Shown: positions 1 to 64,000 of the stretch, one piece after another | Layout: every line of letters begins with the position of its first letter | Position numbering within the stretch: position 1 is the first letter of the stretch | NCBI RefSeq assembly: GCF_028290025.1 | Contig: NZ_JAQGKQ010000050.1 | Location: 1-64,000, forward strand | Reading direction: 5' to 3' | Length of the DNA stretch: 64,000 nt | From: Cypionkella sp. | GTDB lineage: Bacteria > Pseudomonadota > Alphaproteobacteria > Rhodobacterales > Rhodobacteraceae | Notes under the pieces: model-generated | Told to the model about the DNA's origin: nothing | What the model saw: the letters and a program-made list of their open reading frames with translations, nothing else | The model's database searches: none | Translations under genes and position numbers: made by a program

Positions 1-119
1 CGGCCCGGATCGATCCGCTTGGCCAGATGATCATAATAGGTGGACGGGGCGATCGGCAGCACTTTGCAGATCGGCTCGACCCCGTGCGCATTCCGATGCG
101 CGTCGATGAAACCCACCAT
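1..119 (-). mobile_element. IS3-family transposase OrfB, N-terminal fragment cut by window edge
   Basis: Reading the minus strand from 119 gives MVGFIDAHRNAHGVEPIC and continues through APSTYYDHLAKRIDP to the window edge. This matches the N-terminus of IS3-group OrfB, the DDE integrase subunit that normally follows OrfA in the -1 frame. The ATG overlaps the OrfA stop as TGATG, the usual overlapping arrangement. The catalytic DDE core lies outside the window, so completeness of the element cannot be judged. The matching upstream OrfA is itself truncated, so this copy is likely inactive. Confidence 0.75.
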
Positions 120-469
120 CACTTCGACCGGCGGTCGAGCTCCGCCATCGCAAAATACGCTGATGCCTTGCGAAGGATCTCGTTTGCTTGGCGCAGCTCG
201 CGGTTCTCGCGTTCCAATGCCTTCATGCGCTCGGCCATCTCGCTTGAGACGCCCGCATCGGTCATCACAGCCTGGGCGCCATATTTTGCGCATACATCCA
301 TAATTTCGTCGCTATCAGTTGCAACAAAAACATTTTCCGAAGGGGCCGCTTCGACCCCGCGCTCCCAAGTGTGGATCACCATCGGCTTACCACCGATCTC
401 CAAAAGTGGCTTGCGAGACAATCTCGTTGAACCTAATCGCGCAGGAATAACTATTGCGTAACTCGTCAT
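119..469 (-). pseudogene. Chimeric ORF: kdsB 5' end fused in frame to IS3 OrfA 3' end
   Basis: The 116-residue ORF has two unrelated halves. Residues 1 to about 70 ([20 protein letters not shown], later VATDSDE) are the nucleotide-binding N-terminus of 3-deoxy-manno-octulosonate cytidylyltransferase (CMP-KDO synthetase, normally about 245 residues), which activates KDO for LPS or capsule. Residues ~73-116 ([20 protein letters not shown]) are the C-terminal leucine-zipper part of IS3 OrfA, which normally has about 50-60 more residues in front. The junction falls near 253-262. Both partners are truncated at the join, so this is a deletion or recombination scar rather than a clean insertion. Neither half should be functional. 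A second intact kdsB elsewhere would be expected. Confidence 0.75.
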
Positions 470-1000
470 GTACTAACCCGAAGATGAAAGAGGAGGAGGG
501 AGGAGGAAGGTTATAATGGCTCGCTTCCAAAGAAACGCCCAGTAGATTGCTGTTTTAGGCAGCCGAAGCGAAATGATGTCAGAGTTTCACGTGGCTAGCA
601 GCTTTGCGTGGTGTCCGCAACCTTGACGCGAGCTGCACGCGCTTAGGTCAGGTGCAGCAGTTCGCGGCCACGTCAAGGCTCAGAATATCGCGATTGCAGA
701 TTTGATGTCTGAAACGCGACTTTGTCCGGCATGATCGGTGCGGCGCAAAAGGACAGCTTTCGGTCTAAGAAAGGTAGGCAATAGAAGCCCAGAGTCGGCC
801 GCTCGTATAGTGCGGGTCTGGCAGCGGCACTATCTCGCAGCGCAACTCACACGGTTTCGTCGGCCATCAACAACAGGATGAGGACTTCCCTTACAGTTTA
901 GGGGCTTACCACGAGTTCATTGCCATAACGGAAATTGACGAATAGTAACGCTGAGAGGTGTCGTTGAGCCTAATGGTCTTCGGGGAAGCAGGTAACCGAC
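470..1000. other. Gene-poor stretch between the IS scar and the AlgX/J-like gene
   Basis: No convincing ORF is seen on either strand. It holds a purine-only tract around 485-510 (repeated gagga units) and an imperfect inverted repeat with outer arms CCTTGACG (621-628) and CGTCAAGG (671-678). Composition is more mixed than the neighbouring core genes, which suits an accessory junction. No IS terminal repeats could be identified. Confidence 0.5.
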
Positions 1001-2350
1001 ATGATAAAAAATAACGTGATCATCGGACACGATGGCTGGTTATTTCTCAATTCAGGCGCCCAGAAACAGCGCGAGCATCTGAACGGAACGTTGTCACCGA
1101 CTGCGATCGATGTTGAAAATTTCCGCCAGAACATCACCTCGAGATTCGAATTTTGTCGCTCTCACGGTATGGACTATCTTCATGTCGTATTCCCGACAAA
1201 AGATCTGGTAACACGGGAGATGTTGCCAACGTCATATGCAGCAGAGCAGTCAAGCTTATTTGACAGATGCTATCGAGGCGTATTTGGCGATCATTTGCCT
1301 GAGTATCTCGTCTACCCACTTGATGAACTGATTGACCTACACTCGAAAAAATCGGCTTTCTTCAAGTTTGACACGCATTTGTCAGCGATTGGACGACTGC
1401 ATATCGTATCAATAATCTTGGCCAAATTGGGTCTTCCGTGCGATCCCGTGCTATATTTCATCGAGAGAGATTTGAAACATAGTGGTGATCTTGGCAAGAT
1501 GCTGCAGTCAAGCGAGACATCCGACGAAACATGGCTGGATCACATTATCCCGACCGCAAAAACATTCAACAATATAACTTATCTCAAGGGAAACTCGAAC
1601 AATATTGTCATCGTATCAAATGATCTGGCGGTTTTTGATAAGAGATTGCTTGTTTTCGGTGACAGCTTTATCGCCGGATGCCTTAGTATTCTTTCGGCAT
1701 TCTTCAAGGACATCATATATATCCGTTCACCGTTTTTTCAAAAAGACGCTGTTTCTTTATTTTCCCCGGATATCATTGTTTCTGCGAACAGCGAGCGATA
1801 TTTATCTGCGGTTAAAAGCGATACCAGCTCTCATAGCGTTGTTCTTGCGAATTACGGTGCCGAGGATTACAGACCCTCTGACGAGTTTTCCGATGCGCTG
1901 CGCGCTCAAGCGTCTTGGGGGCACCACCACAGTTACTATACTTCGTGGCGCAATAAAAATATCCCGAAACCACTTTATGTAGATCCCGTGCTTGGACCAG
2001 CTTTCGGCAATGCAATGCTGGTGCCGGTAAATGAACTTGAGCGCTCGTTTTCGTCCATAGGTCGTGATCCTCAATTAATATTCCCGCGGGCTGGTTTGGC
2101 GCTTCGTTCGGAGAAAACAATTTCTTTCGAAATTGAGAGCAGTGTCGATGGCAAGTGTCAGCTTTTTTATCCAGGTATCAATGAGAAAGGGTATCCGTTT
2201 TTAAACCAAGACAGTCTGAGCCTTGATGTGAAGCAAGGCCGCAATATCCTGACTTTCAAGCTGGACCGGAATCGTTCGATTCCATTGATTCGATTTGATC
2301 CGCTCGCGACACCAGGAGTGTTTACCATTTTATCTACGCGGGCTTGGTGA
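1001..2350 (+). CDS. AlgX/AlgJ-like SGNH-fold protein (possible polysaccharide O-acetylation)
   Basis: The 449-residue product opens with VIIGHDGWLFL, resembling the start of the AlgX/AlgJ/DHHW domain. It carries FPTKDLV near residue 65, DTHLSAIG at 124-131 (compare the DTHW-type catalytic motif) and VFGDSF at 218-223, the SGNH block I serine. The family O-acetylates exopolysaccharides such as alginate. The C-terminal ~120 residues look like a beta-rich accessory domain. Oddities: there is no signal peptide or membrane anchor, although AlgX and AlgJ act in the periplasm, and the Trp of the usual DTHW motif is Leu. The gene is visibly AT-richer than its neighbours and lies beside an IS scar and a broken kdsB, suggesting transfer with a surface-polysaccharide locus. 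Substrate is unknown; the fold call is moderately secure. Confidence 0.6.
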   Translation: MIKNNVIIGHDGWLFLNSGAQKQREHLNGTLSPTAIDVENFRQNITSRFEFCRSHGMDYLHVVFPTKDLVTREMLPTSYAAEQSSLFDRCYRGVFGDHLPEYLVYPLDELIDLHSKKSAFFKFDTHLSAIGRLHIVSIILAKLGLPCDPVLYFIERDLKHSGDLGKMLQSSETSDETWLDHIIPTAKTFNNITYLKGNSNNIVIVSNDLAVFDKRLLVFGDSFIAGCLSILSAFFKDIIYIRSPFFQKDAVSLFSPDIIVSANSERYLSAVKSDTSSHSVVLANYGAEDYRPSDEFSDALRAQASWGHHHSYYTSWRNKNIPKPLYVDPVLGPAFGNAMLVPVNELERSFSSIGRDPQLIFPRAGLALRSEKTISFEIESSVDGKCQLFYPGINEKGYPFLNQDSLSLDVKQGRNILTFKLDRNRSIPLIRFDPLATPGVFTILSTRAW

Positions 2351-2400
2351 GATCGCGCCTGCCGCTCGCGTAGCTGTGTGAGGCTGTCGCCCGAGATTTT

Positions 2401-3609
2401 TCAGCGCAACGGCTCTCGCAACCAACCGTCCTGAAGCGCCACGCGATCACAATCGGTGAAGCTGGCCCAGCGGCTTAGCTCGGCTTCTAGTTTTGCGATG
2501 CGGCCTAGGCCGAACCTCACTCCGGCTTCGGGCCAGAAGGCTTTGACGCGCAGGGTGCGGTCGTCGCGGTAGGATTTCATGTCGATGCGGCCGATCAGGC
2601 GGTCGGCTTCGAGCACGGGGAAGACGTAGTAGCCGTATTGGCGTTTGGCTTCGGGGACGAAAACTTCGATGCGGTAGTAGAAGCCGAACAGGAACTCGGT
2701 GCGGTTGCGGTCGCGTAGGGCGGGGTCGAAGGGGGATAAGATGCGCAGGCGGGTGGTGGGCTCGGGGGCATTTGCGGCTTGGGTCAGCACATCGGGGCGG
2801 GCGTAACTGCGGCGGCGTTGGCCTTTGGCGCCTTCGACTTCGATCTCAATAATCTCACCGCTCGCGAGGGCGGTTTTCACCCAAGCCTTCGCCTCATCGG
2901 GTTTGAGGGCGTTCCAGTAGGCGCGCAGCTCGGTGGCATCGGCGAAACCTAAGTTGTCGAGCGCCGAGGTGCAGGCCCAGTCGGTCATCTGTGCCAGATC
3001 ATAGGCGGTGGTGCGATGGGGGGCGGGGATGACGCGCTCGGTCAGGTCGTAGATTTTCTGGAAACCGTCGCGGCCGGAGATCGCCAGTTGCCCGGTACGC
3101 CAAAGCCATTCGAGGGCGGTCTTCGACGGACGCCACTCCCACCAGCCGCCTTTGCTGCGGGTCTCGTTTTGACCAACATCCGAGGTGGTGACGGGGCCGT
3201 GATCTTCGATGTGGCGAAGGATGGTGTCGAGTTGCGAAGCGTCGCCATCGGGGAACCATTTGTGGTGGTTCTGGCGCATGGTCTCGGCGCTGCGGGCAAA
3301 GCGGTGCTGCCAGTGGCCGTGCAGGTGGACCGGCAGGATAGAGGCGTCGTGCGTCCAATGTTCAAACAGGGCGCGGTCGCGTTCCAGCAGGGTTTTCAGC
3401 GCGGCGGGTTTGTAGGAATGGCGGCGCGAGAACAGGATCATGTGATGTGCGCGCGCGACGGTGTTGATGCTATCGACCTGCACGAAACCGATGCGGTGGA
3501 TCAGATCGGCCAGCGCCTGCCCGGAGGCAGCACCAGTAGGAGCCTCGGCCAACGCGTGACGGTGCAGAAACAAGCGGCGGGCGGCGGGGTTGGTCAGCAA
3601 GGGCAACAT
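2401..3609 (-). CDS. ycaQ: Winged-helix DNA glycosylase-like protein, HTH_42/YcaQ family
   Basis: The 402-residue product begins MLPLLTNPAARRLFLHRHAL. IGFVQVDSINTVARAHH contains the Q-x-D signature of the AlkX/YcaQ branch of the HTH_42 superfamily, and WWEWRPSKTALEWLWRTG lies centrally. Characterised members are monofunctional glycosylases that excise bulky or crosslinked alkyl purines. The ORF track extends 50 residues upstream, but that part is low-quality and the family N-terminus matches the ATG at 3609. Transcribed away from the Kef-like antiporter; the 177-bp gap must hold both promoters. Family is confident; substrate is inferred. Confidence 0.8.
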   Translation of the reverse strand: MLPLLTNPAARRLFLHRHALAEAPTGAASGQALADLIHRIGFVQVDSINTVARAHHMILFSRRHSYKPAALKTLLERDRALFEHWTHDASILPVHLHGHWQHRFARSAETMRQNHHKWFPDGDASQLDTILRHIEDHGPVTTSDVGQNETRSKGGWWEWRPSKTALEWLWRTGQLAISGRDGFQKIYDLTERVIPAPHRTTAYDLAQMTDWACTSALDNLGFADATELRAYWNALKPDEAKAWVKTALASGEIIEIEVEGAKGQRRRSYARPDVLTQAANAPEPTTRLRILSPFDPALRDRNRTEFLFGFYYRIEVFVPEAKRQYGYYVFPVLEADRLIGRIDMKSYRDDRTLRVKAFWPEAGVRFGLGRIAKLEAELSRWASFTDCDRVALQDGWLREPLR

Positions 3610-3786
3610 GGCGCTATGGGTAGCAGGGCTGTGGCGGCGGTCAACAGCGACGTTTTCTTGGCCAACAGCGGCATGTCGTAACATACTGACATATTCGCGT
3701 GAAAATTGTGACCAAAACGCTTGATTTATAAGGTTGCTCGCGGCGCGGTCAGGCCCCAATTTAGGTTATACCCCAAGGAGTTTTGG

Positions 3787-5022
3787 ATGACGCATGACAC
3801 GCCGCTGATTGCTATTATTGCCATAGGTTTATCCATGGCGTTTGTTTTGGGACTTGTGGCGCATCGGTTTCGATTGCCGTTGATTGCGGGTTATTTGATG
3901 GCGGGGGTGATTATCGGGCCGTTCACGCCGGGTTTTGTCGCGGATCAGGATCTCGCCAGCGAATTGGCGGAAATCGGGGTGATCTTGCTGATGTTCGGGG
4001 TGGGCTTGCATTTCTCGGCGCGCGATTTGCTGGCAGTGAAGGCGGCGGCGGTGCCGGGGGCGTTGGGTCAGATCGCGGTGGCGACGATTGCCGGGGTGGC
4101 GCTGGCTTACGGGCTTGGCTGGGGCATTGGCGCGGGCGTGATATTTGGGCTGTCGCTGTCGGTGGCATCGACGGTGGTGCTGCTGCGGGCGTTGCAATCG
4201 CGTGGGATATTGAAGGATGAAACGGGCAAGCTGGCGGTTGGCTGGCTGATCGTTGAAGATCTGGTGATGGTAGTGGTGCTGGTGCTGATCCCGCCACTGG
4301 CCGGGGTGATGGGCGGCGTTGAAGTGGCAGTCGATAGCGAAACGGCTGAGGTTGCGAGTTGGGGTTTTGGCCCACTGGGTGCGACCTTGCTGCTGACTGG
4401 GGTGAAGGTCGCCGGGTTTCTGGGGCTGATGCTCATTGTCGGCGCGCGCTTAATCCCGATGGTGCTGCATTACTCGATGCACACTGGACAGCGCGAGTTG
4501 TTTCGGCTGGCAGTGCTCGCGATTGCTTTGGGCGTGGCTTATGGCTCGGCGGTGTTCTTCGGAGTCAGCTTTGCGCTGGGGGCGTTTTTTGCGGGCATGG
4601 TCATGGCAAGCTCCACGCTTTCCAATCAGGCAATGAAAGATACGCTGCCGTTGCGCGATGCGTTTGCGGTGCTGTTCTTCGTCTCGGTCGGAATGTTGTT
4701 CAATCCATCGGTGATCTGGACGCAGCCTTTGGCATTGCTCGGGACGGTGGCGATTGTGCTCGGCATCAAATCGGTCGCGGCCTATGTGCTGATGCGCTGG
4801 TTTGGCCATGATCGCTCGGCAGGGTTGGTGTTGGCGGCAAGTCTCGCGCAGGTGGGGGAGTTTTCGTTCATCCTGATCGGCATGGGCGTCAGCCTGAAGA
4901 TCGTGCCGGTGGGCGCGCGTGATCTGGTGGTGGCAGCGGCGCTGGTGTCTATTCTGGTCAATCCACTGCTGTTTCATCTCGCAGATCGCTATGCGGCAAA
5001 ACCGACGCCTGATCCGGCGTAG
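3787..5022 (+). CDS. CPA2-type cation:proton antiporter (Kef/YbaL-like), membrane domain only
   Basis: The 411-residue protein is almost entirely hydrophobic, with about 12 predicted membrane spans. It has typical Kef/YbaL sequence: LPLIAGYLMAGVIIGPFTPG, GVILLMFGVGLHF and LSLSVASTVVLLRAL. These proteins exchange K+ or Na+ for H+ across the inner membrane. It ends shortly after the last span (LLFHLADRYAAK), so the cytosolic RCK/TrkA-N nucleotide-binding domain of KefB, KefC and YbaL is absent. I chose the ATG at 3787 because AAGGAG lies just upstream; the ORF track's longer start has no such signal. Ligand gating by glutathione adducts cannot be assumed without the RCK domain, though a formaldehyde-glutathione gene lies next door. 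Confidence 0.85.
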   Translation: MTHDTPLIAIIAIGLSMAFVLGLVAHRFRLPLIAGYLMAGVIIGPFTPGFVADQDLASELAEIGVILLMFGVGLHFSARDLLAVKAAAVPGALGQIAVATIAGVALAYGLGWGIGAGVIFGLSLSVASTVVLLRALQSRGILKDETGKLAVGWLIVEDLVMVVVLVLIPPLAGVMGGVEVAVDSETAEVASWGFGPLGATLLLTGVKVAGFLGLMLIVGARLIPMVLHYSMHTGQRELFRLAVLAIALGVAYGSAVFFGVSFALGAFFAGMVMASSTLSNQAMKDTLPLRDAFAVLFFVSVGMLFNPSVIWTQPLALLGTVAIVLGIKSVAAYVLMRWFGHDRSAGLVLAASLAQVGEFSFILIGMGVSLKIVPVGARDLVVAAALVSILVNPLLFHLADRYAAKPTPDPA

Positions 5023-5112
5023 GCGACTGCCACGCGACTTGCCCGACTCTGCGGGCAGGTCTAGGCTCCGCCCTGAGGCCCCGTAGCAGGGTCGATTTCA
5101 GGGAGAATTTTC

Positions 5113-5685
5113 ATGGCATCAGTTTCCATTCATCCAGCCGTTGATAATGGCGTAAAGCCGGGTAAGCCCGGGTTTGCCGGCGCGACGTTGCGCTGCAATT
5201 GCACCACCGATCCGGTCGAAGTGAAGATCAGTTCGGATTGTCTGCACAACCATGTTTGCGGCTGCACGAAATGCTGGAAACCAGCGGGCGCGACGTTCTC
5301 TATGGTGGCGGTGGCGAGTTCAAGCGACGTCGAAGTCACCAAAAACGTGCATAAATTGAAGGTGGTCGATGGCACGGCTTTGATCCAGCGCCACGCTTGC
5401 ACCAGCTGCGGTGTGCATATGCACGGGCCTGTGACGCGGCCAAACCATCCGTTCACCGGGCTTACCTTTATTCATACCGAGTTGGCGGATGTTGAAGGGT
5501 TTGCAGCACCAACCTTCGCGGCGTTTGTGTCTTCGGTGATTGAGGGCGGTACTGATCCGGCGAAGATGGACGCTATCCGGGCGCGGCTGAACGAGTTGGG
5601 GCTGCCGCCCTATGATGCGCTGTCGCCGGGTCTGATGGATTACATCGCGACGTTTACTGCGAAAGCCAATGGCGTGCTGAGCTGA
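5113..5685 (+). CDS. gfa: S-(hydroxymethyl)glutathione synthase (glutathione-dependent formaldehyde-activating enzyme)
   Basis: The 190-residue protein has the cysteine set of the GFA family: LRCNC near residue 28, CGCTKCW near 49, and [11 protein letters not shown] near 95. These form the zinc and glutathione sites. The enzyme speeds condensation of formaldehyde with glutathione ahead of S-(hydroxymethyl)glutathione dehydrogenase, the start of thiol-dependent formaldehyde detoxification. An AGGGAG ribosome-binding site sits about 8 bases before the ATG. It is followed immediately by a strong shared terminator. No adhI or fghA gene is visible in the window, so the rest of the pathway lies elsewhere. 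Confidence 0.9.
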
Positions 5686-5686
5686 C

Positions 5687-5726
5687 AAAATGCCCTGCGT
5701 TGGATTGGTCCAACGCAGGGCATTTT
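5687..5726. terminator. Bidirectional intrinsic terminator between gfa and the RND pump operon
   Basis: A near-perfect inverted repeat, AAAATGCCCTGCGTTGGA ... TCCAACGCAGGGCATTTT, begins one base after the gfa stop and reaches into the stop codon of the RND permease. The A-tract on one side and T-tract on the other let it work for both convergent genes. Confidence 0.9.
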
Positions 5727-8700
5727 ATGTGCGAGTGGCGGCAGGCGCGGGCTTGCGTGACATTCGCATCGAGAACTTGCGCACCACCACATAGAACGAT
5801 GGCACCATGAAAATGCCGAGGACGGTCGCGGAAAGCATCCCGCCAAGCACGCCGACACCGATGGCGTTTTGCGCACCTGCGCCGGCACCTGTTGCTATGG
5901 CAAGCGGTGTCACGCCCAGGATAAACGCCAGCGAGGTCATCAGGATCGGGCGCAGCCTTGTGCGCGCGGCCTCCAAAGCGGCCTCTACCGGAGTGCGGCC
6001 TTGGGTTTCCAACTCTCGGGCGAACTCGATAATTAGAATGGCGTTTTTGGCGGCGAGGCCAATGGTCGTCAGCAAGCCAACCTTGAAATATACATCGTTC
6101 GACTGACCAAACAGCCAAGCTGCCGCGAGTGCGCCCAAGATGCCAACCGGAACCGCCAGCATCACCGAGAACGGGATCGCCCAGCTTTCATACAAAGCCG
6201 CCAGACACAGGAACACCACCAGCGCAGACAGCGCGTAAAGATAGGGCGCTTGGTTGCCGGATTGGCGTTCTTGATAGGACAGGTCGGTCCACGACACGCC
6301 ATAGCCGCCCGGCATCGCCTGAACCAACTCCTCCATAATCTCCATCGCTTCGCCCGACGAAGTGCCATCGGCTTGCGAGCCGTTGATCTGCACCGCAGGC
6401 AGCGCATCAATCCGCGACAGGCTGGGAGCGACCGGAGCCCATTCGGTTTTCGAGAACGCCGAGAACGGCACCATCTCACCACTGGAATTGCGGGCGAACC
6501 ATGCCAGCACATCCTCGGGCTGCATCCGCGATCCGGCAATGCCTTGCACGATCACCGGGCGCAGCGAGGTGCCAAGTTGGAAATCGTTGACCTCATCACC
6601 GGCAAACACGATCGACAGCATAGAGTTCACTTCGGTCAAAGACACACCCAAGGCGGCGGCTTTTTCTTGGTCAATCACCAGTTTCAAGGCGGCTTCATCC
6701 TCGGAGGCACCATTGCGCAGGTTGGTGATGCGGCCATCGGCGGTCGCGCGGGCGATCAGATCGGTGGCGGCGGCAAACAACGCCTCATTGCCGGCGCCGG
6801 ACTGATCGACCAAATACATCGAGAACCCGGCAGAGTTGCCAAGCCCTTGAATAGCGGGCGGTTGGTTGAACTGCACGGTGCCCGCGCGCAGGGTTTTGAA
6901 GTGGGCATTGGCGCGGGCGGCGACTGCCGATGCCGACAGATCGCTGCTGCTACGCTCATCAAAGCTGCGCAGTTTGACGAACACCATCGCCTGATTTTGC
7001 CCGGTGCCGCTAAAGCCGAAGCCCATCGCGACGAATGTGGATTCGACGGCGGCGGATTCTTCGGCGTTCAGATATTCCTCAACCTGCCGCACCACGTCTA
7101 AAGTTGCGGCTGTGGTGGAGCCCTGGGTCAGCGAAATGCGCGTCATCAGCACGCCCTGATCTTCTGACGGCAGGAAGGATGCGGTGATGCGGCTGTAGAT
7201 CGCCCAAGCGCCACCGCAAACGATGGCCAGCACCAAGAGCATGGTCGCGGGCCATTTCAGGATACGGATCAACAGGTTGGCATAGCCTTGGGTCGCAGCA
7301 CCAAAGCCACGGTTAAAGGCGCGACCCGGGGCGCTCAGCCAGCCCGTGCTGTGGGCTGTGTGCGGTTTCAGGATAGTGGCGCACATCGCGGGCGTCAGGA
7401 TCAGCGCAACGGCGGCCGAAAGCAGCATCGCCGAGATGATCGTGACCGAAAATTGTCGGTAGATCACCCCGGTGGAGCCTGACGAGAACGCCATTGGCAA
7501 GAATACCGCCGACAGCACCAGCGCGATACCGATCAACGCGCCGGTGATTTGCGCCATGCTTTTCTCCGTCGCGGCGACCGGGTCTAATCCCTCTTCTGCA
7601 ATCACCCGCTCGACGTTTTCGACCACAACGATGGCGTCATCGACCAGCAAGCCGATGGCGAGCACCATCGCGAACATCGTCAGCGTGTTGATCGAATAGC
7701 CTAAGATTCCGAGGATAGCGAAGGTGCCGAGCAGCACAATCGGCACAGCAATGATCGGGATCAGCGTGGCGCGCCAGTTTTGTAGGAACACCAGAATAAC
7801 AAGGAAAACCAAGGCAATGGCTTCCATCAGGGTGTGTTCGACCTTTTCGATGGAAAGTTCGACGAAGGGTGAGGTGTCATAGGCGTATTGGACTTTGACA
7901 CCATCGGGTAGCGCTGCTTCCAAGCCGGAAAGCGTGGCGCGGACGGCGGCTGCGGTATCAACGGCATTGGCTCCGCTGGCCAAGTTAACGCCAAAACCCG
8001 AGGCATTGGCGCCGTTAAAGCGCGAGTCGCCGCCGTAGGTTGCTTTGCCAATCTCAACCGTGGCGACATCGCCGAGCCGCACGGTATTGCCTGCAGCGGT
8101 GGTGGTCAGGCGGATCTGCTCAAACTGCTCCACCGTGGTCAGTTGGCTTTGCGCAGTGATCGTGGCGGTAAACTGCTGGCCGCGGGTAACGGGCTGTGCG
8201 CCAAGCGAGCCGATGGAAACCGTGGTATTTTGCGCCTGCACCGCGCTGACCACATCACCGGGGGTCATGGCAAACTCGGCCAGCTTCATCGGGTCGAGCC
8301 AAATGCGCATCGCATAACCCGAGCCGAACGAGTTGATCGAGCCTACGCCATCAGTGCGCAGAACCGCGCCTTCGATGGTGGAGGAGAGGATATCGCCGAG
8401 TTGCACCGTGCTGTAGCGGCCATCCTCGGACACCAGCGAGCCGACCAGCAGGATCGACGACGACGAGCGGCTGACGTTGACGCCAGAATCCTGCACCGCA
8501 TCGGGCAAGCGGCGGTTGATCTGGTCGACCTTGGCCTGCACGTTGGTTTGCGCATCATCGGGGTCAACTGAGTCGTCGAAGGTCAGCGTCAGGCTGGAAC
8601 GCCCGGTTGACGATGAACCGACGGTGTATAGCAAGCCTTCTAACCCGGTCAGGCCATCTTCGATGGTTTCGGTGACGGAAGTTTGCACGGCTTCGGCGGT

Positions 8701-8856
8701 GGCACCGGGATAGCTCGCCGAGACGCGGATCGTGGTAGGGGCAATGTCAGGATATTGCGAGACCGGCAGTTGCAGCAGCGAATACGCGCCCGCCAACATC
8801 ACAACAATCGCCAAAACCCAAGCAAACACCGGGCGGTGGATGAAAAAACGCGGCAT
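5725..8856 (-). CDS. RND multidrug efflux permease (AcrB/MexB, HAE1 family)
   Basis: At 1043 residues it is the usual AcrB length. Features in order: N-terminal span MPRFFIHRPVFAWVLAIVVM, periplasmic porter loop, the TM4 pair GLLVDDAIVVVENVERV with the two proton-relay Asp residues, the conserved LPSEDQG start of the second half, and GLAAKNAILIIEFA with the TM10 Lys. It works as a trimer that exports drugs, dyes or detergents using the proton gradient. The adaptor lies 3 bp upstream in the same operon. No outer-membrane TolC-type gene and no TetR/MarR regulator is adjacent, so the channel and regulator must be elsewhere. Substrates are unknown. Confidence 0.92.
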   Translation of the reverse strand: MPRFFIHRPVFAWVLAIVVMLAGAYSLLQLPVSQYPDIAPTTIRVSASYPGATAEAVQTSVTETIEDGLTGLEGLLYTVGSSSTGRSSLTLTFDDSVDPDDAQTNVQAKVDQINRRLPDAVQDSGVNVSRSSSSILLVGSLVSEDGRYSTVQLGDILSSTIEGAVLRTDGVGSINSFGSGYAMRIWLDPMKLAEFAMTPGDVVSAVQAQNTTVSIGSLGAQPVTRGQQFTATITAQSQLTTVEQFEQIRLTTTAAGNTVRLGDVATVEIGKATYGGDSRFNGANASGFGVNLASGANAVDTAAAVRATLSGLEAALPDGVKVQYAYDTSPFVELSIEKVEHTLMEAIALVFLVILVFLQNWRATLIPIIAVPIVLLGTFAILGILGYSINTLTMFAMVLAIGLLVDDAIVVVENVERVIAEEGLDPVAATEKSMAQITGALIGIALVLSAVFLPMAFSSGSTGVIYRQFSVTIISAMLLSAAVALILTPAMCATILKPHTAHSTGWLSAPGRAFNRGFGAATQGYANLLIRILKWPATMLLVLAIVCGGAWAIYSRITASFLPSEDQGVLMTRISLTQGSTTAATLDVVRQVEEYLNAEESAAVESTFVAMGFGFSGTGQNQAMVFVKLRSFDERSSSDLSASAVAARANAHFKTLRAGTVQFNQPPAIQGLGNSAGFSMYLVDQSGAGNEALFAAATDLIARATADGRITNLRNGASEDEAALKLVIDQEKAAALGVSLTEVNSMLSIVFAGDEVNDFQLGTSLRPVIVQGIAGSRMQPEDVLAWFARNSSGEMVPFSAFSKTEWAPVAPSLSRIDALPAVQINGSQADGTSSGEAMEIMEELVQAMPGGYGVSWTDLSYQERQSGNQAPYLYALSALVVFLCLAALYESWAIPFSVMLAVPVGILGALAAAWLFGQSNDVYFKVGLLTTIGLAAKNAILIIEFARELETQGRTPVEAALEAARTRLRPILMTSLAFILGVTPLAIATGAGAGAQNAIGVGVLGGMLSATVLGIFMVPSFYVVVRKFSMRMSRKPAPAATRT

Positions 8857-8859
8857 ATC

Positions 8860-10086
8860 TCAATTATTCCCGGTGGTGGCGGCAGGGGCGTCCGCTGCGG
8901 CAGAAGTGGCATCATGCACCACGCCATCAGCATCAATGGTGACGGGAACCGGATTGATCTCGGCCCCATCGCGCAGGTTGGTCAGGCCATCGACGATCAC
9001 CAGATCGCCATCCTCAACGCCCGAGGTAACAATCCACGCGTTGTCTTGACTGCCCGAAGTGGTCAGCGCGACCTTGCGCGCCACGCCATCCTTGGCGACA
9101 AACACCGTCAACGTGCCATCGGAATTGCGGCCCGTGGCGCGTTGCGGCACCAGTTTGCCGCTGGTGCTGCCCAGCGTCAGCTTAACCCGCAGGAATTGGC
9201 CGGGCAGGATCAGCCGCTTGGGGTTGTCGAACTGCACGCGCAGATCGAAGGTACCCGTGGTGGCGGAAACCACATTTCCCAGCACAACCACGGTGCCTTC
9301 GCCGTCATAAATGTCACCGCTTTCCAGCACCAGCGCCACGCCGACCTTAGAGCCCAGCTGCAAGCTGCCATCCTCAATCTGCGCGCGGACGCGCAACATT
9401 CCGGCACTGGAATCGCTGACATCAATATAGATCGGGTCAAGCCGCGTGACGGTCGCCAAAGCATCGGCTTGGTTCGCCGTCACTAAAGCGCCGATAGAGA
9501 CGTTGGATATGCCAGCAATCCCTGCAATCGGACTGCGGACGATGGTGCGGTCTAGGTCAAGTTGCGCCACATCAAGCGCGGTCTTGGCGGCGGCATAGCT
9601 CGCGGCGGCAGCTGCCGCTGTGGCTTCGGCATTTTGCAGATCGGCTTTGCTGACGGCGCTGCCTTGCAGGGTTTTATAGCGATCTACCGTGGCTTGTGCT
9701 GTGTCACGCTGCACCATAGCGCCCGCCAAAGCCGCATTGGCCGAGGCGAGTGCCGCAACATAAGTGGTATCTTCAATCTTGAACATTGGATCGCCGGGTT
9801 GCAGCGCGTCGCCTGCGGCATATAAGATTTCTTCGACCACCCCACTGACCCGAGCCCGAATTTCCCCGGTTTCATACGCCACGGCACGACCCGGCAGGGT
9901 GCGGACATAAGGCACATCGCGGGTTTCCACGACGACGGTTCCCACATCGACCGGACCCTTAGGCGCACCGCCGGGAGGCGTTTGGGCAACACTTTGGCTG
10001 GCCAGAAACATAAACGAAATCAAGGAAAAGCTGCCGATATGGCGGAGCGTGCGCCGCAAAATCTGGGGGGCCGGGTAAGGGAGCAT
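8860..10086 (-). CDS. RND efflux periplasmic adaptor subunit (AcrA/MexA, membrane fusion protein)
   Basis: The 408-residue product has an N-terminal export signal ending near VAQTPPGGAP with no lipobox cysteine. The MFP layout follows: beta-barrel and lipoyl halves (YVRTLPGRAVAYETGEIRAR, later GDPMFKIEDTTY), an Ala-rich helical hairpin (about residues 120-190), then DLDRTIVRSPIAGIAG and the membrane-proximal domain. It bridges the RND permease to an outer-membrane channel. It is the first gene of the two-gene operon, so the promoter should lie between 10087 and 10253, where no obvious operator was found. Confidence 0.92.
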   Translation of the reverse strand: MLPYPAPQILRRTLRHIGSFSLISFMFLASQSVAQTPPGGAPKGPVDVGTVVVETRDVPYVRTLPGRAVAYETGEIRARVSGVVEEILYAAGDALQPGDPMFKIEDTTYVAALASANAALAGAMVQRDTAQATVDRYKTLQGSAVSKADLQNAEATAAAAAASYAAAKTALDVAQLDLDRTIVRSPIAGIAGISNVSIGALVTANQADALATVTRLDPIYIDVSDSSAGMLRVRAQIEDGSLQLGSKVGVALVLESGDIYDGEGTVVVLGNVVSATTGTFDLRVQFDNPKRLILPGQFLRVKLTLGSTSGKLVPQRATGRNSDGTLTVFVAKDGVARKVALTTSGSQDNAWIVTSGVEDGDLVIVDGLTNLRDGAEINPVPVTIDADGVVHDATSAAADAPAATTGNN

Positions 10087-10253
10087 TTGGATTCCGTTTT
10101 TTGATTATTCTGGAAGCAATGGCAGGCCAAGATAGCGTATCGCAAGCAGAGCATCGCTGCGCCCAAGATAAGCCTTTTACGCCGCCCGGAAAGGTTTCCG
10201 TCGCCAATCGCCCAAATGAATCACAGATAGCGTGAACTAGGATCGCGCGGAGC

Positions 10254-11141
10254 CTATTGGGGCCGCGCTAAAGTCGTGCTCGCCCAATGAGACAGCGGCA
10301 GGCGTGCCAGTTTGTCTGGATTGCGGGTGCGGTAAATTGCGCTGATCTGGCCGTGCTCAATCTCGAGCGTCGTTGTTTGCAGCACGCCGTTTAGGGTACT
10401 GACATAGCCGGGCAGACCGTCATTCCAGATCAGCTTGATCAGACTCTCATTCGTGCCATGCTTGCGCCAGAGCCCTGCGAACAGCCTCAGCAGATTTGCT
10501 GCTCCGCTGATCACATTCGGGAACGCGCTGACTTTGCCGCCACCGTCCGAATGCATCATCACACCTTGCGCCAACAGGGATTGCAGCGCCGCAATGTCAC
10601 CGCTGCGGGTAGCCGCAAGGAAAGCGTGGGTGATGCGGTTGCCTTCGTCGCGGCCGACCACATAGCGCGGACGTTCCGCCTGCACATGCTTGCGCGCGCG
10701 CGAGGCGAGTTGCCGCACTGCCTCGGGGTCGCGGTTCAGGGTGTGGGCGATTTCGGAAACGGAGGTTTCAAAAACGTCGTGTAGCAGGAAGGCGGCGCGC
10801 TCCAGCGGTGACAGGCGTTCCAGCGCGACCATCAGGGTGAGGGTGAGATTATCAGCGCGCAGGGCATCGTCTTTGGGTTCGGTGATCGGTTCGGGCAACC
10901 AACGGCCGAAATAGGTCTCGCGCTGGGCGTGGGCGGATTTCATCGCGTCAAGGCACAGACGGGTGACGATGCGCGACAGATACGCGGCGGGGCTGTCGAT
11001 TTTGGCCGCATCCAGCTTGTGCCAGCGTAGATAGGCGTCTTGCACAACGTCTTCTGCCTCGGCGCGCGAACCGAGCATTCGGTAAGCGAGGCGCAGCAAC
11101 CGGGGCCGCTGCGCCTCAAAGGTTTCAGCGTTAGGCTGCAT
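10254..11141 (-). CDS. ECF41-family RNA polymerase sigma factor with SnoaL-like C-terminal domain
   Basis: The 295-residue protein has sigma-2 (residues ~8-75, RLLRLAYRMLGSRAEAEDVV), the ECF41 linker motif WLPEP at 81-85, and sigma-4 (~105-155, RLSPLERAAFLLHDVFE). The extended C-terminal domain contains DGGGK at 199-203 and NPDKL at 274-278. WLPEP, DGGGK and NPDKL are diagnostic of ECF41, where the C-terminal extension acts as a built-in modulator instead of a separate anti-sigma factor. Its ATG lies inside the end of the ancestral reading frame of the upstream AhpD-like gene, implying translational coupling. The upstream promoter matches the ECF41 consensus, so the module is probably autoregulated. 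The inducing signal is unknown. Confidence 0.93.
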   Translation of the reverse strand: MQPNAETFEAQRPRLLRLAYRMLGSRAEAEDVVQDAYLRWHKLDAAKIDSPAAYLSRIVTRLCLDAMKSAHAQRETYFGRWLPEPITEPKDDALRADNLTLTLMVALERLSPLERAAFLLHDVFETSVSEIAHTLNRDPEAVRQLASRARKHVQAERPRYVVGRDEGNRITHAFLAATRSGDIAALQSLLAQGVMMHSDGGGKVSAFPNVISGAANLLRLFAGLWRKHGTNESLIKLIWNDGLPGYVSTLNGVLQTTTLEIEHGQISAIYRTRNPDKLARLPLSHWASTTLARPQ

Positions 11142-11590
11142 GTTTGGCTAAGGCGGGGGCGGCGCGGAAGCCGACTTGGATGCGGTTCCAAACGTTGATC
11201 GAGCCGATCGCAAGCGTCAGGTTCAGCCGTTCGTCCTCGGTAAACGCAGCCTCGACCAGCGTGTAATCCTCATCAGGAGCGCCAGTGTTGGGCGAGGTTA
11301 GTCAAGCTTTCCGTCCACGCCAAAGCCGCACGTTCGCGAGCGGAATACAGCGGAGCTTCGCGCCATGCGGAGAGAAGATGCAGCCGCATCGGATCTTCGC
11401 CATCCTTCAACGCCTCGGTCGCGTGAAGGTGCAGGCAGAAGGCGCAGCCGTTGATCTGCGAGGCGCGCAGTTTGACTAGATGCAGGAGTTTGGCATCCAA
11501 GCCGCTGTCGCGGATGGCTGTCTCCAGCGCAAACATCGCCTTAACGCCGGGGTGGGTGGGTTTGAAATAGTCGGTCATGCGGGGGATCAT
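11131..11590 (-). pseudogene. AhpD-like carboxymuconolactone decarboxylase family protein, frameshifted (ECF41 partner)
   Basis: The open frame MIPRMTDYFKPTHPGV encodes an AhpD-type protein with the redox motif NGCAFCLHLH near residue 47. It then hits a stop after LAQHWRS. Shifting one base near 11283-11290 restores a convincing C-terminus (TGAPDEDYTLVEAAFTEDER, then INVWNRIQVGFRA) ending at the TAA at 11131, 11 bp inside the sigma gene. The sequence reads CCCAACACTGGC where CCCAAACTGGC would keep frame, so one extra C explains the break. Such proteins are CxxC peroxidase or decarboxylase-fold enzymes and are the common genomic partners of ECF41 factors. It may be a true frameshift or a sequencing error. 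AAGGA precedes the ATG at 11590. Confidence 0.85.
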
Positions 11591-11620
11591 TGTGGTTCCT
11601 TGATTTGCTTACAAGGATAA

Positions 11621-11647
11621 GACGAGGCAGCTTGGCCCAGTGTGACA
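11621..11647 (-). promoter_or_regulatory. ECF41-type promoter upstream of the AhpD-like gene and sigma factor
   Basis: On the minus strand TGTCACA (-35) is followed by exactly 16 bases and then CGTC (-10). This is the published ECF41 target promoter. The ATG of the AhpD-like gene lies 30 bases beyond the -10, leaving a short leader with its ribosome-binding site. It implies autoregulation of the two-gene module by the ECF41 factor. Confidence 0.85.
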
Positions 11648-11679
11648 TGGGCGGGCGGATTATTTGGAAAAGTTTGCGG

Positions 11680-12528
11680 CTACCGCGTGAAGCTGATCGG
11701 CAGGGTGAAATTATAGCTGGCGTCAGTTAATCCTTCGGGCGCTTTCGGAAAGCTGCCGGCGCGGCTGACGGCGCTTAGGGCGGCTTTGTCCAGCGCGGCG
11801 TTGCCGGACGATGCGACCAGCGAGACGCCTGCCAATGCGCCGCTGCGGGAGACTGACAGGCGCACGGTGGCGGTGCCTTCTGCGCCCTTCGCGGCACTTG
11901 GATAGGATTTGCGACCGTTAACTTTCTTGCGGATCGCGGCACCCCAGCGTGAGGTCAGCGATTTGACTTGGCCTTTTGAAGCGGCGGTAGCTGATTTCGT
12001 CTCGGCGGAGGGTTTCTGCGGAGCCTTGGGTTTCTCTTTAACCTTTTCAACCTTGGGCTTTTTAGGCTTTGGTTTTTCTTCCGGCACCGGCTCGGGTTTT
12101 GGCTTTTCCGGTGGGGCTTCGGCGTCGGGTGGCAGGTCCGCTTGCGGTGGTTCTAGCGCGAGTGGTTCAGGCTCGGGCATATCGGGCGCTATGTCAGGCT
12201 CGGCCAGATCAGGGAGGGGTTCGTTCTGCACGATAGGTTCCAAACTGTCGGGCAGTTCGGCCATTGGCACCTCCGGCGCGGGTTCCAGCGTGGCGATGGC
12301 TGGGGGCGCTGCGGGCAGCGGGGCCATGTCGATCAGCACGGCGTTTTCGATGTCGGTGTTGCTGCCGACGGTGTTGTTGATCCACAGCGTCAGCCAGACA
12401 GCCGCCGCCATTACGCCCGCCACCGACACCGCCGCCGCCGACCATTTCGCGGCATAACCTACGGGGTGATGGCCTGCGCGGGACGTCAGCCAATCGACCG
12501 AAGCCATAGGGGCGGCGCGCGTCGTCAT
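11680..12528 (-). CDS. tonB: TonB energy-transducing protein
   Basis: The 282-residue protein has a cytoplasmic lead, one membrane span (about residues 30-50), a long Pro/Glu/Lys-rich periplasmic spacer (residues ~75-175, repeated PEP, KPKP and PKK runs), and a C-terminal TonB domain (KSYPSAAKGAEGTATVRLSV, ending ASYNFTLPISFTR). It carries proton-motive energy from ExbB/ExbD to outer-membrane receptors. It overlaps the exbD end by 4 bp and is last in exbB-exbD-tonB. The nearby receptor is its probable client. Confidence 0.92.
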   Translation of the reverse strand: MTTRAAPMASVDWLTSRAGHHPVGYAAKWSAAAVSVAGVMAAAVWLTLWINNTVGSNTDIENAVLIDMAPLPAAPPAIATLEPAPEVPMAELPDSLEPIVQNEPLPDLAEPDIAPDMPEPEPLALEPPQADLPPDAEAPPEKPKPEPVPEEKPKPKKPKVEKVKEKPKAPQKPSAETKSATAASKGQVKSLTSRWGAAIRKKVNGRKSYPSAAKGAEGTATVRLSVSRSGALAGVSLVASSGNAALDKAALSAVSRAGSFPKAPEGLTDASYNFTLPISFTR

Positions 12529-12956
12529 GGCGTAGCAGGCGCGCCTTCGATGCCGACCAGCGCGACATGGAGATAGCCGGAAGCGCGCAGCAGGTTCATC
12601 ACGGCCATCAGTTTGCCGTAAGCCACCGTCTCATCGGCGCGCAGATAGATGCGTTGGGTGCGGTCGCCGTTGGTCAAGGTGTCAAGTTTTGCACCGAGAT
12701 TTTCGCGGTTGATGGCCTCAGACGCGAGCGAAAGAGTCAGGTCTTTTTGCACGGTGACATAGATCGGCTCGGGCGCGCGATCTACCGGGGCGGCGTTCGA
12801 TCCGGGCAGATCGACGGGGATATCCACCGTCGAAAGCGGCGCCGCCACCATGAAAATGATCAGCAGCACCAACATCACGTCAATAAACGGCGTGACGTTG
12901 ATCTCGTGGTTTTCCTCCAGATCGTCGCCAGTTTTGTCGCGCATCGACTTGCCCAT
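12525..12956 (-). CDS. exbD: Biopolymer transport protein ExbD
   Basis: The 143-residue protein has a short cytoplasmic N-terminus, one span containing the conserved proton-channel Asp (INVTPFIDVMLVLLIIFMV), and a periplasmic domain. Length and motif are typical of ExbD of the TonB motor. It lies 3 bp after exbB and overlaps tonB by 4 bp. Confidence 0.95.
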   Translation of the reverse strand: MGKSMRDKTGDDLEENHEINVTPFIDVMLVLLIIFMVAAPLSTVDIPVDLPGSNAAPVDRAPEPIYVTVQKDLTLSLASEAINRENLGAKLDTLTNGDRTQRIYLRADETVAYGKLMAVMNLLRASGYLHVALVGIEGAPATP

Positions 12957-12959
12957 GGC

Positions 12960-13976
12960 TTAAGCCTCTTTCGGCAGGTGGCGGAAATCGAGATCGCGGC
13001 TGAGCAGGCGTTCCACCCCGGCAGCGGCGTCGCCAAGGCTTTGACGATATGCAGCAATTTCGCGGGTGAAGTGGTTGTAGATCACCACGGCGGGGATGGC
13101 CGCGACCAGACCGATGGCGGTGGCGAGCAAGGCTTCGGCGATACCGGGGGCGACGACGGCGAGGTTGGTGGTCTTGGTTTCAGCGATGCCGATGAACGAA
13201 TTCATAATGCCCCAGACCGTGCCAAACAGCCCCACAAACGGAGCGGTTGCGCCGATAGTGGCGAGCAAGCCAGTGCCGCGACGGATGCGGCTGCCGGCTT
13301 GGATTTCGACGCGGTCAAGCACCGAACGGGTGCGCTCTTTGACGCCATCCGGGCCAGCGGCGGCGATAGCTGGGTCAGAGCGGCGGTATTCGATCAGGGC
13401 GGCTTGCGCCATGAAGGCGGCGGGGTCGGTTTGTTTGGAAAGCTGCGCCGAGGCGGATTCCAGCGATTGCGCGGCGTGGATGGTTTTGACCGAACGGCGG
13501 GCGCGGGCGCGGGCGATGGCAAGCTCGATCATCTTGAACACCAGCACCGTCCAAGTCACGAACGAGGCGAAGGCCAGCGACACCATCACCAGCTTCACCA
13601 CCCAATGCGCGGCTAGATACATGCCCCAAGGCGAGTAATCGGTCTGCGTGTGTGGAGGTTCGGATACGGTTTCAGCGGAGGCGGGCTGTTGCGCGGCAGG
13701 TGGTTGCGGAGTGGCAAGCGGCGCAGTTGCGGCGGGTTTGGCTTGCGCAGGTGCTATGTTTTCTGCGGACGGCGTTTCCGAGGGCATCGTTTCGGCGGGT
13801 AATGTGGGCGCTGCCTCGGTTGACACAGCGGGCGCGCTTGGCTCCGGCATTTCGGATTGCACGACAGGTGGTTGCGGAGCCTCTTGCGCAAAAAGCGGAG
13901 TTGCCAACGCCGTAACGAGGCCAAAAGCCACGGCCAAACCGATGCTGCGAGGGATCGGGAAAGGCGCTGTCAACAT
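12960..13976 (-). CDS. exbB: Biopolymer transport protein ExbB with long N-terminal extension
   Basis: The 338-residue protein starts with an export signal (LAVAFGLVTALATPLFAQE). About 90 residues of Pro/Ala/Glu-rich linker follow, then the three-span MotA/TolQ/ExbB domain (SLAFASFVTWTVLVFK, GLLATIGATAPFVGLFGTVW, GLVAAIPAVVIYNHF). E. coli ExbB is about 244 residues; the extra N-terminal signal and linker are common in alphaproteobacterial ExbB. It forms the pentameric stator that powers TonB. First gene of exbB-exbD-tonB, divergent from the AraC regulator across a 252-bp gap holding candidate promoters for both. Confidence 0.93.
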   Translation of the reverse strand: MLTAPFPIPRSIGLAVAFGLVTALATPLFAQEAPQPPVVQSEMPEPSAPAVSTEAAPTLPAETMPSETPSAENIAPAQAKPAATAPLATPQPPAAQQPASAETVSEPPHTQTDYSPWGMYLAAHWVVKLVMVSLAFASFVTWTVLVFKMIELAIARARARRSVKTIHAAQSLESASAQLSKQTDPAAFMAQAALIEYRRSDPAIAAAGPDGVKERTRSVLDRVEIQAGSRIRRGTGLLATIGATAPFVGLFGTVWGIMNSFIGIAETKTTNLAVVAPGIAEALLATAIGLVAAIPAVVIYNHFTREIAAYRQSLGDAAAGVERLLSRDLDFRHLPKEA

Positions 13977-14106
13977 GGCTGGGTCCGTTCATTTCGCTGC
14001 ACAGGTGAGGTCTGCAGCGTCGATTGTTTGCGGTCTGACGGGCGTTTCAGATTGCAAAAAGCAGCCGACAAGCGGCCAACACATTCTGATCTGCTTACCG
14101 TGCAGG

Positions 14107-14146
14107 CAGTTAATTTCGTTGCCGGGGTGAGTCAAGAAAATTTCTT
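14107..14146 (-). promoter_or_regulatory. Candidate exbB promoter with overlapping palindromic operator
   Basis: On the minus strand TTGACT (14130-14135), a 17-base spacer and TAACTG (14107-14112) form a sigma70-like promoter aimed at exbB. Directly upstream and overlapping the -35 is AAGAAA-A-TTTCTT (14134-14146), with perfect 6-bp arms. The position suits an iron-responsive repressor such as Irr, RirA or Fur, but the sequence matches no consensus I can state exactly. Confidence 0.45.
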
Positions 14147-14197
14147 AGGCTTTCAGTCGCCTATTTGTCACAATCCCGATGATAGATTGCCGAGTAA

Positions 14198-14226
14198 TTG
14201 ACTCGGACATTAGACTGCAAGAATTA
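14198..14226 (+). promoter_or_regulatory. Candidate sigma70-like promoter for the AraC regulator
   Basis: TTGACT (14198-14203), a 17-base spacer and GAATTA (14221-14226) face the araC-type gene. If used, transcription would begin near 14233, so the GTG at 14229 could not be the start codon and one of the ATGs at 14307, 14319 or 14337 would be. Confidence 0.35.
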
Positions 14227-14228
14227 AG

Positions 14229-15209
14229 GTGTCACGCCAGCCTTGTCTGCCGCCGATTCTACCGGTCGTCAGATCAAGGCCAGCTTCCCGTTTTCCCTTG
14301 GCGCTGATGGTGTCCCTTATGTCGTTTCGCCCCAATATGACGGCATTCACCGATGGCATTCGTGCCCTTGGTGCGCTGCGTTGGCGGGCTTGGGAAGGTG
14401 TGGTCGCCGATCTTTGGCACGCTGAGGGCACTTTGGGCGGCGGCGGGCATTATGTCTCGCCTGACCCGCGGATCGTGATTTTCCTGAAGGATGGCGGCAA
14501 GAGCATCCGGCTTTCTGATACGCCGAATGATGTGGCCTCGCGCCCTGCTGGACAGATCAGCTATATTCCGGCGGGGATGCCGCTGTGGTCGCAGATCGTT
14601 GAAACCGGAGAGTTCCGCCATCTCGATCTGCATTTCGATGGCGTGGCGCTGACGCAAAGATTGGGTGAGCGCTATGGCATGGCTTGGGCCGTGGCAGCGC
14701 TGGCCAAGCCGATCATGCTAGGCCAAAGCCCCGAGATTGACCGGATTGCGCATCTGCTGGCGGATGAGATGCAAGGCGACGGCCAGCACGATTTGTTTGG
14801 CGAGGGGCTGGTGCAGGCGATATTGGGCCGGGTGCTTTCGGCGGCCGATTGCACGGCAAATGCGGAGCCTTTGCGCGGCGGTTTGACTCCACATCAAATG
14901 CGCCGCTTGACCGATTTCATGCAGGCCAATTTGCATCGCCGCGTGCCGGTTAGCGAGCTTGCGGCGCAGATCGGGCTGTCGGAAAGCTGGTTCGCGCGGG
15001 CGTTCAAACAGACCAACGGCGAGACGCCGCACGCTTGGCAACAACAGCTGCGGATCAGTGCTGCCAAGGCGATGTTGGGACGCGATGGCTCGGCTTTGGT
15101 AGAGATCGCGGCGGCCACCGGTTTTGCCGACCAAGCCCATATGACGCGGGCGTTTCGGTTGGTGACGGGCACCACTCCAGCGGCATGGCGGCGCGGTCAC
15201 TCCTGCTGA
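14229..15209 (+). CDS. AraC-family transcriptional regulator of the siderophore-uptake island
   Basis: Up to 326 residues. A cupin-like sensing half (VSPDPRIVIFLKDGGKSIRL, AGQISYIPAGMPLWSQIV) precedes a C-terminal double helix-turn-helix (residues ~222-322: VSELAAQIGLSESWFARAFK and LVEIAAATGFADQAHMTRAF). AraC proteins in this setting usually activate receptor and uptake genes when the iron-siderophore complex is bound. It lies between the divergent exbB operon and the downstream TonB-dependent receptor, and probably controls one or both. No start codon has a clear ribosome-binding site. The GTG at 14229 is the longest choice, but the possible promoter just upstream favours a later ATG. Confidence 0.88.
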   Translation: MSRQPCLPPILPVVRSRPASRFPLALMVSLMSFRPNMTAFTDGIRALGALRWRAWEGVVADLWHAEGTLGGGGHYVSPDPRIVIFLKDGGKSIRLSDTPNDVASRPAGQISYIPAGMPLWSQIVETGEFRHLDLHFDGVALTQRLGERYGMAWAVAALAKPIMLGQSPEIDRIAHLLADEMQGDGQHDLFGEGLVQAILGRVLSAADCTANAEPLRGGLTPHQMRRLTDFMQANLHRRVPVSELAAQIGLSESWFARAFKQTNGETPHAWQQQLRISAAKAMLGRDGSALVEIAAATGFADQAHMTRAFRLVTGTTPAAWRRGHSC

Positions 15210-15339
15210 TTGAAGCGGCATTCGTGCAATTCAAAGCGGGATGCTGCAAGACAGCACCGATATTTCTACTTAAACAGTCAGGAATACGTGCTTCCTCCTC
15301 GTTGCGCGCGTTCCGTCCTTCATAATTCAGGAAATGCTG

Positions 15340-17511
15340 ATGACCCCGCTCCGCTCCCGCTCCCGTCTGGCCGTGCTGCTGGGCCAAACCGCCCTGATCG
15401 CCTGCACGTTGCCGCAGTTGGCTATCGCCCAAACCACCACCGAGCTAGAGCCGATTGTGGTGACGGGCGAAGGCGAAGGCACCGCGACTGGTCCAGTCAC
15501 CGGCACCAATCCGGCAACGCTGACCGGGTCGAAGACCGCCACGCCGATCACAGAGGTGCCGCAGTCGGTGAGCGTGATTTCGGCGGAGACTTTGAAGACC
15601 ACCAACGTATCCAAGCTGGACGGGGCTTTGTCCTATGTCGCGGGTGTGACGGGTCAGCCCTACGGCTATGACAGTGACACCAACTGGATTTTCATCCGTG
15701 GTTTCAATGCCTCACAGCATGGCGCGTATCAAGATGGCTTGGCGAACAACGCTTATGGCTTCGGCAGCTTCTTCATCGACCCGTTCTTGGTGGAGCGGAT
15801 TGAAGTGCTGAAAGGCGCGTCGTCGGTGCTTTATGGCGGCTCGAATCCGGGTGGTCTGGTCAACTATGTGACCAAAGCCCCAACGGGCGAAGATAAAACC
15901 ACGCTGGAGTTTGGTCTGGACGAGCATGGCCGCGTTTGGGCCTCGGTCGATCAGAACCGTGTGGTTTCGGATTCGCTCAGCTATCGTTTGCTGGGCAAGA
16001 TTGAGCGTCTCGATGGCCACGGTGCGTTTGATCCCGGCCTGCACACGCTGCTTTCGGGTTCGGTTGAACAGAAACTCGACAATGGGGCGGTGCTAACTTA
16101 CGGGCTGGACCTGTTGAAAACCGACGAAGCGCATGTCGGCAACGCTTGGTTGCCCTATGTTGGCACCGTGGAAGAAGCCTCGTTCGGTTACATCCCGCGC
16201 GATTTCAACGTCGGCGAGCCGGACCATGACAGCTACAAGCGCGATCAGGCATCGCTGCGCTTTGGCTTCACGCAAGAGCTTGGCGGCGGCTGGAAGCTGA
16301 CCAACAACACGCGTCTGTCGTGGGCTGATATCTCTGAGCGTTCGGTGGTGGCTTATGGCTATGCCACCTTCGGGGCGCCGGATGCAGTGGGCACCTTGGT
16401 GCGCGGCGTGTTCGACCATGACACCTCGCAAACCAGCTTTGGCACCGATACCCGGCTTGAGAATACTTTTGCGACCGGCGCTTTGGAGCATAAGGTGATG
16501 GTCGGTGTTGACCTGAAAAACTTCAAAATGGATATCCTCGAGAAAAGCGCATATCCCGCGACGCCTTTGACAGTGGTTGATCCGATCTACGGCGCGAGCC
16601 AACCCGCAGCAGCGGCTTACAAGGATGTTGATATCACCCAGCGTCAGGCGGGGGTTTATCTGCAAGACCAAATCCGCTGGGGCAATGGCTGGATCGGCAC
16701 TGGCAACCTGCGTTACGATTGGGTCGAAACCGAGGCGAGCGCCGATCGCGCCACCGACGCTGAAGGCAGCAAGCGCAATGACGGTGAGCTGACATGGCGT
16801 TTGGGTCTGGCGAAAGAAGTGACCGAGGGCGTGACGGTTTACGCCACCACTTCAACTTCGTTCAACCCGACCATCGAGCCAAGCACAGCTGGTAATGACA
16901 TCAAGCCGGAAACTGCGCGTCAGGCCGAGTTGGGTGTGAAATGGGCGGTTAGCAACAACTTTCTGCTGACTGCGTCGGCGTTTGATCTGAAGCGGAAGAA
17001 CGTCTCGCAATCGACGTTTGGCGAAATCTCTCCCGGTGTGTTTGGGTCAATCTTCTCGCAAGTTGGCGAAGTCGAATCCAAGGGCTTCGAGTTTGAGGCT
17101 CAGGGAAAAATCGCGGAAGGTCTGACGATCTCGGCAGCTTATACCAAGATGGAACTTGAGGTTCTTGACGACCAGAACACGGCTTTGATCGGTAATTCCT
17201 TGCGCGAAGAGCCAGAGGAGTTCGCGTCGTTGCAAATGGGTTGGACACCGTCGTCGATGCCGGAGCTGACACTGACCGGGGCTGCGCGTTACACAGGCGG
17301 AAGCTGGGCGGATGACGCCAACACCGCTTGGGTGCCGTCGCGCACGTTGTTTGATATTGGTGCAAGCTATGCGATGCAAAATGATTGGCAGGCTAATCTC
17401 GCGATCACTAATGTCGCCGACAAAAAGTATGTCTCTAGCTGCGCAGGCACCAACTATTGCTACTATGGTGACGGCCGCACGGCGAGCATCAGCATCAGCA
17501 AGTCGTTCTAA
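15340..17511 (+). CDS. TonB-dependent ferric-siderophore outer-membrane receptor (FhuA/FpvA-like)
   Basis: About 723 residues. A signal peptide ends near LAIAQTTTE and is followed by a TonB-box-like PIVVTG. The plug domain contains TEVPQSVSVISAETLK, FIRGFNASQHGAYQDG, and VERIEVLKGASSVLYGGSNP with NPGGLVNYVTKAP, the pattern of siderophore receptors. A 22-strand barrel follows, ending ASISISKSF with a C-terminal aromatic. It imports a ferric siderophore, probably hydroxamate-type given the FhuCDB-like genes downstream. I chose the ATG at 15340 because AGGA lies 7 bases before it; the track's ATG at 15334 has AGGA almost touching it. It sits between its AraC regulator and the ABC genes. Confidence 0.92.
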   Translation: MTPLRSRSRLAVLLGQTALIACTLPQLAIAQTTTELEPIVVTGEGEGTATGPVTGTNPATLTGSKTATPITEVPQSVSVISAETLKTTNVSKLDGALSYVAGVTGQPYGYDSDTNWIFIRGFNASQHGAYQDGLANNAYGFGSFFIDPFLVERIEVLKGASSVLYGGSNPGGLVNYVTKAPTGEDKTTLEFGLDEHGRVWASVDQNRVVSDSLSYRLLGKIERLDGHGAFDPGLHTLLSGSVEQKLDNGAVLTYGLDLLKTDEAHVGNAWLPYVGTVEEASFGYIPRDFNVGEPDHDSYKRDQASLRFGFTQELGGGWKLTNNTRLSWADISERSVVAYGYATFGAPDAVGTLVRGVFDHDTSQTSFGTDTRLENTFATGALEHKVMVGVDLKNFKMDILEKSAYPATPLTVVDPIYGASQPAAAAYKDVDITQRQAGVYLQDQIRWGNGWIGTGNLRYDWVETEASADRATDAEGSKRNDGELTWRLGLAKEVTEGVTVYATTSTSFNPTIEPSTAGNDIKPETARQAELGVKWAVSNNFLLTASAFDLKRKNVSQSTFGEISPGVFGSIFSQVGEVESKGFEFEAQGKIAEGLTISAAYTKMELEVLDDQNTALIGNSLREEPEEFASLQMGWTPSSMPELTLTGAARYTGGSWADDANTAWVPSRTLFDIGASYAMQNDWQANLAITNVADKKYVSSCAGTNYCYYGDGRTASISISKSF

Positions 17512-17531
17512 GCCTACGGGACTAATATGAT

Positions 17532-17562
17532 CAGGATGGGCGGGTTGACCTCGCCCATCCTG
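17532..17562 (+). terminator. Strong hairpin after the siderophore receptor gene (no U-tract)
   Basis: CAGGATGGGCG (17532-17542) pairs perfectly with CGCCCATCCTG (17552-17562) around a 9-base loop, 20 bp after the receptor stop. No T-run follows, so it may stabilise the receptor mRNA or reduce read-through into the downstream ABC genes rather than act as a complete terminator. Confidence 0.55.
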
Positions 17563-17629
17563 CCAGCCAAGTTGCCCGTGCTTCACCCACGCCACTTCGC
17601 CCGCAGTTTTCCTAACCCGAGTTCCCCAC

Positions 17630-19333
17630 ATGCTTCGCCAATTCGCTGTCTACTACCGCCCGTGGATGGGATTGTTCTGGCTCGACTTCGGCTGTGCGGT
17701 GCTGTCGGGGCTGTTGGAGCTCGCCTTTCCGCTGGCGGTGCGCGGTTATATCGACTGGCTGCTGCCGCAGGGCAACTGGACGCTCACGGTGGTGTTCGCG
17801 GTGGCTCTGTGCGCGATTTATGTGGTGAACGCCGGGCTGATGGCGATTGTGATCTATTGGGGTCATATGCTGGGCATCAATATCGAAACCGAGATGCGGC
17901 GGCGGGCTTTTGACCATTTGCAGCGGCTGTCTTGGGGCTATTTTGACCGTCAACACTCCGGCCATCTGATTGCCCGGGTGACCCGCGATCTGGAGGATAT
18001 TGGTGAAGTCGCGCACCACGGCCCCGAAGATCTGATCGTCGCGGTGATGACCTTTGTCGGCGCATTTATCCTGATGTTAACCGTTCACGCGCCCTTGGCA
18101 TGGATGACGGTGGTGATCGTGCCGATGGCCGCCGTGCTGGTGATGTATTTCGGCGGCCGAATGACCGCGACGTGGCGGGCGATCTATGACCGTGTGGCGA
18201 ATTTCAACGTGCGGATTGAGGAAAACGTCGGCGGCATCCGGGTGGTGCAGGCGTTTGGCAACGAGGATCACGAGCGGGCGCTGTTCGCGAAGGATAACGC
18301 CAGCTATCGCCGCACCAAGCTTGAGGCTTACAAGGTGATGTCGATTTCCTCGACGCTGAACTATGTCGGGATGCGCGCGGTGCAGGTGATGGTGATGGTT
18401 GCCGGCGCGGGGTTTGTGCTGAACGGGTCGTTGACGGCGGGGGGGTTCGTCGCGTTCCTGCTGCTGGTTGGCGTGTATTTCCGGCCGTTGGAGAAGATTG
18501 CCTCGGTGATTGAGACCTATCCGAAAGGCATCGCGGGCTTTCGGCGTTACCTTGATTTGATGGCGACCAAGCCGGATGTTGTGGACAGCCCCGATGCGGT
18601 GGCGGCCCCCGCCTTGCGCGGCGCGGTGAAGTTCGAGCATGTGAGTTTCGGCTACGAGGCCGCGCGCCCGGTGCTGCGCGATGTGAGCTTCTCGGTAAAT
18701 CCGGGGCAAACCGTGGCATTTGTCGGCGCTTCGGGGGCGGGCAAGACCACTCTGCTGGCGCTGTTGCCGCGGTTTTACGAGCCGACTTCCGGGCAGATCA
18801 GCATTGACGGGATGCCGTTGGAGTCGATGACTCTGGCGAGCCTGCGGGCGCAGGTCGGGATTGTGTCGCAGGACGTGTTCCTGTTCAGCGGCACTCTGCG
18901 CGATAATATCGGCTATGGGCGCTTAGGCGCGACGGATGCCGAAATCCTTGCCGCCGCAGCTTCCGCGCAGCTAGAGGCGACGATTGCCGCCTTGCCGCAG
19001 GGCCTCGATACCGTGGTGGGCGAGCGTGGCGTGATGCTGTCAGGCGGGCAAAAACAGCGGGTGGCAATCGCGCGGGTGTTCCTGAAAAACCCACCGCTGT
19101 TGATCTTGGATGAGGCGACTTCGGCGCTGGACACTCAGACCGAACGCGAGATTCAGGCCGCGCTCGACAGGCTTTCGGCGGGGCGCACCACCTTTATCAT
19201 CGCGCATCGCTTGGGCACCATTCGCCACGCCGATAAGATCGTGGTGATGGATCAGGGGCAAGTGGTGGAGACCGGAACGCATGGCGATCTGAGCCTGAAG
19301 GGGGGTCGCTATGCCGATCTGCACGCCGCATGA
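17630..19333 (+). CDS. ABC transporter, fused membrane and ATPase domains (exporter type), siderophore-linked
   Basis: The 567-residue half-transporter has six spans in the N-terminal ~310 residues and a nucleotide-binding domain from ~330. Walker A is GASGAGKTTLL, the Q-loop SQDVFLF, the signature LSGGQKQRVAIARVF, Walker B LLILDEATSALD and the switch IAHRLGTI. It should work as a homodimer. Exporter-fold ABC proteins occur in siderophore clusters either exporting siderophore or, as in YbtPQ and IrtAB, importing it. Its stop overlaps the start of the siderophore-reductase gene by 4 bp, tying it to iron release. Direction and substrate are not determined by sequence. Confidence 0.85.
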   Translation: MLRQFAVYYRPWMGLFWLDFGCAVLSGLLELAFPLAVRGYIDWLLPQGNWTLTVVFAVALCAIYVVNAGLMAIVIYWGHMLGINIETEMRRRAFDHLQRLSWGYFDRQHSGHLIARVTRDLEDIGEVAHHGPEDLIVAVMTFVGAFILMLTVHAPLAWMTVVIVPMAAVLVMYFGGRMTATWRAIYDRVANFNVRIEENVGGIRVVQAFGNEDHERALFAKDNASYRRTKLEAYKVMSISSTLNYVGMRAVQVMVMVAGAGFVLNGSLTAGGFVAFLLLVGVYFRPLEKIASVIETYPKGIAGFRRYLDLMATKPDVVDSPDAVAAPALRGAVKFEHVSFGYEAARPVLRDVSFSVNPGQTVAFVGASGAGKTTLLALLPRFYEPTSGQISIDGMPLESMTLASLRAQVGIVSQDVFLFSGTLRDNIGYGRLGATDAEILAAAASAQLEATIAALPQGLDTVVGERGVMLSGGQKQRVAIARVFLKNPPLLILDEATSALDTQTEREIQAALDRLSAGRTTFIIAHRLGTIRHADKIVVMDQGQVVETGTHGDLSLKGGRYADLHAA

Positions 19334-20385
19334 TCCGCGCTGATAACCTTGCCTTAACGGGTAGTTTGCTGGATGCACCGGGCGCGTTCGCAGCGCATGT
19401 CGGGCAGATTTACAGCTCGTTTGACGTGGTCGATTTGCCGGACGGCGGGGTACGGGTCAGTTTCACCAGCGGTTCGATCAGCTTTGCGCCGGGTGAGCAG
19501 GCGATGGTTATTGCGGTGACCGCGGTATCCGCGACCGACCTATTTGTGCTGCGTGAGGCGGTGGCTGGGCTCGTCGATGGCTTCGATGCGACGTTGGCGG
19601 CACGGCTGATCTGGGATCGTCCACTGGCGAAGCTACAGGTGCCGCCGAACTTCCGGCAGGGGCGTGTGGTGGCAATCTCGCATCCCGGCGTGGGGTATGT
19701 GCGGCTGCGCATTGCGGCGGATCATCTGGGGGCGTTCGCTGTCAGCGGACTGCATCTGCGGCTGCTGCTGCCGCCCGAAGGTCGCGCGGTGGTTTGGCCG
19801 TCAGTGTCGGAGGCGGGCCGCACGGTTTGGCCCACAGGTGCGGATAAGCTGCACGATCCGGTCTACACTATCCGCGCGATTGATCCGGCGGCGGGCTGGC
19901 TTGAGGTCGATATTTTCCTGCACGGCAAGGGTCGCACCTGCCGTTGGGCGGAAAATGTGCAGCGCGGAGCGGTGGTTGGGCTGATCGGGCCGGGTGGCGG
20001 TTATCTGCCCATGGCGCGGCATCTGGTGCTGGCTGGCGATGAGACGGCATTGCCCGCGATTGCACGGATACTAGAGACTGCTGCCCCGGATACGCTTGGC
20101 GATGCGATAATCTTGGTCCCGAATGCGGCGGCGATGCAGCCGTTGATCGCTCCGCCCGAAGTGCAGGTGATCTGGCTGTTCCGCACGGCGGGCGATACGT
20201 TGGAAAGTGGTCTGACGACGGTTGCTATGCCTCGAGCCGGATTGGCCGGGGGTCGTCAGTTGTGGATCGCTGGCGAGCGTTCGGAATGCCAACGCCTGCG
20301 CGGGCAGTTCAATGTTGCGAGCGGTTGGGCGAAATCTGACACCACAATCGCGGGCTATTGGACGGCGGGCGATGTTCAGGCTTGA
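19330..20385 (+). CDS. Siderophore-interacting protein: ferric-siderophore reductase with N-terminal DUF2218 domain
   Basis: The 351-residue protein starts with a DUF2218-like domain (residues ~10-95). The FAD-binding SIP domain follows (VRLRIAADHLGAFAVSGLHL, PVYTIRAIDPAAGWLEVDIF, then GPGGGYLP), and a C-terminal NAD(P)H-binding SIP domain ends GYWTAGDVQA. The ViuB/YqjH family reduces cytoplasmic ferric siderophores to release Fe2+. The gene is packed between the ABC exporter-type protein (4-bp overlap) and the FhuC-like ATPase (14-bp overlap), so uptake and iron release are translated together. No biosynthesis genes for a siderophore are present, so xenosiderophore use is possible. Confidence 0.88.
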   Translation: MIRADNLALTGSLLDAPGAFAAHVGQIYSSFDVVDLPDGGVRVSFTSGSISFAPGEQAMVIAVTAVSATDLFVLREAVAGLVDGFDATLAARLIWDRPLAKLQVPPNFRQGRVVAISHPGVGYVRLRIAADHLGAFAVSGLHLRLLLPPEGRAVVWPSVSEAGRTVWPTGADKLHDPVYTIRAIDPAAGWLEVDIFLHGKGRTCRWAENVQRGAVVGLIGPGGGYLPMARHLVLAGDETALPAIARILETAAPDTLGDAIILVPNAAAMQPLIAPPEVQVIWLFRTAGDTLESGLTTVAMPRAGLAGGRQLWIAGERSECQRLRGQFNVASGWAKSDTTIAGYWTAGDVQA

Positions 20386-21139
20386 GGCCATCTCGCGGCT
20401 GCATGGTGCACGCAAAGTGTTGGCGCTGGATCGGCTGGAGCTGGGGGCTGAGGGGCTGACGGTGGTGCTGGGCCACAATGGCTCGGGCAAATCGACGCTG
20501 TTGGGGCTGCTCGCGCGCACAGATGTGCCGACAACGGGGCGGATCAGCTTGAATGACACGCCGCTGGCCGCAATCGGTCAACGCAAATTGGCGCAGCAAA
20601 TCGCCTATCTGCCGCAGCGCTTGCCTGCCGTGCCGGGGCTGACTTTGCGGGAGTTGGTGCGGCTTGGCCGCTACCCGTGGCGCGGCGCTTTGGGGCGGTG
20701 GCAGCCGACAGATCACGCGGCGGTTAAGGCGGCTTTGATCGCAACCTCCGGTGAGGCTCGCGCCGAAGCTTTGGTCGAAACCATGTCGGGCGGAGAGCGT
20801 CAGCGCGGCTATATCGCCATGCTGCTGGCGCAAGACGCGCCGATCTTGCTGCTCGACGAGCCGACCTCGGCGCTTGATCCCGGCCATGCTTACGAGGTGA
20901 TGCGGCTGCTGCGCAAGCTGGTCGATACCACGGGGCGCCGGGTGATCGTGGTGCTGCATGACGTCAACTTGGCCGCGCGTTTTGCCGACCGTGTGGTGGC
21001 GTTGCGCGAAGGTCAAATCGCGTTTGATGGCGCGCCCGTGGGCCTGCTTGACCCCGCGATTTTGTCAATGCTTTACGCGGTGCCGATGCAGGTAGTGCCC
21101 GGTCTGGCTGGCCAGTTGCCGCTGGCCGTTGTGTCCTAA
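20372..21139 (+). CDS. Ferric-siderophore ABC importer ATPase (FhuC-like)
   Basis: The 255-residue ATPase has Walker A GHNGSGKSTLL at residues 34-44, LPQRLPAVPGLTLRELVRLG (typical of the FecE/FhuC/BtuD class), the signature MSGGERQRGYI, Walker B ILLLDEPTSALD and the switch VVLHDVNLAARFADR. It energises the FhuB-like permease. The track begins at 20222, but those 50 residues are the reductase gene read in another frame. The ATG at 20372, inside the end of the reductase gene, fits the family N-terminus. Confidence 0.9.
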   Translation: MFRLEAISRLHGARKVLALDRLELGAEGLTVVLGHNGSGKSTLLGLLARTDVPTTGRISLNDTPLAAIGQRKLAQQIAYLPQRLPAVPGLTLRELVRLGRYPWRGALGRWQPTDHAAVKAALIATSGEARAEALVETMSGGERQRGYIAMLLAQDAPILLLDEPTSALDPGHAYEVMRLLRKLVDTTGRRVIVVLHDVNLAARFADRVVALREGQIAFDGAPVGLLDPAILSMLYAVPMQVVPGLAGQLPLAVVS

Positions 21140-21148
21140 GGAAATCCG

Positions 21149-22063
21149 ATGCGCGCTTTGTTCGCCGCCTTTTGTCTGCTCGCGTTGCCCGCTTTCGCGG
21201 ACCCTGTAACCATCACCGACCGCCGTGGCGCGCAAACCTTCGCCACCCCACCGCAGAAGATCGCGGCGCTCGATTGGTCGGTGACCGAGGCGCTGCTTGA
21301 TCTTGGCATCACCCCCGCAGGCGTCGCCGAACCCGCGGCTTATGCCGATTGGGTGGTTGATCCAGCCCTGCCCGCTGGTGCCGTTGATCTCGGTCTGCGC
21401 GCCGAGCCGAACCTTGAGGCTTTGGCGGCGCTGCACCCCGATGTAATCGTGACCGCCGACATTGACCCCGCGCTGGTGCCGGTGCTGGAGCAGATCGCCC
21501 CGGTGGTGGTCTTTCAGGCATTCGACATCAACCAAGACAACCCGAGCGTGGCGAAAGAGATTTTTCTAAGCCTCGGCACCTTGACCGGAACGCGGGCTTT
21601 GGCGGAACAAAAGCTGGCTGCGCAAGAGGTTGAACTTGATGCGATTGCCAAGCGGTTGGCCGACCATTTCGGCACGCCGCTGCCCAAGGTGACGTCGGTG
21701 CGGCTGAACGATGCGACTTCGGCCTATGTCAATGGCGCGAACTCGATGCCGGAGTATGTTTTGCAACGTCTTGGGTTTGAAAACGAATTGCCACAGACGA
21801 AAACCCGCTGGGGCATTGCGCTGTTGAAGGCCGAAGATTTGGCGGCGGCGAAGACTGGCATCGTTCTGGCTATCGGGCCCGATATGGGTGGCACGGCTTT
21901 GCGGCAGACGCCGATCTGGGCGTTTTTGCCGTTCGTGAAGGCCAAACGCCTCGCCGATGTCCGCCCGGTCTGGAGCTATGGCGGTGCTTTGTCGATTGGG
22001 CGTCTTGCGCGCGGGTTTGAGGCGGCGTTGATGACGATACCGCCTGAGGCTCTCATCCGGTGA
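21149..22063 (+). CDS. Iron-siderophore periplasmic binding protein (FhuD-like)
   Basis: The 304-residue protein has a signal peptide (MRALFAAFCLLALPAFA) followed by VTITDRRGAQTF and the two-lobed class III binding fold: KIAALDWSVTEALLDLGITP, HPDVIVTADIDPALVPVLEQ, and a long connecting helix around LAEQKLAAQEVELDAIAKRL. It delivers ferric siderophore to the FhuB-like permease. AAGGAAATCC precedes the ATG. Its TGA overlaps the GTG start of the permease, typical of coupled expression. Confidence 0.9.
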   Translation: MRALFAAFCLLALPAFADPVTITDRRGAQTFATPPQKIAALDWSVTEALLDLGITPAGVAEPAAYADWVVDPALPAGAVDLGLRAEPNLEALAALHPDVIVTADIDPALVPVLEQIAPVVVFQAFDINQDNPSVAKEIFLSLGTLTGTRALAEQKLAAQEVELDAIAKRLADHFGTPLPKVTSVRLNDATSAYVNGANSMPEYVLQRLGFENELPQTKTRWGIALLKAEDLAAAKTGIVLAIGPDMGGTALRQTPIWAFLPFVKAKRLADVRPVWSYGGALSIGRLARGFEAALMTIPPEALIR

Positions 22064-24021
22064 GCAATCCGCTGAAATTAGCCGGCCTCGCACTGCTGGT
22101 GCTGGGGCATTGTGCGGCGCATGTGATGCTCGCGGTCGATCTGCCACTGGCCCGGATGGCGCAGCTTTTGACCGGGGCCGAGCCGCAAGACTTCGCTGAT
22201 GCGGTGTTCGTGCAGGGTGAACTGCCGCGCTTGGTTATGGCGGCGTTGGTCGGTGCGGCTTTGGGTCTTGCGGGTAGCCTGATGCAGCAGTTGACGCAGA
22301 ACGCGCTGGTGTCGCCGATGACGATGGGGGTGTCGTCGGGCGCTTGGCTGGCACTGGTTTTGGTGTCGATTATCGCGCCGGGTGGGGTGCATTCGGAATG
22401 GGTGGCGCTGGGTGGAGCTGCGGTGGCGGCGGGTCTGGTTCTGGCGGTGACGGGCGCGCGCGGGCTGGTGGGGATGCAGGCGCCGCTGGCCGGGATGGCG
22501 GTGAACCTGCTGTTTGGCTCGATGGCGGCCACCGCGGTGCTGCTCGCGAACCCCTATACCGAGCATCTGTTCCTGTGGGGCGCGGGCGATTTGACGCAAA
22601 CCAGTTGGGGGCCGGTGCTGTGGCTGCTGCCGCGATTGCTGCCCGGCATGGTGATCGCGGCGCTGTTGGTGCGACCGTTGAGCCTGCTGCGCTTGGGCGC
22701 GCAAGCGGCTGGCGGGCGTGGCATGGTTTTGTGGCCGGTGGCCGTGGCCGTGGCGTTGGCGGCGCTGCACTTGGCTGCGGTTTCGGTGACAGCGGTGGGG
22801 ATGATCGGCTTTATCGGGCTGGTTTCCCCCAATATGGCGCGGCTTTTGGGAGCGCGACGGGCGGGGTCGGAACTGCTGGCCTCGGCGATCTTGGGCGCGG
22901 TTTGTCTGATCGCGGCGGATGTGCTGGCGCTGGCTGTGTCGCAGTTTATGACCAGCATCGTGCCAACCGGAGCGACCGCCGCGCTGACCGGGGCGGTGGT
23001 GCTGATCTGGCTGCTGCGGCGCAAACTGGGGGCCGAAGATCACGCGGTGCATTCGCTGCCCGCTGGTGCCGCCCGGGTTAGTTTGAGGCGCGCGGTTTTG
23101 TTGGGGCTGGCATTTGCAATGCTGGTGTTCGCGGCTTTGGCTTTGGGTGTGACGCAAACCGGCTGGGTGCTGTCGTTCGATCCGATGATCCTGTCTTTGC
23201 GCTGGCCGCGCGTTCTGGCGGCGGCTTCGGCGGGGGCGAGCATGGCGCTGGCGGGCTGCATCCTACAACGCCTTATCCGTAACCCGTTGGCCAGCCCGGA
23301 TATTCTCGGCATGTCGGCGGGCGCTGTGGCTGCACTGGTCGGCGTGGCGCTGCTCACGGGAGGCTCGATCCATGCCGCGCGCCTGCCTGTGGCTTTGGCG
23401 GGTTGCGGTGGAGCCTTGGCGCTGCTGCTGTGGTTTGGGCGCAGGCACAGCCACGCCCCCGCCGCACTGGCGCTGATCGGGATTGCCTTGGGCGCGGGCC
23501 TTGATGCCGTGGTGCGGGTGTCGATGGCTGCGGGCACGTCGGAGACGTTTGCGATCCTCGGCTGGATGAGCGGATCGACCTATCGCATCGACGCCGCGCG
23601 GGCTTTGGGGTTGCTGGTTTGTCTGGGGCTAGGCATCCTGCTGGCGGCTATGGCGGTGCGCCCGCTGACCCTGCTTGGCGCGGGCGATGGCATTGCGACG
23701 GGGCGCGGTTTGGCTTTGGCCCCGGCGCGGCGGCTGTTGATGGTGCTGGCGGCGGCTCTGACGGCGGCGGTGACGGCGTTCATGGGGCCGGTCAGTTTTG
23801 TCGGCCTCGTCGGCCCACATCTCGCCGTGCTTTTAGGCGCAAGGCGGATGCAGGATCAGTTGATCGTAGCCCCGATTGCTGGGGCGGCGCTGATGGTGCT
23901 GTCCGATTGGCTGGGGCGGATTGTGCTGTATCCGAACCAACTGCCCGCCGGATCGGTGGCGGCAATCCTGGGCGGCAGTTATTTTCTGCTGCTATTGGCG
24001 CGCAGGCGCGTCGTAGTTTAG
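22060..24021 (+). CDS. Ferric-siderophore ABC permease, two fused halves (FhuB-like)
   Basis: The 653-residue protein is a tandem fusion of two FecCD-type permease domains. Each has about ten spans and the characteristic LAGSLMQQLTQNALVSPMTM (first half) or LAGCILQRLIRNPLASPDIL (second half), plus GFIGLVSPNMARLLGARR or VSFVGLVGPHLAVLLGARR as the ATPase contact region. FhuB is the prototype of this fused layout, which supports a hydroxamate-type substrate. It starts at a GTG overlapping the fhuD-like stop and ends the iron island, followed by a terminator shared with cysNC. Confidence 0.92.
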   Translation: MSNPLKLAGLALLVLGHCAAHVMLAVDLPLARMAQLLTGAEPQDFADAVFVQGELPRLVMAALVGAALGLAGSLMQQLTQNALVSPMTMGVSSGAWLALVLVSIIAPGGVHSEWVALGGAAVAAGLVLAVTGARGLVGMQAPLAGMAVNLLFGSMAATAVLLANPYTEHLFLWGAGDLTQTSWGPVLWLLPRLLPGMVIAALLVRPLSLLRLGAQAAGGRGMVLWPVAVAVALAALHLAAVSVTAVGMIGFIGLVSPNMARLLGARRAGSELLASAILGAVCLIAADVLALAVSQFMTSIVPTGATAALTGAVVLIWLLRRKLGAEDHAVHSLPAGAARVSLRRAVLLGLAFAMLVFAALALGVTQTGWVLSFDPMILSLRWPRVLAAASAGASMALAGCILQRLIRNPLASPDILGMSAGAVAALVGVALLTGGSIHAARLPVALAGCGGALALLLWFGRRHSHAPAALALIGIALGAGLDAVVRVSMAAGTSETFAILGWMSGSTYRIDAARALGLLVCLGLGILLAAMAVRPLTLLGAGDGIATGRGLALAPARRLLMVLAAALTAAVTAFMGPVSFVGLVGPHLAVLLGARRMQDQLIVAPIAGAALMVLSDWLGRIVLYPNQLPAGSVAAILGGSYFLLLLARRRVVV

Positions 24022-24030
24022 CACAACGCA

Positions 24031-24065
24031 AAAGGCCGAGCGTGATGCCCGGCCTTTGTTTTCAT
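24031..24065. terminator. Intrinsic terminator between the siderophore permease and cysNC
   Basis: AAAGGCCG (24031-24038) pairs with CGGCCTTT (24050-24057), followed by GTTTTCATTT on the plus strand. The A-rich left flank gives some U-run on the minus strand too, so it can serve both convergent operons. Confidence 0.75.
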
Positions 24066-24075
24066 TTCCCAAAGA

Positions 24076-26001
24076 TCAACGCGCGAGGATAGCTTCTACA
24101 ATCCGGCTTGCAGCTTCTTCGGCGGTCAGGTCGCTGGTATTCACCACAATCTCGGCATCTTCCGGCGCTTCATACGGGCTGTCGATGCCGGTGAAGTTCT
24201 TCAACTGACCCGAGCGGGCTTTCTTGTATAGCCCCTTCACATCGCGGCTTTCGGCGACGGCCAAAGGCGTATCAACATACACTTCCATGAACTCGCCCGC
24301 AGCCATCAGATCGCGCACCATGCGACGCTCGGACCGGAACGGCGAGATAAACGCCGTCAGCACGATCAGCCCCGCATCGGTCATCAGCTTGGCCACTTCG
24401 CCCACACGGCGGATGTTTTCCACCCGGTCAGCATCGGTAAAGCCAAGGTCGCGGTTCAAACCGTGACGCACGTTATCGCCGTCGAGCAGGAAGGTGTGCT
24501 TGCCTAGGCCATGCAGTTTCTTCTCAACCAAGTTAGCGATGGTCGATTTGCCCGAGCCCGAAAGTCCGGTGAACCAGACCACGGCGGGCTTCTGGGTTTT
24601 CAGCGCCGCATGGGCGTCACGGTCTACATCGACGGCCTGCCAATGGATATTCTGGCTACGGCGCAGGGCGAAATGGATCATCCCGGCGGCGACGGTGGCG
24701 TTGGTCATCCGGTCGATCAGAATGAAACCGCCCAAGTCGGGGTTGGTCGCATAAGCCTCAAACGGGATCGCGCGGTCAATCGACAGGTTGCACACACCAA
24801 TCGCGTTTAGGCCCAAGGTGCGCGACGCGAGATGCTCCAATGTGTTGATATTGACTTCATATTTCGGCTCGGTCACCGTCGCCGTCACGGTCTGGGTGCC
24901 GATCTTCAGCAAATAAGGCCGACCGGGCAGCATTTCATGCTCGTCCATCCAGACCAAAGTTGCCTCAAACTGATCGGCAACCTCACAAGGCTCGTCCGCC
25001 TTCACGATCACATCACCGCGCGAGCAATCGACCTCATCGGCGAACGTCAGCGTCACCGATTGGCCGGCAATCGCCTGATCCAACTCGCCATCAAAGGTGA
25101 CGATGGATTTGACCGTGGTGGTCTTGCCCGAGGGCAGGACCCGGATCGCATCGCCGGGCTTGACCACACCTGCACCGATCTGCCCAGCAAAGCCGCGGAA
25201 ATCGAGGTTCGGGCGGTTGACCCATTGCACCGGCATACGGAACGGCACGTTCAGCATCCGCGCGTCATTGACGGGCGCTGTTTCCAGATGCTCCATCAAA
25301 GTCTGGCCCGTATACCACGGCATTTGCGTGGAGCGGGTGATCATGTTTTCACCCTTCAACCCCGAGATTGGGATTGGCAGGAAGTTCACCATGCCGATTT
25401 GCTTGGCGAAATGCGTGTATTCTTTGACGATCTCGTCGAAACGATCCTGCGAATAGCCGACAAGATCCATCTTGTTGACCGCCAGCACGACGTTCTTGAT
25501 GCCCAACAACTGCACCAGATAGCTATGCCGCCGGGTCTGCGTCAGCACACCTTGGCGGGCGTCAATCAAGATCACCGCGAGGTCGGCGGTCGAAGCGCCT
25601 GTCACCATGTTGCGGGTATATTGCTCATGTCCGGGGGTATCGGCGACGATGAACTTGCGCTTGTCGGTGGCAAAGAAACGGTAGGCGACGTCGATGGTGA
25701 TGCCTTGCTCACGCTCGGCGGCCAGACCATCGACCAGCAAAGCAAAGTCAATCTCTTGGCCTTGAGTGCCGGAGGCTTTGCTGTCGCGCTCCAGCGTCGC
25801 AAGCTGATCCTCAAAGATCATCTTGCTGTCATACAGCAGCCGCCCGATCAGCGTCGATTTGCCGTCATCGACCGAGCCGCAGGTGATAAAGCGCAGCATG
25901 GTCTTGTGTTGGTGTTTCACCAGATAGGCGTCAATGTCGTCGGCGATCAGTTGGTCGGTGACGTAGATAGGGTCCATCAGGGCATTCGTATCAGCGGTCA
26001 T
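24076..26001 (-). CDS. cysNC: Bifunctional sulfate adenylyltransferase subunit 1 / adenylylsulfate kinase
   Basis: The 641-residue fusion has an EF-Tu-like GTPase CysN half: P-loop [15 protein letters not shown] near residue 42, [17 protein letters not shown], then beta-barrel domains to ~430. The C-terminal half is a CysC APS kinase: [18 protein letters not shown] near ~475, [19 protein letters not shown], and [11 protein letters not shown]. CysN with CysD makes APS from sulfate and ATP; CysC phosphorylates it to PAPS. The gene follows cysD directly with no spacing. Confidence 0.95.
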
Positions 26002-26937
26002 TTAGAAATACCCCTCTTGTTTCTTCTTCTCCATCGAGGCGGATTGATCATGGTCAATCGCACGCCCCTGACGTTCTGACGTGGTGGTCAGCAGCATTTC
26101 TTGAATGACTTCCGGCAAAGTCCGCGCCTCGGACTCCACGGCACCCGTTAGCGGGTAGCACCCCAAAGTCCGGAAACGCACCGACTTCATCTCCGGCACT
26201 TCGCCGGGGTTCAGGCGGAAGCGATCATCATCCACCATGATCAGCATACCGTTGCGCTCCACCACCGGGCGCGGGGCAGAGAAATACAGCGGCACGATTT
26301 CGATGCCCTCCAGATGGATGTATTGCCAGATATCCAGCTCGGTCCAGTTTGAGATCGGGAAGGTGCGGATGCTTTCGCCCTTGGATTTGCGGGTGTTATA
26401 CAACTTCCACAACTCGGGCCGCTGGTTCTTCGGATCCCAACGATGGTTGGCCGAGCGGAACGAGAACACGCGTTCTTTCGCGCGGGATTTCTCCTCATCG
26501 CGACGCGCACCACCGAAAGCCACGTCGAAATTATACTTGGTCAGCGCCTGCTTCAGCCCTTCGGTCTTCCACATATCGGTGTGCAAAGACCCATGATCGA
26601 ACGGGTTGATGCCTTTTTCCATCGCCTCGGGGTTGTGATAAACGATCAACTCCATCCCGGCGTCTTTGGCGGCTTTCTCGCGCAGCTTATACATCTCGCG
26701 GAATTTCCACGTCGTATCGACATGCAGCAGCGGGAACGGCGGCGGCGCCGGATAGAACGCCTTCTTCGCCAGATGCAGCATAGTCGCCGAGTCTTTGCCG
26801 ACCGAATACAGCATCACCGGGTTCTCGGCGTTGGCGACCACTTCGCGCATGATGTGGATGCTTTCGGCCTCAAGCCGCTGCAAATGCGTCAGCGTGCTGG
26901 CGCTCAGGCCGTTCGCGGCGGGCGGGCTGGTGGTCAT
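26002..26937 (-). CDS. cysD: Sulfate adenylyltransferase subunit 2
   Basis: The 311-residue protein has the PP-loop [34 protein letters not shown] and [20 protein letters not shown] of CysD. It catalyses adenylylation of sulfate, driven by GTP hydrolysis on CysN. GAAGGAAG lies upstream of the ATG. The gene is immediately followed by cysNC, forming a two-gene operon. No cysH or cysI genes adjoin it, so APS/PAPS reduction is encoded elsewhere. Confidence 0.95.
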
Positions 26938-27365
26938 TATCGGCTTCCTTCAAGATGGGCTGGTGCTATCTGGCAAGTTTCAGCGGTCCGCGCTAGCAGG
27001 GGGAGCGTCAAACGGCCAAGATTTTCAGGAATGTCGGCCCGGTTTGCGAGGGGTCGGGCTCGTGCCGGTGCAAAGCCCCGCATCCGGGACTGATTTGGTT
27101 CCAGCAAAACCGCTAAAGCTGGAATTGTCTTCTTTTCTTGGCCGCCGCGCTCAAAGGCGCGCGGATGCGATCTTTGGGGCCAAACTGGCTTACTGATCTG
27201 CCGTTCACTAAATATCATTACTCTCGCCGGGCTGGTCGCAAATGCACAAAGACCCCGCCAACGTGGCGGGTTCTGCTGCGGGTATCTACAGACCCGTGCA
27301 AGCCGTCAAGATATCTTTGGCTGGGCCACGAAACTTGGCGTTTGAGTGTGGCGCGTTGCTGTGGA
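26938..27365. other. Intergenic region upstream of cysD and downstream of the dienelactone hydrolase gene
   Basis: Both flanking genes lie on the minus strand. The listed ORFs here (26937-27218 minus, 27138-28082 plus) are Arg/Pro-rich and look like noise. The cysD promoter should be in the lower half, but no firm -35/-10 pair or known riboswitch was found. A hairpin at 27254-27270 is listed separately. Confidence 0.5.
27254..27270 (-). terminator. Candidate terminator hairpin for the dienelactone hydrolase gene
   Basis: CCCGCCA and TGGCGGG form a perfect 7-bp stem with a 3-base loop. On the minus strand it is followed by TCTTTG, a weak U-tract, about 95 bp beyond the hydrolase stop. Confidence 0.4.
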
Positions 27366-28037
27366 CTACGCCGCCAGATGCTTCGCGAAATGTGCGGATG
27401 TGCGTTCCTGCGCCAATTTCGCGGACGCGGCATCATAAGAGCCGCGCGCGTCGCAGTTAAAGCCGTGGTCGGCGTCGTAGATGTACACCGGCACGTCGGG
27501 GCGCGAGCTTGCGAATTCGCGGACCTTTTCGACCGGGATATGGCCATCCTTCGCACCGAAATGCAGGATCGTTGGGCAGTTCGGCAGCAAATCGGTGAGC
27601 CCCAGCACGCCGCCGCCGTAATAGCCAACCGCTGCCGAAAGCCCCGGCAACTCTGCCGCTGCCGACCACGCCAAAGTGCCGCCCCAGCAGAACCCGACGA
27701 CGCCGACCTTGCCCGCCTCGGCTGCGAACTTCACCGCAGCGGCAATATCCAGCAAAGCGGGACCGCTGGAAACCTTGCCAATCATCGCATAGGCGCGCGG
27801 CATATCCTCCGGCTGATAGCCAGATTCAAACCCCGGCTCGGCCCGGTCAAACAGCGCGGGCGCTATGGCGAGATAACCCTCTGCCGCATAGCGATCAGCC
27901 ACGCTGCGGATATGGGCGTTCACCCCAAAAATCTCTTGAATAACCACAATGCCACCCCGCGGCGCACCCACCGGGCGGGCCACATAAGCGTCACAGGTAA
28001 AGCCATCAGAGGCCGTCAGTCGCACGTTCTCAGTCAT
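27366..28037 (-). CDS. Dienelactone hydrolase family protein
   Basis: The 223-residue alpha/beta hydrolase has VIQEIFGVNAHIRSVADRYA, the nucleophile elbow GVVGFCWGG (Cys as in dienelactone hydrolase), an acidic residue in HFGAKDGHIP and the catalytic His in DADHGFNCD. Family members hydrolyse dienelactones in chloroaromatic breakdown, but many are generic carboxylic-ester hydrolases. No aromatic ring-cleavage genes adjoin it, so the substrate is unknown. It begins 1 bp after the desaturase gene ends, so the two are probably cotranscribed. Confidence 0.88.
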   Translation of the reverse strand: MTENVRLTASDGFTCDAYVARPVGAPRGGIVVIQEIFGVNAHIRSVADRYAAEGYLAIAPALFDRAEPGFESGYQPEDMPRAYAMIGKVSSGPALLDIAAAVKFAAEAGKVGVVGFCWGGTLAWSAAAELPGLSAAVGYYGGGVLGLTDLLPNCPTILHFGAKDGHIPVEKVREFASSRPDVPVYIYDADHGFNCDARGSYDAASAKLAQERTSAHFAKHLAA

Positions 28038-28038
28038 G

Positions 28039-29082
28039 TCACACCCGTCCGTAAAGTCGCCGCGCCTCTCGGAACGACATAAGTTTTTGCAGCTTTTCGT
28101 CCCACAAATGCAGCTTCACCGACTTGAAGCTTTCCCAGATCGTCAGCCTTTGCGCTTCTGCCAGATGGTTGTTTTCCTTCAGCACCTCGGGCAGGCGGTA
28201 GAACGGGATGCGGCTATAAAGGTGATGCACGTGGTGGATGCCGATATTGGCGGTGAACCAGCGCAAGGGTTGCGGCAGCACGTAATGCGACGAACCCTCA
28301 AGCGCTGCCTCATGCAATTGCCAATCTTCGGTTTTTGCCCAATGCGTTTCCTCAAACTGGTGTTGCACATAGAACAGCCAGACCCCAATCGTCGCCGCAA
28401 TCACCGAGGTTGGCAGGTAGATCAGCAGCACCGGCATGAAGCCGCCCAGCCAGATCATTAGGCCCAGAGCGATCGCGATCACCGCGTTGGTGCCCATCGC
28501 GCTAGTCCAATATTTCCAGCCTTTGTTCATCAAACCGAACGGCAGACGGTTTTGCAGGATGAACAGATAGCTTGGCCCAAGCACGAACAACACCAATGGG
28601 TTGCGATACATCCGATACAGAAAACGCCCCATCGAGCTGCGAGCGCGATATTCTTCAACCGTGAGCGTGAGCACGTCACCGATGCCGCGTTGGTCAAGGT
28701 TGCCGTGGTGCGAATGGTGGATCGAATGCGTGCGCTTCCACACGTCATAAGGCGTCAGCGTCAGCACGCCAAGGCAGCGTCCCAGCCAATCTTGCGCCGT
28801 GCGATTGGTGAAATATGAGGCATGACCACAATCATGCTGGATCACGAAAATCCGCACCAGAAACACGCCATTTAGCAACGCGATGCCAAAAGCCAACCAA
28901 TAGCTGATCTCTAGCGAGGCCCAAGCGAGCCCCCACAACATCACAAACGGCACCAGAGTTGCCGCCAGTTCAAAGATCGAACGAAACGTCGAAGGCTCGC
29001 GATATTTCGCCAGCACTTGCACCCATTCCTTAGCGGATCGTTGCGCAACCGCGGGCGGCACGTCGAATTTGGAACCTGTCAT
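28039..29082 (-). CDS. Membrane fatty acid desaturase
   Basis: The 347-residue integral membrane protein has three His boxes: HDCGH, HSIHHSHHGNLD (near residue 115) and HVHHLYS (near 300), with about four spans. It is an acyl-lipid desaturase inserting cis double bonds using di-iron and O2; the regiospecificity cannot be read from sequence. The track starts at a TTG at 29172. I prefer the ATG at 29082 (MTGSKFDVPPAVAQ), which has AAGG 8 bases upstream. The dienelactone hydrolase gene follows at 1 bp. Confidence 0.88.
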   Translation of the reverse strand: MTGSKFDVPPAVAQRSAKEWVQVLAKYREPSTFRSIFELAATLVPFVMLWGLAWASLEISYWLAFGIALLNGVFLVRIFVIQHDCGHASYFTNRTAQDWLGRCLGVLTLTPYDVWKRTHSIHHSHHGNLDQRGIGDVLTLTVEEYRARSSMGRFLYRMYRNPLVLFVLGPSYLFILQNRLPFGLMNKGWKYWTSAMGTNAVIAIALGLMIWLGGFMPVLLIYLPTSVIAATIGVWLFYVQHQFEETHWAKTEDWQLHEAALEGSSHYVLPQPLRWFTANIGIHHVHHLYSRIPFYRLPEVLKENNHLAEAQRLTIWESFKSVKLHLWDEKLQKLMSFREARRLYGRV

Positions 29083-29324
29083 CAAAAGCGCCTTATGCTC
29101 ACCCGGTCTGCCACCGGAGGGCCGCAGCGCCTGAAAGCGCCTTGTGTTGATTGGGTCGAGCGATGATGCCAAACCAAGATTTATCGGACCTTAACAGATA
29201 ACCTGACACTTTCTTAGCGATTATCGCACCATGCCGCGCGGCATCGGTGTTGGGAAGTGTAAATTTGCTGTGAAGTTCCATTGTGTGGACACAATGCAGA
29301 CTATGCCCCAAAACTGCGACGATT

Positions 29325-30527
29325 TTACTCAGCCGCCGTAGCTTTCGGCACAGCCTTTGACGCGGATTTGCGCTGCTTTTCGGTCGCAGACTTTAGCTGA
29401 CCACAGGCGGCCATGATATCTTCACCACGTGGGGTGCGGATAGGAGAGGCATAACCAGCGCTGTAAAGAATGTCGGCGAAAGCGTGTATCCTGTTGCCGC
29501 TAGAGCGTTTATAGGGTGCGCCCGGCCATTCGTTAAAAGGGATCAGGTTAACCTTGGCCGGGATGCCGCGCAGCAATTCAACCAAGCGGTAAGCGTCTTC
29601 TTTGCTGTCATTCACATGATCCAGCATCACATATTCAAAGGTAATCCGCTCGGAATTGGTCAGATTCGGATAATCGCGCAGGCTTTCGAGCAGGGTCGCG
29701 ATGTTCCATTTCTTGTTAATCGGCACCAACACGTCGCGCACTTCATCGGTTGTCGCATGGAACGATACCGCCAGCAGGCAGCCAATTTCTTTAGCGGCGC
29801 GGGCAATTTCCGGCACCACCCCCGACGTTGACAACGTGATCCGCCGGCGACCCAAAGCAATGCCGCCGCCGTCCATCACCACTTTCATGCCGTCGCGGAC
29901 GTTCTCAAAATTATACAGCGGCTCGCCCATGCCCATCAGCACGATATTGCTGACCAACCGAGTCTCGACATTGCGATCCCCCGGCTTGGGCCATTCGCCC
30001 AAATCGTCCCGCGCCAGCATCACTTGGCCGACGATTTCGGCAGCCGTCAGATTGCGCACCAATTTTTGCGTGCCGGTGTGGCAGAAGGTGCAGGTCAGCG
30101 TGCAACCGACCTGAGACGAGATGCACAATGTGCCTCGGTCGGTCTCGGGGATATAGACCACCTCAACTTCATGCCCGCCGGCGATACGCACGAGATATTT
30201 GCGGGTGCCATCGGTCGAGACTTGTTTCGTCACGATTTCAGGCACTTCCAGCACAAAGTTATCGGCCAACAGCGCGCGGTAATCTTTGGCGAGATTGCTC
30301 ATCAGCTCAAAATCGCGCACACCCCAATGGTAAATCCACTGCCAAACCTGCCCAAGCCGCATCTTCACGGCTTTTTCATCGGTGCCCGCCGCAATCAGCG
30401 CATCGCGCATCTGATCGCGGGTCATCCCAATCAAATTGGGCTTTGCGCCCTCTGCCAGCTTGCGCGGCAGGGCCAACACGTCTTGCGTGATTGGAGCAAG
30501 CGGCGGCGCGAGAGTCGGGGCGGTCAT
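29325..30527 (-). CDS. rlmN: 23S rRNA (adenine2503-C2)/tRNA methyltransferase RlmN
   Basis: The 400-residue radical-SAM protein has [18 protein letters not shown] with the CxxxCxxC cluster motif, [13 protein letters not shown], and a C-terminal MAACGQL containing the resolving/methyl-carrying Cys. It methylates A2503 of 23S rRNA and A37 of some tRNAs. The length is typical. It stands alone on the minus strand, about 95 bp downstream of the ribH stop. The last ~25 residues are a Lys/Ala tail. Confidence 0.96.
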
Positions 30528-30621
30528 GGCAGAGTCCTTGGCTGTAAGCGGCCCCTATAAGGGATTCGGAGCCAAAACAAAACCACGCAATGCAGACTTA
30601 TGTTCGCGCCGCCAAACCGCC

Positions 30622-31092
30622 TTACGTCGATGCCAAAGCCGCCAGTTGCGCATCAAGCGCCAAAACCTGCCGCACGGCTTCAGCTGCCTCGGCGCCTTTT
30701 TTGACGAAATGCGCGGTGTAATAGGCGATCAACGAGTCGACGGGCTGGAAGTTATGCGGCGTCAATGACACCGAAAAGCATGGCACCCCGGTTTCCAGAC
30801 CCACATTCATCAAGCCCGTCACCACGGCTCCGGCGACGAAATCATGCCGGTAAATCCCGCCATCGACCACCAAAGCAGCCGCGACAATCGCATCATAACG
30901 CCCGGTTTGCGCCAGCTTTTTCGCCAACAGTGGCATCTCAAACGCGCCGGGCGCATCAAAGGCTTCGATCTCTGCTGCGGGCAACAGTGTCTCCGCCGCT
31001 GCGACAAAGCCGTCATAGGCTTGGTCAACAATCTCGGCGTGCCAACGGGCTTTGATAAAGGCGATACGGGCGGGCTTCAGGGCTTCGGTCAT
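30622..31092 (-). CDS. ribH: 6,7-dimethyl-8-ribityllumazine synthase, type II (RibH2-like)
   Basis: The 156-residue product contains IAFIKARWHAEIVDQAYDGF, DAPGAFEMPLLAKKLA, VVDGGIYRHDFVA and PCFSVSLTPHNF. This resembles the Brucella/Mesorhizobium RibH2 (type II, decameric) class more than the pentameric or icosahedral type I enzymes. It condenses an aminouracil with dihydroxybutanone phosphate in riboflavin synthesis. Its loop reads PHNFQPVDS where RibH2 proteins have PHHFHES, changing a second His. The track start at 31161 is replaced by the ATG at 31092, matching the family N-terminus. No FMN riboswitch or other rib genes were seen nearby. Confidence 0.85.
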   Translation of the reverse strand: MTEALKPARIAFIKARWHAEIVDQAYDGFVAAAETLLPAAEIEAFDAPGAFEMPLLAKKLAQTGRYDAIVAAALVVDGGIYRHDFVAGAVVTGLMNVGLETGVPCFSVSLTPHNFQPVDSLIAYYTAHFVKKGAEAAEAVRQVLALDAQLAALAST

Positions 31093-31265
31093 CTGGCAAC
31101 GGTTCCATGCAAAGAGAGCAGATTTGCCCCGTTGCATAGCTTTCTCGCACAGCAGGGGCAATGCCGCTTAGATCAGCAATAATGCGCAGCCAGCTAGCCG
31201 GTTAGGCACGCTTTCTTGGCCATTTCCGACTTGGCCCATTTTGCGGGCTCGATCACGGGCGGCGA

Positions 31266-31559
31266 TCACCGATTGCTGTCGATCCAGCGCGACAGCAACT
31301 GCCGGTCCCTAAAACATTCATCCGGCACCGCTCGACGTTTAAACCGCGCGATCTTTTCGGCAAACGCCACCTGCTTGGAACTCGGCCGAGGGTCAGGCTC
31401 CATCGGGCGCATCTCGGCCTGCGCGTCAATCCAGGCGCTTAAGCTGCGGCGATCCAACTGCACTTCCCACGGCAAATTAACGCCGTTGCGCTGCGCCAAT
31501 GATCGCGCGTAAGAAATCTGCCGTTCGGTCGCAGCAATGGCAAATGTGGTATCTTCCAT
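31266..31559 (-). CDS. Small SOS-boxed protein with a duplicated ~37-residue motif
   Basis: The 97-residue product (start MEDTTFAIAATERQ) contains two aligned repeats of equal length. The first runs from TERQISYARSLAQRNGV to LSAWIDAQ, the second from SSKQVAFAEKIARFKRR to LSRWIDSN. The shared pattern is xxRQxxxAxxIA...(D)RRxLSxWIDxx. I cannot assign a known function; similar short helical motifs are found in accessory domains of DNA-metabolism proteins. A LexA-type box lies 37 bp upstream of the ATG, so DNA-damage induction is likely. The longer track start at 31658 would place the box inside the gene, so the ATG at 31559 is preferred. Confidence 0.75.
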   Translation of the reverse strand: MEDTTFAIAATERQISYARSLAQRNGVNLPWEVQLDRRSLSAWIDAQAEMRPMEPDPRPSSKQVAFAEKIARFKRRAVPDECFRDRQLLSRWIDSNR

Positions 31560-31595
31560 AACGTCACCTCGGGATGGTTCTGTTGATGGAATATA

Positions 31596-31610
31596 GAACA
31601 TATAGGGAAC
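31596..31610 (-). promoter_or_regulatory. LexA (SOS) box of the alphaproteobacterial type
   Basis: The minus strand reads GTTC-CCTATAT-GTTC, an exact match to the GTTC-N7-GTTC operator of alphaproteobacterial LexA. It lies 37 bp upstream of the start of the small duplicated-motif gene, in promoter position. Confidence 0.75.
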
Positions 31611-31727
31611 AAAATCAACCGCGCTCACGCAAATGAGAACGAAGACCCCGAAATGCAAGCAACCGAGGCTTTAGGGCCCCGGTTGCGAAAACGTGTTAGT
31701 GGCGCGAGCGCCGAGCGGATCAGGCGC

Positions 31728-32261
31728 TTATTTGCACTGCTTGCCGGCTTCTTCCATCGCTGCGGTAAAGCCGCGCAGGCTGAAACTGTCTTGAGTTTGC
31801 GTGCCCTTGGCCGAACGTCCCGTCAACACCGCTGTCGTGCCCTTTTTCAATGCCGCCAAAATCGCCGCGTCATCCTCTGTAGTTCCTGGCCACGCCCATT
31901 CGCCATCGGAGAACAAGTCAAAGCTGGTTCCATCAACTTCCAGCTTAACGGTCGATCCCGGCGCAAAAGGATAGCCACCCGAGAATGAAGTTTCACCGCT
32001 GGCACCTGGGCGGAAGGTCACGAACAGCAAAATATCACCCCGCCGCACCGAGACAGGCTTGCCATCTTTGGTGTTCACGGTTTCCTTCGGGCTAGACACT
32101 CCCCAACATTCGGTCGGGTTCTTGTCGGCAAAAACGCTCCAGTCCGTCATCGTTGCAACCCGATTGCTGGATTCCTGTGCCACAGCACTGGTCCCCATCG
32201 CCGCAAACCCCGTCATGGAAATCATTGCCACGCCTATAGCGCGCGTCATCCAGCTTGTCAT
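31728..32261 (-). CDS. IalB-family (invasion-associated locus B) periplasmic protein
   Basis: About 177 residues, with an export signal (MTRAIGVAMISMTGFAAMGTSAVAQES) and one globular domain: MTDWSVFADKNPTECWGVSS, VRRGDILLFVTFRPGAS, VKLEVDGTSFDLFSDGEWAW, ending EEAGKQC. The two Cys residues (near 55 and at the C-terminus) may pair as in IalB proteins. The name comes from Bartonella; most alphaproteobacterial members are of unknown, non-pathogenic role. The track start at 32711 is rejected because its first 150 residues are low-quality and the signal peptide marks the start. ATG at 32261 or 32249 are both possible. Confidence 0.75.
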   Translation of the reverse strand: MTSWMTRAIGVAMISMTGFAAMGTSAVAQESSNRVATMTDWSVFADKNPTECWGVSSPKETVNTKDGKPVSVRRGDILLFVTFRPGASGETSFSGGYPFAPGSTVKLEVDGTSFDLFSDGEWAWPGTTEDDAAILAALKKGTTAVLTGRSAKGTQTQDSFSLRGFTAAMEEAGKQCK

Positions 32262-32440
32262 TTCGATTACAGCCTCCAAGCCGCTTTGCCTCTGCCCGCC
32301 AACTGCCGCTTCAGACGCGGTTTTTCGGTAGCGCGGCGCATTTTCACTCGATAAGCCTTCATAACCGAAAAACGAAGGTCCGTGAAAGCCCTGCCGGGAC
32401 GAAACGGGCATAAAATCGCGCATATGTGACGGGGGATGGC

Positions 32441-33433
32441 ATGGCAGCAGCGGAAATGGTGGAACTTTGGCGTGGCGGGCTGCTGGAAAGCACGCATCGC
32501 GGCCATGCGGTGATCTGCGATGAGGCGGGGCAAATCGTCGAAAGTTGGGGCGATCCGAGCCGGGTGATCTTCCCGCGCTCGTCGTGCAAAATGCTGCAAG
32601 CGCTGCCGTTGCTGGAATCCGGTGCGGCCGAAGCGGCGGGTCTGACCGATGCCCATATCGCTTTATCCTGCGCCAGCCATCAGGGTTCGGCTTTGCATGT
32701 AAATATGGCAAGCCGCTGGCTGGCTGATCTGGGCTTGGGCGAGCCTGACCTGCGCTGCGGTTCGCACGAGCCCTACGACCGGGCCGAGCGTGACCGGCTG
32801 ATCTTGGCGCATGATGCGCCCTGCCAGCTGCACAACAACTGTTCCGGCAAGCACTCGGGGTTTCTCACCGCCACCCGGCATCTGAAAGCCGGGCCGGAAT
32901 ATGTCGAACTCGATCACCCGCTGCAAAAAGCAATCAAAGCGGCGACCGAGGATGTGACCGATGAAAACTCAGCCGGTTACGGGATCGACGGATGTTCGGC
33001 ACCAAACTTTGCGATGTCGGTGACGGGCTTGGCGAAAGCCATGGCGAATTTCGCCTCGGCCAATGAAACCGGATCGGTGCGCGACCGCGCGATGCACCGC
33101 TTGACCAGATCAATGGCCGCCCACCCAGAACTGGTCGCAGGCGAAGGCCGCGCTTGCACCGAGTTGATGCGGGCGATGGGTGGTAGGGTCAGCATCAAGA
33201 CCGGAGCCGAAGCGGTGTTCGTGGCGATCATCCCAGAAAAGAAGCTCGGCATCGCGCTGAAGATAGAGGATGGCAATACCCGCGCCTCCGAGGTCGCGCT
33301 GGTGGCTATTCTGGCGCGGCTCGGCGTGCTGGATGCAGCGCATCCGATGGCGCAAAAGCGCCTGCCTGCGCCGCAAGTGAATTGTCGAGGTTTGACGGTG
33401 GGAGAGTTGCGGCTGAGCGCGGGTTTTCTCTAA
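32441..33433 (+). CDS. L-asparaginase, Rhizobium etli type (AnsA, class 3)
   Basis: About 330 residues, with ELWRGGLLESTHRGHAVICD, VIFPRSSCKMLQALPLLESG (Ser and Lys of the active-site region), LSCASHQGSALHV, LHNNCSGKHSGFL and YGIDGCSAPNFAMS. These mark the thermolabile class 3 asparaginase family, unrelated to E. coli AnsA/AnsB. It hydrolyses asparagine to aspartate and ammonia in the cytoplasm. The track start is a GTG at 32426; the ATG at 32441 (MAAAEMVELWRGG) fits the family better. It stands as a single gene. Confidence 0.9.
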   Translation: MAAAEMVELWRGGLLESTHRGHAVICDEAGQIVESWGDPSRVIFPRSSCKMLQALPLLESGAAEAAGLTDAHIALSCASHQGSALHVNMASRWLADLGLGEPDLRCGSHEPYDRAERDRLILAHDAPCQLHNNCSGKHSGFLTATRHLKAGPEYVELDHPLQKAIKAATEDVTDENSAGYGIDGCSAPNFAMSVTGLAKAMANFASANETGSVRDRAMHRLTRSMAAHPELVAGEGRACTELMRAMGGRVSIKTGAEAVFVAIIPEKKLGIALKIEDGNTRASEVALVAILARLGVLDAAHPMAQKRLPAPQVNCRGLTVGELRLSAGFL

Positions 33434-33465
33434 GCCGCTGCAAGTCATGTTACTATGAAAAAGAC

Positions 33466-33488
33466 CCCTACTTTACAGTAGGGGCCGT
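33466..33488 (-). terminator. Hairpin downstream of the asparaginase gene
   Basis: CCCCTAC and GTAGGGG pair around TTTACA. The minus-strand reading is followed by TCTTTTTC, giving a good U-tract, but both neighbours (asparaginase and DUF2794) lie on the plus strand where no U-tract follows. It either acts on antisense transcripts or is a weak plus-strand terminator. Confidence 0.4.
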
Positions 33489-33704
33489 TCGCTGCGACAG
33501 CGCCGGTGAAGCAAGCTGGGCGGGGGCAAAGACCTGCTCCACCGGTTTCGGTTCACTGTAGCCCTTTTGGTATACCGATCGAACGCGGCGTGCTTTGGGT
33601 CAAGATGCGGTGTTTTGCGGGCATTGTGGTGGCAAAATCGCGGCGCGCCATTGTCTTTGCGCGCAGGGGTTGATTTGCGCCGCAAGCAGAATAAACTTTG
33701 GCCT

Positions 33705-34052
33705 ATGACGGTGCAAACGACGACCCCTTTCCAACCGCCCGAACCTGTGCCGGATCAGGTCACTTTTGATCGTCGCGAGCTGGGGGCGATCCTTCGGCTT
33801 TATGGTCAGATGGTTTCAGCGGGTGAGTGGCGCGACTACGGCCTATCGTTCCTGCGCGAGGTGGCGGTATTCTCGGTATTCCGCCGTACCGCCGAATTTC
33901 CACTGTATCGCATCGAAAAGCGCCCCAAGCTGCGCGCAAAACAGGGCATGTATGCTGTGGTCGGAATGGACGGTTTCATATTGCGCCGCGGCCACGATTT
34001 GGCCAGCGTCCTGCGGGTGTTGGAGCAAAAGCTGATCAGACCGGTAGAGTGA
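33705..34052 (+). CDS. DUF2794 family protein
   Basis: The 115-residue protein starts MTVQTTTPFQPPEPV. Its core, VTFDRRELGAILRLYGQMVS through AEFPLYRIEKRPKLRAKQGM and VLRVLEQKLIRPV, is the conserved alphaproteobacterial DUF2794 domain. Function is unknown; the fold looks small, soluble and cytoplasmic. The track's extra 46 N-terminal residues are not family-like, so the ATG at 33705 is used. Confidence 0.85.
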   Translation: MTVQTTTPFQPPEPVPDQVTFDRRELGAILRLYGQMVSAGEWRDYGLSFLREVAVFSVFRRTAEFPLYRIEKRPKLRAKQGMYAVVGMDGFILRRGHDLASVLRVLEQKLIRPVE

Positions 34053-34192
34053 TTTGGCGCGGGCTCGATTTTTCGCGCGAGATTCGCGCAAGAATCGTGG
34101 GCCAGATTTATTCAGTTAGTCGGCTTGGCAAGCCCCGGGGGCAGCTCTGGACGCTGTGATATTTATGCAAAGAGGATGACCAAGAGCAGAAA

Positions 34193-35011
34193 TTACAGCC
34201 TGCGCCGATGACTAACAGGCGCGCCGTCTGCTGCCATAACCCGCGCGATGCACGCCTCAATCCCCTCATATGCCACCGACATGCTATGACCATTGGCATG
34301 GATCAGGCGCGATTCATCAACGACGAGTGCGACATGGCCTTTCCAAAACAGAAGATCGCCGCGTTGTAGCGGTTCGCCTTCGGGGATTTCATGGCCGAGG
34401 CTTTGCTGCATATCAGAGTCGCCCGGCGCTTTGATGCCGCAAGCCAGCAAAGCCGCCTGCGCCACGCCGGAGCAATCAATCCCCGCCCGAGAATTGCCAC
34501 CCCAGAGGTAAGGCGTGCCAAGAAAACCTTCCGCGACGGTGATCGGGTCTGTGTGATGCTGGCCCAGAGGCAACAGATGCGGCGTCGGAATAAAGCCCTG
34601 CGTCGTTTCGGTGAACTTCGCGCCTTGCGAAATTACCTCCACCTGCGCGCCCATGCTCAGCGCCGCAACCTCATGCGACTGCACCCGAGGTTCTGGATAA
34701 AGATGCGTGCCGGGAGTGGCGACCCAATGCGTCGGCTTCGGCCCCTCACTATGCGCGGCCTCCGGCAGCCAGCCGCAATAGCCGTCTTTTGCCGCAAAAC
34801 CAAAGGCGTAGCCGTCTTGATGGTCAATCACCGTAAAGTTTTCACCCAGCAAAAGTTGCCGATCCCGCGCGCCACCGGGACTGCGCAGCAGATCGACCAG
34901 CGGCATCGCGACCCTGCGTTTCTCGCCTTCGGTGAATTGCGGCGCATCGACCAGCCCTTTCAGCGAGATATGGGCGATGCGGGCGGTAGCGGGTGTCAGG
35001 CGGCGATCCAT
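34193..35011 (-). CDS. NlpC/P60 family cell-wall peptidase with SH3-like domains
   Basis: The 272-residue protein has two N-terminal SH3-type segments (residues ~25-140: LLLGENFTVIDHQDGYAFGF, THLYPEPRVQSHEVAALSMG). A C-terminal NlpC/P60 domain follows, with the Cys nucleophile in NSRAGIDCSGVAQAAL, His in FWKGHVALVV and a polar residue in HANGHSMSV. These enzymes cleave gamma-D-Glu-diamino-acid links in peptidoglycan peptides. No signal peptide is seen, which suggests cytoplasmic recycling of muropeptides. It overlaps or abuts the M17 aminopeptidase gene stop, and the pair resembles a murein-peptide salvage unit. Confidence 0.88.
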   Translation of the reverse strand: MDRRLTPATARIAHISLKGLVDAPQFTEGEKRRVAMPLVDLLRSPGGARDRQLLLGENFTVIDHQDGYAFGFAAKDGYCGWLPEAAHSEGPKPTHWVATPGTHLYPEPRVQSHEVAALSMGAQVEVISQGAKFTETTQGFIPTPHLLPLGQHHTDPITVAEGFLGTPYLWGGNSRAGIDCSGVAQAALLACGIKAPGDSDMQQSLGHEIPEGEPLQRGDLLFWKGHVALVVDESRLIHANGHSMSVAYEGIEACIARVMAADGAPVSHRRRL

Positions 35012-35012
35012 T

Positions 35013-36389
35013 TTACAGCCCCAACATGGCGGGCAGCGCCGCAAGAATTGCCCGCGCACCTTGACCAACGCCACCCTTCGGCCGCGCTGGCGCATCGGCA
35101 GGCGTGTGGCCGTAGATGTCGAAATGCATATAGCGCGGATGCTCGGCAAACCGCCGCAGAAACAGCGCCGCCGTCACTGACCCCGCAAATCCCCAACCCG
35201 GCGCGTTGTCCAGATCAGCAATCCCGGGTTCAATGATGTGTTCATAGGGCGTGTGAAACGGCAGTCGCCACACCGGATCGAAGCTGTCAATCGCGCCCTG
35301 TTCTAGCGCCGCCGCCATCACTGCATCATCGGTATAATACGGCGCGAGATCCGGCCCCAGCGCAGTCCGCGCCGCCCCGGTGAGCGTCGCCATAGAGATC
35401 AGCACATCGGTCGGCGTCTCGGTCGCCAGCGCCAAGGCGTCGCCCAGCACCAACCGCCCCTCGGCATCGGTATCGTTTACCTCAACCGTCAGCCCCTTGC
35501 GCGAGGTCAGAATATCCTTCGGCTTCAATGCATTTCCCGAGATCACGTTTTCTACCGCCGCAACGATCACCCGCAACCGGATCGGCAGCGCCAACTGCAT
35601 GATCATCTGCGCCAGCCCCATCACCGTCGCCGCCCCGCCCATATCTTTCTTCATCAACGCCATGCCCGAGGTCTTGATGTTCAGCCCGCCAGTGTCAAAG
35701 CACACACCCTTACCCACCAGTGTCAGACTTGGCCCCGCAGTACCCCAATGCATCTCCAATAACCTCGGTTCGCGCGGCGAGGCCCGACCGACCGCATGGA
35801 TCATCGGGAAGTTCTGCTCCAGCAGTGCATCCCCCTTCACAACTTTGGCGCGCGCACAAAACCGCTCTGCCAGCGCCAGAAACGCCGCCTCTAGCTCATC
35901 CGGCCCCATATCCTGCGCCGGGGTGTTGATCAGATCGCGCGTAAAGTACTCCCCCGCCGCCATCGCCAGCAAGCGCCGGCCGTCACAGCCTTCGGGCAGC
36001 ACCAACAGCGCAGGCTCCACCGCCGCCGCCTTGCGATAACGATCGAACCGATACTGCGCCAGCAGCCAGCCCAACGCCACCTCGTCACGCGCCGCTGGCG
36101 TCAGATCGCCGACCAAATGCCACGCACCACCGGGCAGCGTCACAGCCTTCGCCAACACAAACCGCGCCCTTGCCCGCGCCTTATCATTGCCAAAACCGAT
36201 CACCGCGCCCGCGACGCCATCCGCTCCGGGGATGAGCTGTAGATCGCCCAAAGCCGCTGCAAAACCCGAAGCCTGTAGCCAGCCGCGCACCGCTTCAGTT
36301 TGATCGGCGAAAAACCCGGCCAAATCATCGGACGCAACCACATAAAGCGGTCGCGACGCAGTCGCAGCGTCAGCAAAAGCGGGAACCAT
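35013..36389 (-). CDS. M17 family leucyl aminopeptidase
   Basis: The 458-residue protein has the C-terminal M17 catalytic domain: LVGKGVCFDTGGLNIKTSGM and LMKKDMGGAATVMG with metal-binding Lys and Asp, and NDTDAEGRLVLGDAL (NTDAEGR signature, here VNDTDAEGR). ATLTGAARTALG follows. It is a two-metal cytosolic aminopeptidase. It runs directly into the NlpC/P60 gene (1 bp apart), consistent with joint peptide or muropeptide turnover. The N-terminal ~150 residues are the divergent regulatory domain usual for the family. Confidence 0.93.
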   Translation of the reverse strand: MVPAFADAATASRPLYVVASDDLAGFFADQTEAVRGWLQASGFAAALGDLQLIPGADGVAGAVIGFGNDKARARARFVLAKAVTLPGGAWHLVGDLTPAARDEVALGWLLAQYRFDRYRKAAAVEPALLVLPEGCDGRRLLAMAAGEYFTRDLINTPAQDMGPDELEAAFLALAERFCARAKVVKGDALLEQNFPMIHAVGRASPREPRLLEMHWGTAGPSLTLVGKGVCFDTGGLNIKTSGMALMKKDMGGAATVMGLAQMIMQLALPIRLRVIVAAVENVISGNALKPKDILTSRKGLTVEVNDTDAEGRLVLGDALALATETPTDVLISMATLTGAARTALGPDLAPYYTDDAVMAAALEQGAIDSFDPVWRLPFHTPYEHIIEPGIADLDNAPGWGFAGSVTAALFLRRFAEHPRYMHFDIYGHTPADAPARPKGGVGQGARAILAALPAMLGL

Positions 36390-36481
36390 CGGCGCATCCT
36401 TCCAAACCGCCCGAGGTTAAAACCTTGGGCCTTGAGCGAACCTACCGCTTCCATCCGCCGCCGCAAGCCCCCGCCCGAAGC

Positions 36482-36880
36482 CTAAAACGGCGTCTGATCC
36501 AGCTGCTCCAACAGCGCCTTGTCCGAGGCCAAAGATCGCTCGGCAATCCTCAGCAACCGCGCCCAAACGGCGGCGAACGCCGTAGTATCAGCGCGGTCCA
36601 GACATAGCCGCAGATCGCCCGCCACATCGCCCAACGATACCATGCCCAAGTTCTCGGACATCCGCTGCAATCGCCGCAACTGCCGGATCAGATCGCCCAT
36701 CTCATGCGCCCGCACCTGGCTTGCCAGCCCCGCCATCGTCAGCGCCAGTTCAGCCAAGGCCCGCGTCACAACCTGTTCCGCACTCGACGTGCCCAAATTC
36801 CGATAAATCGTCGCAATCGGCTCGGCATCCTGCCGAACCCGTTCCTTTGGCCGCAAAGCCACCACGTTTTCCATCCACAC
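36482..36880 (-). CDS. Conserved hypothetical protein, helical, alphaproteobacterial type
   Basis: The 132-residue product (MENVVALRPKERVRQDAEPI ... ALAELALTMAGLASQVRAHE ... LLEQLDQTPF) is almost all alpha-helical by composition, with no signal peptide, spans or Cys/His clusters. I do not recognise a named domain. It sits about 90 bp upstream of the aminopeptidase gene on the same strand and may be cotranscribed. Coding is supported by compact protein-like sequence across the frame, better than the overlapping plus-strand ORFs. Confidence 0.6.
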   Translation of the reverse strand: MWMENVVALRPKERVRQDAEPIATIYRNLGTSSAEQVVTRALAELALTMAGLASQVRAHEMGDLIRQLRRLQRMSENLGMVSLGDVAGDLRLCLDRADTTAFAAVWARLLRIAERSLASDKALLEQLDQTPF

Positions 36881-37014
36881 CTATCCAACACACCCACCAT
36901 CATCTTGGCAGCTTCGTGCTGAAGAAATCGTTGCTGCGGCTCAAAGAAATCTCTCGAATTTTCTGCAATTGCAGCATAACAACGGGCAAAGAGCCCAAGC
37001 CGAAAAGGATCACC

Positions 37015-37662
37015 ATGAACCACGTTCGCGCGCTGCCAAATTATCTGGTGCAACGGTTTCACGGCTGGAAAGCCACGACCTATCAGGACAATAAGGCTTG
37101 GTATCGCCGCCTTGCCGCCAACGGCCAACACCCCCGCGCTATGGTGATTTCCTGCTGCGACAGCCGTGTGCATGTCACTTCGATCTTCGGGGCGGATGAG
37201 GGCGAATTCTTCATCCACCGCAATATCGCGGGCCTTGTGCCACCGCACAATCCCGACGGCGAATATCACGGCACCTCGGCCACCGTCGAATATGCAGTAG
37301 CCTCCCTTGGCGTCGCACATATCGTCGTCCTAGGTCATTCGAACTGCGGCGGCGTCAAAGGCTGCCTTGATATGTGCTCCGGCCATGCCCCTGAATTGCT
37401 AGAGAAAACCAGCTTCGTCGGCCGCTGGATGGACATCTTGCGCCCCGGCTACCAACGCATTTCCGGCCTGCCCACCGAACTGCAACAACCCGCATTGGAA
37501 CGTGAAGCCGTGCTGGTTAGCCTGGAAAATCTGATGACCTTCCCCTTCGTTAAAGAAGCCGTCGAGGGTGATCATTTGACCCTCCACGGCCTCTGGACCG
37601 ATACCGGAGAGGGCGGTCTGGAACAGTTTGACCCCGCAAAGGGGGAGTTTGTGCCGGTTTAA
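37015..37662 (+). CDS. Beta-class carbonic anhydrase
   Basis: The 215-residue protein has the zinc ligands and catalytic dyad CCDSRVHVTSIF (Cys, Asp-Arg) and VVLGHSNCGGVKGC (His, Cys), plus HRNIAGLVPPHNPDGEYHG. It interconverts CO2 and bicarbonate. AAAGGA precedes the ATG at 37015; the track's extra 98 residues are not family-like. It is a single transcription unit divergent from the hypothetical gene at 36482-36880. Confidence 0.93.
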   Translation: MNHVRALPNYLVQRFHGWKATTYQDNKAWYRRLAANGQHPRAMVISCCDSRVHVTSIFGADEGEFFIHRNIAGLVPPHNPDGEYHGTSATVEYAVASLGVAHIVVLGHSNCGGVKGCLDMCSGHAPELLEKTSFVGRWMDILRPGYQRISGLPTELQQPALEREAVLVSLENLMTFPFVKEAVEGDHLTLHGLWTDTGEGGLEQFDPAKGEFVPV

Positions 37663-37743
37663 GTTGACGCGCTGAATTTGGCGAAAGGTCCGTAGCACTC
37701 CCTGTCGCGACTGCTGTCAGGCAGCACTGATCTTACAACTTTA

Positions 37744-37932
37744 TCAGCCCACGTCTAATATAACGCCTGCCATGATCGCAACCACAATGAAAACAATGAC
37801 GACCAGCATGCCCGATCCGAAGCCATGTGCATCGCCATATGTTTGCCGTGGTGGATCGAATTTGGACTGCGCCCGATCACCAAAGTTGTTCGCTGGCGCG
37901 GCACGATCACGTTCTTCATCAGCATAGGACAT
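37744..37932 (-). CDS. Small single-span membrane protein
   Basis: A 62-residue ORF begins MSYADEERDRAAPANNFGDR, has a charged soluble N-terminal half and ends with one hydrophobic span, GMLVVIVFIVVAIMAGVILD. AAGGA lies 8 bases before the ATG. The ORF track gives only a longer frame starting at 38268, but the ribosome-binding site and sharp change in sequence quality support the internal ATG. Function unknown; the layout suggests an inner-membrane anchor or stress microprotein. Confidence 0.6.
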   Translation of the reverse strand: MSYADEERDRAAPANNFGDRAQSKFDPPRQTYGDAHGFGSGMLVVIVFIVVAIMAGVILDVG

Positions 37933-38475
37933 GTTGTTTTTCCTTATAACCGAATTCAACGAAGTCGAACTCGTAAATGCGCCAAATGGTTCCGTCTGAG
38001 GAGTGAAAATGCCGCAGTCGATAACCCAGCGAAGTTCCCTCAATGGTGATGATCGCTTTGATGCGGAAGCGAGAGCTCTTGGCCTGGTTCTGAGATTGGA
38101 TGCCAGCGGCAGCTTCTCTTGCAGAAATGTCCATCTGTCCGAGCCGGTTGAGCAGTTGCAGCCCATCCATAATTTTCGCTGAAAAAATTTTGCTGCAAAC
38201 GGCAGGAAGTGTTTCTGACGGCTCAATGTCGGTCGAACTGATCGACAGCGAAGGCAATACTTTCGCAAACGTTGTTCGCTATGATGGCCGTAACGAGTTG
38301 AAGATTGATATCTCCGGTAACGGCATTGACCTAGGCATCTCAGAAAATTTCATTCGATTGGCCCGGCTCAAACTTGAGCCTTTTGAAGACGGTGCTTTAC
38401 TTTCAGACGCACGAGCCGCACAGTTTTTCTGTTGAAGTGACTGTCAGGTTCTTCCCGAAAATCGAAAACTGCCCG
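37933..38475. other. AT-richer stretch with competing short ORFs, no firm gene
   Basis: Two protein-like but overlapping reading frames are seen. A minus-strand 112-residue ORF (37919-38257, containing RFRIKAIITIEGTSLGYRLR) overlaps the start of the small membrane protein by 14 bp. A plus-strand segment (about 38221-38435, MSVELIDSEGNTFANVVRYD) runs towards the capsule-like gene. They partly exclude each other, and neither matches a family I know. One may be a small accessory gene or a remnant. Confidence 0.35.
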
Positions 38476-39456
38476 ATGTCCAGCTTTCCGCCCCTCAGCG
38501 ACACTTCGCCCCGCAGTCTGATCGTGCATGCTGCGGAAAGCTGGTATCAGGATGTAGCCTCGGGCCGCTTCGATTTCTTTGAAAAGCTGGGTGCTAAGGC
38601 GCACGCAGAAGGCATGGCAACAGCGTTAGTGGCGGCTGATAGCCCGACCTCTGCCAAGCTTTTTTTAGATCAAAGCCACGTTCACATCCTGATCGGCCCG
38701 CGCCTGCCGATCCGTCCCGGCATCCTGCACGCGCATCCCGGCTATCTGCGCGGGTTTTGGTATCTTGATCCGGTGGGCGTCAATATGGGATCATCGCTGT
38801 GTCAGCGCAGCTTTCAGCCCGACCAAATCGACGCCAAAACCGCGCGGTTTTTCTTTAATGGCGTGACCGGCTGGAACCTGCGGCGAAACATCTCAAAATT
38901 TCCACAGAACCCGCGCAGCAATCTGCCCGCCGCTTTTGCGACGGTATTCCTGCAAGATATCGAGCGTTTTGCCAGCCCAGTGCATTACATCGACAGTTTA
39001 AAAATCTTGAAACTGGTCGCACGAGAGGCGGACGGTGCCCGGGTCTACGTCAAACTCCACCCAGCGCAGCGCACCGAAACCACTGCGCAGATACAGGCTA
39101 TGGCGCGCAAGACTGCAAATCTGGTGATTTCGGATGCGTCGATCCATGATCTTACAGCAGCGTCTCAGATGGTAGTAACGCAGAATTCGGCAGCGGGGTT
39201 TGAGGCGCTGATGCAGAAAAAGCCGGTGATCACATGCGCCGAATGTGACTATCATCACGCGACAGTTGTGGCCAAACGCCCCGCCCTGTTGGTGCAAGCG
39301 CTGCGTAATGTCCCGATGCTCCAAGTCGAGTTTGATTACGAGAAATACCTCTATTGGTTTCTGGCGCTGAACCTGTTGGAGCCGGCTAAGCTCGAATTTG
39401 CCGATTTGGCTTGGGCCCGGGTGAAAACTGCGCTGACTAACGGGCAATCTCTATAG
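38476..39456 (+). CDS. KpsS/KpsC-like capsule polysaccharide protein (putative glycosyltransferase)
   Basis: The product is about 326 residues, without signal peptide or spans. WYLDPVGVNMGSSLCQRSF, HYIDSLKILKLVAREADGAR and VYVKLHPAQR, followed by VVTQNSAAGFEALMQKKPVI and ECDYHHATVV, follow the C-terminal pattern of capsule polysaccharide biosynthesis (Kps) proteins, which add KDO linkers or sugars to capsule lipid. The start is uncertain: the ATG at 38476 (MSSFPPLSDTSPRS) has no strong ribosome-binding site, and a TTG at 38374 would add 34 residues. Its stop overlaps the tail of the convergent sugar transferase gene by 6 bp. Together with the next two genes it forms a surface-glycan patch. 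Confidence 0.65.
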   Translation: MSSFPPLSDTSPRSLIVHAAESWYQDVASGRFDFFEKLGAKAHAEGMATALVAADSPTSAKLFLDQSHVHILIGPRLPIRPGILHAHPGYLRGFWYLDPVGVNMGSSLCQRSFQPDQIDAKTARFFFNGVTGWNLRRNISKFPQNPRSNLPAAFATVFLQDIERFASPVHYIDSLKILKLVAREADGARVYVKLHPAQRTETTAQIQAMARKTANLVISDASIHDLTAASQMVVTQNSAAGFEALMQKKPVITCAECDYHHATVVAKRPALLVQALRNVPMLQVEFDYEKYLYWFLALNLLEPAKLEFADLAWARVKTALTNGQSL

Positions 39457-40059
39457 TGGCAGGCGCTTGAACACCGTTTTTAGCATTAAGTAAAAGTCGA
39501 AGCACAGATTGCGCCGCTGCTGATAGATCAAATCCAACCGAGCTTTACGGGGCACGCAAGCGCGGGCGTAAATCGCATCGGTTTCCGCTGCGGTCTTGCT
39601 ACGTGACAACAAGATTTCTTCATGCCGATGATACACGATTGTCGCAAGCCCGGTGATCCCCGGTCGCGATTTCAGAACCTTCGCGTAGATCGTGGGGAAA
39701 CGCTCGACATATTCGCGCAGGGGCGGGCGGGGGCCAACAAAGCTGATGTCGCCCTTCAGCACGTTCCAAAGTTGCGGCAATTCGTCGAGCCGGGTGCGCC
39801 GCATGAAGCGCCCCGTCCGGGTAATGCGGCCCGTCTTATCGCCGCCCGAAACGCCGGCCTCTGCGAGCCGCACCGTCATGCTGCGAAACTTCGCAAGCTT
39901 GAAGCCCTGCGTCGGCGTCTTCATCCGCTCGGCCCAATACAGCACCGGGCGGCCGTCCAAAATCAAGATCGCCAGCGCCATCAACAGCCCCAGCGGCAGC
40001 AGCGGGATCGCCAGCACCAGCACCGCCAGCACGTCGAGAAAGCGTTTCATCGGAGTCAT
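39451..40059 (-). CDS. Bacterial sugar transferase (undecaprenyl-phosphate sugar-1-phosphate transferase)
   Basis: The 202-residue protein has one N-terminal hydrophobic re-entrant helix (LDVLAVLVLAIPLLPLGLLM) and the PglC/WcaJ catalytic core: KLAKFRSMTVRLAEAGVSGG, RRTRLDELPQLWNVLKGDIS, FVGPRPPLREYVERFP, RPGITGLATI. It transfers a sugar-1-phosphate to undecaprenyl phosphate, starting O-unit or exopolysaccharide synthesis, and is a minimal PglC-like form. Its ATG overlaps the stop of the epimerase gene as ATGA, so the two are translationally coupled and may make or modify the same sugar nucleotide. Confidence 0.9.
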   Translation of the reverse strand: MTPMKRFLDVLAVLVLAIPLLPLGLLMALAILILDGRPVLYWAERMKTPTQGFKLAKFRSMTVRLAEAGVSGGDKTGRITRTGRFMRRTRLDELPQLWNVLKGDISFVGPRPPLREYVERFPTIYAKVLKSRPGITGLATIVYHRHEEILLSRSKTAAETDAIYARACVPRKARLDLIYQQRRNLCFDFYLMLKTVFKRLPL

Positions 40060-40892
40060 TCTGCGCCTCTTGTTGCCTGCCATTCCGCGACCATCGTGGC
40101 GGCCTCGGATTGGCTTTCGGTAAAGCTATAATGTTGTGCGAGCCGCGTGCAATCGAGTGTGATGCGCTGATGTGCGGTCATTGGCGCGGGCTGATATGAC
40201 CAATCCGCACCGGCAGCCTGCGCCAGATCGGCCATCGCGACCGGATGCGGCGCGGCTAGGTTTAGGATCGGCGGCAGGTGCTGACCCAGCAGGGTAGCCA
40301 GCACATCTGCTAGGGTTTGCGGGCCGATATAGCTGCGGATCGGTCCTGCGCCGTTGGGGAAGCGGTCGATCAAGGTGGGCTGATCGGGCTGAAGGTAGGC
40401 CAGCAGAGCATCGGCTCCGGCGACGTTGCCGATCCGCAGCGAGGTGATAGAAAGCCCCCGTTCGCGCCACTGATCGGCTACGGCTTCGGCTTCAAGTTTA
40501 GCGCGGCCGTAGTCGTTGACGGGTTGGGTGGGGGTGTCTTCTCGGCAGGGGTAGCCGTCGTTCACGCCGTAAATTGCGGAGGATGAGGCCAGCAAAACTT
40601 GCGCGATCCCGGCTTTTGCGGCGGCGGCGCAGCAGGCTTCGGTGAGTTGGGCGTTCAGGGTTAGGTCGCCGCGGACGGCTCCGGCCAGGACGATCATTGC
40701 GGTGAAGCGGTTGGGGTCCAGCGGGGTGGCTCGCAGGGGGGGCCACTCTAGCTGCGCGGCGGGCCAATTTAGCGGCTTGCCACGGTGTTGCAGGGTTGGG
40801 GTTTGCCCGGCTTGGCTCCATGCTTGGGTCAGCAATCGGCCAACGCGCCCGCTTGCGCCCACTATCAGGGTTTGGTTGATCAGGCTTGTCAT
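40056..40892 (-). CDS. NAD(P)-dependent sugar epimerase/dehydratase (extended SDR)
   Basis: The 278-residue protein has the glycine-rich dinucleotide motif LIVGASGRVGRLLTQ at the N-terminus, a catalytic Ser in LLASSSAIYG, and YGRAKLEAEA carrying the YxxxK pair (here DYGRAKLEAE). It belongs to the NAD-dependent epimerase/dehydratase family acting on nucleotide sugars. The overlap with the sugar transferase gene supports a role in preparing the first sugar of a surface glycan. The exact reaction cannot be read from sequence. Confidence 0.82.
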   Translation of the reverse strand: MTSLINQTLIVGASGRVGRLLTQAWSQAGQTPTLQHRGKPLNWPAAQLEWPPLRATPLDPNRFTAMIVLAGAVRGDLTLNAQLTEACCAAAAKAGIAQVLLASSSAIYGVNDGYPCREDTPTQPVNDYGRAKLEAEAVADQWRERGLSITSLRIGNVAGADALLAYLQPDQPTLIDRFPNGAGPIRSYIGPQTLADVLATLLGQHLPPILNLAAPHPVAMADLAQAAGADWSYQPAPMTAHQRITLDCTRLAQHYSFTESQSEAATMVAEWQATRGAE

Positions 40893-41010
40893 GGTCTGTG
40901 GATATAGAAAACTGCGCGCCGAGGCAAATTGCGGCAGTCCACACGCGGACAGGGCTTTAAGACATTGTTTGTCAACGGCTTAGGTTTTTCGTTAAACATT
41001 TGTTAACGCT

Positions 41011-42309
41011 TCAACGCCCCAAATCTGCGGGGCTCTCAATGCGATCTCGCAGCTGACTGATCGGTAGCAGCGCGTTCGGGGCGTGGCGCATCAGGGCGTG
41101 CAGCGGGATTGGCGCGGGAGGGCCAACGGGAATTGCCAGCGCCTCGGCTGGGGTGCCAGCGGCCCAAAGTGCCAGTTCGCGCCCCATCGCGGTGGTCATT
41201 GCGATGCCGCGACCGTTGCAGGCGATACCTGCGATCAGGTTCGGAGCCGGGGCGATCAGGCGCGGCAGGAAACTCGGCATCACCGCCGCCATGCCAGACC
41301 AAGCATAGTCCAGCGGCGGCAGGTCGGGCAGGTTTAGCATCTGCGCCATGCGGCGGCGAATGGCTTTGGGCACCCGCGCGTCGGCTCCTAGACCGAGAAT
41401 GTGCATACCGCCGGTGATCAGGCGGTTGGTGGCATCGAAGCGGAAGGTGAACAGGTTGCGGCGGCTGTCGGAGACGCATTGGCCGCCGGGTAGCAGGCGT
41501 TCTCGGACCGATTGCGGCAAGGGCTGCGTGGCGATCTGGAACACTTTCAGCGGGAAAAAGCTGTGGGCGAGGCCAGGAATGAGGCCGTCGGCATAGGCGT
41601 TGGTGGTCACAACGACGCGGGCCGCTTGGATGGTGGCGGTGGCGGTGCGGGCCTGCCAGCCTTCGGGCGTGGCGATGAGGGCTGTGACGCGGGAGTTTTC
41701 ATGCAGTTGCGCGCCTGCGGTTTCGGCGGCTCGGGCGAGTCCTCGGGCATAGCCGACGGGATTCAGCACGCCGCCGGAATGGTCGATCCAACCACCGAGC
41801 CAGCCTTGCGCTCCGGTGAGATTCTGCACGGCGGCGGCGGTTAGGAACTCCACCGGGCGACCCTCGGCGGCCCATTGGCGGACCCGATCTTTGGCGCGAT
41901 CAAGGGCGGTGGGCGAGTGCGACGGCTGTATCCAGCCGGAACGCGCCGCATCGCAGGAAATGGCGTGGCGCTGGATCAGATCGAACACCAGTTCGGCGCT
42001 GCCCGCCGCCATTTGCACCAGTTGGTTGCCCTTGGCTTCGCCCAATGCAGCGCGGACGCCTTCGGGATCGACCTTGGCGAAGTTCGGCACCACGAAGCCT
42101 GCGTTGCGACCGGTGGCTCCCGATGCGATCTGTTCAGCTTCCAACAAAACCACCCGCAGCCCGGCCTCGGCGGCGTGCAAGGCAGTGGACAGGCCCGCGA
42201 AACCGCCGCCGATCACCAGCAGATCGGCGGTGATTTCGCCGGTAGCTTTCGGGCGGAGAGCGGCGGGCGCAGCGGTAGCGTGCCAGAGGGTTTTAGGTTC
42301 AGGTTGCAT
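41011..42309 (-). CDS. FAD-dependent amino acid oxidase (DadA/DAO-like)
   Basis: The 432-residue protein has a Rossmann FAD motif LLVIGGGFAGLSTALHAAEA with LLEAEQIASGATGRNAGFVV near residues 30-75, and the DAO C-terminal cap (NLIAGIACNGRGIAMTTAMG). The family oxidatively deaminates or demethylates D-amino acids, sarcosine-type N-methyl compounds or similar amines. The ORF track runs on into an N-terminal 287-residue shadow of livM; the true ATG at 42309 overlaps the livM stop as TGATG. It is the last gene of the Liv operon, so its substrate is probably the compound imported by that transporter. Confidence 0.88.
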   Translation of the reverse strand: MQPEPKTLWHATAAPAALRPKATGEITADLLVIGGGFAGLSTALHAAEAGLRVVLLEAEQIASGATGRNAGFVVPNFAKVDPEGVRAALGEAKGNQLVQMAAGSAELVFDLIQRHAISCDAARSGWIQPSHSPTALDRAKDRVRQWAAEGRPVEFLTAAAVQNLTGAQGWLGGWIDHSGGVLNPVGYARGLARAAETAGAQLHENSRVTALIATPEGWQARTATATIQAARVVVTTNAYADGLIPGLAHSFFPLKVFQIATQPLPQSVRERLLPGGQCVSDSRRNLFTFRFDATNRLITGGMHILGLGADARVPKAIRRRMAQMLNLPDLPPLDYAWSGMAAVMPSFLPRLIAPAPNLIAGIACNGRGIAMTTAMGRELALWAAGTPAEALAIPVGPPAPIPLHALMRHAPNALLPISQLRDRIESPADLGR

Positions 42310-43253
42310 CACGAGCGGCGTTTTCCGAAGAAACCTTGCGGGCCGAAGAAGCCCTGTGGTCGCCACAGCAAAATCAGGCACAGCATCACGCCGATGGCGA
42401 CGATTTGCAGCGAGGCCGCGCGGGCTTGCCAATCGCCCGGCACTACGGCTGCGCTGAATGCGCCTGCGCCGACCCAGATGGCCCAGACCACGACCGAGCC
42501 CAAGATCGCGCCTCGGTTGGAGCCTGATCCGCCTACCATCAGCATCGCCCAGACTTGGAATGTCAGCGTCGGCAGATAGCCATTCGGGGCGATAAAGCCG
42601 ATGAAATGCGCTTGCACTGCTCCGGCGAGGCCCATGACGGCACCACCTGCGGCGAAGGCTTGGATGCGGTAGGATTTTGCCGATTTGCCGAGGGAAATCG
42701 CGGCGCGTTCGTCTTCGCGTAATGCCTTCAGCACCCTGCCCCATGGGCTGCGCGCGAGGTGTTCCAGCGCGAGGTAAACCGCCACGGTTACGGCGGCGAT
42801 GACGCCGAGGTTGATGAAGTTGAACAGCACGGGTTGGTCTTGCAAGCTGGCAAACGGGCGCGGGATGAAGGCGACGCCGAACGGGCCTCCGGTTAGGCTT
42901 TGGGCGTTTAGGGCGACCAGTTGCACCACGACGGCGACGCCGAAGGTGGTGATGGCGAGGTAATCGGATTTTAGTCTGAGGGTAGCAAATCCGGTCAGCG
43001 CGGCGGCGGCGGCTGTGACGAGGGCTGCGGCCAGCCAGCCTGCGAGGATCGGCCAGTCGAAGCCGCCGATGCGGTCGGCGGTCTCGGGTGTGGTCAGGAT
43101 GGCGGAGGTGTAGGCTCCGATAGCGACAAAGCCAGCGATACCGACGTTGAACAGCCCGGTTTGGCCCCATTGCAGGTTGAGGCCCAGCGCGATCAGGCCG
43201 AAAATCAAAGCGCTGGACATGAAGAACGCGCCGTAGCCGAGGAGGTCGATCAT
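42309..43253 (-). CDS. livM: Branched-chain amino acid-type ABC permease (LivM family)
   Basis: The 314-residue permease has about nine spans, with LQWGQTGLFNVGIAGFVAIG, the EAA-like loop LREDERAAISLGKSAKSYRI and FAAGGAVMGLAGAVQAHFIG typical of LivM. It pairs with LivH to form the channel. It overlaps the livH stop by 4 bp and the dadA-like ATG by 1 bp. The specificity of such transporters covers amino acids, amides, urea and aromatic acids, so the name shows the family only. Confidence 0.9.
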   Translation of the reverse strand: MIDLLGYGAFFMSSALIFGLIALGLNLQWGQTGLFNVGIAGFVAIGAYTSAILTTPETADRIGGFDWPILAGWLAAALVTAAAAALTGFATLRLKSDYLAITTFGVAVVVQLVALNAQSLTGGPFGVAFIPRPFASLQDQPVLFNFINLGVIAAVTVAVYLALEHLARSPWGRVLKALREDERAAISLGKSAKSYRIQAFAAGGAVMGLAGAVQAHFIGFIAPNGYLPTLTFQVWAMLMVGGSGSNRGAILGSVVVWAIWVGAGAFSAAVVPGDWQARAASLQIVAIGVMLCLILLWRPQGFFGPQGFFGKRRS

Positions 43254-44158
43254 CGTTCAGCCCTTCCGAACAGGCCCATCGGGCGGACGAGTAACACCGC
43301 CATCAGGATGGCGAAGGCAATAGCGGCGCGCCATTCTGCACCGATCAGTTGCACGGCGGCGGCTTCTGACAACCCTATGATTAGGCCACCCAATACCGCT
43401 CCGGGGACTGATCCGATGCCGCCAAGGATGGCTGCGGCGAACATCGGTAGCAGCAGGTCAAGGCCCATGAGCGGGCGGATTTGCACGAGGATGCCAACCA
43501 TGACACCGGCAGCACAGGCGAGCGCCGCGCCGATGATCCAAGTGGCGCGCACGACGCGGTCCACGTTGATGCCGACGACGCGGGCGAGCGCGGGGTTTTG
43601 GCTGTAGGCGCGCATCTCACGTCCGGTTTGGCTGCGCGACATGAACAGGTGCATCGCGGTGACGAGGACGATTGTTGTGGCGAGCATCACCATTTGGTCG
43701 GGGGTGATGCGTATGCCGAGGCCGATGGGGATCGCCATCTGGATGCCCCGCGAAAAGTAGGTCGGGCTGGAGGTGAAAATGAACTCCAACAGGCTGCGTA
43801 GGGCCATTGATGCGCCAAACGAGGCCATGACGACGATGATCGACTGGCCCTTGTCGCGCAGGCGGGCGAACAGCAGCCAATCGAGCAACAGGGCGAGGCA
43901 GGCGGTCATTATCATGCCTGCGATGGCGGCGAGTATGAGGGGCCAGCCGAAGGAGAGTGCGCCGATTGGGGCGGTGGTGCCGACGAGGGCTCCGATGGCT
44001 GCGACCACGGATAAGGTGCCGTACGCGCCCCAGGCCATGAAATCACCGTGGGCGAAGTTCGAAAAGCGCAGGATGGAATAGGTGAGCGTGATGCCGATGG
44101 CGCCGAGGCCGATCAGGCTGCCCGAGATCAGGCCGTCCACGATGAATTGCAGGTTCAT
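43250..44158 (-). CDS. livH: Branched-chain amino acid-type ABC permease (LivH family)
   Basis: The 302-residue permease has LNLQFIVDGLISGSLIGLGA-type N-terminus, FSNFAHGDFMAWGAY, SYSQNPALARVVGINVDRVV-like coupling loop (MRAYSQNPALARVVGIN), and GGIGSVPGAVLGGLIIG near the C-terminus, all typical of LivH. It overlaps the livF stop and the livM start by 4 bp each, so the operon is tightly coupled. Confidence 0.9.
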   Translation of the reverse strand: MNLQFIVDGLISGSLIGLGAIGITLTYSILRFSNFAHGDFMAWGAYGTLSVVAAIGALVGTTAPIGALSFGWPLILAAIAGMIMTACLALLLDWLLFARLRDKGQSIIVVMASFGASMALRSLLEFIFTSSPTYFSRGIQMAIPIGLGIRITPDQMVMLATTIVLVTAMHLFMSRSQTGREMRAYSQNPALARVVGINVDRVVRATWIIGAALACAAGVMVGILVQIRPLMGLDLLLPMFAAAILGGIGSVPGAVLGGLIIGLSEAAAVQLIGAEWRAAIAFAILMAVLLVRPMGLFGRAER

Positions 44159-44892
44159 GCGTGCCTCCGCTTGCCAAGGTAAAGTTCAGCGACGACGGGA
44201 TCTTCCCACAACGTTGCGGCGCGACCTTCGTGGGCTTCACGACCCTCAACCAGCACATAGGCGCGGTCACCGATGGCCAGCGCGGCGCGGGCGTTTTGTT
44301 CGACCAAGACGATGGTGAGGCCAGCGCGGCGGATTTCATTCAGGCGGGCGAACACCATCTCGACAAACTTCGGCGACAGGCCCGCCGAGGGTTCATCCAG
44401 CATCAACACGCGGGGATGCACGATCAGGGCGCGACCGACGGCGAGCATCTGGCGCTGACCACCCGACAGGCTGCCTGCCGCGAGTTTGCGTTGGCGGGCG
44501 AGGTCGGGGAACATCGTGTAGGTCTCATCAATGCGGGCTTGCACCTCACCACGCTGCAGAACGCCGCCTGCGACGCGGAGGTTTTCTTCGACGGTCATCA
44601 GCGGGAAGATGTTCTCGGTTTGCGGCACGAAGGCGAGACCCTGGCGGACGCGCAGATGGGCGGCACCGTGGGTTATGTCGCGGCCGTCCAGTAGGACTTC
44701 GCCACCCGTGATGGGGACCAGCCCCGCTATCGCTTTGATCAGGCTGGATTTACCCGCGCCATTGGGGCCGAGGATCACCACGATTTCTTTCTCATCGGCG
44801 TGGATTGAGGCGCCTTTGACGATGGAAAGCCCCGGCTCGTAGCCCGCGATAAGGCCGCGCACGTCGAGGATCGGCACGTCTGGGATGCTCAT
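44155..44892 (-). CDS. livF: Branched-chain amino acid-type ABC transporter ATPase (LivF family)
   Basis: The 245-residue ATPase has Walker A GPNGAGKSSLIKAIAGL, FVPQTENIFPLMTVEENLRV (the LivF hallmark), the signature LSGGQRQMLAVGRALI, Walker B VLMLDEPSAGLSP and the switch VEQNARAAL. It forms a heterodimer with the LivG-like ATPase. It overlaps both neighbours by 4 bp. Confidence 0.92.
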   Translation of the reverse strand: MSIPDVPILDVRGLIAGYEPGLSIVKGASIHADEKEIVVILGPNGAGKSSLIKAIAGLVPITGGEVLLDGRDITHGAAHLRVRQGLAFVPQTENIFPLMTVEENLRVAGGVLQRGEVQARIDETYTMFPDLARQRKLAAGSLSGGQRQMLAVGRALIVHPRVLMLDEPSAGLSPKFVEMVFARLNEIRRAGLTIVLVEQNARAALAIGDRAYVLVEGREAHEGRAATLWEDPVVAELYLGKRRHA

Positions 44893-45653
44893 GCTGGCGC
44901 TCCTCCGAGATAGGCTTCGATGACGCGGGGGTCGCGGGCGACTTCTTCGGGGGTGCCTTCACACAGCATGGAGCCGGAGGCCATCACGAGGATGCGGTGG
45001 CAGAGGCGGGTCACCATGTCGATGTTATGCTCGATCAAAACGAAGGTGACGCCGCTGCCGTTGATTTCGCGGATGCGGTCGATCAGCACTTCCAGCAGCG
45101 ACGGGTTCACTCCGGCGGCGGGTTCATCGAGCAACACCACTTTGGGGTCAGCCATCATCACACGGGCGAGTTCCAGCAGTTTGCGCTGACCGCCGGACAG
45201 CACGCGGGCCGGTTCATCGGCAAGCCTGCGCAGCGCCACGAGGTCCAAGAGGCCCAGCGCCTTATCACGCGCGGCGCGTTCCTCGGCGGCGATCCGACGG
45301 GGTGCGATGAAATTCGCCCACAGCCGTTCACCGCTTTGATGCTGCCGTGCCAGCAGCATGTTGTCGAGCAAGGTCAGTTCGGGAAACGGTCGCGGGATCT
45401 GGAAGGTGCGGCCCATCCCCCCCGCCAAACGCCGATGCGCAGGCGCACGGGTTACATCCTGCCCCATCAGATGAATTTGCCCCGAAGTCGCCGCGACCGA
45501 TCCGGCCAGCAGATCGAACATAGTGGTCTTGCCCGCGCCATTTGGCCCGATCAGCCCCAATATCTCACCCGAGGCTACCGAGAACGACATGCCGTCAACG
45601 GCCGCGATCCCGCCGAACCGCTTTGAGACATTGCGCGCTTCCAGAACTACCAT
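44889..45653 (-). CDS. livG: Branched-chain amino acid-type ABC transporter ATPase (LivG family)
   Basis: The 254-residue ATPase has Walker A GPNGAGKTTMFDLLAG, MGRTFQIPRPFPELTLLDNM (LivG class), the signature LSGGQRKLLELARVMM, Walker B VVLLDEPAAGVNP and the switch IEHNIDMVTRL. The track adds 75 non-family residues, and the ATG at 45653 is clear. It is the first gene of the livGFHM-dadA-like operon, and the GntR operator lies immediately upstream. Confidence 0.92.
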   Translation of the reverse strand: MVVLEARNVSKRFGGIAAVDGMSFSVASGEILGLIGPNGAGKTTMFDLLAGSVAATSGQIHLMGQDVTRAPAHRRLAGGMGRTFQIPRPFPELTLLDNMLLARQHQSGERLWANFIAPRRIAAEERAARDKALGLLDLVALRRLADEPARVLSGGQRKLLELARVMMADPKVVLLDEPAAGVNPSLLEVLIDRIREINGSGVTFVLIEHNIDMVTRLCHRILVMASGSMLCEGTPEEVARDPRVIEAYLGGAPA

Positions 45654-45672
45654 GTCGCCTCTGATGTTTGAT

Positions 45673-45699
45673 CTGTGATCACACTTGATTTGATCACAG
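45673..45699. promoter_or_regulatory. Inverted-repeat operator, probable GntR-family binding site
   Basis: CTGTGATCA (45673-45681) and TGATCACAG (45691-45699) form perfect 9-bp inverted arms around a 9-base spacer. Each arm is itself part of a TGTGATCACA-like palindrome. It sits centrally in the 90-bp gap between the divergent livG operon and the gntR gene, where an FCD-type GntR regulator would control both sides. Confidence 0.75.
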
Positions 45700-45743
45700 T
45701 AGGCGCGTCTACTCACAACGAGCAAGATGATTCGTGAGGTCGC

Positions 45744-46451
45744 ATGACGTTGGGTGAAGCAGGTCTGACGCTGGCTCCGGTCGGGCGGGAAACCGTGCAG
45801 GATCGGGTTTATTCCGAACTGCGCCGCGCCTTGATCAGCGGTCTGTTCGCGCCTGGGCAGGTGCTGACGATCCGGCAACTGGCCGATGCGCTGATGACCT
45901 CGACCATGCCGGTGCGTGAGGCTTTGGGCCGTCTGATCAGCGAACGCGCGTTAGAGGCGCTGCCGAACCGTTCGATCCGGGTGCCGCCGATTTCGCTGGA
46001 ACGGATTGACGATCTGCTGCGCACCCGCATCTTGATCGAGGGTGAAGCGATTGCTTTGGCCGCGCCCCGGATGACGGCGGCCAATATCGACACGTTGCGC
46101 GGTTACATGACGCAATGGCAGGTGTTGCGGTTGGGTGGCGACCCGGCGACGGTCGATCAGGAAGCCGCACTCAATCAGGCGTTTCACTTTGAGATTTACA
46201 GCGCCTGCGGTTCGGCGGTGCTGATCCCGATGATCGAAAGCCTCTGGCTACAATCTGGCCCCTGCACCCGTGCGGCGATCTTCGCGTTCTCAGAAGCGGG
46301 CGAGTCTGACTCTGCGCACTTCCACCACAACATGATCGACGCCTTGGCATCAGGCAAAGCACAAGCCGCGCGGGAGGCTTTGGTTGCAGATATCAGCCGC
46401 CCCTTCGCATTTTTACGCAACAAACTTTTGTCGAAAGAGATCGCCGCATGA
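45744..46451 (+). CDS. GntR-family transcriptional regulator, FadR/FCD subfamily
   Basis: The 235-residue protein has an N-terminal winged helix (QDRVYSELRRALISGLFAPG, LTIRQLADALMTSTMPVREA) and a C-terminal all-helical FCD ligand domain (residues ~85-225: IDDLLRTRILIEGEAIALAA, HFHHNMIDALASGK). FCD regulators usually bind a metal-coordinated carboxylate or amino-acid-like ligand. It is divergent from the liv operon and overlaps the next gene by 4 bp. It probably represses both arms through the central inverted repeat and senses the transported substrate or its product. Confidence 0.9.
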   Translation: MTLGEAGLTLAPVGRETVQDRVYSELRRALISGLFAPGQVLTIRQLADALMTSTMPVREALGRLISERALEALPNRSIRVPPISLERIDDLLRTRILIEGEAIALAAPRMTAANIDTLRGYMTQWQVLRLGGDPATVDQEAALNQAFHFEIYSACGSAVLIPMIESLWLQSGPCTRAAIFAFSEAGESDSAHFHHNMIDALASGKAQAAREALVADISRPFAFLRNKLLSKEIAA

Positions 46452-46921
46452 ACAGTATCCGCATCAGTCACGAAGCTTCTGGCATGGACGTTTTGGCGGT
46501 GTTGAACCCCGACAAAGCGCCTGCAAACGCCGCGTTCCTTTGGCGCTATCTGGAAGTGCCGCGCGTGGTGCCGGGGATACATGCGATGTGGACCGGGCCA
46601 GAGATCTCCTGCCCGATCCCAACGGCGCATTTCGCGGGCGCTGAAGCAGCTTTGCCCCCGGAAAATGCGACTTTGCACCCGCAACCGGGTGATATTGTGC
46701 TGGCCTATGTGCCTGCAAAGATGTGGGGCGGAAATCCTGATCCGGTGTTTGACATTGGCTTGTTCTATGGCCCCGGCGCGCGGATGCTGTTTCCAATCGG
46801 CTGGCTGGCGGGCTCGGTTGTGGCGCAAGTGCGCCCCCAAGATCGCGCCAATCTGGCAGAGGCTTGCGGCAGAATCCGCCGTGCAGGTGCGTGCGAGATC
46901 AGCTATGAAAGGGTCGCATGA
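46448..46921 (+). CDS. DUF3830 family protein
   Basis: The 157-residue soluble protein has IHAMWTGPEISCPIPTAHF, GDIVLAYVPAKMWGGNPDPV and FDIGLFYGPGARMLFPIGWL. This fits the DUF3830 family, which is described as a small cyclophilin-like beta-barrel of unknown function. It overlaps gntR and the next gene by 4 bp each, so it is a fixed member of the catabolic arm. A role in substrate binding, isomerisation or ring opening is possible but unproven. Confidence 0.75.
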   Translation: MNSIRISHEASGMDVLAVLNPDKAPANAAFLWRYLEVPRVVPGIHAMWTGPEISCPIPTAHFAGAEAALPPENATLHPQPGDIVLAYVPAKMWGGNPDPVFDIGLFYGPGARMLFPIGWLAGSVVAQVRPQDRANLAEACGRIRRAGACEISYERVA

Positions 46922-47262
46922 TGGATGAGTTTGAGCTTTACGATCTGCGGGTTGAACTCATAGCCCCCGAGGGTGCAAAGATTTACTGCGGCAAGGTCGG
47001 TGATTGGTTTGAACTGCATGGTGAGCAGTTGCACATGCCGCCCGGGCAAAGTTTCTCGATCTATTCTCTGTCGTCGATCCTGCCTTTGTTGCCCGCCAAG
47101 CAGCGCGTGACGCATCCGAATGATTGGATGACTTCGGATGCCGAAGTCGCCTGCCCCGATCCGCATTGCCCATCGCGTTTGCGCATCACAAGGCTCGGCA
47201 AACGCAGCTTTTCCCACGCCGACACCACCGCCGTTCCCTTGCCAAAGGAGCCTACGCCATGA
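46918..47262 (+). CDS. TIGR04076 family protein
   Basis: The 114-residue protein has RVELIAPEGAKIYCGKVGDW, FELHGEQLHMPPGQSFSIYS and VACPDPHCPSRLRITRLG. The late CPDP-x-x-P-S-x-x-x-x-x-R motif and the early Cys-Gly-K-VGD are the TIGR04076 pattern. Function is unknown; paired Cys residues suggest a metal or redox role. The stop overlaps the aldo/keto reductase ATG as ATGA. Confidence 0.75.
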   Translation: MMDEFELYDLRVELIAPEGAKIYCGKVGDWFELHGEQLHMPPGQSFSIYSLSSILPLLPAKQRVTHPNDWMTSDAEVACPDPHCPSRLRITRLGKRSFSHADTTAVPLPKEPTP

Positions 47263-48311
47263 GCGTTCCCACTCTGCAACTGCGCCCCGGCTATACCACT
47301 TCACGGGTGATCCGTGGCGGTTGGCAGTTGGCGGGCGGGCATGGTCCTGTGGATGCCGCACAGCAGGTCGATGATATGATCGCCTTCGCCGATGCCGGGA
47401 TCACCAGCTTTGACTGCGCCGATATTTACACCGGCGTTGAAGAATTGATCGGGGCTTTCCGCACCGCCTATGGCAATCAGCGCGGCGCAGAGGCTTTGGG
47501 CCGCATCAAAGTGCATACCAAACTGGTGCCGGATTTGGCGGCTTTGGCCGTGGTGGACCGTGCCAGCATCCAGCGCAGCGTGGAAACGTCGTTGCAGCGG
47601 TTGCGGATGGATCGGCTGGATCTGGTGCAGTTCCACTGGTGGGATTACGAAGTGCCGCGCTATCTGGAAGCGGTCGGTTGGCTGAACGAGATGCGGCTGG
47701 AGGGCAAGGTCGATCAGATCGGCGGCACCAATTTCGACACCGCGCGGACGTTGGAAATCATCGGAAGCGGGGTGCCGTTGTTGTCGATGCAGGTGCAGTA
47801 TTCGTTGCTGGACACGCGGGCGGAGCGATTGCTGGCCAAAGCGGCCACCGCGAATGATATGTGGATTTTCTGCTATGGCACCGTGGCGGGCGGTTTCTTG
47901 GGCGATCGCTGGCTGGGATTGGTCGAGCCAGAGCATCCGTTGGAGAACCGCTCGCTGACGAAATACAAGCTGATCATCGACGATTTCGGCGGCTGGGAGT
48001 TGTTTCAGGCTTTGCTGCGCTGCCTGCGGGGGGTCGCGGATCGCCATGACACTGATATTGCCACGATTGCCAGTGCCGCGATGCTGGACCGGCCCGCAGT
48101 TGCGGCGGTGATCGTCGGCGCACGCAATCGCAGCCATTTGGCGCAGAATTTGAAGGTGGCGGGTTTGGCTTTGACGGCGCAAGATCGGGCGGAAATCGCC
48201 GCCGTTCTGGCGCAGGGCCATGTGCCCGAAGGCGACACCTATACGTTGGAGCGTGACCGCAATGGGCGGCACGGCCAGATCATCAAATACAATCTCAATA
48301 CGGCGTCCTAA
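47259..48311 (+). CDS. Aldo/keto reductase family protein
   Basis: The 350-residue TIM-barrel oxidoreductase has ITSFDCADIYTGVEELIGAF (catalytic Asp and Tyr region), IKVHTKLVPD with the conserved Lys, LDLVQFHWWDYEVPRYLEAV, GGTNFDTARTLEII, and the C-terminal NADP-binding VIVGARNRSHLAQNL. The His of the catalytic tetrad corresponds to QFHWWD. AAAGGAG precedes the ATG at 47259; the track's earlier start lies inside the upstream gene. It probably reduces or oxidises an intermediate of the imported compound. It is followed 72 bp later by the binding-protein gene. Confidence 0.88.
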   Translation: MSVPTLQLRPGYTTSRVIRGGWQLAGGHGPVDAAQQVDDMIAFADAGITSFDCADIYTGVEELIGAFRTAYGNQRGAEALGRIKVHTKLVPDLAALAVVDRASIQRSVETSLQRLRMDRLDLVQFHWWDYEVPRYLEAVGWLNEMRLEGKVDQIGGTNFDTARTLEIIGSGVPLLSMQVQYSLLDTRAERLLAKAATANDMWIFCYGTVAGGFLGDRWLGLVEPEHPLENRSLTKYKLIIDDFGGWELFQALLRCLRGVADRHDTDIATIASAAMLDRPAVAAVIVGARNRSHLAQNLKVAGLALTAQDRAEIAAVLAQGHVPEGDTYTLERDRNGRHGQIIKYNLNTAS

Positions 48312-48383
48312 AAACCCGCCAACGCGCTGATTTGCCTGCATTTGCGCGGATAACAAAAGGCCAATCCAACAGACGAGGATACG

Positions 48384-49631
48384 ATGAGAAATATACTTCT
48401 GGCGAGCGTCGCCGCTTTGACCCTGACGCCTATGGGCGCGCAGGCTTGTGACATCACCGTCGGGCTGGTGCTAGAGCTGACCGGTGAGGCTGGGGCTTAT
48501 GGTCAGGCCGGGGCGAAATCGGTTGAGATGGCGTTCCGCGATCTGAACGATGCGGGCGGCGTTGCGGGCTGCACGCTGAAAACCGACACGCGCGATAGCC
48601 AGACGCAGGCTAACTTGGCGGTGGATGCGGCTACCCAGCTTGTGCAAGTGGCGCATGTGCCTGCGATCATCGGCGGCATCATCTCGCCCATGTCGATCCC
48701 GATCCTGACGTCGGTGACCGGGCCTGCCAAGGTGCTGCAAGTTTCTCCCGCCTCGTCCTCGCCTACGCTGACCGAGCTTGGCAAAGACGGCAAAACCAAT
48801 GGCGTGTTCTTCCGCACCATCACCTCGGACGCGCTGCAAGGCGTGGCTGCGGCGAAGTTCGCGATGGATCAGGGCATGAAGAAAATCGTGATCATCCATC
48901 AGAACAACGACTTCGGCGTCAATCTGGTGAAAGAGTTCACCGCTCCCTACACCGCATTGGGTGGCGCTGTGGTTTCGGTGACGCCTTACAACGCCAAGCA
49001 ATCCAGCTATGCCTCGGAAGTCACCGCGGCTTTGGCGGGTGAACCGGATGCGTTGTACCTGATCTCGGACCCGGTTGATGGGGCGACGATTGCGCGGACA
49101 TGGATCAGCCAAGGTGGCGTGCAAAAGTTCCTGTTGAACGATGGCATGAACTCGGATGATTTCGTGGCCGCAGTTGGCAAGGAATATCTGGGCGGGGCTT
49201 ATGGCACCTCGTCGGGCAGTGTCGCTTCGGCCTCGACCGAGTATTTTAACGCCAACTACAACGCGTTCTCGGGGCTGGACCCGGCAGCGCCTGCCGCTGA
49301 CCGTTCCTACGATGCGGGTGCGTTGGTCGGCTTGGCGATCGCTATCGCAGGCGGCCCGGATGCGGCGAAACTGCCCGACGCGATGCGCAAGGCGGTCGAT
49401 CCGGCGGGCGAGGTGATTTACGCTGGCAAGGAAGAATTCACCAAGGCGCTGGCGCTGATCAAAGACGGCAAAGCGATCCGTTATGAAGGCGTGATCGGCC
49501 CGGTCAACTTTGACCAATACGGCGATATCTCGGGGCCATTCCGGCTGTGGCAGATCGTTGACGGCAAAGTCACCACGATTGGCGAGATGACCACGGCTGA
49601 CGTCGATAAGGTTAAAGCTGAAGTTAAGTAA
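48384..49631 (+). CDS. Liv-type ABC transporter periplasmic substrate-binding protein
   Basis: The 415-residue protein has a signal peptide (MRNILLASVAALTLTPMGAQA) followed by CDITVGLVLELTGEAGAYGQ, DTRDSQTQANLAVDAATQLV, and VIIHQNNDFGVNLVKEFTAP, the type I periplasmic binding fold of LivK/AmiC/UrtA-like proteins. It should feed the divergently encoded livGFHM channel. Being on the opposite arm from the permease genes, its co-regulation depends on the shared GntR operator. Ligand unknown. Confidence 0.9.
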   Translation: MRNILLASVAALTLTPMGAQACDITVGLVLELTGEAGAYGQAGAKSVEMAFRDLNDAGGVAGCTLKTDTRDSQTQANLAVDAATQLVQVAHVPAIIGGIISPMSIPILTSVTGPAKVLQVSPASSSPTLTELGKDGKTNGVFFRTITSDALQGVAAAKFAMDQGMKKIVIIHQNNDFGVNLVKEFTAPYTALGGAVVSVTPYNAKQSSYASEVTAALAGEPDALYLISDPVDGATIARTWISQGGVQKFLLNDGMNSDDFVAAVGKEYLGGAYGTSSGSVASASTEYFNANYNAFSGLDPAAPAADRSYDAGALVGLAIAIAGGPDAAKLPDAMRKAVDPAGEVIYAGKEEFTKALALIKDGKAIRYEGVIGPVNFDQYGDISGPFRLWQIVDGKVTTIGEMTTADVDKVKAEVK

Positions 49632-49638
49632 CCCGATA

Positions 49639-49663
49639 GGGCGCGGCACCATTTGCCGCGCCC
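49639..49663. terminator. GC-rich hairpin between the binding protein and the sensor kinase
   Basis: GGGCGCGGCA and TGCCGCGCCC form a perfect 10-bp stem with loop CCATT, lying between two convergent genes. No T-run follows on either strand, so it is terminator-like by position and strength only. Confidence 0.6.
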
Positions 49664-49667
49664 CAAC

Positions 49668-51443
49668 CTAAACTTCGTCGAACAACTCTTTGATGGTCGC
49701 AATCAAATTTTCCGGCGAGAACGGTTTTGACAATATCGCCCGGTCGCCATGATCCTTCGGCAGCGCATCGCGGCCATATCCGGTGGCAAAGGCAAACGGA
49801 ATGCCACGCCCTGCCAGCACCTCTGCGATCTGGTCAACCCGATCCCCGTGCAGATTGGCATCGACCAGCGCCACTTCAAACGCCTCATCCGTCGCCATTT
49901 CGCGCGCCTGCTCTAATGTCCGCGCCGGGCCGACGACGACCATGCCTTCGCTGTTTAAGATATCCTCGATATCCATACCGATGATGGCGTCATCCTCTAC
50001 AATCAGCACGCGCCGCCCGCTCAAGCTGTTTTGCGGAACCTCGCTTACCGAGAAATCCAGCGTTTTGTCATCAATCATCGGGTCCATCAGGCTTGTCCTT
50101 TCTGTCACGCTAAGCGGAAGGCGAATGTGGCACGCAAGACCAGTCGAGGTAAGCTCCAGATTGGTTTTGCCGCCTGCACCTTCTAAAGCATGACGTATCA
50201 ACGTCGAGCCAAAGCCTTCTTTCGTAGGCACCAACAGGTCTTGCACCCCGGTTTCCTTCCAATCAATCACCAGTTCCGGCGACTGAGACGACTCGATACG
50301 CCATCGGATTGTGAGCGTACCTCTGGTCCGTGAAAGCGCGCCATATTTTCGCGCATTCGTGGCAAGCTCATGGAACACCAACCCGAGTTGCACAGCGGTA
50401 TGCGGTTCCAGCCGCACCTCTGGGCCTGACTGCAGGATGCGCGCGTCGCTTTGACCCAGCACAACCTGTTCTTGCAGCAGATCGTCAACGCTCACAGCTT
50501 TCATCAGGCCGCGCACCAACAGATCATGCGCCCGCGCCAATGCCTGCACACGGCCCTTAAAGCTCGTGACAAATTCTTTCGGGTTTGCCGAGTGACGCAG
50601 CGATTGATCGGCGATGGATTGGATCGTCGCCAGAGTGTTTTTCACCCGATGATTGAGCTCGTTAAACAGCAGCTTCTGCAAATCTTCGCTGCGTTTGCGT
50701 TCGGTAATATCGCGCGCAACTTTTGATGCGCCAACGACACGTCCGGTACGATCCCGCAACGGCGATATTGTTACCGACAGATTCACGCGGCTGCCGTCTT
50801 TGGCCAGACGCTCGGTATCGAAATGCTCAATCCGCTCGCCCTGACGCAGTTTGCGCTGAATTTCGTCTTCCTCGTGCATAAGTTCAGGCGGAATTATTCG
50901 GCTGATATGGGTGCCGAGCATTTCGCGTTCTTCATATCCCATGATCCGCGTCGCGGCCGCATTCCACGAGGTAATGTAGCCGTCTAGGGTCTTGCTTATG
51001 ATCGCATCTTCCGACGAGGAAACGATCGCAGCCAGCCTGTTTTGCTGCAGATCGCTGGCGTTGCGTTCAGATACGTCCACAACAAGATTGATCGCACCGA
51101 CAATCTCACCCGCCGCGTTTTTGATCAGACTTGGATAAGATATGAACGAAACGCGCGTGCCGTCAGGACGCTCTGCCGCGGCTTCCGACCCTAACACCGG
51201 GTGTCCCTGCCGAAGGGTGACCGCCAAGGGGCATTCCTCATGTCGAAGCGGCGTGCCGTCGGGCAAAAACAACCGCCAAGCGCCGCAATATTTGGCAGTG
51301 CCAAGCTTTGGCCGGTAACCCCAAAATTCAGCCGCAGCTTCATTGTAGAAGGTGATATTTCCTGCGCTGTCGGTAATATAAGCCGGAACCAGCAGTGCTG
51401 CGAGCAAGTTTTCAGAATGTGCTGTAAGGCTTAGTTCGTTCAT
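49668..51443 (-). CDS. Hybrid HWE/HisKA_2-type sensor histidine kinase with PAS domains and C-terminal receiver
   Basis: The ~591-residue protein has no membrane spans. In order: PAS (LLVPAYITDSAGNITFYNEA), a PAS with PAC (SSEDAIISKTLDGYITSWNA, RLAKDGSRVNLSVTISPLRD), a phosphoacceptor with FNELNHRVKNTLATIQSIAD (His of the HWE/HisKA_2 class), an atypical ATPase (VFHELATNARKYGAL, FGSTLIRHALEGAGGKTNLE), and a receiver (VLIVEDDAIIGMDIEDILNS, VALVDANLHGD with the phosphorylated Asp). These kinases often serve light, redox or general stress signalling. The FixL-like LOV cysteine is not evident. The ATG at 51443 is preferred to the track's 51512. No separate response regulator adjoins it. Confidence 0.9.
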   Translation of the reverse strand: MNELSLTAHSENLLAALLVPAYITDSAGNITFYNEAAAEFWGYRPKLGTAKYCGAWRLFLPDGTPLRHEECPLAVTLRQGHPVLGSEAAAERPDGTRVSFISYPSLIKNAAGEIVGAINLVVDVSERNASDLQQNRLAAIVSSSEDAIISKTLDGYITSWNAAATRIMGYEEREMLGTHISRIIPPELMHEEDEIQRKLRQGERIEHFDTERLAKDGSRVNLSVTISPLRDRTGRVVGASKVARDITERKRSEDLQKLLFNELNHRVKNTLATIQSIADQSLRHSANPKEFVTSFKGRVQALARAHDLLVRGLMKAVSVDDLLQEQVVLGQSDARILQSGPEVRLEPHTAVQLGLVFHELATNARKYGALSRTRGTLTIRWRIESSQSPELVIDWKETGVQDLLVPTKEGFGSTLIRHALEGAGGKTNLELTSTGLACHIRLPLSVTERTSLMDPMIDDKTLDFSVSEVPQNSLSGRRVLIVEDDAIIGMDIEDILNSEGMVVVGPARTLEQAREMATDEAFEVALVDANLHGDRVDQIAEVLAGRGIPFAFATGYGRDALPKDHGDRAILSKPFSPENLIATIKELFDEV

Positions 51444-51607
51444 TCCGGCTATTCCCAACAATAAAATCGACAATCGAGACGTCTCAACTGACCAGGTAGC
51501 ATTCACGCTCAAAGAAGCCGCCTACATCGCGATGTTCTGGGGCAAAACACTAACGCACCGTATGGCATAACGGTTCCGTGATTATTTGGCGCTGGCTTGA
51601 CGGTCTT

Positions 51608-52168
51608 TTAGGCTTGGCGAAACGGACGGCTTAATCCGAGCGTTTTTGCCATGCCAAAGCGCCACGGAGACTCCATCCCGCGCGAAATGCCGATGCGTGG
51701 GCCAGACAGAATGATGGCGGGAGGGATATCCGGCAGCCATAGCGAAAACTCAATGCCGTCAAACGCAGCACCATTATCATCCATTTGAATGCCAAGCGCC
51801 TGCGACACGCGACCCGGCCCTGCGCAAAGCAGCGCGGAATTGCGGCGGGTCCGCATCAGATCAACACCGATCTCGGGCTTGATCGCGCGGATAAGCACGG
51901 CCTCCCCCGGTCTTGCCACTACATTCAGGCACAGATGGATGCCGTAAGATCGATAAACATAGAGATGTCCCGAAGGCCCAAACATCGCAGCATTGCGCGC
52001 GGTTTGGCCCCGGTGACTGTGGGAGGCCGGGTCGTCTTGGGTATAAGCCTCGGTCTCGATGATGGTGCCGCCCGCGCCGCGAACGATCAGACAGCCGCCG
52101 ATCAACGCACGCGCCAGCGACACGGCATCAAGCTGCGGGTCAAACGGCGGTATCTGCGATTGTCTCAT
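51608..52168 (-). CDS. DNA-3-methyladenine glycosylase (AAG/MPG type)
   Basis: The 186-residue protein has FDPQLDAVSLARALIGGCLI, IIETEAYTQDDPASHSHRGQ (catalytic Glu), NAAMFGPSGHLYVYRSYGIH and VLIRAIKPEIGVDLMRTRRN. This is the AAG family, which removes 3-methyladenine and other alkylated or deaminated purines. It is divergent from dinB across a 236-bp gap, so base-excision and translesion synthesis genes are paired here. Confidence 0.93.
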   Translation of the reverse strand: MRQSQIPPFDPQLDAVSLARALIGGCLIVRGAGGTIIETEAYTQDDPASHSHRGQTARNAAMFGPSGHLYVYRSYGIHLCLNVVARPGEAVLIRAIKPEIGVDLMRTRRNSALLCAGPGRVSQALGIQMDDNGAAFDGIEFSLWLPDIPPAIILSGPRIGISRGMESPWRFGMAKTLGLSRPFRQA

Positions 52169-52326
52169 GCGGCCGGTCCTGACGACATTTGAGCGTGGGT
52201 AGCTTCGCCCCGAAATCGGTGGTCAGGTTAAGTTAGGTCACTGGGGCGCGGGTTCAAAGCTTTGACGATTGGGGATGGGCGTGAAGCAATGCGCGCAAAA
52301 GTAAAGAATTCGTAAACGACCCCTCT

Positions 52327-52374
52327 TTAACCCATTGATTTATATGCGGCGTAGCAAAGCGCCACACGTGGACA
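52327..52374 (+). promoter_or_regulatory. Bipartite element upstream of dinB, shared with the thiB upstream region
   Basis: TTAACCCATTGA (52327-52338), a 22-base gap, then GCCACACGTGGACA (52361-52374). The same two blocks in the same order with a 21-base gap lie on the minus strand at 63069-63023. The first block contains TTAACC, like a CtrA half-site, and the second contains the CACGTG core. It ends 30 bp before the dinB ATG. No LexA box was found here. Confidence 0.5.
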
Positions 52375-52404
52375 AGCCCACCCAAGATCAGGCATAATTC
52401 CGCC

Positions 52405-53658
52405 ATGACCAGCCTGTGCCGCGACTGTCTCACTCAATTTGAAGCCGGAGCCCGCTGTCCAAAGTGCCGCTCTCCGCGCCTGCTTGCCCACGGCGAGATG
52501 AATCAGCTTTCCATAGCCCACATGGATTGCGACGCCTTTTATGCCAGCGTCGAGAAACGCGACAACCCCGAGCTGCGCGACAAAGCCGTGATCGTCGGCG
52601 GCGGCACCCGAGGCGTCGTCTCAACCTGCTGCTACATCGCCCGCATCCATGGGGTGCGATCCGCGATGCCGATGTTTCAGGCGCTGAAACTGTGCCCTGA
52701 TGCCGTGGTGGTGAAGCCCCGAATGTCGGTCTACGTGGACGCCTCGCGCGCCATAAGGGCGATGATGGAGGCGCTGACTCCGGCCATCGAACCGCTATCT
52801 TTGGACGAGGCGTTCCTCGATCTCACCGGAACCGAACGCCTACACGGCGCACCCCCCGCCGTCGTGCTGGCAGGGCTGGTGAAACGGATGGAGGACGAAT
52901 TGGGACTGTCCGGCTCGGTCGGGCTGTCGCACAACAAGTTTCTCGCCAAAATCGCATCAGACCTCGACAAACCGCGCGGCTTCTCAATCATCGGACGCGC
53001 GGAAACCGAAGCATTCCTGCGCCCCAGATCGGTGCGGATCATCTGGGGCGTCGGCACCGCCGCGCAGGCATCGTTGGAGAAAGCCGGCATCCGCACCATC
53101 AGCGACCTGCTGCGCTGGGATCGCACCGATCTGACGGCGCGCTTCGGCAGCATGGGCGATCGGCTGTGGAATCTCGCACGCGGGCTTGATCAGCGCCGGG
53201 TGAACCGGGATGAAAAGCTGAAGTCGATCAGCAAAGAGACGACGTTCTTTGAGGATACCACCGATGCCGACCTGCTCGACGGCCATCTGTGGCGGCTGGC
53301 CGAGCAAGTCGCCGACCGCGCCAAGGCCAAAGGGTTGGCAGGCAAGACCGTGGCGCTGAAGCTGAAGCGCGCGGATTTCCAGCTGATCAGCCGCCGCCAT
53401 GCTTTGAGCGACCCCACCCAACTGACCGACCGCATCTATCGCGCCGCCCGCGCGATGTTCGATCAGGCGGGCAATCGCGGGCCGTTTCGCTTAATCGGTG
53501 TCGGCATCAGCGATCTGGCACCCGAGGCTGTGGCTGATCTGTCGGGCGATCTGCTTGACCCAACGGCGGGAAAACGCGCCGCAGCCGAGCGGGCAACCGA
53601 TGCAATCCGCGCCAGATTTGGCCGGGAGGCTATTATTAAAGGGCGAGCCTTGCGCTAG
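52405..53658 (+). CDS. dinB: DNA polymerase IV with N-terminal Cys-rich extension
   Basis: The 417-residue Y-family polymerase has an N-terminal CRDCLTQFEAGARCPKC segment (two CxxC pairs, likely a zinc ribbon), followed by the catalytic core: IAHMDCDAFYASVEKRDNPE, CYIARIHGVRSAMPMFQALK, PLSLDEAFLDLTGTERLHG, the thumb and the little-finger domain (SISKETTFFEDTTDADLLDG). It performs translesion synthesis. Classical DinB starts near MDCDAFYASVE, so the ribbon adds about 35 residues, a layout I associate with alphaproteobacterial DinB-like proteins. It lacks an obvious C-terminal beta-clamp motif. It is divergent from the mpg-type glycosylase gene. Confidence 0.9.
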   Translation: MTSLCRDCLTQFEAGARCPKCRSPRLLAHGEMNQLSIAHMDCDAFYASVEKRDNPELRDKAVIVGGGTRGVVSTCCYIARIHGVRSAMPMFQALKLCPDAVVVKPRMSVYVDASRAIRAMMEALTPAIEPLSLDEAFLDLTGTERLHGAPPAVVLAGLVKRMEDELGLSGSVGLSHNKFLAKIASDLDKPRGFSIIGRAETEAFLRPRSVRIIWGVGTAAQASLEKAGIRTISDLLRWDRTDLTARFGSMGDRLWNLARGLDQRRVNRDEKLKSISKETTFFEDTTDADLLDGHLWRLAEQVADRAKAKGLAGKTVALKLKRADFQLISRRHALSDPTQLTDRIYRAARAMFDQAGNRGPFRLIGVGISDLAPEAVADLSGDLLDPTAGKRAAAERATDAIRARFGREAIIKGRALR

Positions 53659-53704
53659 TGGTCGACTCGCACCGCTGCGCTGACGCCACTAGGGCAATCT
53701 GCGG

Positions 53705-54562
53705 TTATTCTGCGGCGAGCGGCAGGCTGGCGCGGCCGATCCCGGTCACATCGGCGATCACTCCGGCCATCAGCGCGCGGAAATCGTCGAAGCTTTCATG
53801 CGGCGTGATGGTGGCTTCATCCATGTAAAGCCCGCGATCAATTTCGACTTGGATCACATGCCTGCGCGCCGAGGGCCGACCATAGCTTTGCGCAATGAAC
53901 GCGCCCGCAAAGGGAGCATTGCGCGCCACGCGCAGACCCGCGCGCTGAAACGCCGCTTCAACCTCGTCCATGACGTGACGCCCGGCAGCGGCACCAAAGC
54001 GATCGCCCAGCACCACATCGGGTTTGGGCTGACCGGGGCGACCGTGGCCGTCGATGGCTTCGTGCGGCATGGAGTGGCAGTCGATCAGTACGGCCTCACC
54101 AAACTGTGTATGGGTTTCCTCTAACAACTGCCGCAGGGCGCGGTGGTAGGGGTGCCAAACCTCAGTAATCCGGGCCTCTGCCTCGGCCAATGCAAGCTTG
54201 CCGCGATAGATCAGCCGACCACCCGACACCACGCGAGGAATCACTCCTAGGCCAGACGAGATGCGCGGATTGTGCGGCACCCGCGCGATGCCTTCGATCA
54301 CCGCGGGGTCGAACTCATCCGGCGCACGGTTGAGGTCAAGATAAGCGCGTGGCACATCGGCCACCAACAGCGGCGCACCGTGCAGCGTAGCGGCGCCAAA
54401 CACTTGATCTACAAAGGCATCTTCCGAGGAACGGATGGCATGATCGGACAAGACTGTCTGCGCCAGAAACGCCTCAGAATACGCGCGGCCACTGTGCGGC
54501 GAGGCAAACACCACTGCGGTATCCTGCCGCTCTGGTCGATGAATACGGAAGTTCTGCGACAC
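53705..54562 (-). CDS. N-formylglutamate amidohydrolase family protein
   Basis: The 285-residue protein has VFASPHSGRAYSEAFLAQTV, RSSEDAFVDQVF, VADVPRAYLDLNRAPDEFDP, and AVLIDCHSMPHEAI with metal-binding His and Asp. The family cleaves N-formyl-L-glutamate in histidine breakdown (HutG type), or other N-acyl amino acids. No hut genes are adjacent, so the in vivo substrate is uncertain. Confidence 0.85.
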   Translation of the reverse strand: MSQNFRIHRPERQDTAVVFASPHSGRAYSEAFLAQTVLSDHAIRSSEDAFVDQVFGAATLHGAPLLVADVPRAYLDLNRAPDEFDPAVIEGIARVPHNPRISSGLGVIPRVVSGGRLIYRGKLALAEAEARITEVWHPYHRALRQLLEETHTQFGEAVLIDCHSMPHEAIDGHGRPGQPKPDVVLGDRFGAAAGRHVMDEVEAAFQRAGLRVARNAPFAGAFIAQSYGRPSARRHVIQVEIDRGLYMDEATITPHESFDDFRALMAGVIADVTGIGRASLPLAAE

Positions 54563-54744
54563 GCCATGCTCCTGTTACGTTGTGATATAACTGCAAAATA
54601 TCCTTTGCGGATACCCCCCTTTACCCCCTTGAACCGCGCTGCGACTCTGTTTATAGCCCAGCCATCCGACGCGGTTCCGCCCGCGTCCTTTTGTTTGGGC
54701 TTTATGGCTTCGGCGAATAGATTGGGCGGGAACGTCAGGTTTGT
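54563..54744. other. Spacer before tRNA-Val
   Basis: No gene is seen. It contains a C-rich run (cccccctttaccccc) and must hold the promoters for the tRNA on the plus strand and the amidohydrolase gene on the minus strand. No clear promoter pair was chosen. Confidence 0.4.
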
Positions 54745-54819
54745 GGGCGGTTAGCTCAGCGGTAGAGCACTACGTTGACATCGTAGTGGCCACTGGTTCG
54801 ATCCCAGTACCGCCCACCA
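54745..54819 (+). tRNA. tRNA-Val (anticodon GAC), CCA encoded
   Basis: A full cloverleaf is visible. The acceptor stem GGGCGGT/ACCGCCC closes the molecule and the D-arm is TAGCTCAGCGGTAGAGCA. The anticodon stem CTACG/CGTAG holds loop TTGACAT (anticodon GAC, valine), and the T-arm contains GGTTCGATCCC. The CCA end is genomically encoded. It is 97 bp upstream of rpmJ. Confidence 0.97.
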
Positions 54820-54916
54820 TTACATGTTCCCTTCGGGGGCATTCGCCGTTCCCGGCAACGGGGGCAACGCTATTAAACTGGCGCGAAGACGCGCCGCGAA
54901 CAAGGGAGATGCTACG

Positions 54917-55042
54917 ATGAAAGTTGCAAACTCGCTCCGCTCGCTGAAGAATCGTCATCGCGATTGCCAGGTCGTGCGCCGTAAAGGCCGCGTCTATGTG
55001 ATCAACAAGACGCAAAAGCGCTACAAGGCTCGCCAAGGTTGA
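54917..55042 (+). CDS. rpmJ: 50S ribosomal protein L36
   Basis: The 41-residue protein [20 protein letters not shown]...[14 protein letters not shown] matches bacterial L36 of the longer alphaproteobacterial type. Only one Cys (RDCQ) is present, so it lacks the four-ligand zinc site of the C+ form. An AGGGAG ribosome-binding site precedes the ATG. The track's longer start reads through the tRNA-side spacer and is rejected. A terminator follows. Confidence 0.95.
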
Positions 55043-55080
55043 TACTTGGCAGGTTTATCGCGCACAGCAGCTTCGAATAG

Positions 55081-55110
55081 GCCGCCGAGAGCAATCTCTG
55101 GCGGCTTTTT
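55081..55110 (+). terminator. Intrinsic terminator after rpmJ
   Basis: GCCGCC-GAGA, loop GCAA, TCTC-T-GGCGGC form a stem with one bulged T, followed by TTTTT (55106-55110). It is located 38 bp after the rpmJ stop. Confidence 0.85.
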
Positions 55111-55231
55111 CAATGTTGCATGGGGTAGAGCGTGCCTGCGTCGGCCTAATGCCGGTTAAGAATGATTAGATTGTCGTGAGGCGCTGTGCGGCTTAGGCGC
55201 AACCAGACCTGCCAATATTGGAAGCCAGCAC

Positions 55232-55852
55232 ATGCACCCTAACCCCGCCTTTCGTTCGACGCCGTTGCAAGACAACCTCGCCTTCGCCCAGGCGCGGGGG
55301 TTTGGGATTTTGTCGGTGAATGGTGCGGATGGGCCTTTGGCGGCGCATGTGCCGTTTTTGATCTCGCCGGATGCTGGGTTTGCCGAGTTGCATCTCGCAC
55401 GCTCAAATCCGGTAGGGCAGGCGTGTCTGGAGGGGCCAGTTGCGGCGGTCATTATGGTGTCGGGGCCGGACGCCTATATCTCGCCCGATTGGTATGGCTC
55501 GGACGATCAGGTGCCGACATGGAATTACATCGCCGTGCATCTGCGTGGCCTGCTGTCGGCTCTGCCCGAGGCCGCGTTGCATCCGCATGTTGATGCGCTG
55601 TCAGCCGAGCATGAAAACCGTTTGCTGCCGAAGACGCCTTGGCAGTCGAGCAAAATGTCGCAAGGTGCGATGCCGCGCATGTTGCGGATGATATTGCCGT
55701 TTCGGTTTGAAATTGGCTCGGTTGAAGGCACTTGGAAGCTGAACCAGAACAAAACACCTGAGGTGCGTCGCGGTGCTGTGGATCATCTGGCGCAGCAGAG
55801 TGACGCGGGATCGCAGGCTATTGCCGCGCTGATGCGGCGGGATTTGGAATAG
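55232..55852 (+). CDS. PaiB-like FMN-binding transcriptional regulator family protein
   Basis: The 206-residue protein has MHPNPAFRSTPLQDNLAFAQ, GILSVNGADGPLAAHVPFLI, IMVSGPDAYISPDWYG and VPTWNYIAVHLRGLL, the split-barrel pattern of the FMN-binding negative transcriptional regulator (PaiB) family. PaiB influences sporulation-related proteases in Bacillus; in proteobacteria the role is unclear and may be an FMN-dependent enzyme. It is a single gene with no strong ribosome-binding site visible. Confidence 0.85.
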   Translation: MHPNPAFRSTPLQDNLAFAQARGFGILSVNGADGPLAAHVPFLISPDAGFAELHLARSNPVGQACLEGPVAAVIMVSGPDAYISPDWYGSDDQVPTWNYIAVHLRGLLSALPEAALHPHVDALSAEHENRLLPKTPWQSSKMSQGAMPRMLRMILPFRFEIGSVEGTWKLNQNKTPEVRRGAVDHLAQQSDAGSQAIAALMRRDLE

Positions 55853-55993
55853 CGCGAGTGGTTGCTGCGCCAGTTGAGCGCCTTGGTGAATTGATCGAAT
55901 GCACGAGGCTAGCAACTGACAAGTGTTGTCATGCGAGGGGCAGCGCGGCTTAACTGCCGCAACCTCGAATCACGGCTTTGCATCGGAGAAATC

Positions 55994-56602
55994 ATGCGGC
56001 TTTATACATCCCCCGCCACGCCCTTTGGCCGCAAGGTCATGGTGCTGATCATGGAATTGGGCCTGAAAGATCGGGTTGAAGTGGTCAATGTCATGGGCAC
56101 ACCGCTTGCACCGGGGTCGCTGCCAGTCGATCAGAATCCGCTCGGAAAGATCCCGGCGCTGCAAACCGATGATGGGGCGATCTATGACAGCCGGGTGATT
56201 TGCCGCTATCTCAACGATCTGGCGGAAGCTGAGATTTACCCAACCGGGCCAGCGATTTGGCCGTGTTTGGTGCGTGAGGCGACGGTGGACGGCGTCCTCG
56301 AGGCCGCGCTGGCGATGGCTTACGAGGTGAGGTTGCGCCCGGTGGATAAGCAGTTCCCCGAATGGATCGAAGCGCAATGGGCGAAGGCCGCGAGGGCACT
56401 GGATGTGATTGAGGCTCAATGGGGGGAGGTGCTGAACGGCCCGCTAGAGATGCCAACGATCGGGCTGGCTTGCGCGCTGGGCTATCTCGACTTCCGGCAC
56501 GACGCACGAAATTGGCGGCAGGGGCGGCCCAAATTGGCGGCGTGGGAGGCGGAATTTGCCAAGCGTCCGGCGATGTTGGCGACTCGGCCGGTGGCAGTTT
56601 GA
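55994..56602 (+). CDS. Glutathione S-transferase family protein
   Basis: The 202-residue protein starts MRLYTSPATPFGRKVMVLIM with the thioredoxin-fold active-site Ser (SPATPFGRK). NPLGKIPALQTDDGAIYDSR (cis-Pro) and a helical C-terminal domain (LGYLDFRHDARNWRQGRPKL) follow. It resembles the bacterial beta- or theta-like GSTs that conjugate glutathione to electrophiles. GGAG lies before the ATG; the track start at 55931 is not family-like. Substrate unknown. Confidence 0.88.
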   Translation: MRLYTSPATPFGRKVMVLIMELGLKDRVEVVNVMGTPLAPGSLPVDQNPLGKIPALQTDDGAIYDSRVICRYLNDLAEAEIYPTGPAIWPCLVREATVDGVLEAALAMAYEVRLRPVDKQFPEWIEAQWAKAARALDVIEAQWGEVLNGPLEMPTIGLACALGYLDFRHDARNWRQGRPKLAAWEAEFAKRPAMLATRPVAV

Positions 56603-56841
56603 CGGCGTAAATCCCGACAGAAATGCTTTAATTTCTGCAACGTTGCGGTGGTTGGGATTTTTTTTCCGTAGCTTCAAGGTCGCACATCAGGAAAAGCTGA
56701 TTTACGCCGCCCCTGCGCGCCTTTGTCCGCTGGACGTCCCAGCTTTCTGTGGCTAAACCCGGGCCTGTAAGGCTTCGGGAAACCGGGGCCGCATAGATAT
56801 ATGGGCCGCACGCCATGCGGCCTTTGAAGGGAGAAGTTCTC

Positions 56842-57402
56842 GTGTCCCACGCAGACGATCACGCAGGCACCCGCAGGGATTTCCTGTATTACGCAACCGC
56901 CGGGGCGGGCGTTGTGGCAACTGGCGCAGCGGTTTGGCCGCTGATTAACCAGATGAACCCCTCGGCAGATACCCGGGCTTTGGCCTCGATCATGGTCGAT
57001 ATCTCGGGCGTCGAAGTTGGCACCCAGATCACGGTAAAGTGGCGCGGCAAACCAGTGTTCATCCGCCGCCGCACCCCGGAAGACATCGAAAAAGGCCGCG
57101 CGGTGGCACTGACCGATCTGGTCGATACCAATGCCGAGAACGCCAACCTTGACGCCTCGACCACCGCGGAAGACAAAAACCGCACGTTGGATGAAGCCGG
57201 TGAGTGGCTGGTGATGATGGGCGTTTGCACCCATTTGGGCTGTGTGCCTCTGGGAGACGCGGGCGATTTTGGCGGCTGGTTCTGCCCGTGCCACGGCTCG
57301 CACTACGATATGGCTGGACGTATTCGCAAAGGACCGGCGCCACGTAACTTGCCGGTACCGGTGGCGAAATTCGAAACCGAAACCACGATCAAGCTGGGAT
57401 AA
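56842..57402 (+). CDS. petA: Ubiquinol-cytochrome c reductase iron-sulfur (Rieske) subunit
   Basis: The 186-residue protein has a Tat-like N-terminus ([20 protein letters not shown]), one span, and the Rieske cluster motifs CTHLGC and CPCHGSHYD in the C-terminal third. It accepts electrons from ubiquinol at the cytochrome bc1 Qo site. The GTG at 56842 is used because [14 protein letters not shown] matches Rhodobacter PetA and AAGGGAGAAG lies upstream. The ORF-track ATG at 56815 adds nine residues. First gene of petABC. Confidence 0.95.
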
Positions 57403-57413
57403 GGGACAAAAAC

Positions 57414-58727
57414 ATGGCCGGAATTCCGCACGACCACTACGAACCAAAGCCGGGCTTTCAGACCTGGCTGCACAAGCGTCTGCCGATCGTGGCGATTGGC
57501 TATGATGTGTTGATGCTCCCGACGCCGAAAAACCTCAACTGGATGTGGATTTGGGGCATCGTGCTTGCTTTCTGTCTGGGCTTGCAGATTGTCACCGGCA
57601 TTGTGCTCGCAATGCACTACACGCCGCATGTCGATCTGGCTTTCCGCTCGGTTGAGCACATTATGCGCGATGTGAACGGCGGCTATATGCTGCGCTACAT
57701 TCATGCCAACGGTGCGTCGCTGTTCTTTTTTGCAGTTTACCTCCACATCTTCCGCGGCCTTTACTACGGCAGCTACAAAGCTCCACGTGAGGTGACGTGG
57801 ATCATCGGGATGTTGATCTACCTCGCGATGATGGCGACTGGTTTTATGGGCTACGTTTTGCCTTGGGGCCAGATGTCGTTCTGGGGTGCTACGGTAATCA
57901 CCGGCTTGTTCGGTGCTATCCCCGGCATCGGCCCAACCATCCAATAATGGCTGCTGGGCGGCCCTTCGGTGGATAACGCCACGTTGAACCGCTTCTTCAG
58001 CTTGCATTATCTGCTGCCCTTCGTGATCGCGGCATTGGTGGCGTTGCACATCTGGTCGTTCCACAACACCGGCAACAACAACCCGACGGGAGTTGAAGTC
58101 CGTCGCGGCTCGAAAGAAGAAGCTGAAAAAGATACCGTGCCGTTCTGGCCTTATTACGTGATCAAAGATTTGTTTGCGCTGGGCGTCGTGCTGGTGATCT
58201 TCTTCGCAGTCGTCAGCTTTATGCCAAACTACCTTGGCGACCCCGTCAACTACGTTCAAGCCAACCCGCTTTCGACCCCGGCGCATATCGTGCCTGAATG
58301 GTATTTCTTGCCGTTCTACGCGATCCTGCGCGCCTTCACCGCCGATGTTTGGCTGGTGCAACTGGTTGAGTTCGTTACCTTCGGCATCGTTGACGCCAAA
58401 TTCTTCGGCGTCGTAGCGATGTTCGGCGCGATTGCCGTGCTGGCTATGGTGCCGTGGCTGGATACGTCGTCGGTGCGTTCGGGCAAATACCGCCCGAAGT
58501 TCAAGGCGTGGTTCGGGTTGCTGGTGATAGACTTCGTGGTGCTGATGTGGGCGGGCGCGCAGGTGCCAAACGAACTGATCGCTTGGATCTCACTGATCGC
58601 CTCGGCCTACTGGTTTGCCTACTTCCTCGTGATTTTGCCGCTGTTGGGGGTGCTTGAAAAACCCCTGCCACAACCGGCAACGATCGAAGATGACTTCAAG
58701 TCGCACTACGCCAATCCGGCTGAGTGA
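57414..58727 (+). pseudogene. petB: Cytochrome b of the bc1 complex, interrupted by an in-frame TAA
   Basis: Joined across 57945-57947 the frame encodes 437 codons, the usual cytochrome b length, with no other defect. The first part has [40 protein letters not shown] and haem-binding His residues, ending [13 protein letters not shown] codon follows, then [20 protein letters not shown] in the same frame and [15 protein letters not shown] (PEWY motif). The TAA replaces a single variable residue before the conserved WLLGGP. petA and petC are intact, so the complex appears selected for. A nonsense mutation, a sequencing or assembly error, or stop-codon readthrough would each fit; the sequence does not decide between them. 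Confidence 0.9.
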
Positions 58728-58746
58728 GAGAAAGGAACTGACTGAG

Positions 58747-59562
58747 ATGTTTCGAAAAATCACAATCAGCGCTGTCTCTGCATTGGCTTTGACGACTGGG
58801 GCTCTGACGACTGGCGCTTTGATGACGGGTGCTGCCTTCGCCGCTGAAGGTGGCCATGTTGAAGACGTGGCATTCAGCTTTGAAGGCCCGTTTGGCAGCT
58901 TCGATGAGCACCAGCTACAACGTGGGCTTCAGGTGTTTACCGAGGTTTGCTCTGCCTGCCATGGTCTGAATTTCGTGCCGATCCGCACGCTGTCGGATGA
59001 GGGTGGCCCGCATCTGCCAGAAGACCAAGTGCGCGCCTATGCGGCGGCCTTCACGGTGACCGATAAGGAAACTGGTGAAGATCGTCCCGGCCTGCCAGTT
59101 GACCTTTTCCCGGCCAACACCGGCGCAGGAGCACCCGATCTTTCGCTGATGGCGAAAGCGCGGGCGGGTTTCCACGGCCCTTATGGCTTGGGTATGAACC
59201 AGCTGTTCAAAGGGATGGGCGGGCCGGAATACATCGTCGCAATTTTGCACGGTTATACCGGCGAAACCAAAGAGGAAGCGGGCACGACATTTTACGAAAA
59301 CCACGCGTTCTCAACCGGTTGGATTGCAATGCCGCCGCCGATGGAAGACGGTCAGGTCACCTTCGCTGATGGTGCGCCAAATGACGTGAAGCACATGGCT
59401 GAAGATGTTGCGGCATTCTTGATGTGGACGGCTGAGCCAAAGTTGAACGCCCGTAAGGACACTGGCTTTAAGGCTGTGCTGTTTTTGATCGTGCTGACTT
59501 CGCTGTTGTATCTGACTAACAAGCGGCTGTGGTCGGGCGTCAAAGGCAAGAAAGCGCACTGA
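58747..59562 (+). CDS. petC: Cytochrome c1 of the bc1 complex
   Basis: The 271-residue protein has a signal peptide ([20 protein letters not shown], cleaved near AAFAAEG) and the haem c motif [15 protein letters not shown]. The conserved [17 protein letters not shown] follows, and a C-terminal membrane anchor ([20 protein letters not shown]) ends the protein. It passes electrons from Rieske to soluble cytochrome c2. The track start at 58654 lies inside petB. Its signal peptide carries a 3 x 15-bp tandem repeat ([14 protein letters not shown]). It is followed by a terminator. Confidence 0.95.
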
Positions 59563-59597
59563 TTTCCGCGCCGGCTTTTGGAAAACACGCGTAAAAG

Positions 59598-59623
59598 AAA
59601 CCCCGCCTCGCGCGGGGTTTTTT
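59598..59623 (+). terminator. Intrinsic terminator after petABC
   Basis: AACCCCGC, loop CTCGC and GCGGGGTT form an 8-bp stem followed by TTTT, 36 bp after the petC stop and just before the convergent thiQ stop. Confidence 0.85.
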
Positions 59624-59628
59624 CATGG

Positions 59629-60321
59629 CTAACCAAGGTAGTCGTGCAGAGCGGGCGGCGGGTCGGCAAACAACTCTGCCGTAGCCACCGGGGCTTGCGC
59701 CACCCCGTCCGCGACCAGCACCGTTTTATCCGCGAAGTGCTTGGCATCGTTCGGGTCATGCGTGACCATAAGCACCGCTGCCCCGGTGGCAGTCGCCACT
59801 TCATCCAGCAGTTCTAGCATTTCCGCTTTTAGCGCCGGACCAAGCGCCGCGAAGGGTTCATCCAATAGCAGCACAGGTCGCGCCCGGAGCAGTGCCCGCG
59901 CCAATGCCGCCCTGCCCTGCTGACCGCCCGAAAGCTGCCCCGGTTTGCGCGCCTGCATTCCGGCAAGGCCAACACGTAGCAAGGCCGTCTCTATTTGTGT
60001 CGTCTGAGCTTGGGTCAGTCGCAACGTCGGTGACAGGCCGAGTCCAAGATTTTGCGCCAGTGTTAGGTGCGGGAACAGGTTTTGATCCTGAAACAGAATA
60101 GTCAAAGGCCGATCTCCCGGCGCAACTTCGGCCAAATCAGCGCCCTGCCACAGGATGCTGCCCGCTGCGGGGGCAAAAAACCCTGCCAGCGCCATCAGCA
60201 ATGTTGACTTGCCCGCACCGGATGGCCCGATCAGAGCCACCCGCTCGCCCGCTTGCACTTTCCAGTCGGCGGTCAGGCGAAACTCATCTTGTGTCAGAAC
60301 CAGATTTTCAAGCGTCAGCAT
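59629..60321 (-). CDS. thiQ: Thiamine ABC transporter ATPase
   Basis: The 230-residue ATPase has Walker A GPSGAGKSTLLMALAG, the ThiQ-type ILFQDQNLFPHLTLAQNLGL, the signature LSGGQQGRAALARALL, Walker B VLLLDEPFAALGP and the switch VTHDPNDAKHFA. It overlaps thiP by 14 bp and is last in thiBPQ. The ATG at 60321 replaces the longer track start. Confidence 0.93.
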   Translation of the reverse strand: MLTLENLVLTQDEFRLTADWKVQAGERVALIGPSGAGKSTLLMALAGFFAPAAGSILWQGADLAEVAPGDRPLTILFQDQNLFPHLTLAQNLGLGLSPTLRLTQAQTTQIETALLRVGLAGMQARKPGQLSGGQQGRAALARALLRARPVLLLDEPFAALGPALKAEMLELLDEVATATGAAVLMVTHDPNDAKHFADKTVLVADGVAQAPVATAELFADPPPALHDYLG

Positions 60322-61852
60322 AGTGGCTTCCCAGTCGGTCAAAGGCCCAGAACAACACGAAGCTAAGCGCCACGAGTATCAGCGCGGCGGCAGCAGCTTG
60401 CTGCAACCGATACGCCCCGATCAAATGCTGCACGAACAGCGGCAAGGTCGCGCCGCCATCGCCTGCAAACAGCGCAATCACCCCAAGATCGCCCATCGAC
60501 AGTGCCGCAGCTAAGCCCGCGCCGTAACCCAACGGACGCGCCAGCCGTGGCAAGGTGACGAACCGCAGTATGGTTCGACGTGGCAAGCCAAGGGATTCGG
60601 TGAGGCGACCGTAATCGGCCTGCAACTGCCGCGCCTCGGGCAGCAGCAGGCGGAACAGGTAGGGGAGCGTTAGCGTGGCGTTAACGAGAATTGTTATGGC
60701 AAGCGCCAGATTTTCGGGGGCGATAAACGGGCGCACCAGAAGGAAAAGACCGGTTCCAAGCACCAATGAACTCGCCGCAAGCGGTAGCATCGCGGCCAAT
60801 TCTATCATCCGGCTTTTGCTATGCGCCGCGCCATTGGCCAAAATTAGCGCAGCACTGGTCGCCAGCACCGCCGACACTATTGCGACCGATACCGAGCGTA
60901 ACGCTGCAGGCCAAAGCCCGTTCGGCAGGGTTGTGAGACCGGGCAAACCCTTGATAACTACCGCCAGCAAAGGCGCAAACAGGAACACCGCGGCGACAAT
61001 GACGGCGATAATATCCAAAGCCCGCCGCCAGCCATTTGGTGCGCTGATCTGCAAATGCCTGCTTAGCCCCGCGCCAAAGCCTTGCGGTAAAGTCAGTCGC
61101 GCCGCAGCCAAAGTGATCGCAGCACACAGCGCAAACTGCACCGCCGCGAGCAGTGCCGCGCGACCCAGATCGAACTCAAACCGCAACGATTGGTAGATCG
61201 CAAGCTCTAGCGTGCTGGCCTTCGGACCACCGCCCAGCATCAAAGCGATGGCGAAACTCGCGAGGCAAATGAGAAGGATCACCGCGAAAATCCCCGGCAG
61301 TCGGGCGCGCAACATCGGCGCTTCGAGATGGCGAAACTGTGCGCTCGGCGGCAGGCCCAGCGATTGCGCCAGCCGGAACCGCTCCGCGGGGATCGCCTGC
61401 CAGCCGTGTAGCAGCATTCGCGTCGCCAGCGGCAGGTTGAAGAAAACATTCGCGAGCACAATGCCGTGGAGGCCAAAGATTGAAACCTCGGGTAGCCCAA
61501 ACCATGCCAGCCCGGTATTGATCGGCCCGCCCCGGCCAAACACCGTCAGCAAGCCCATCACCGCCACCACGACAGGGAGCACAAACGGCGCGGCGAGCAG
61601 GCTGATCAGCGCACCGCGCAAAGGGAAGCGACGACGGAACAGCGCCCGCGCCACCGGGATCGCCAACAGGCTGGACACTGCCGCAGAGAGGCTGGCTTGC
61701 AGCAAGGTAAAGCGCAGGGCTTGCAGATCGGCGGGGGCCAAAGCGAAGCTGTCCGCGCGTGCGGCTACCATCGCAGCACTGCCTAAAACCAGCGCGGCGA
61801 TGGCTATGCTCAGCCCGAGGGCTGGCGTTACTTTGACAGCGCTGCTTGCCAT
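60308..61852 (-). CDS. thiP: Thiamine ABC transporter permease
   Basis: The 514-residue permease is a fused protein of two binding-protein-dependent inner-membrane domains with about twelve spans. EAA loops are seen in LAQSLGLPPSAQFRHLEAPM and in the second half as RLTESLGLPRRTILRFVTLP. This is the ThiP layout, moving thiamine, TMP or TPP into the cell. It overlaps thiB by 25 bp and thiQ by 14 bp. Confidence 0.93.
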   Translation of the reverse strand: MASSAVKVTPALGLSIAIAALVLGSAAMVAARADSFALAPADLQALRFTLLQASLSAAVSSLLAIPVARALFRRRFPLRGALISLLAAPFVLPVVVAVMGLLTVFGRGGPINTGLAWFGLPEVSIFGLHGIVLANVFFNLPLATRMLLHGWQAIPAERFRLAQSLGLPPSAQFRHLEAPMLRARLPGIFAVILLICLASFAIALMLGGGPKASTLELAIYQSLRFEFDLGRAALLAAVQFALCAAITLAAARLTLPQGFGAGLSRHLQISAPNGWRRALDIIAVIVAAVFLFAPLLAVVIKGLPGLTTLPNGLWPAALRSVSVAIVSAVLATSAALILANGAAHSKSRMIELAAMLPLAASSLVLGTGLFLLVRPFIAPENLALAITILVNATLTLPYLFRLLLPEARQLQADYGRLTESLGLPRRTILRFVTLPRLARPLGYGAGLAAALSMGDLGVIALFAGDGGATLPLFVQHLIGAYRLQQAAAAALILVALSFVLFWAFDRLGSHYADA

Positions 61853-62811
61853 TCCGCAATCGCAGGTGCTCGGGCGGCTTCGGCATCGGCAGCCGTCATA
61901 AGCAGCGATTTCGCCGGTTGAATGAGGGTTTCAAACCCCTTCGGCAAACCTTCCGCCGGGGTCTTCGCCGGATACATCCAGTTTGTCGTGATCAGCGTCG
62001 ATTGCGCGGCATCCGCTGTGAGGTACGCGAGGAACGCATCCGCCAGCGCGGGTTGCTTTGAAGTCGCCAGCTTGCCCGCCACTTCGACCTGCATGTAATG
62101 ACCCTCGGTGAAGCTCGCCGCGGCCTTGGTGTCATCACTTTCGGCGATGAGATGGTAGGCGGGCGAGGTGGTGTAGGACAGCACCATATCGGCCTGCCCC
62201 TCGGTGAACATGCCGTAAGCTTCCGACCAGCCGGGGGTGACGGTGATGATGTTATCCGCGAGATCGGCCCAGATTTGCGGGGCTTTGTCGCCGTAAGCGG
62301 CCTTCACCCACAAAACCAGCCCGAGTCCGGGGGTGGAGGAGCGCGGGTCTTCGATCACGACTTTCAGGTTGGAAGCCGCCAGTTCCTCGAATGAGGTCGG
62401 CGGTGTGGTGACTTTGGTTTTATCGTAGACGAAGGCGAAGTAGCCCCAGTCGAAGGGGATGAAGTTCGGGTCTTCGAACGGCACCGGCAGGGTGTTGGCC
62501 TGGGCGGTTACGGGGGCGAACAGGCCGGTTGCGGTGGCGTCGGCGGTGAGGTTGGTGTCGAGGCCGACGACGAGATCGGCTTTACTGTCGGCACCCTCTA
62601 GTTTGACGCGGGCTAAAAGAGCCGCGCCGTCGCCTGCGGTGATGAATTTCACGTCGCAGCCGCAGGTGGCCTCGAAACCCTTCTCGATTGCGGGGCCGGG
62701 GCCCCACTCGGAGGTGAAGCTGTCGTAGGTCAGCACGGTTAAAACGGGCGTGTCAGCCAGTGCGGGCGAGGCGAAAATAGCGAGGCCCGCAGCGAGGAGT
62801 TTGGTGGTCAT
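61828..62811 (-). CDS. thiB: Thiamine-binding periplasmic protein
   Basis: The 327-residue protein has a signal peptide (MTTKLLAAGLAIFASPALA) followed by TPVLTVLTYDSFTSEWGPGP, FEATCGCDVKFITAGDGAAL, VVGLDTNLTADATATGLFAP, and IVTPGWSEAYGMFTEGQADM-type binding-cleft sequence (ITVTPGWSEAYGMFTEGQAD). It is the TbpA/ThiB family. GGAGAG precedes the ATG at 62811. Its 5' leader carries a TPP riboswitch, which confirms thiamine as the ligand class. Confidence 0.93.
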   Translation of the reverse strand: MTTKLLAAGLAIFASPALADTPVLTVLTYDSFTSEWGPGPAIEKGFEATCGCDVKFITAGDGAALLARVKLEGADSKADLVVGLDTNLTADATATGLFAPVTAQANTLPVPFEDPNFIPFDWGYFAFVYDKTKVTTPPTSFEELAASNLKVVIEDPRSSTPGLGLVLWVKAAYGDKAPQIWADLADNIITVTPGWSEAYGMFTEGQADMVLSYTTSPAYHLIAESDDTKAAASFTEGHYMQVEVAGKLATSKQPALADAFLAYLTADAAQSTLITTNWMYPAKTPAEGLPKGFETLIQPAKSLLMTAADAEAARAPAIAEWQAALSK

Positions 62812-62861
62812 CTTTCTCTCCAACGTTGCGACGGAAACGGTCGGGGATGGAGAAATCCATG

Positions 62862-62965
62862 CACCTTCCCTCCGCCGGTATGATCCGGTTCAGGTTCGAC
62901 GGGTTCGCTTTCGCATCTCAGCCTTCGGCTCGTTTTTGGTGAAACGACCGACGGCTCCCCGAGGT
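62862..62965 (-). ncRNA. TPP (THI-element) riboswitch controlling thiBPQ
   Basis: On the minus strand the order is CTCGGGGAGCCG, then GGCTGAGATG, then ACCCGTCGAACCTGA and GGATCATACCGGCG, ending GGAGGGAAGGTGC. These are the conserved THI-box helices and the pyrimidine and pyrophosphate sensor bulges. It lies 50 bp upstream of the thiB ATG and should repress thiamine uptake when TPP is plentiful. Confidence 0.95.
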
Positions 62966-63022
62966 ATGGCGAAGCATACGGAAATGGATTGTAGGCGCAA
63001 GGGGGAGTTTGATTTTTGGGTG

Positions 63023-63069
63023 TGTCCACGTGTGGCGGGACTTTGGTTTTAATGATTTCAATGGGTTAA
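63023..63069 (-). promoter_or_regulatory. Bipartite element upstream of the thiB riboswitch, second copy
   Basis: Read on the minus strand: TTAACCCATTGA (63069-63058), a 21-base gap, then GCCACACGTGGACA (63036-63023), followed by CACCCAA. The dinB upstream region has the same two blocks exactly, in the same order, with a 22-base gap. It lies about 58 bp upstream of the riboswitch, in promoter territory. Confidence 0.5.
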
Positions 63070-63345
63070 GAGGGGGTGGTTAATAATTTTTTAAGGTTTG
63101 CCGCAGATTGAGGGCGCTTGCCTTGCGTTGTGTGCGCGACCCTTTACGGCTTGCGAAACCTCCGGCGCGGTTAACCTTGGCTTAACTTTCGGATGCGAGA
63201 ACGAGTTAAGCAAGTTGGATCATATGCCGATATGGTCGGCCGGATTTACAGTTTGTCTTACGGTCACAATCTTAATGTTCTGCGCGGGTTGATTAGTAGG
63301 GCAGCACTTAGCCAAGCCGAAGTCTGCGTTTGCGGTCCTTGTTGA

Positions 63346-63362
63346 ATGCCGTCTGACGGCAT
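63346..63362. promoter_or_regulatory. 17-bp palindrome upstream of the right-edge gene
   Basis: ATGCCGTC-T-GACGGCAT has perfect 8-bp arms about one central base. It ends 26 bp before the ATG at 63389. The single-base centre makes an operator more likely than a hairpin. Confidence 0.45.
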
Positions 63363-63388
63363 ATCATTAAACGAAACAGGATAATAAA

Positions 63389-64000
63389 ATGAGCAGTTCA
63401 TCTTTTCGGATCGCCTTTGAGGGCGTGCCGTTTGAAAACGGTGAAATTGCTGTGAGCGATCTCGCGCCAGCTTTGCTTGCGCTGGGTGAGGTGGTCCAAG
63501 CTGCAAACAAGGCACTGAATGGCAGTCGTGCTGAAGCACGGCTCAAACTTCGGGCCACGAACGTGGGCAGCTTTGAGGCATTGCTAAGTGTCGATTTGTC
63601 GATGCTGGATGCGATCAAGGATATGTTAGATGCGGTCGTCGACAACCCGGAACGCGTAGTTGCAGCGACTGATCTTCTTGAACTACTTTTGAAGGCGGGC
63701 ACTGTCGTTGGTGGCACAGTGTTCGGCTTGTTCCATGCGGTGAAATTTCTCCAAGGCAAGAAGCCTGAAAAAGTTGAAAATCGCAGTGATGGCTTCACTG
63801 AAATAACCGTGAACCATACCACAATCATAGTGGATCGGCGCACTGTGACGCTGTTGGAAGATTTTCAAACGCGTGAGGCTTTGGAAAAATTCAGCGAGAA
63901 AGCTTTAAGCATCGAGGGCATTGAGGCACTCCGCCTCGGTGACAATGGCGTTGAAGCGAGCCTTGTTCTGACCCCTCGTGATCGTCTTTCGTTTCAGGTT
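63389..64000 (+). CDS. Hypothetical protein, incomplete at the window edge
   Basis: Absent from the ORF track because no stop is reached. From the ATG at 63389 the frame is open for 204 codons to the edge: MSSSSFRIAFEGVPFENGEI, AVSDLAPALLALGEVVQAAN, KALNGSRAEARLKLRATNVG, a hydrophobic stretch GTVVGGTVFGLFHAVKFL (~residues 103-120), then mixed charged sequence. AGGA precedes the ATG. The opening pattern (DLAPALLALG...ANKALNG) resembles a conserved hypothetical family I associate with genomic islands, but I cannot name a function. Composition is AT-richer than the core genes, suggesting the window ends in another accessory region. Confidence 0.7.
   Translation, partial: MSSSSFRIAFEGVPFENGEIAVSDLAPALLALGEVVQAANKALNGSRAEARLKLRATNVGSFEALLSVDLSMLDAIKDMLDAVVDNPERVVAATDLLELLLKAGTVVGGTVFGLFHAVKFLQGKKPEKVENRSDGFTEITVNHTTIIVDRRTVTLLEDFQTREALEKFSEKALSIEGIEALRLGDNGVEASLVLTPRDRLSFQV

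Follow-up and report, generated by a model that had tools for sequence, protein, structure and literature searches.

The DNA analysed here, a 64,000-nucleotide stretch from Cypionkella sp. (hereafter, the window), contains a bona fide ECF41 locus; its arrangement is the best-known one, and it represents no new kind of system. On balance, we read this locus as probably being in early decay, with its AhpD-like partner gene frameshifted and a paralogous operon elsewhere in the genome backing it. The partner is a COE gene, a term that stands for carboxymuconolactone decarboxylase (CMD), oxidoreductase or epimerase, and the predicted order of promoter, AhpD-like COE gene and sigma gene is common for ECF41 (SigJ-like) systems. 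ECF41 factors recognise a TGTCACA/CGTC promoter and usually control their own COE gene; they control themselves when cotranscribed with that gene, and their own C-terminal extension restrains them (PMC3426412; PMC8999054). The anatomy of the sigma factor and the promoter is that of the published ECF41 type (Wecke 2012, PMC3426412). The coordinates are listed in Table 1.

Table 1. Features of the ECF41 locus (positions are those of the window).
Feature	Position	Strand	Basis
-35 element TGTCACA	11641..11647	-	exact match; same box and spacing in 56/91 ECF41 loci
-10 element CGTC, N16 after the -35 element	11621..11624	-	exact match, locus comparison
Predicted transcription start G, 9th base past CGTC, 22-nt leader	11612	-	inferred from conserved position
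AAGGA, probable ribosome-binding site of the AhpD-like gene	11597..11601	-	sequence reading
AhpD-like ORF (carboxymuconolactone decarboxylase family), 105 aa, truncated	11273..11590	-	ORF, profile search
+1 frameshift, one extra C, exact base ambiguous	11287	-	sister-species orthologue and ~39 other homologues
AhpD-like out-of-frame 3' remainder, 51 codons and stop, +1 frame	11131..11286	-	frame comparison
ECF41 sigma factor gene, SigJ-like, 295 aa	10254..11141	-	ORF, NF007214, 5xe7
WLPEP, sigma2-sigma4 linker motif, residues 81-85	10887..10901	-	homologue alignment
DGGGK, extension motif, residues 199-203	10533..10547	-	homologue alignment
NPDKL, extension motif, residues 274-278	10308..10322	-	homologue alignment

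The sigma protein consists of sigma2 (residues 8-70; Pfam Sigma70_r2, 2.5e-15), sigma4 (residues 103-152; Sigma70_r4_2, 4.7e-13) and a C-terminal extension of approximately 140 residues. The SigJ subfamily model NF007214 fitted it best (356.9 bits; cut-off, 271), and its nearest solved relative is Mycobacterium tuberculosis SigJ (5xe7). The earlier note had named WLPEP, DGGGK and NPDKL as ECF41 signatures, and all three were present at conserved columns of an alignment with 89 homologues. The linker motif WLPEP, as expected of an ECF41 factor, was identical in 85 of these 89, and residues 153-295, which follow sigma4, match the expected extension of about 100 or more residues carrying the other two motifs. 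At the 56 strongly conserved columns (at least 90% conserved among the 89 homologues), no deviation was detected. The assignment to ECF41 is thus backed by family models, by 91 related loci and by the founding paper of the family (PMC3426412). Pfam SnoaL_2 was below the detection threshold of 0.01 in this protein and weak in the paralogue. In line with the prediction of the earlier note, no anti-sigma gene lies beside the sigma gene, the neighbours being AcrA/AcrB-like, AhpD-like, TonB, ExbD and ExbB genes. By analogy with other ECF41 members, sigma activity would be set by the fused C-terminal extension, with no separate anti-sigma factor.

The exact TGTCACA-N16-CGTC promoter claimed for this locus was confirmed at 11647..11621 (minus strand), inside the 89-bp gap between the tonB-like gene and the AhpD-like gene. 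The pattern TGTCACA-N14-18-CGTC matched the window twice, versus 0.09 matches expected by chance; the second match (48425-48453) has a spacing of N18 and lies within coding sequence. We surveyed the spacing on the sense strand over 1.3 kb upstream of 91 ECF41 loci; these come from GTDB genomes and from relatives of the present one. TGTCACA and CGTC were separated by N16 in 56 of these loci and by N14, N15, N17 or N18 in none of the 91, and the variant TGTCACG-N16-CGTC occurred in nine. Control counts of the N16 pattern were 7 in antisense and 3 downstream, some of them preceding divergent or downstream COE genes.

Among the promoters lying directly before AhpD genes, the ninth base after CGTC was a purine in 28 of 29, and the base preceding it was a pyrimidine in all 29. 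The window promoter matches this pattern, with G11612 preceded by T, and its distance of 30 bases from CGTC to the AhpD ATG falls within the range of 28-61 seen in AhpD-linked ECF41 promoters. The starts mapped in Rhodobacter sphaeroides and Bacillus licheniformis are likewise G, with leaders of 22 and 23 nt, respectively (PMC3426412). Given the conserved purine position and these mapped starts, G11612 is well chosen as the start, in agreement with the earlier prediction of a start near this position. RNA polymerase carrying an ECF41 sigma factor would be expected to start at or near G11612, and the AhpD-like gene and the sigma gene would be transcribed as one message. A spacer of exactly 16 bases together with the conserved start purine, as seen across the 91 loci, allows a sharper genome-wide prediction of ECF41 targets.

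The description of the locus as a complete module, in contrast, did not hold. An AhpD-like CMD gene does lie directly upstream of the sigma gene, as expected of a COE neighbour, though it is frameshifted; a functional COE target should have a single open frame over approximately 150 aa, and the ORF stops at 11273 after 105 aa. The truncated ORF keeps the CxxC motif (CAFC) and the PF02627 domain, and its C-terminal end reads LTNLAQHWRS before the stop. At the break site, the window reads CTCGCCCAACACT..., with one extra C relative to the sister-species orthologue (CTTGCCCAAACC...). The out-of-frame remainder reads from TGAPDEDYTLVEAAF to AKHAA and a stop, and 11 of its bases are shared with the sigma start (ATGCAGCCTAA). 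Thus, the overlap of the two genes reported earlier exists only for this remainder (11286-11131), whereas the AhpD-like ORF itself ends 131 bases before the sigma ATG. No other homologue in the fetched ECF41 loci carries the same break, all being single-frame there, and the window locus alone among them has its AhpD gene split into two neighbouring pieces that differ in frame. A possible frameshift of the sigma gene was observed in Alkalilimnicola ehrlichii (L093, 3552-4402), where the ECF41 gene lies in two overlapping pieces in different frames.

When read across the break, the AhpD-like protein shows just 2 deviations in 42 conserved columns. Relative to the sister species, dN/dS was 0.083/0.701 before the break and 0.142/1.092 after it (approximately 0.12-0.13 each). 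These low, equal values and the few deviations across the break indicate that the lesion is either recent or an assembly error. In a read of the whole gene for four-base codons, CCCN was also present at other places.

If the extra C were a sequencing or assembly error, this would be an ordinary, fully intact ECF41-COE operon. Such an error would account for a single-base lesion in an otherwise clean AhpD gene with equal purifying selection on both halves, for the intact sigma gene, and for the nature of the change itself, a short homopolymer change from CC to CCC (GCCAAC to GCCCAAC). The frameshift is seen in one draft assembly (4.3 Mb, 118 contigs, 89.8% complete). However, the alignment with the sister species, which covers approximately 27 kb, shows no comparable frameshift in any other clear gene of this assembly; its two split hits correspond to an antisense ORF and to a decayed stretch of the sister genome. 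Indel errors are uncommon in the assembly, and damage to the syntenic locus and to a paralogue in the sister species makes real loss credible. We therefore lean clearly towards a real mutation and consider an error unlikely, though it is the strongest of the alternatives.

A close ECF41 gene was found in two of the 15 genomes of the genus, namely, this one and that of the sister species (G006). The syntenic locus in G006 keeps TGTCACA-N16-CGTC, followed by what is left of an NmrA-like gene (a C-terminal scrap and 22 N-terminal residues at 64%). Next come an AhpD-like ORF, which is intact, and a sigma pseudogene in which the start ATG is replaced by ATA and which also shows a 12-bp deletion and a +1 shift at WLPEP. 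In the second ECF41 copy of G006 (contig C8; L127/L012), the sigma gene is intact and the 5' part of the AhpD gene has been replaced by an IS21 IstB-like ORF, the family being named from sequence. Judging from these sequences, this lineage is in the process of losing parts of its ECF41 loci, and the damage at both G006 copies lends credibility to a real frameshift in the window.

The frameshift would give rise to a truncated AhpD protein of 105 aa, which might still be partly active, as it spans the CMD domain and the CxxC motif. Ribosomes would stop well short of the sigma start, and sigma output would probably be reduced, since the upstream stop is distant and no Shine-Dalgarno sequence is evident at the sigma ATG. 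With the AhpD-like COE partner frameshifted, this locus has probably lost the main known output of the operon, and its translational overlap with the sigma gene is broken. Such decay may be tolerated because of an intact AhpD-ECF41 operon on contig C55 and a further promoter before an NmrA-like/GST gene pair. Against the decay reading stand the low dN/dS values relative to the sister species (sigma, 0.20; AhpD, 0.13) and the fact that a single base is the sole sign of decay here.

The gene on C55 is the only other close ECF41 gene in this genome. It is overlapped by an intact AhpD-like gene and has its own TGTCACA-N16-CGTC promoter. A third such promoter lies 1.4 kb further on C55, in convergent orientation, before genes for an NmrA-like NAD(P)-binding protein and a glutathione transferase (GST). 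Contig C55 most likely belongs to this organism, because its GC content (0.591) is close to that of the window (0.596) and an 83% identical counterpart of its NmrA-like gene lies next to the ECF41 copy of G006. The genome scan for TGTCACA-N15-17-CGTC proposed in the earlier note yielded eight matches, of which only three precede COE genes (the NmrA-like gene and both AhpD genes). The others, and likewise the three TGTCACG-N16-CGTC matches, added no members to the regulon, as these sites were within coding sequences or had no COE gene nearby. Genomes of the genus without ECF41 showed a background of 0-2 matches each; one of them, in G005 (L112), resembled the NmrA promoter and was rejected, as it falls within a large ORF that resembles a gene for flagellar hook-length control.

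Because the promoter boxes are identical, the two sigma factors may be able to share these three promoters, and "autoregulated", the term used in the earlier note, is better phrased as probable auto- and cross-regulation. An extreme form of this would be a real frameshift that leaves the window locus as a sigma-only node, acting, if at all, in trans on the C55 AhpD and NmrA-like/GST operons; we regard this as rather doubtful, slightly more so than an assembly error. If true, it would reveal a small two-sigma, multi-promoter ECF41 network in the course of loss, in a family described as single-target. A genome with two ECF41 factors is a natural test of cross-talk, and of the fate of a sigma gene that has lost its partner enzyme; neither this nor the spacer and start-purine result alters how the ECF41 family is understood. 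Several TGTCACA/G-N16-CGTC promoters and NmrA-like genes were also observed within 10 kb of ECF41 in three Methylobacterium loci (L031, L033, and L040), an arrangement that suggests multi-promoter regulons there in place of a single target.

The AcrA-like and AcrB-like genes lie on the same strand, 167 bp past the sigma gene, and a search of positions 9900-12000 detected no terminator-like site on that strand. The ECF41 promoter might thus read through into these acrAB-type genes, so that the switch would control multidrug efflux, and the sigma/acr adjacency is kept in G006. We consider this improbable, because, among the ECF41 loci fetched, those of this genome and of its sister species are the only ones with an AcrA neighbour, and in the two organisms tested ECF41 targets nothing but COE genes (PMC3426412). 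As a trait of the family, efflux linkage was rejected, AcrA or EmrA-like neighbours being restricted to the same two genomes. Programmed frameshifting, in which slippage near CAA-C-ACT would produce full-length AhpD and the sigma gene would be translated by coupling only after slippage, would suit the clean resumption of the AhpD frame up to the sigma overlap, but it is very improbable, as the sister-species orthologue, the C55 paralogue and the other homologues are single-frame without the extra base, and the break site matches no slippery motif known to us.

Elsewhere in the window, positions 12843-22457 encode ExbB, an AraC-type regulator, a TonB-dependent receptor, ABC transporter parts, a siderophore-interacting protein and a periplasmic binding protein. 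G006 lacks this block at the syntenic position, and the exbD and fecCD-type genes that flank the site there are truncated or decayed; it is an iron-uptake block either lost in G006 or gained here. The FecCD-type permease at 22060-24021 (653 aa) contains two FecCD stretches, corresponding to two subunits fused in one ORF. An ALIL pseudoknot, the frameshift signal of IS3-type insertion sequences, was found at the window edge (RF01497; 45-161, minus strand; 114.1 bits), and a TPP riboswitch (RF00059) at 62850-62971 (minus strand).

Our preferred reading, an ECF41 locus in early decay, can be set against three known or related systems. SigJ of M. tuberculosis (PDB 5xe7) is distant in sequence (163.5 bits by phmmer) and could be aligned over residues 6-285, with the same sigma2-sigma4-extension architecture. 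The paralogous operon on C55 shares the gene order, the overlap, the promoter boxes and the N16 spacing with the window locus, and its sigma factor is 59% identical; unlike the window locus, it has an intact AhpD gene (153 aa) and a convergent NmrA-like/GST transcript with its own promoter. The Ecf41Rsp/RSP_0606 operon of R. sphaeroides (Wecke et al. 2012, PMC3426412) is like the window locus in having a CMD/AhpD-like gene upstream, TGTCACA and CGTC boxes, a G start with a leader of approximately 22 nt, WLPEP, the conserved C-terminal motifs and no adjoining anti-sigma gene. The RSP_0606 CMD gene overlaps the ECF41 gene, whereas that of the window is frameshifted, and the present genome differs further from the situation of Ecf41Rsp in its second ECF41 operon and in the additional promoter of ECF41 type at the NmrA-like/GST pair.

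Follow-up and report, generated by a model that had tools for sequence, protein, structure and literature searches.

The window, a 64-kb stretch of the Cypionkella sp. genome, contains a gene for a 97-aa protein that is preceded by a LexA box of the GTTC-N7-GTTC type, promoter hexamers and a ribosome-binding site (Table 1). The box, GTTCCCTATATGTTC, ends 36 nt 5' of the ATG and fills the 17-nt spacer between the two hexamers, directly 5' of the -10 element. The TTGATT-17-TATATT arrangement was the only promoter-like site that a promoter scan detected in the region. A search for exact GTTCN7GTTC returned one copy in the whole window, which is this box. The initial annotation had reported an exact alphaproteobacterial LexA box upstream of the ORF and none at dinB or mpg. 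Our analysis confirmed the box and placed it in the promoter spacer; candidate boxes upstream of dinB (52405-53658) had at least two mismatches, and the window in which GTTCCCTATATGTTC is the sole exact box covers mpg.

Table 1. Features of the 97-aa gene and its upstream region in the window.
Feature	Position	Strand	Remarks
97-aa ORF, stand-alone two-repeat protein	31266..31559	-	starts MEDTTFAIAA, ends WIDSNR, stop TGA
LexA box GTTCCCTATATGTTC (GTTC-N7-GTTC)	31596..31610	-	sole exact match in 64 kb; conserved in orthologues
-35 element TTGATT	31613..31618	-	promoter scan; TTGATT kept in 77 aligned orthologous promoters
-10 element TATATT	31590..31595	-	promoter scan; TATATT-like hexamer conserved in orthologues
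Ribosome-binding site GAGGTG	31565..31570	-	read directly off the sequence
Repeat 1, residues 11-47	31419..31529	-	predicted helix 12-25, short helix 31-34, helix 37-48
Repeat 2, residues 60-96	31272..31382	-	predicted helix 61-73, short helix 80-83, helix 86-96

The two halves of the protein aligned without gaps over 37 residues, with 12 identities and a BLOSUM62 score of 58. Among 2000 shuffled controls the mean score was -1.5 (sd 7.3) and the maximum 31, giving a z of about 8, so that the duplicated 37-residue motif proposed earlier stands. The protein has a pI of 9.6 (family median 10.2). Repeat 2 was more basic and more conserved than repeat 1 (mean majority-residue frequency of 0.81 vs 0.61); it carries a conserved KRR and the motif ECFRD..LMS.WID, and repeat 1 is nearly neutral. 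AlphaFold2 predicted an all-helical protein of two helix-short helix-helix units with a mean pLDDT of 88; because the pTM was 0.56, the mutual orientation of the two units is uncertain.

The description of the protein as uncharacterised also holds, since no significant family match was found in Pfam, NCBIfam or PHROGs; the PDB gave no significant match to the repeat protein by sequence or by fold. The Helicase associated domain HA (PF03457) was rejected at 14.2 bits (E = 0.056), under its curated cut-off of 28.4 bits, as were homeodomain and Red-beta matches, which lay under any threshold. A fold search of BFVD gave a match in Aeromonas phage 4L372XY (E = 8e-4). A profile scan of viral contigs gave no match, and the sole hits there (L063/L064) share 21 residues, probably by chance, in an unrelated-looking protein. 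Two large-ORF matches (L102, L103) were dropped as apparent antisense reading frames, and L240/L268 and L101, in which a repeat-like stretch lies within proteins of other kinds, were left out.

The box pattern by itself is common, with 94 exact copies of GTTCN7GTTC in the 4.3-Mb host genome, fewer than in a backward-read control. A single box is therefore weak evidence, and position and conservation carry the weight. The host genome (a draft, about 90% complete) encodes one LexA, and the lexA locus has an exact box, GTTCTGCCCGTGTTC, near the 5' end of the gene together with an overlapping one-mismatch box. Exact boxes were also present 5' of imuA, imuB, uvrA and genes for a UvrD-like helicase and splB-like and photolyase-like proteins, all named by reading their translations rather than by family search. 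The GTTC-N7-GTTC box class is real in the host genome. Two imuA-like and two imuB-like genes, all LexA-boxed, were seen (C57:457 and C53:7228; C33:38207 and C34:72), and the host apparently has two mutagenesis cassettes. A further box identical to GTTCCCTATATGTTC, at C52:13085-13099, has no obvious gene downstream.

Orthologues occur widely in Rhodobacteraceae, in many cases on conjugative plasmids. Matches to the 97-aa protein were found in 62 of 249 Rhodobacteraceae genomes, a few of them as longer ORFs, with identity falling to about 40% among orthologues. Stand-alone copies in a genome of another family (L288-L290 in G892) were put aside as probable contamination. An exact LexA box lay 5' of 65 of the 68 stand-alone genes, a set made up of the loci of the 62 genomes plus three plasmid loci, with the fragments and fusions L099-L103 omitted. 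Of the three exceptions, two (L036, L068) carry a box with a single mismatch, and the third, L069, differs at its 5' end. A separate genome scan, which shares organisms with the first set, gave an exact box at 77 of its 80 best loci and a one-mismatch box at two more; elsewhere in the 760 kb of that set there were 12 boxes. The background for both sets is about 0.001 per 130 nt. The promoter consensus of the orthologues was TTGATTTTGTTCN7GTTCTATATT. The box was kept in both subfamilies, one of plasmid type with proteins of about 97 aa, the other mostly chromosomal-looking with a longer N-terminus. The initial annotation had proposed LexA control and named loss of the box from orthologues as the result that would speak against it; the box was retained, and SOS control of the gene is strongly supported by this conservation in sequence. 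The dN/dS ratio ranged from 0.065 to 0.09 for the closest relatives and from 0.11 to 0.16 for more distant ones (dS being near saturation in the wider pairs), and by this comparison the protein is under purifying selection. In Cypionkella and Pseudorhodobacter the gene is flanked by ribH, rlmN and ialB, a shared synteny that identifies the window copy as an established chromosomal gene.

The repeat proved to be one that many type IA topoisomerases, encoded on plasmids and on chromosomes, carry at the C-terminus. Outside Rhodobacterales, nearly all strong matches found were C-termini of such enzymes, often plasmid-borne, from Variovorax, Xanthomonas, Campylobacter, Bradyrhizobium, Rhizobium, Thermovibrio and Methylobacterium. 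A repeat HMM built from the small proteins only detected 1-3 copies per tail, mostly 2-3, the best single copies reaching an E-value of 1e-19; when the small-protein and tail alignments were compared by hhalign, the probability was 99.8% (E = 1.2e-29). In one Rhodobacteraceae topoisomerase (L100), the final repeat is nearly identical to repeat 2 and keeps the ECFRDKGLMSRWIDS signature. A single-repeat profile, searched against 289 class and 299 phylum genomes, found mainly small proteins and repeat-bearing topoisomerases, the rest being a few small or weak ORFs without assignment. Homology of the 97-aa protein to the topoisomerase tails is thus well supported at the level of sequence. The enzymes, including one of phage Dfl-JY45 and those of Campylobacter plasmids, carry the same repeat at the C-terminus, usually in tandem, and many in Alphaproteobacteria are LexA-boxed like the window gene; the window protein differs in that it lacks Toprim and Topoisom_bac and, with no Pfam match above threshold, corresponds to the tail alone. 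In phage Dfl-JY45, the protein annotated as hypothetical at L228:2141-4288 is one of these type IA topoisomerases and resembles the window protein at its C-terminus. In the tra region of a Variovorax plasmid, a 280-aa 'DNA topoisomerase' (L217:4413-5255) comprises only the end of the catalytic domain and two repeats, and is possibly a second liberation of the tail.

The repeat-bearing topoisomerases share the LexA switch. In the alphaproteobacterial clade with the signature M..IITEK.SQAKD, 15 of 18 genes had an exact box, located at -58 to -72 relative to the start; in the remaining three (L256, L259, L261) a one-mismatch box lies at or near that site. In the clade with FFFEKPSAMR, the exact box was present in six of seven genes; it lay at -50 to -99 and could point either way. 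Fourteen genomes with exactly two type IA topoisomerases served as a control, several of them from the same genera and therefore not all independent: an exact box was found at 12 of the 14 repeat-bearing genes (10 scored automatically, and L317 and L318, the same genes as L282 and L279, whose starts had been mis-called in that run) but at none of the 14 topA genes. Across the 60 kb of the 14 topA loci, neither an exact box nor the repeat occurred. No box was found at the non-alphaproteobacterial plasmid genes, at the large chromosomal genes for proteins of 1.3 kaa (L260, L262, L263), or at L100, L221, L284 and L286. Other Alphaproteobacteria (L305-L318, L219, L224 and L225) have a second type IA topoisomerase whose tail repeats are helical and whose gene is mostly LexA-boxed. 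By its sequence, this second enzyme appears to be an unrecognised SOS topoisomerase. Since whole tail-bearing enzymes and the small protein have this switch in common, the two apparently belong to a branch of the DNA-damage response that has gone unrecognised.

We consider that the 97-aa protein is an SOS-induced, free-standing topoisomerase tail that serves as a small, basic DNA-binding accessory, with a probability of about 0.5. LexA bound in the promoter spacer would repress the gene, and RecA-ssDNA filaments would bring about LexA cleavage, upon which the protein would accumulate. It would then go where the topoisomerase tail goes, that is, to single-stranded, gapped or recombining DNA, where it may protect or bridge the DNA or help a repair or topoisomerase complex work. 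Promoter architecture, box conservation, tail homology and the boxes on full-length topoisomerases are established by sequence; that the gene is induced, that its product binds DNA and where it acts are inferred. DNA binding is considered most likely given what other topoisomerase tails do and given the charge; because the repeat is similar neither to a solved structure nor to a family model, the case draws on analogy with topoisomerase repeats of another, beta fold together with charge, and the near-neutrality of repeat 1 counts against it. The host genome, within its incompleteness, has a single type IA topoisomerase, which is without the repeat, and therefore the protein in this strain does not simply assist a tail-bearing enzyme. 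The presence of the box and the sequence would both be accounted for if the gene had arisen from a LexA-controlled topoisomerase gene through an internal deletion that spared promoter and tail. The loss of all catalytic domains with retention of tail and SOS promoter would also suit a dominant-negative regulator, which would titrate substrate from topoisomerases or recombination enzymes during SOS and slow replication or recombination. Such a role is very improbable, however, as few genomes with the small protein also have a repeat-bearing topoisomerase as a competitor, and the host has none.

The main rival of DNA binding is a protein-binding adaptor, in which the repeats would dock on SSB, RecA, a RecQ/RecG-type helicase or the sliding clamp, and the stand-alone form would recruit the partner or compete with the topoisomerase tail. 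A motif as specific as ECFRD..LMS.WID is more usual where a protein is contacted than where DNA is bound generically; proteins, too, are bound by topoisomerase tails (PMC10969213), and among the weak, non-significant Foldseek matches was the C-terminal domain of Red-beta in complex with the SSB tail. A few chromosomal orthologues (L087, L089, L093) have QLSLF, QHSLF and QPSLF near the N-terminus, resembling the sliding-clamp motif. This clamp-like motif is, however, missing from the window protein and most orthologues, no consistently adjacent partner gene was found across both subfamilies, and the strong basic charge also argues against an adaptor, which we regard as unlikely. The initial suggestion of a new damage-response factor, perhaps a small DNA- or protein-binding adaptor, remains plausible and is still the best functional class, but it had missed the identity of the repeat as a type IA topoisomerase C-terminal repeat.

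Among the closest known counterparts are Topo_C_Rpt (PF13368) and Topo_C_ZnRpt / zf-C4_Topoisom (PF01396), which are likewise small repeats in tandem at the C-terminus of type IA topoisomerases and bind nucleic acids. The C-terminal repeats known from topoisomerases bind ssDNA (PMC10969213), and the PF13368 and PF01396 repeats form a four-stranded beta-sheet, whereas the window repeat, of about 37 residues, is predicted to be all-helical and is matched by neither model. The accessible parts of two surveys of topoisomerase tails (PMC9369019, PMC10969213) describe beta-type and zinc repeats only. If our assignment is true, it adds an all-helical kind of tail to those in these parts of the surveys. 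LexA binding to the promoter of a type IA topoisomerase gene, topB of Vibrio parahaemolyticus, was shown by gel shift (PMC3323433); that gene belongs to another bacterial class and has another LexA site, and no stand-alone tail is described there. The gene goes unmentioned in the open-access main text available of PMC6473078, on LexA in Dinoroseobacter, and of PMC3323433, the multi-chromosome SOS survey.

Tentatively, we suggest that Alphaproteobacteria have an overlooked SOS branch built on one helical module. In Rhizobiales-type genomes the module would belong to an SOS-induced second type IA topoisomerase; in Rhodobacteraceae it would stand alone, as a damage effector that recognises a particular structure arising from damage or recombination and does so without topoisomerase activity. 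If true, the SOS response of a major group of environmental bacteria would gain a widespread unnamed gene family, and that of many Alphaproteobacteria would be predicted to include a second type IA topoisomerase. The small protein would be a simple handle on what the topoisomerase tail recognises. Small SOS-induced proteins of Alphaproteobacteria include Caulobacter SidA, and known proteins of this type are small, LexA-controlled, stand-alone membrane division inhibitors. The window protein is likewise small, LexA-controlled and stand-alone, but is set apart by its description as a basic helical repeat protein.

The plasmid-borne copies raise the alternative of a plasmid establishment factor, induced by the SOS response to entering single-stranded DNA and aiding plasmid survival, with the chromosomal copies domesticated. 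Conjugative plasmids made up 121 of the 218 plasmid records with a match (a count that takes in topoisomerase matches), the plasmid copies often adjoin, divergently, an ArdC anti-restriction / ParB / large helicase-like cluster, and entry of IncC plasmids triggers SOS according to the title of PMC9927553. Against such a role, which we judge improbable, many orthologues are chromosomal, including that of the window and apparently most of the second subfamily, and keep the box, and the ribH/rlmN/ialB synteny is conserved around the window copy. At plasmid orthologue loci such as L227, the divergent neighbours are an unnamed gene of ~160 aa, ArdC, a large helicase-like protein and ParB. Near another orthologue, on an Octadecabacter plasmid, the product of L226:11417-12769 is annotated as 'type VI secretion protein ImpB' but more likely represents a UmuC/ImpB-type polymerase.
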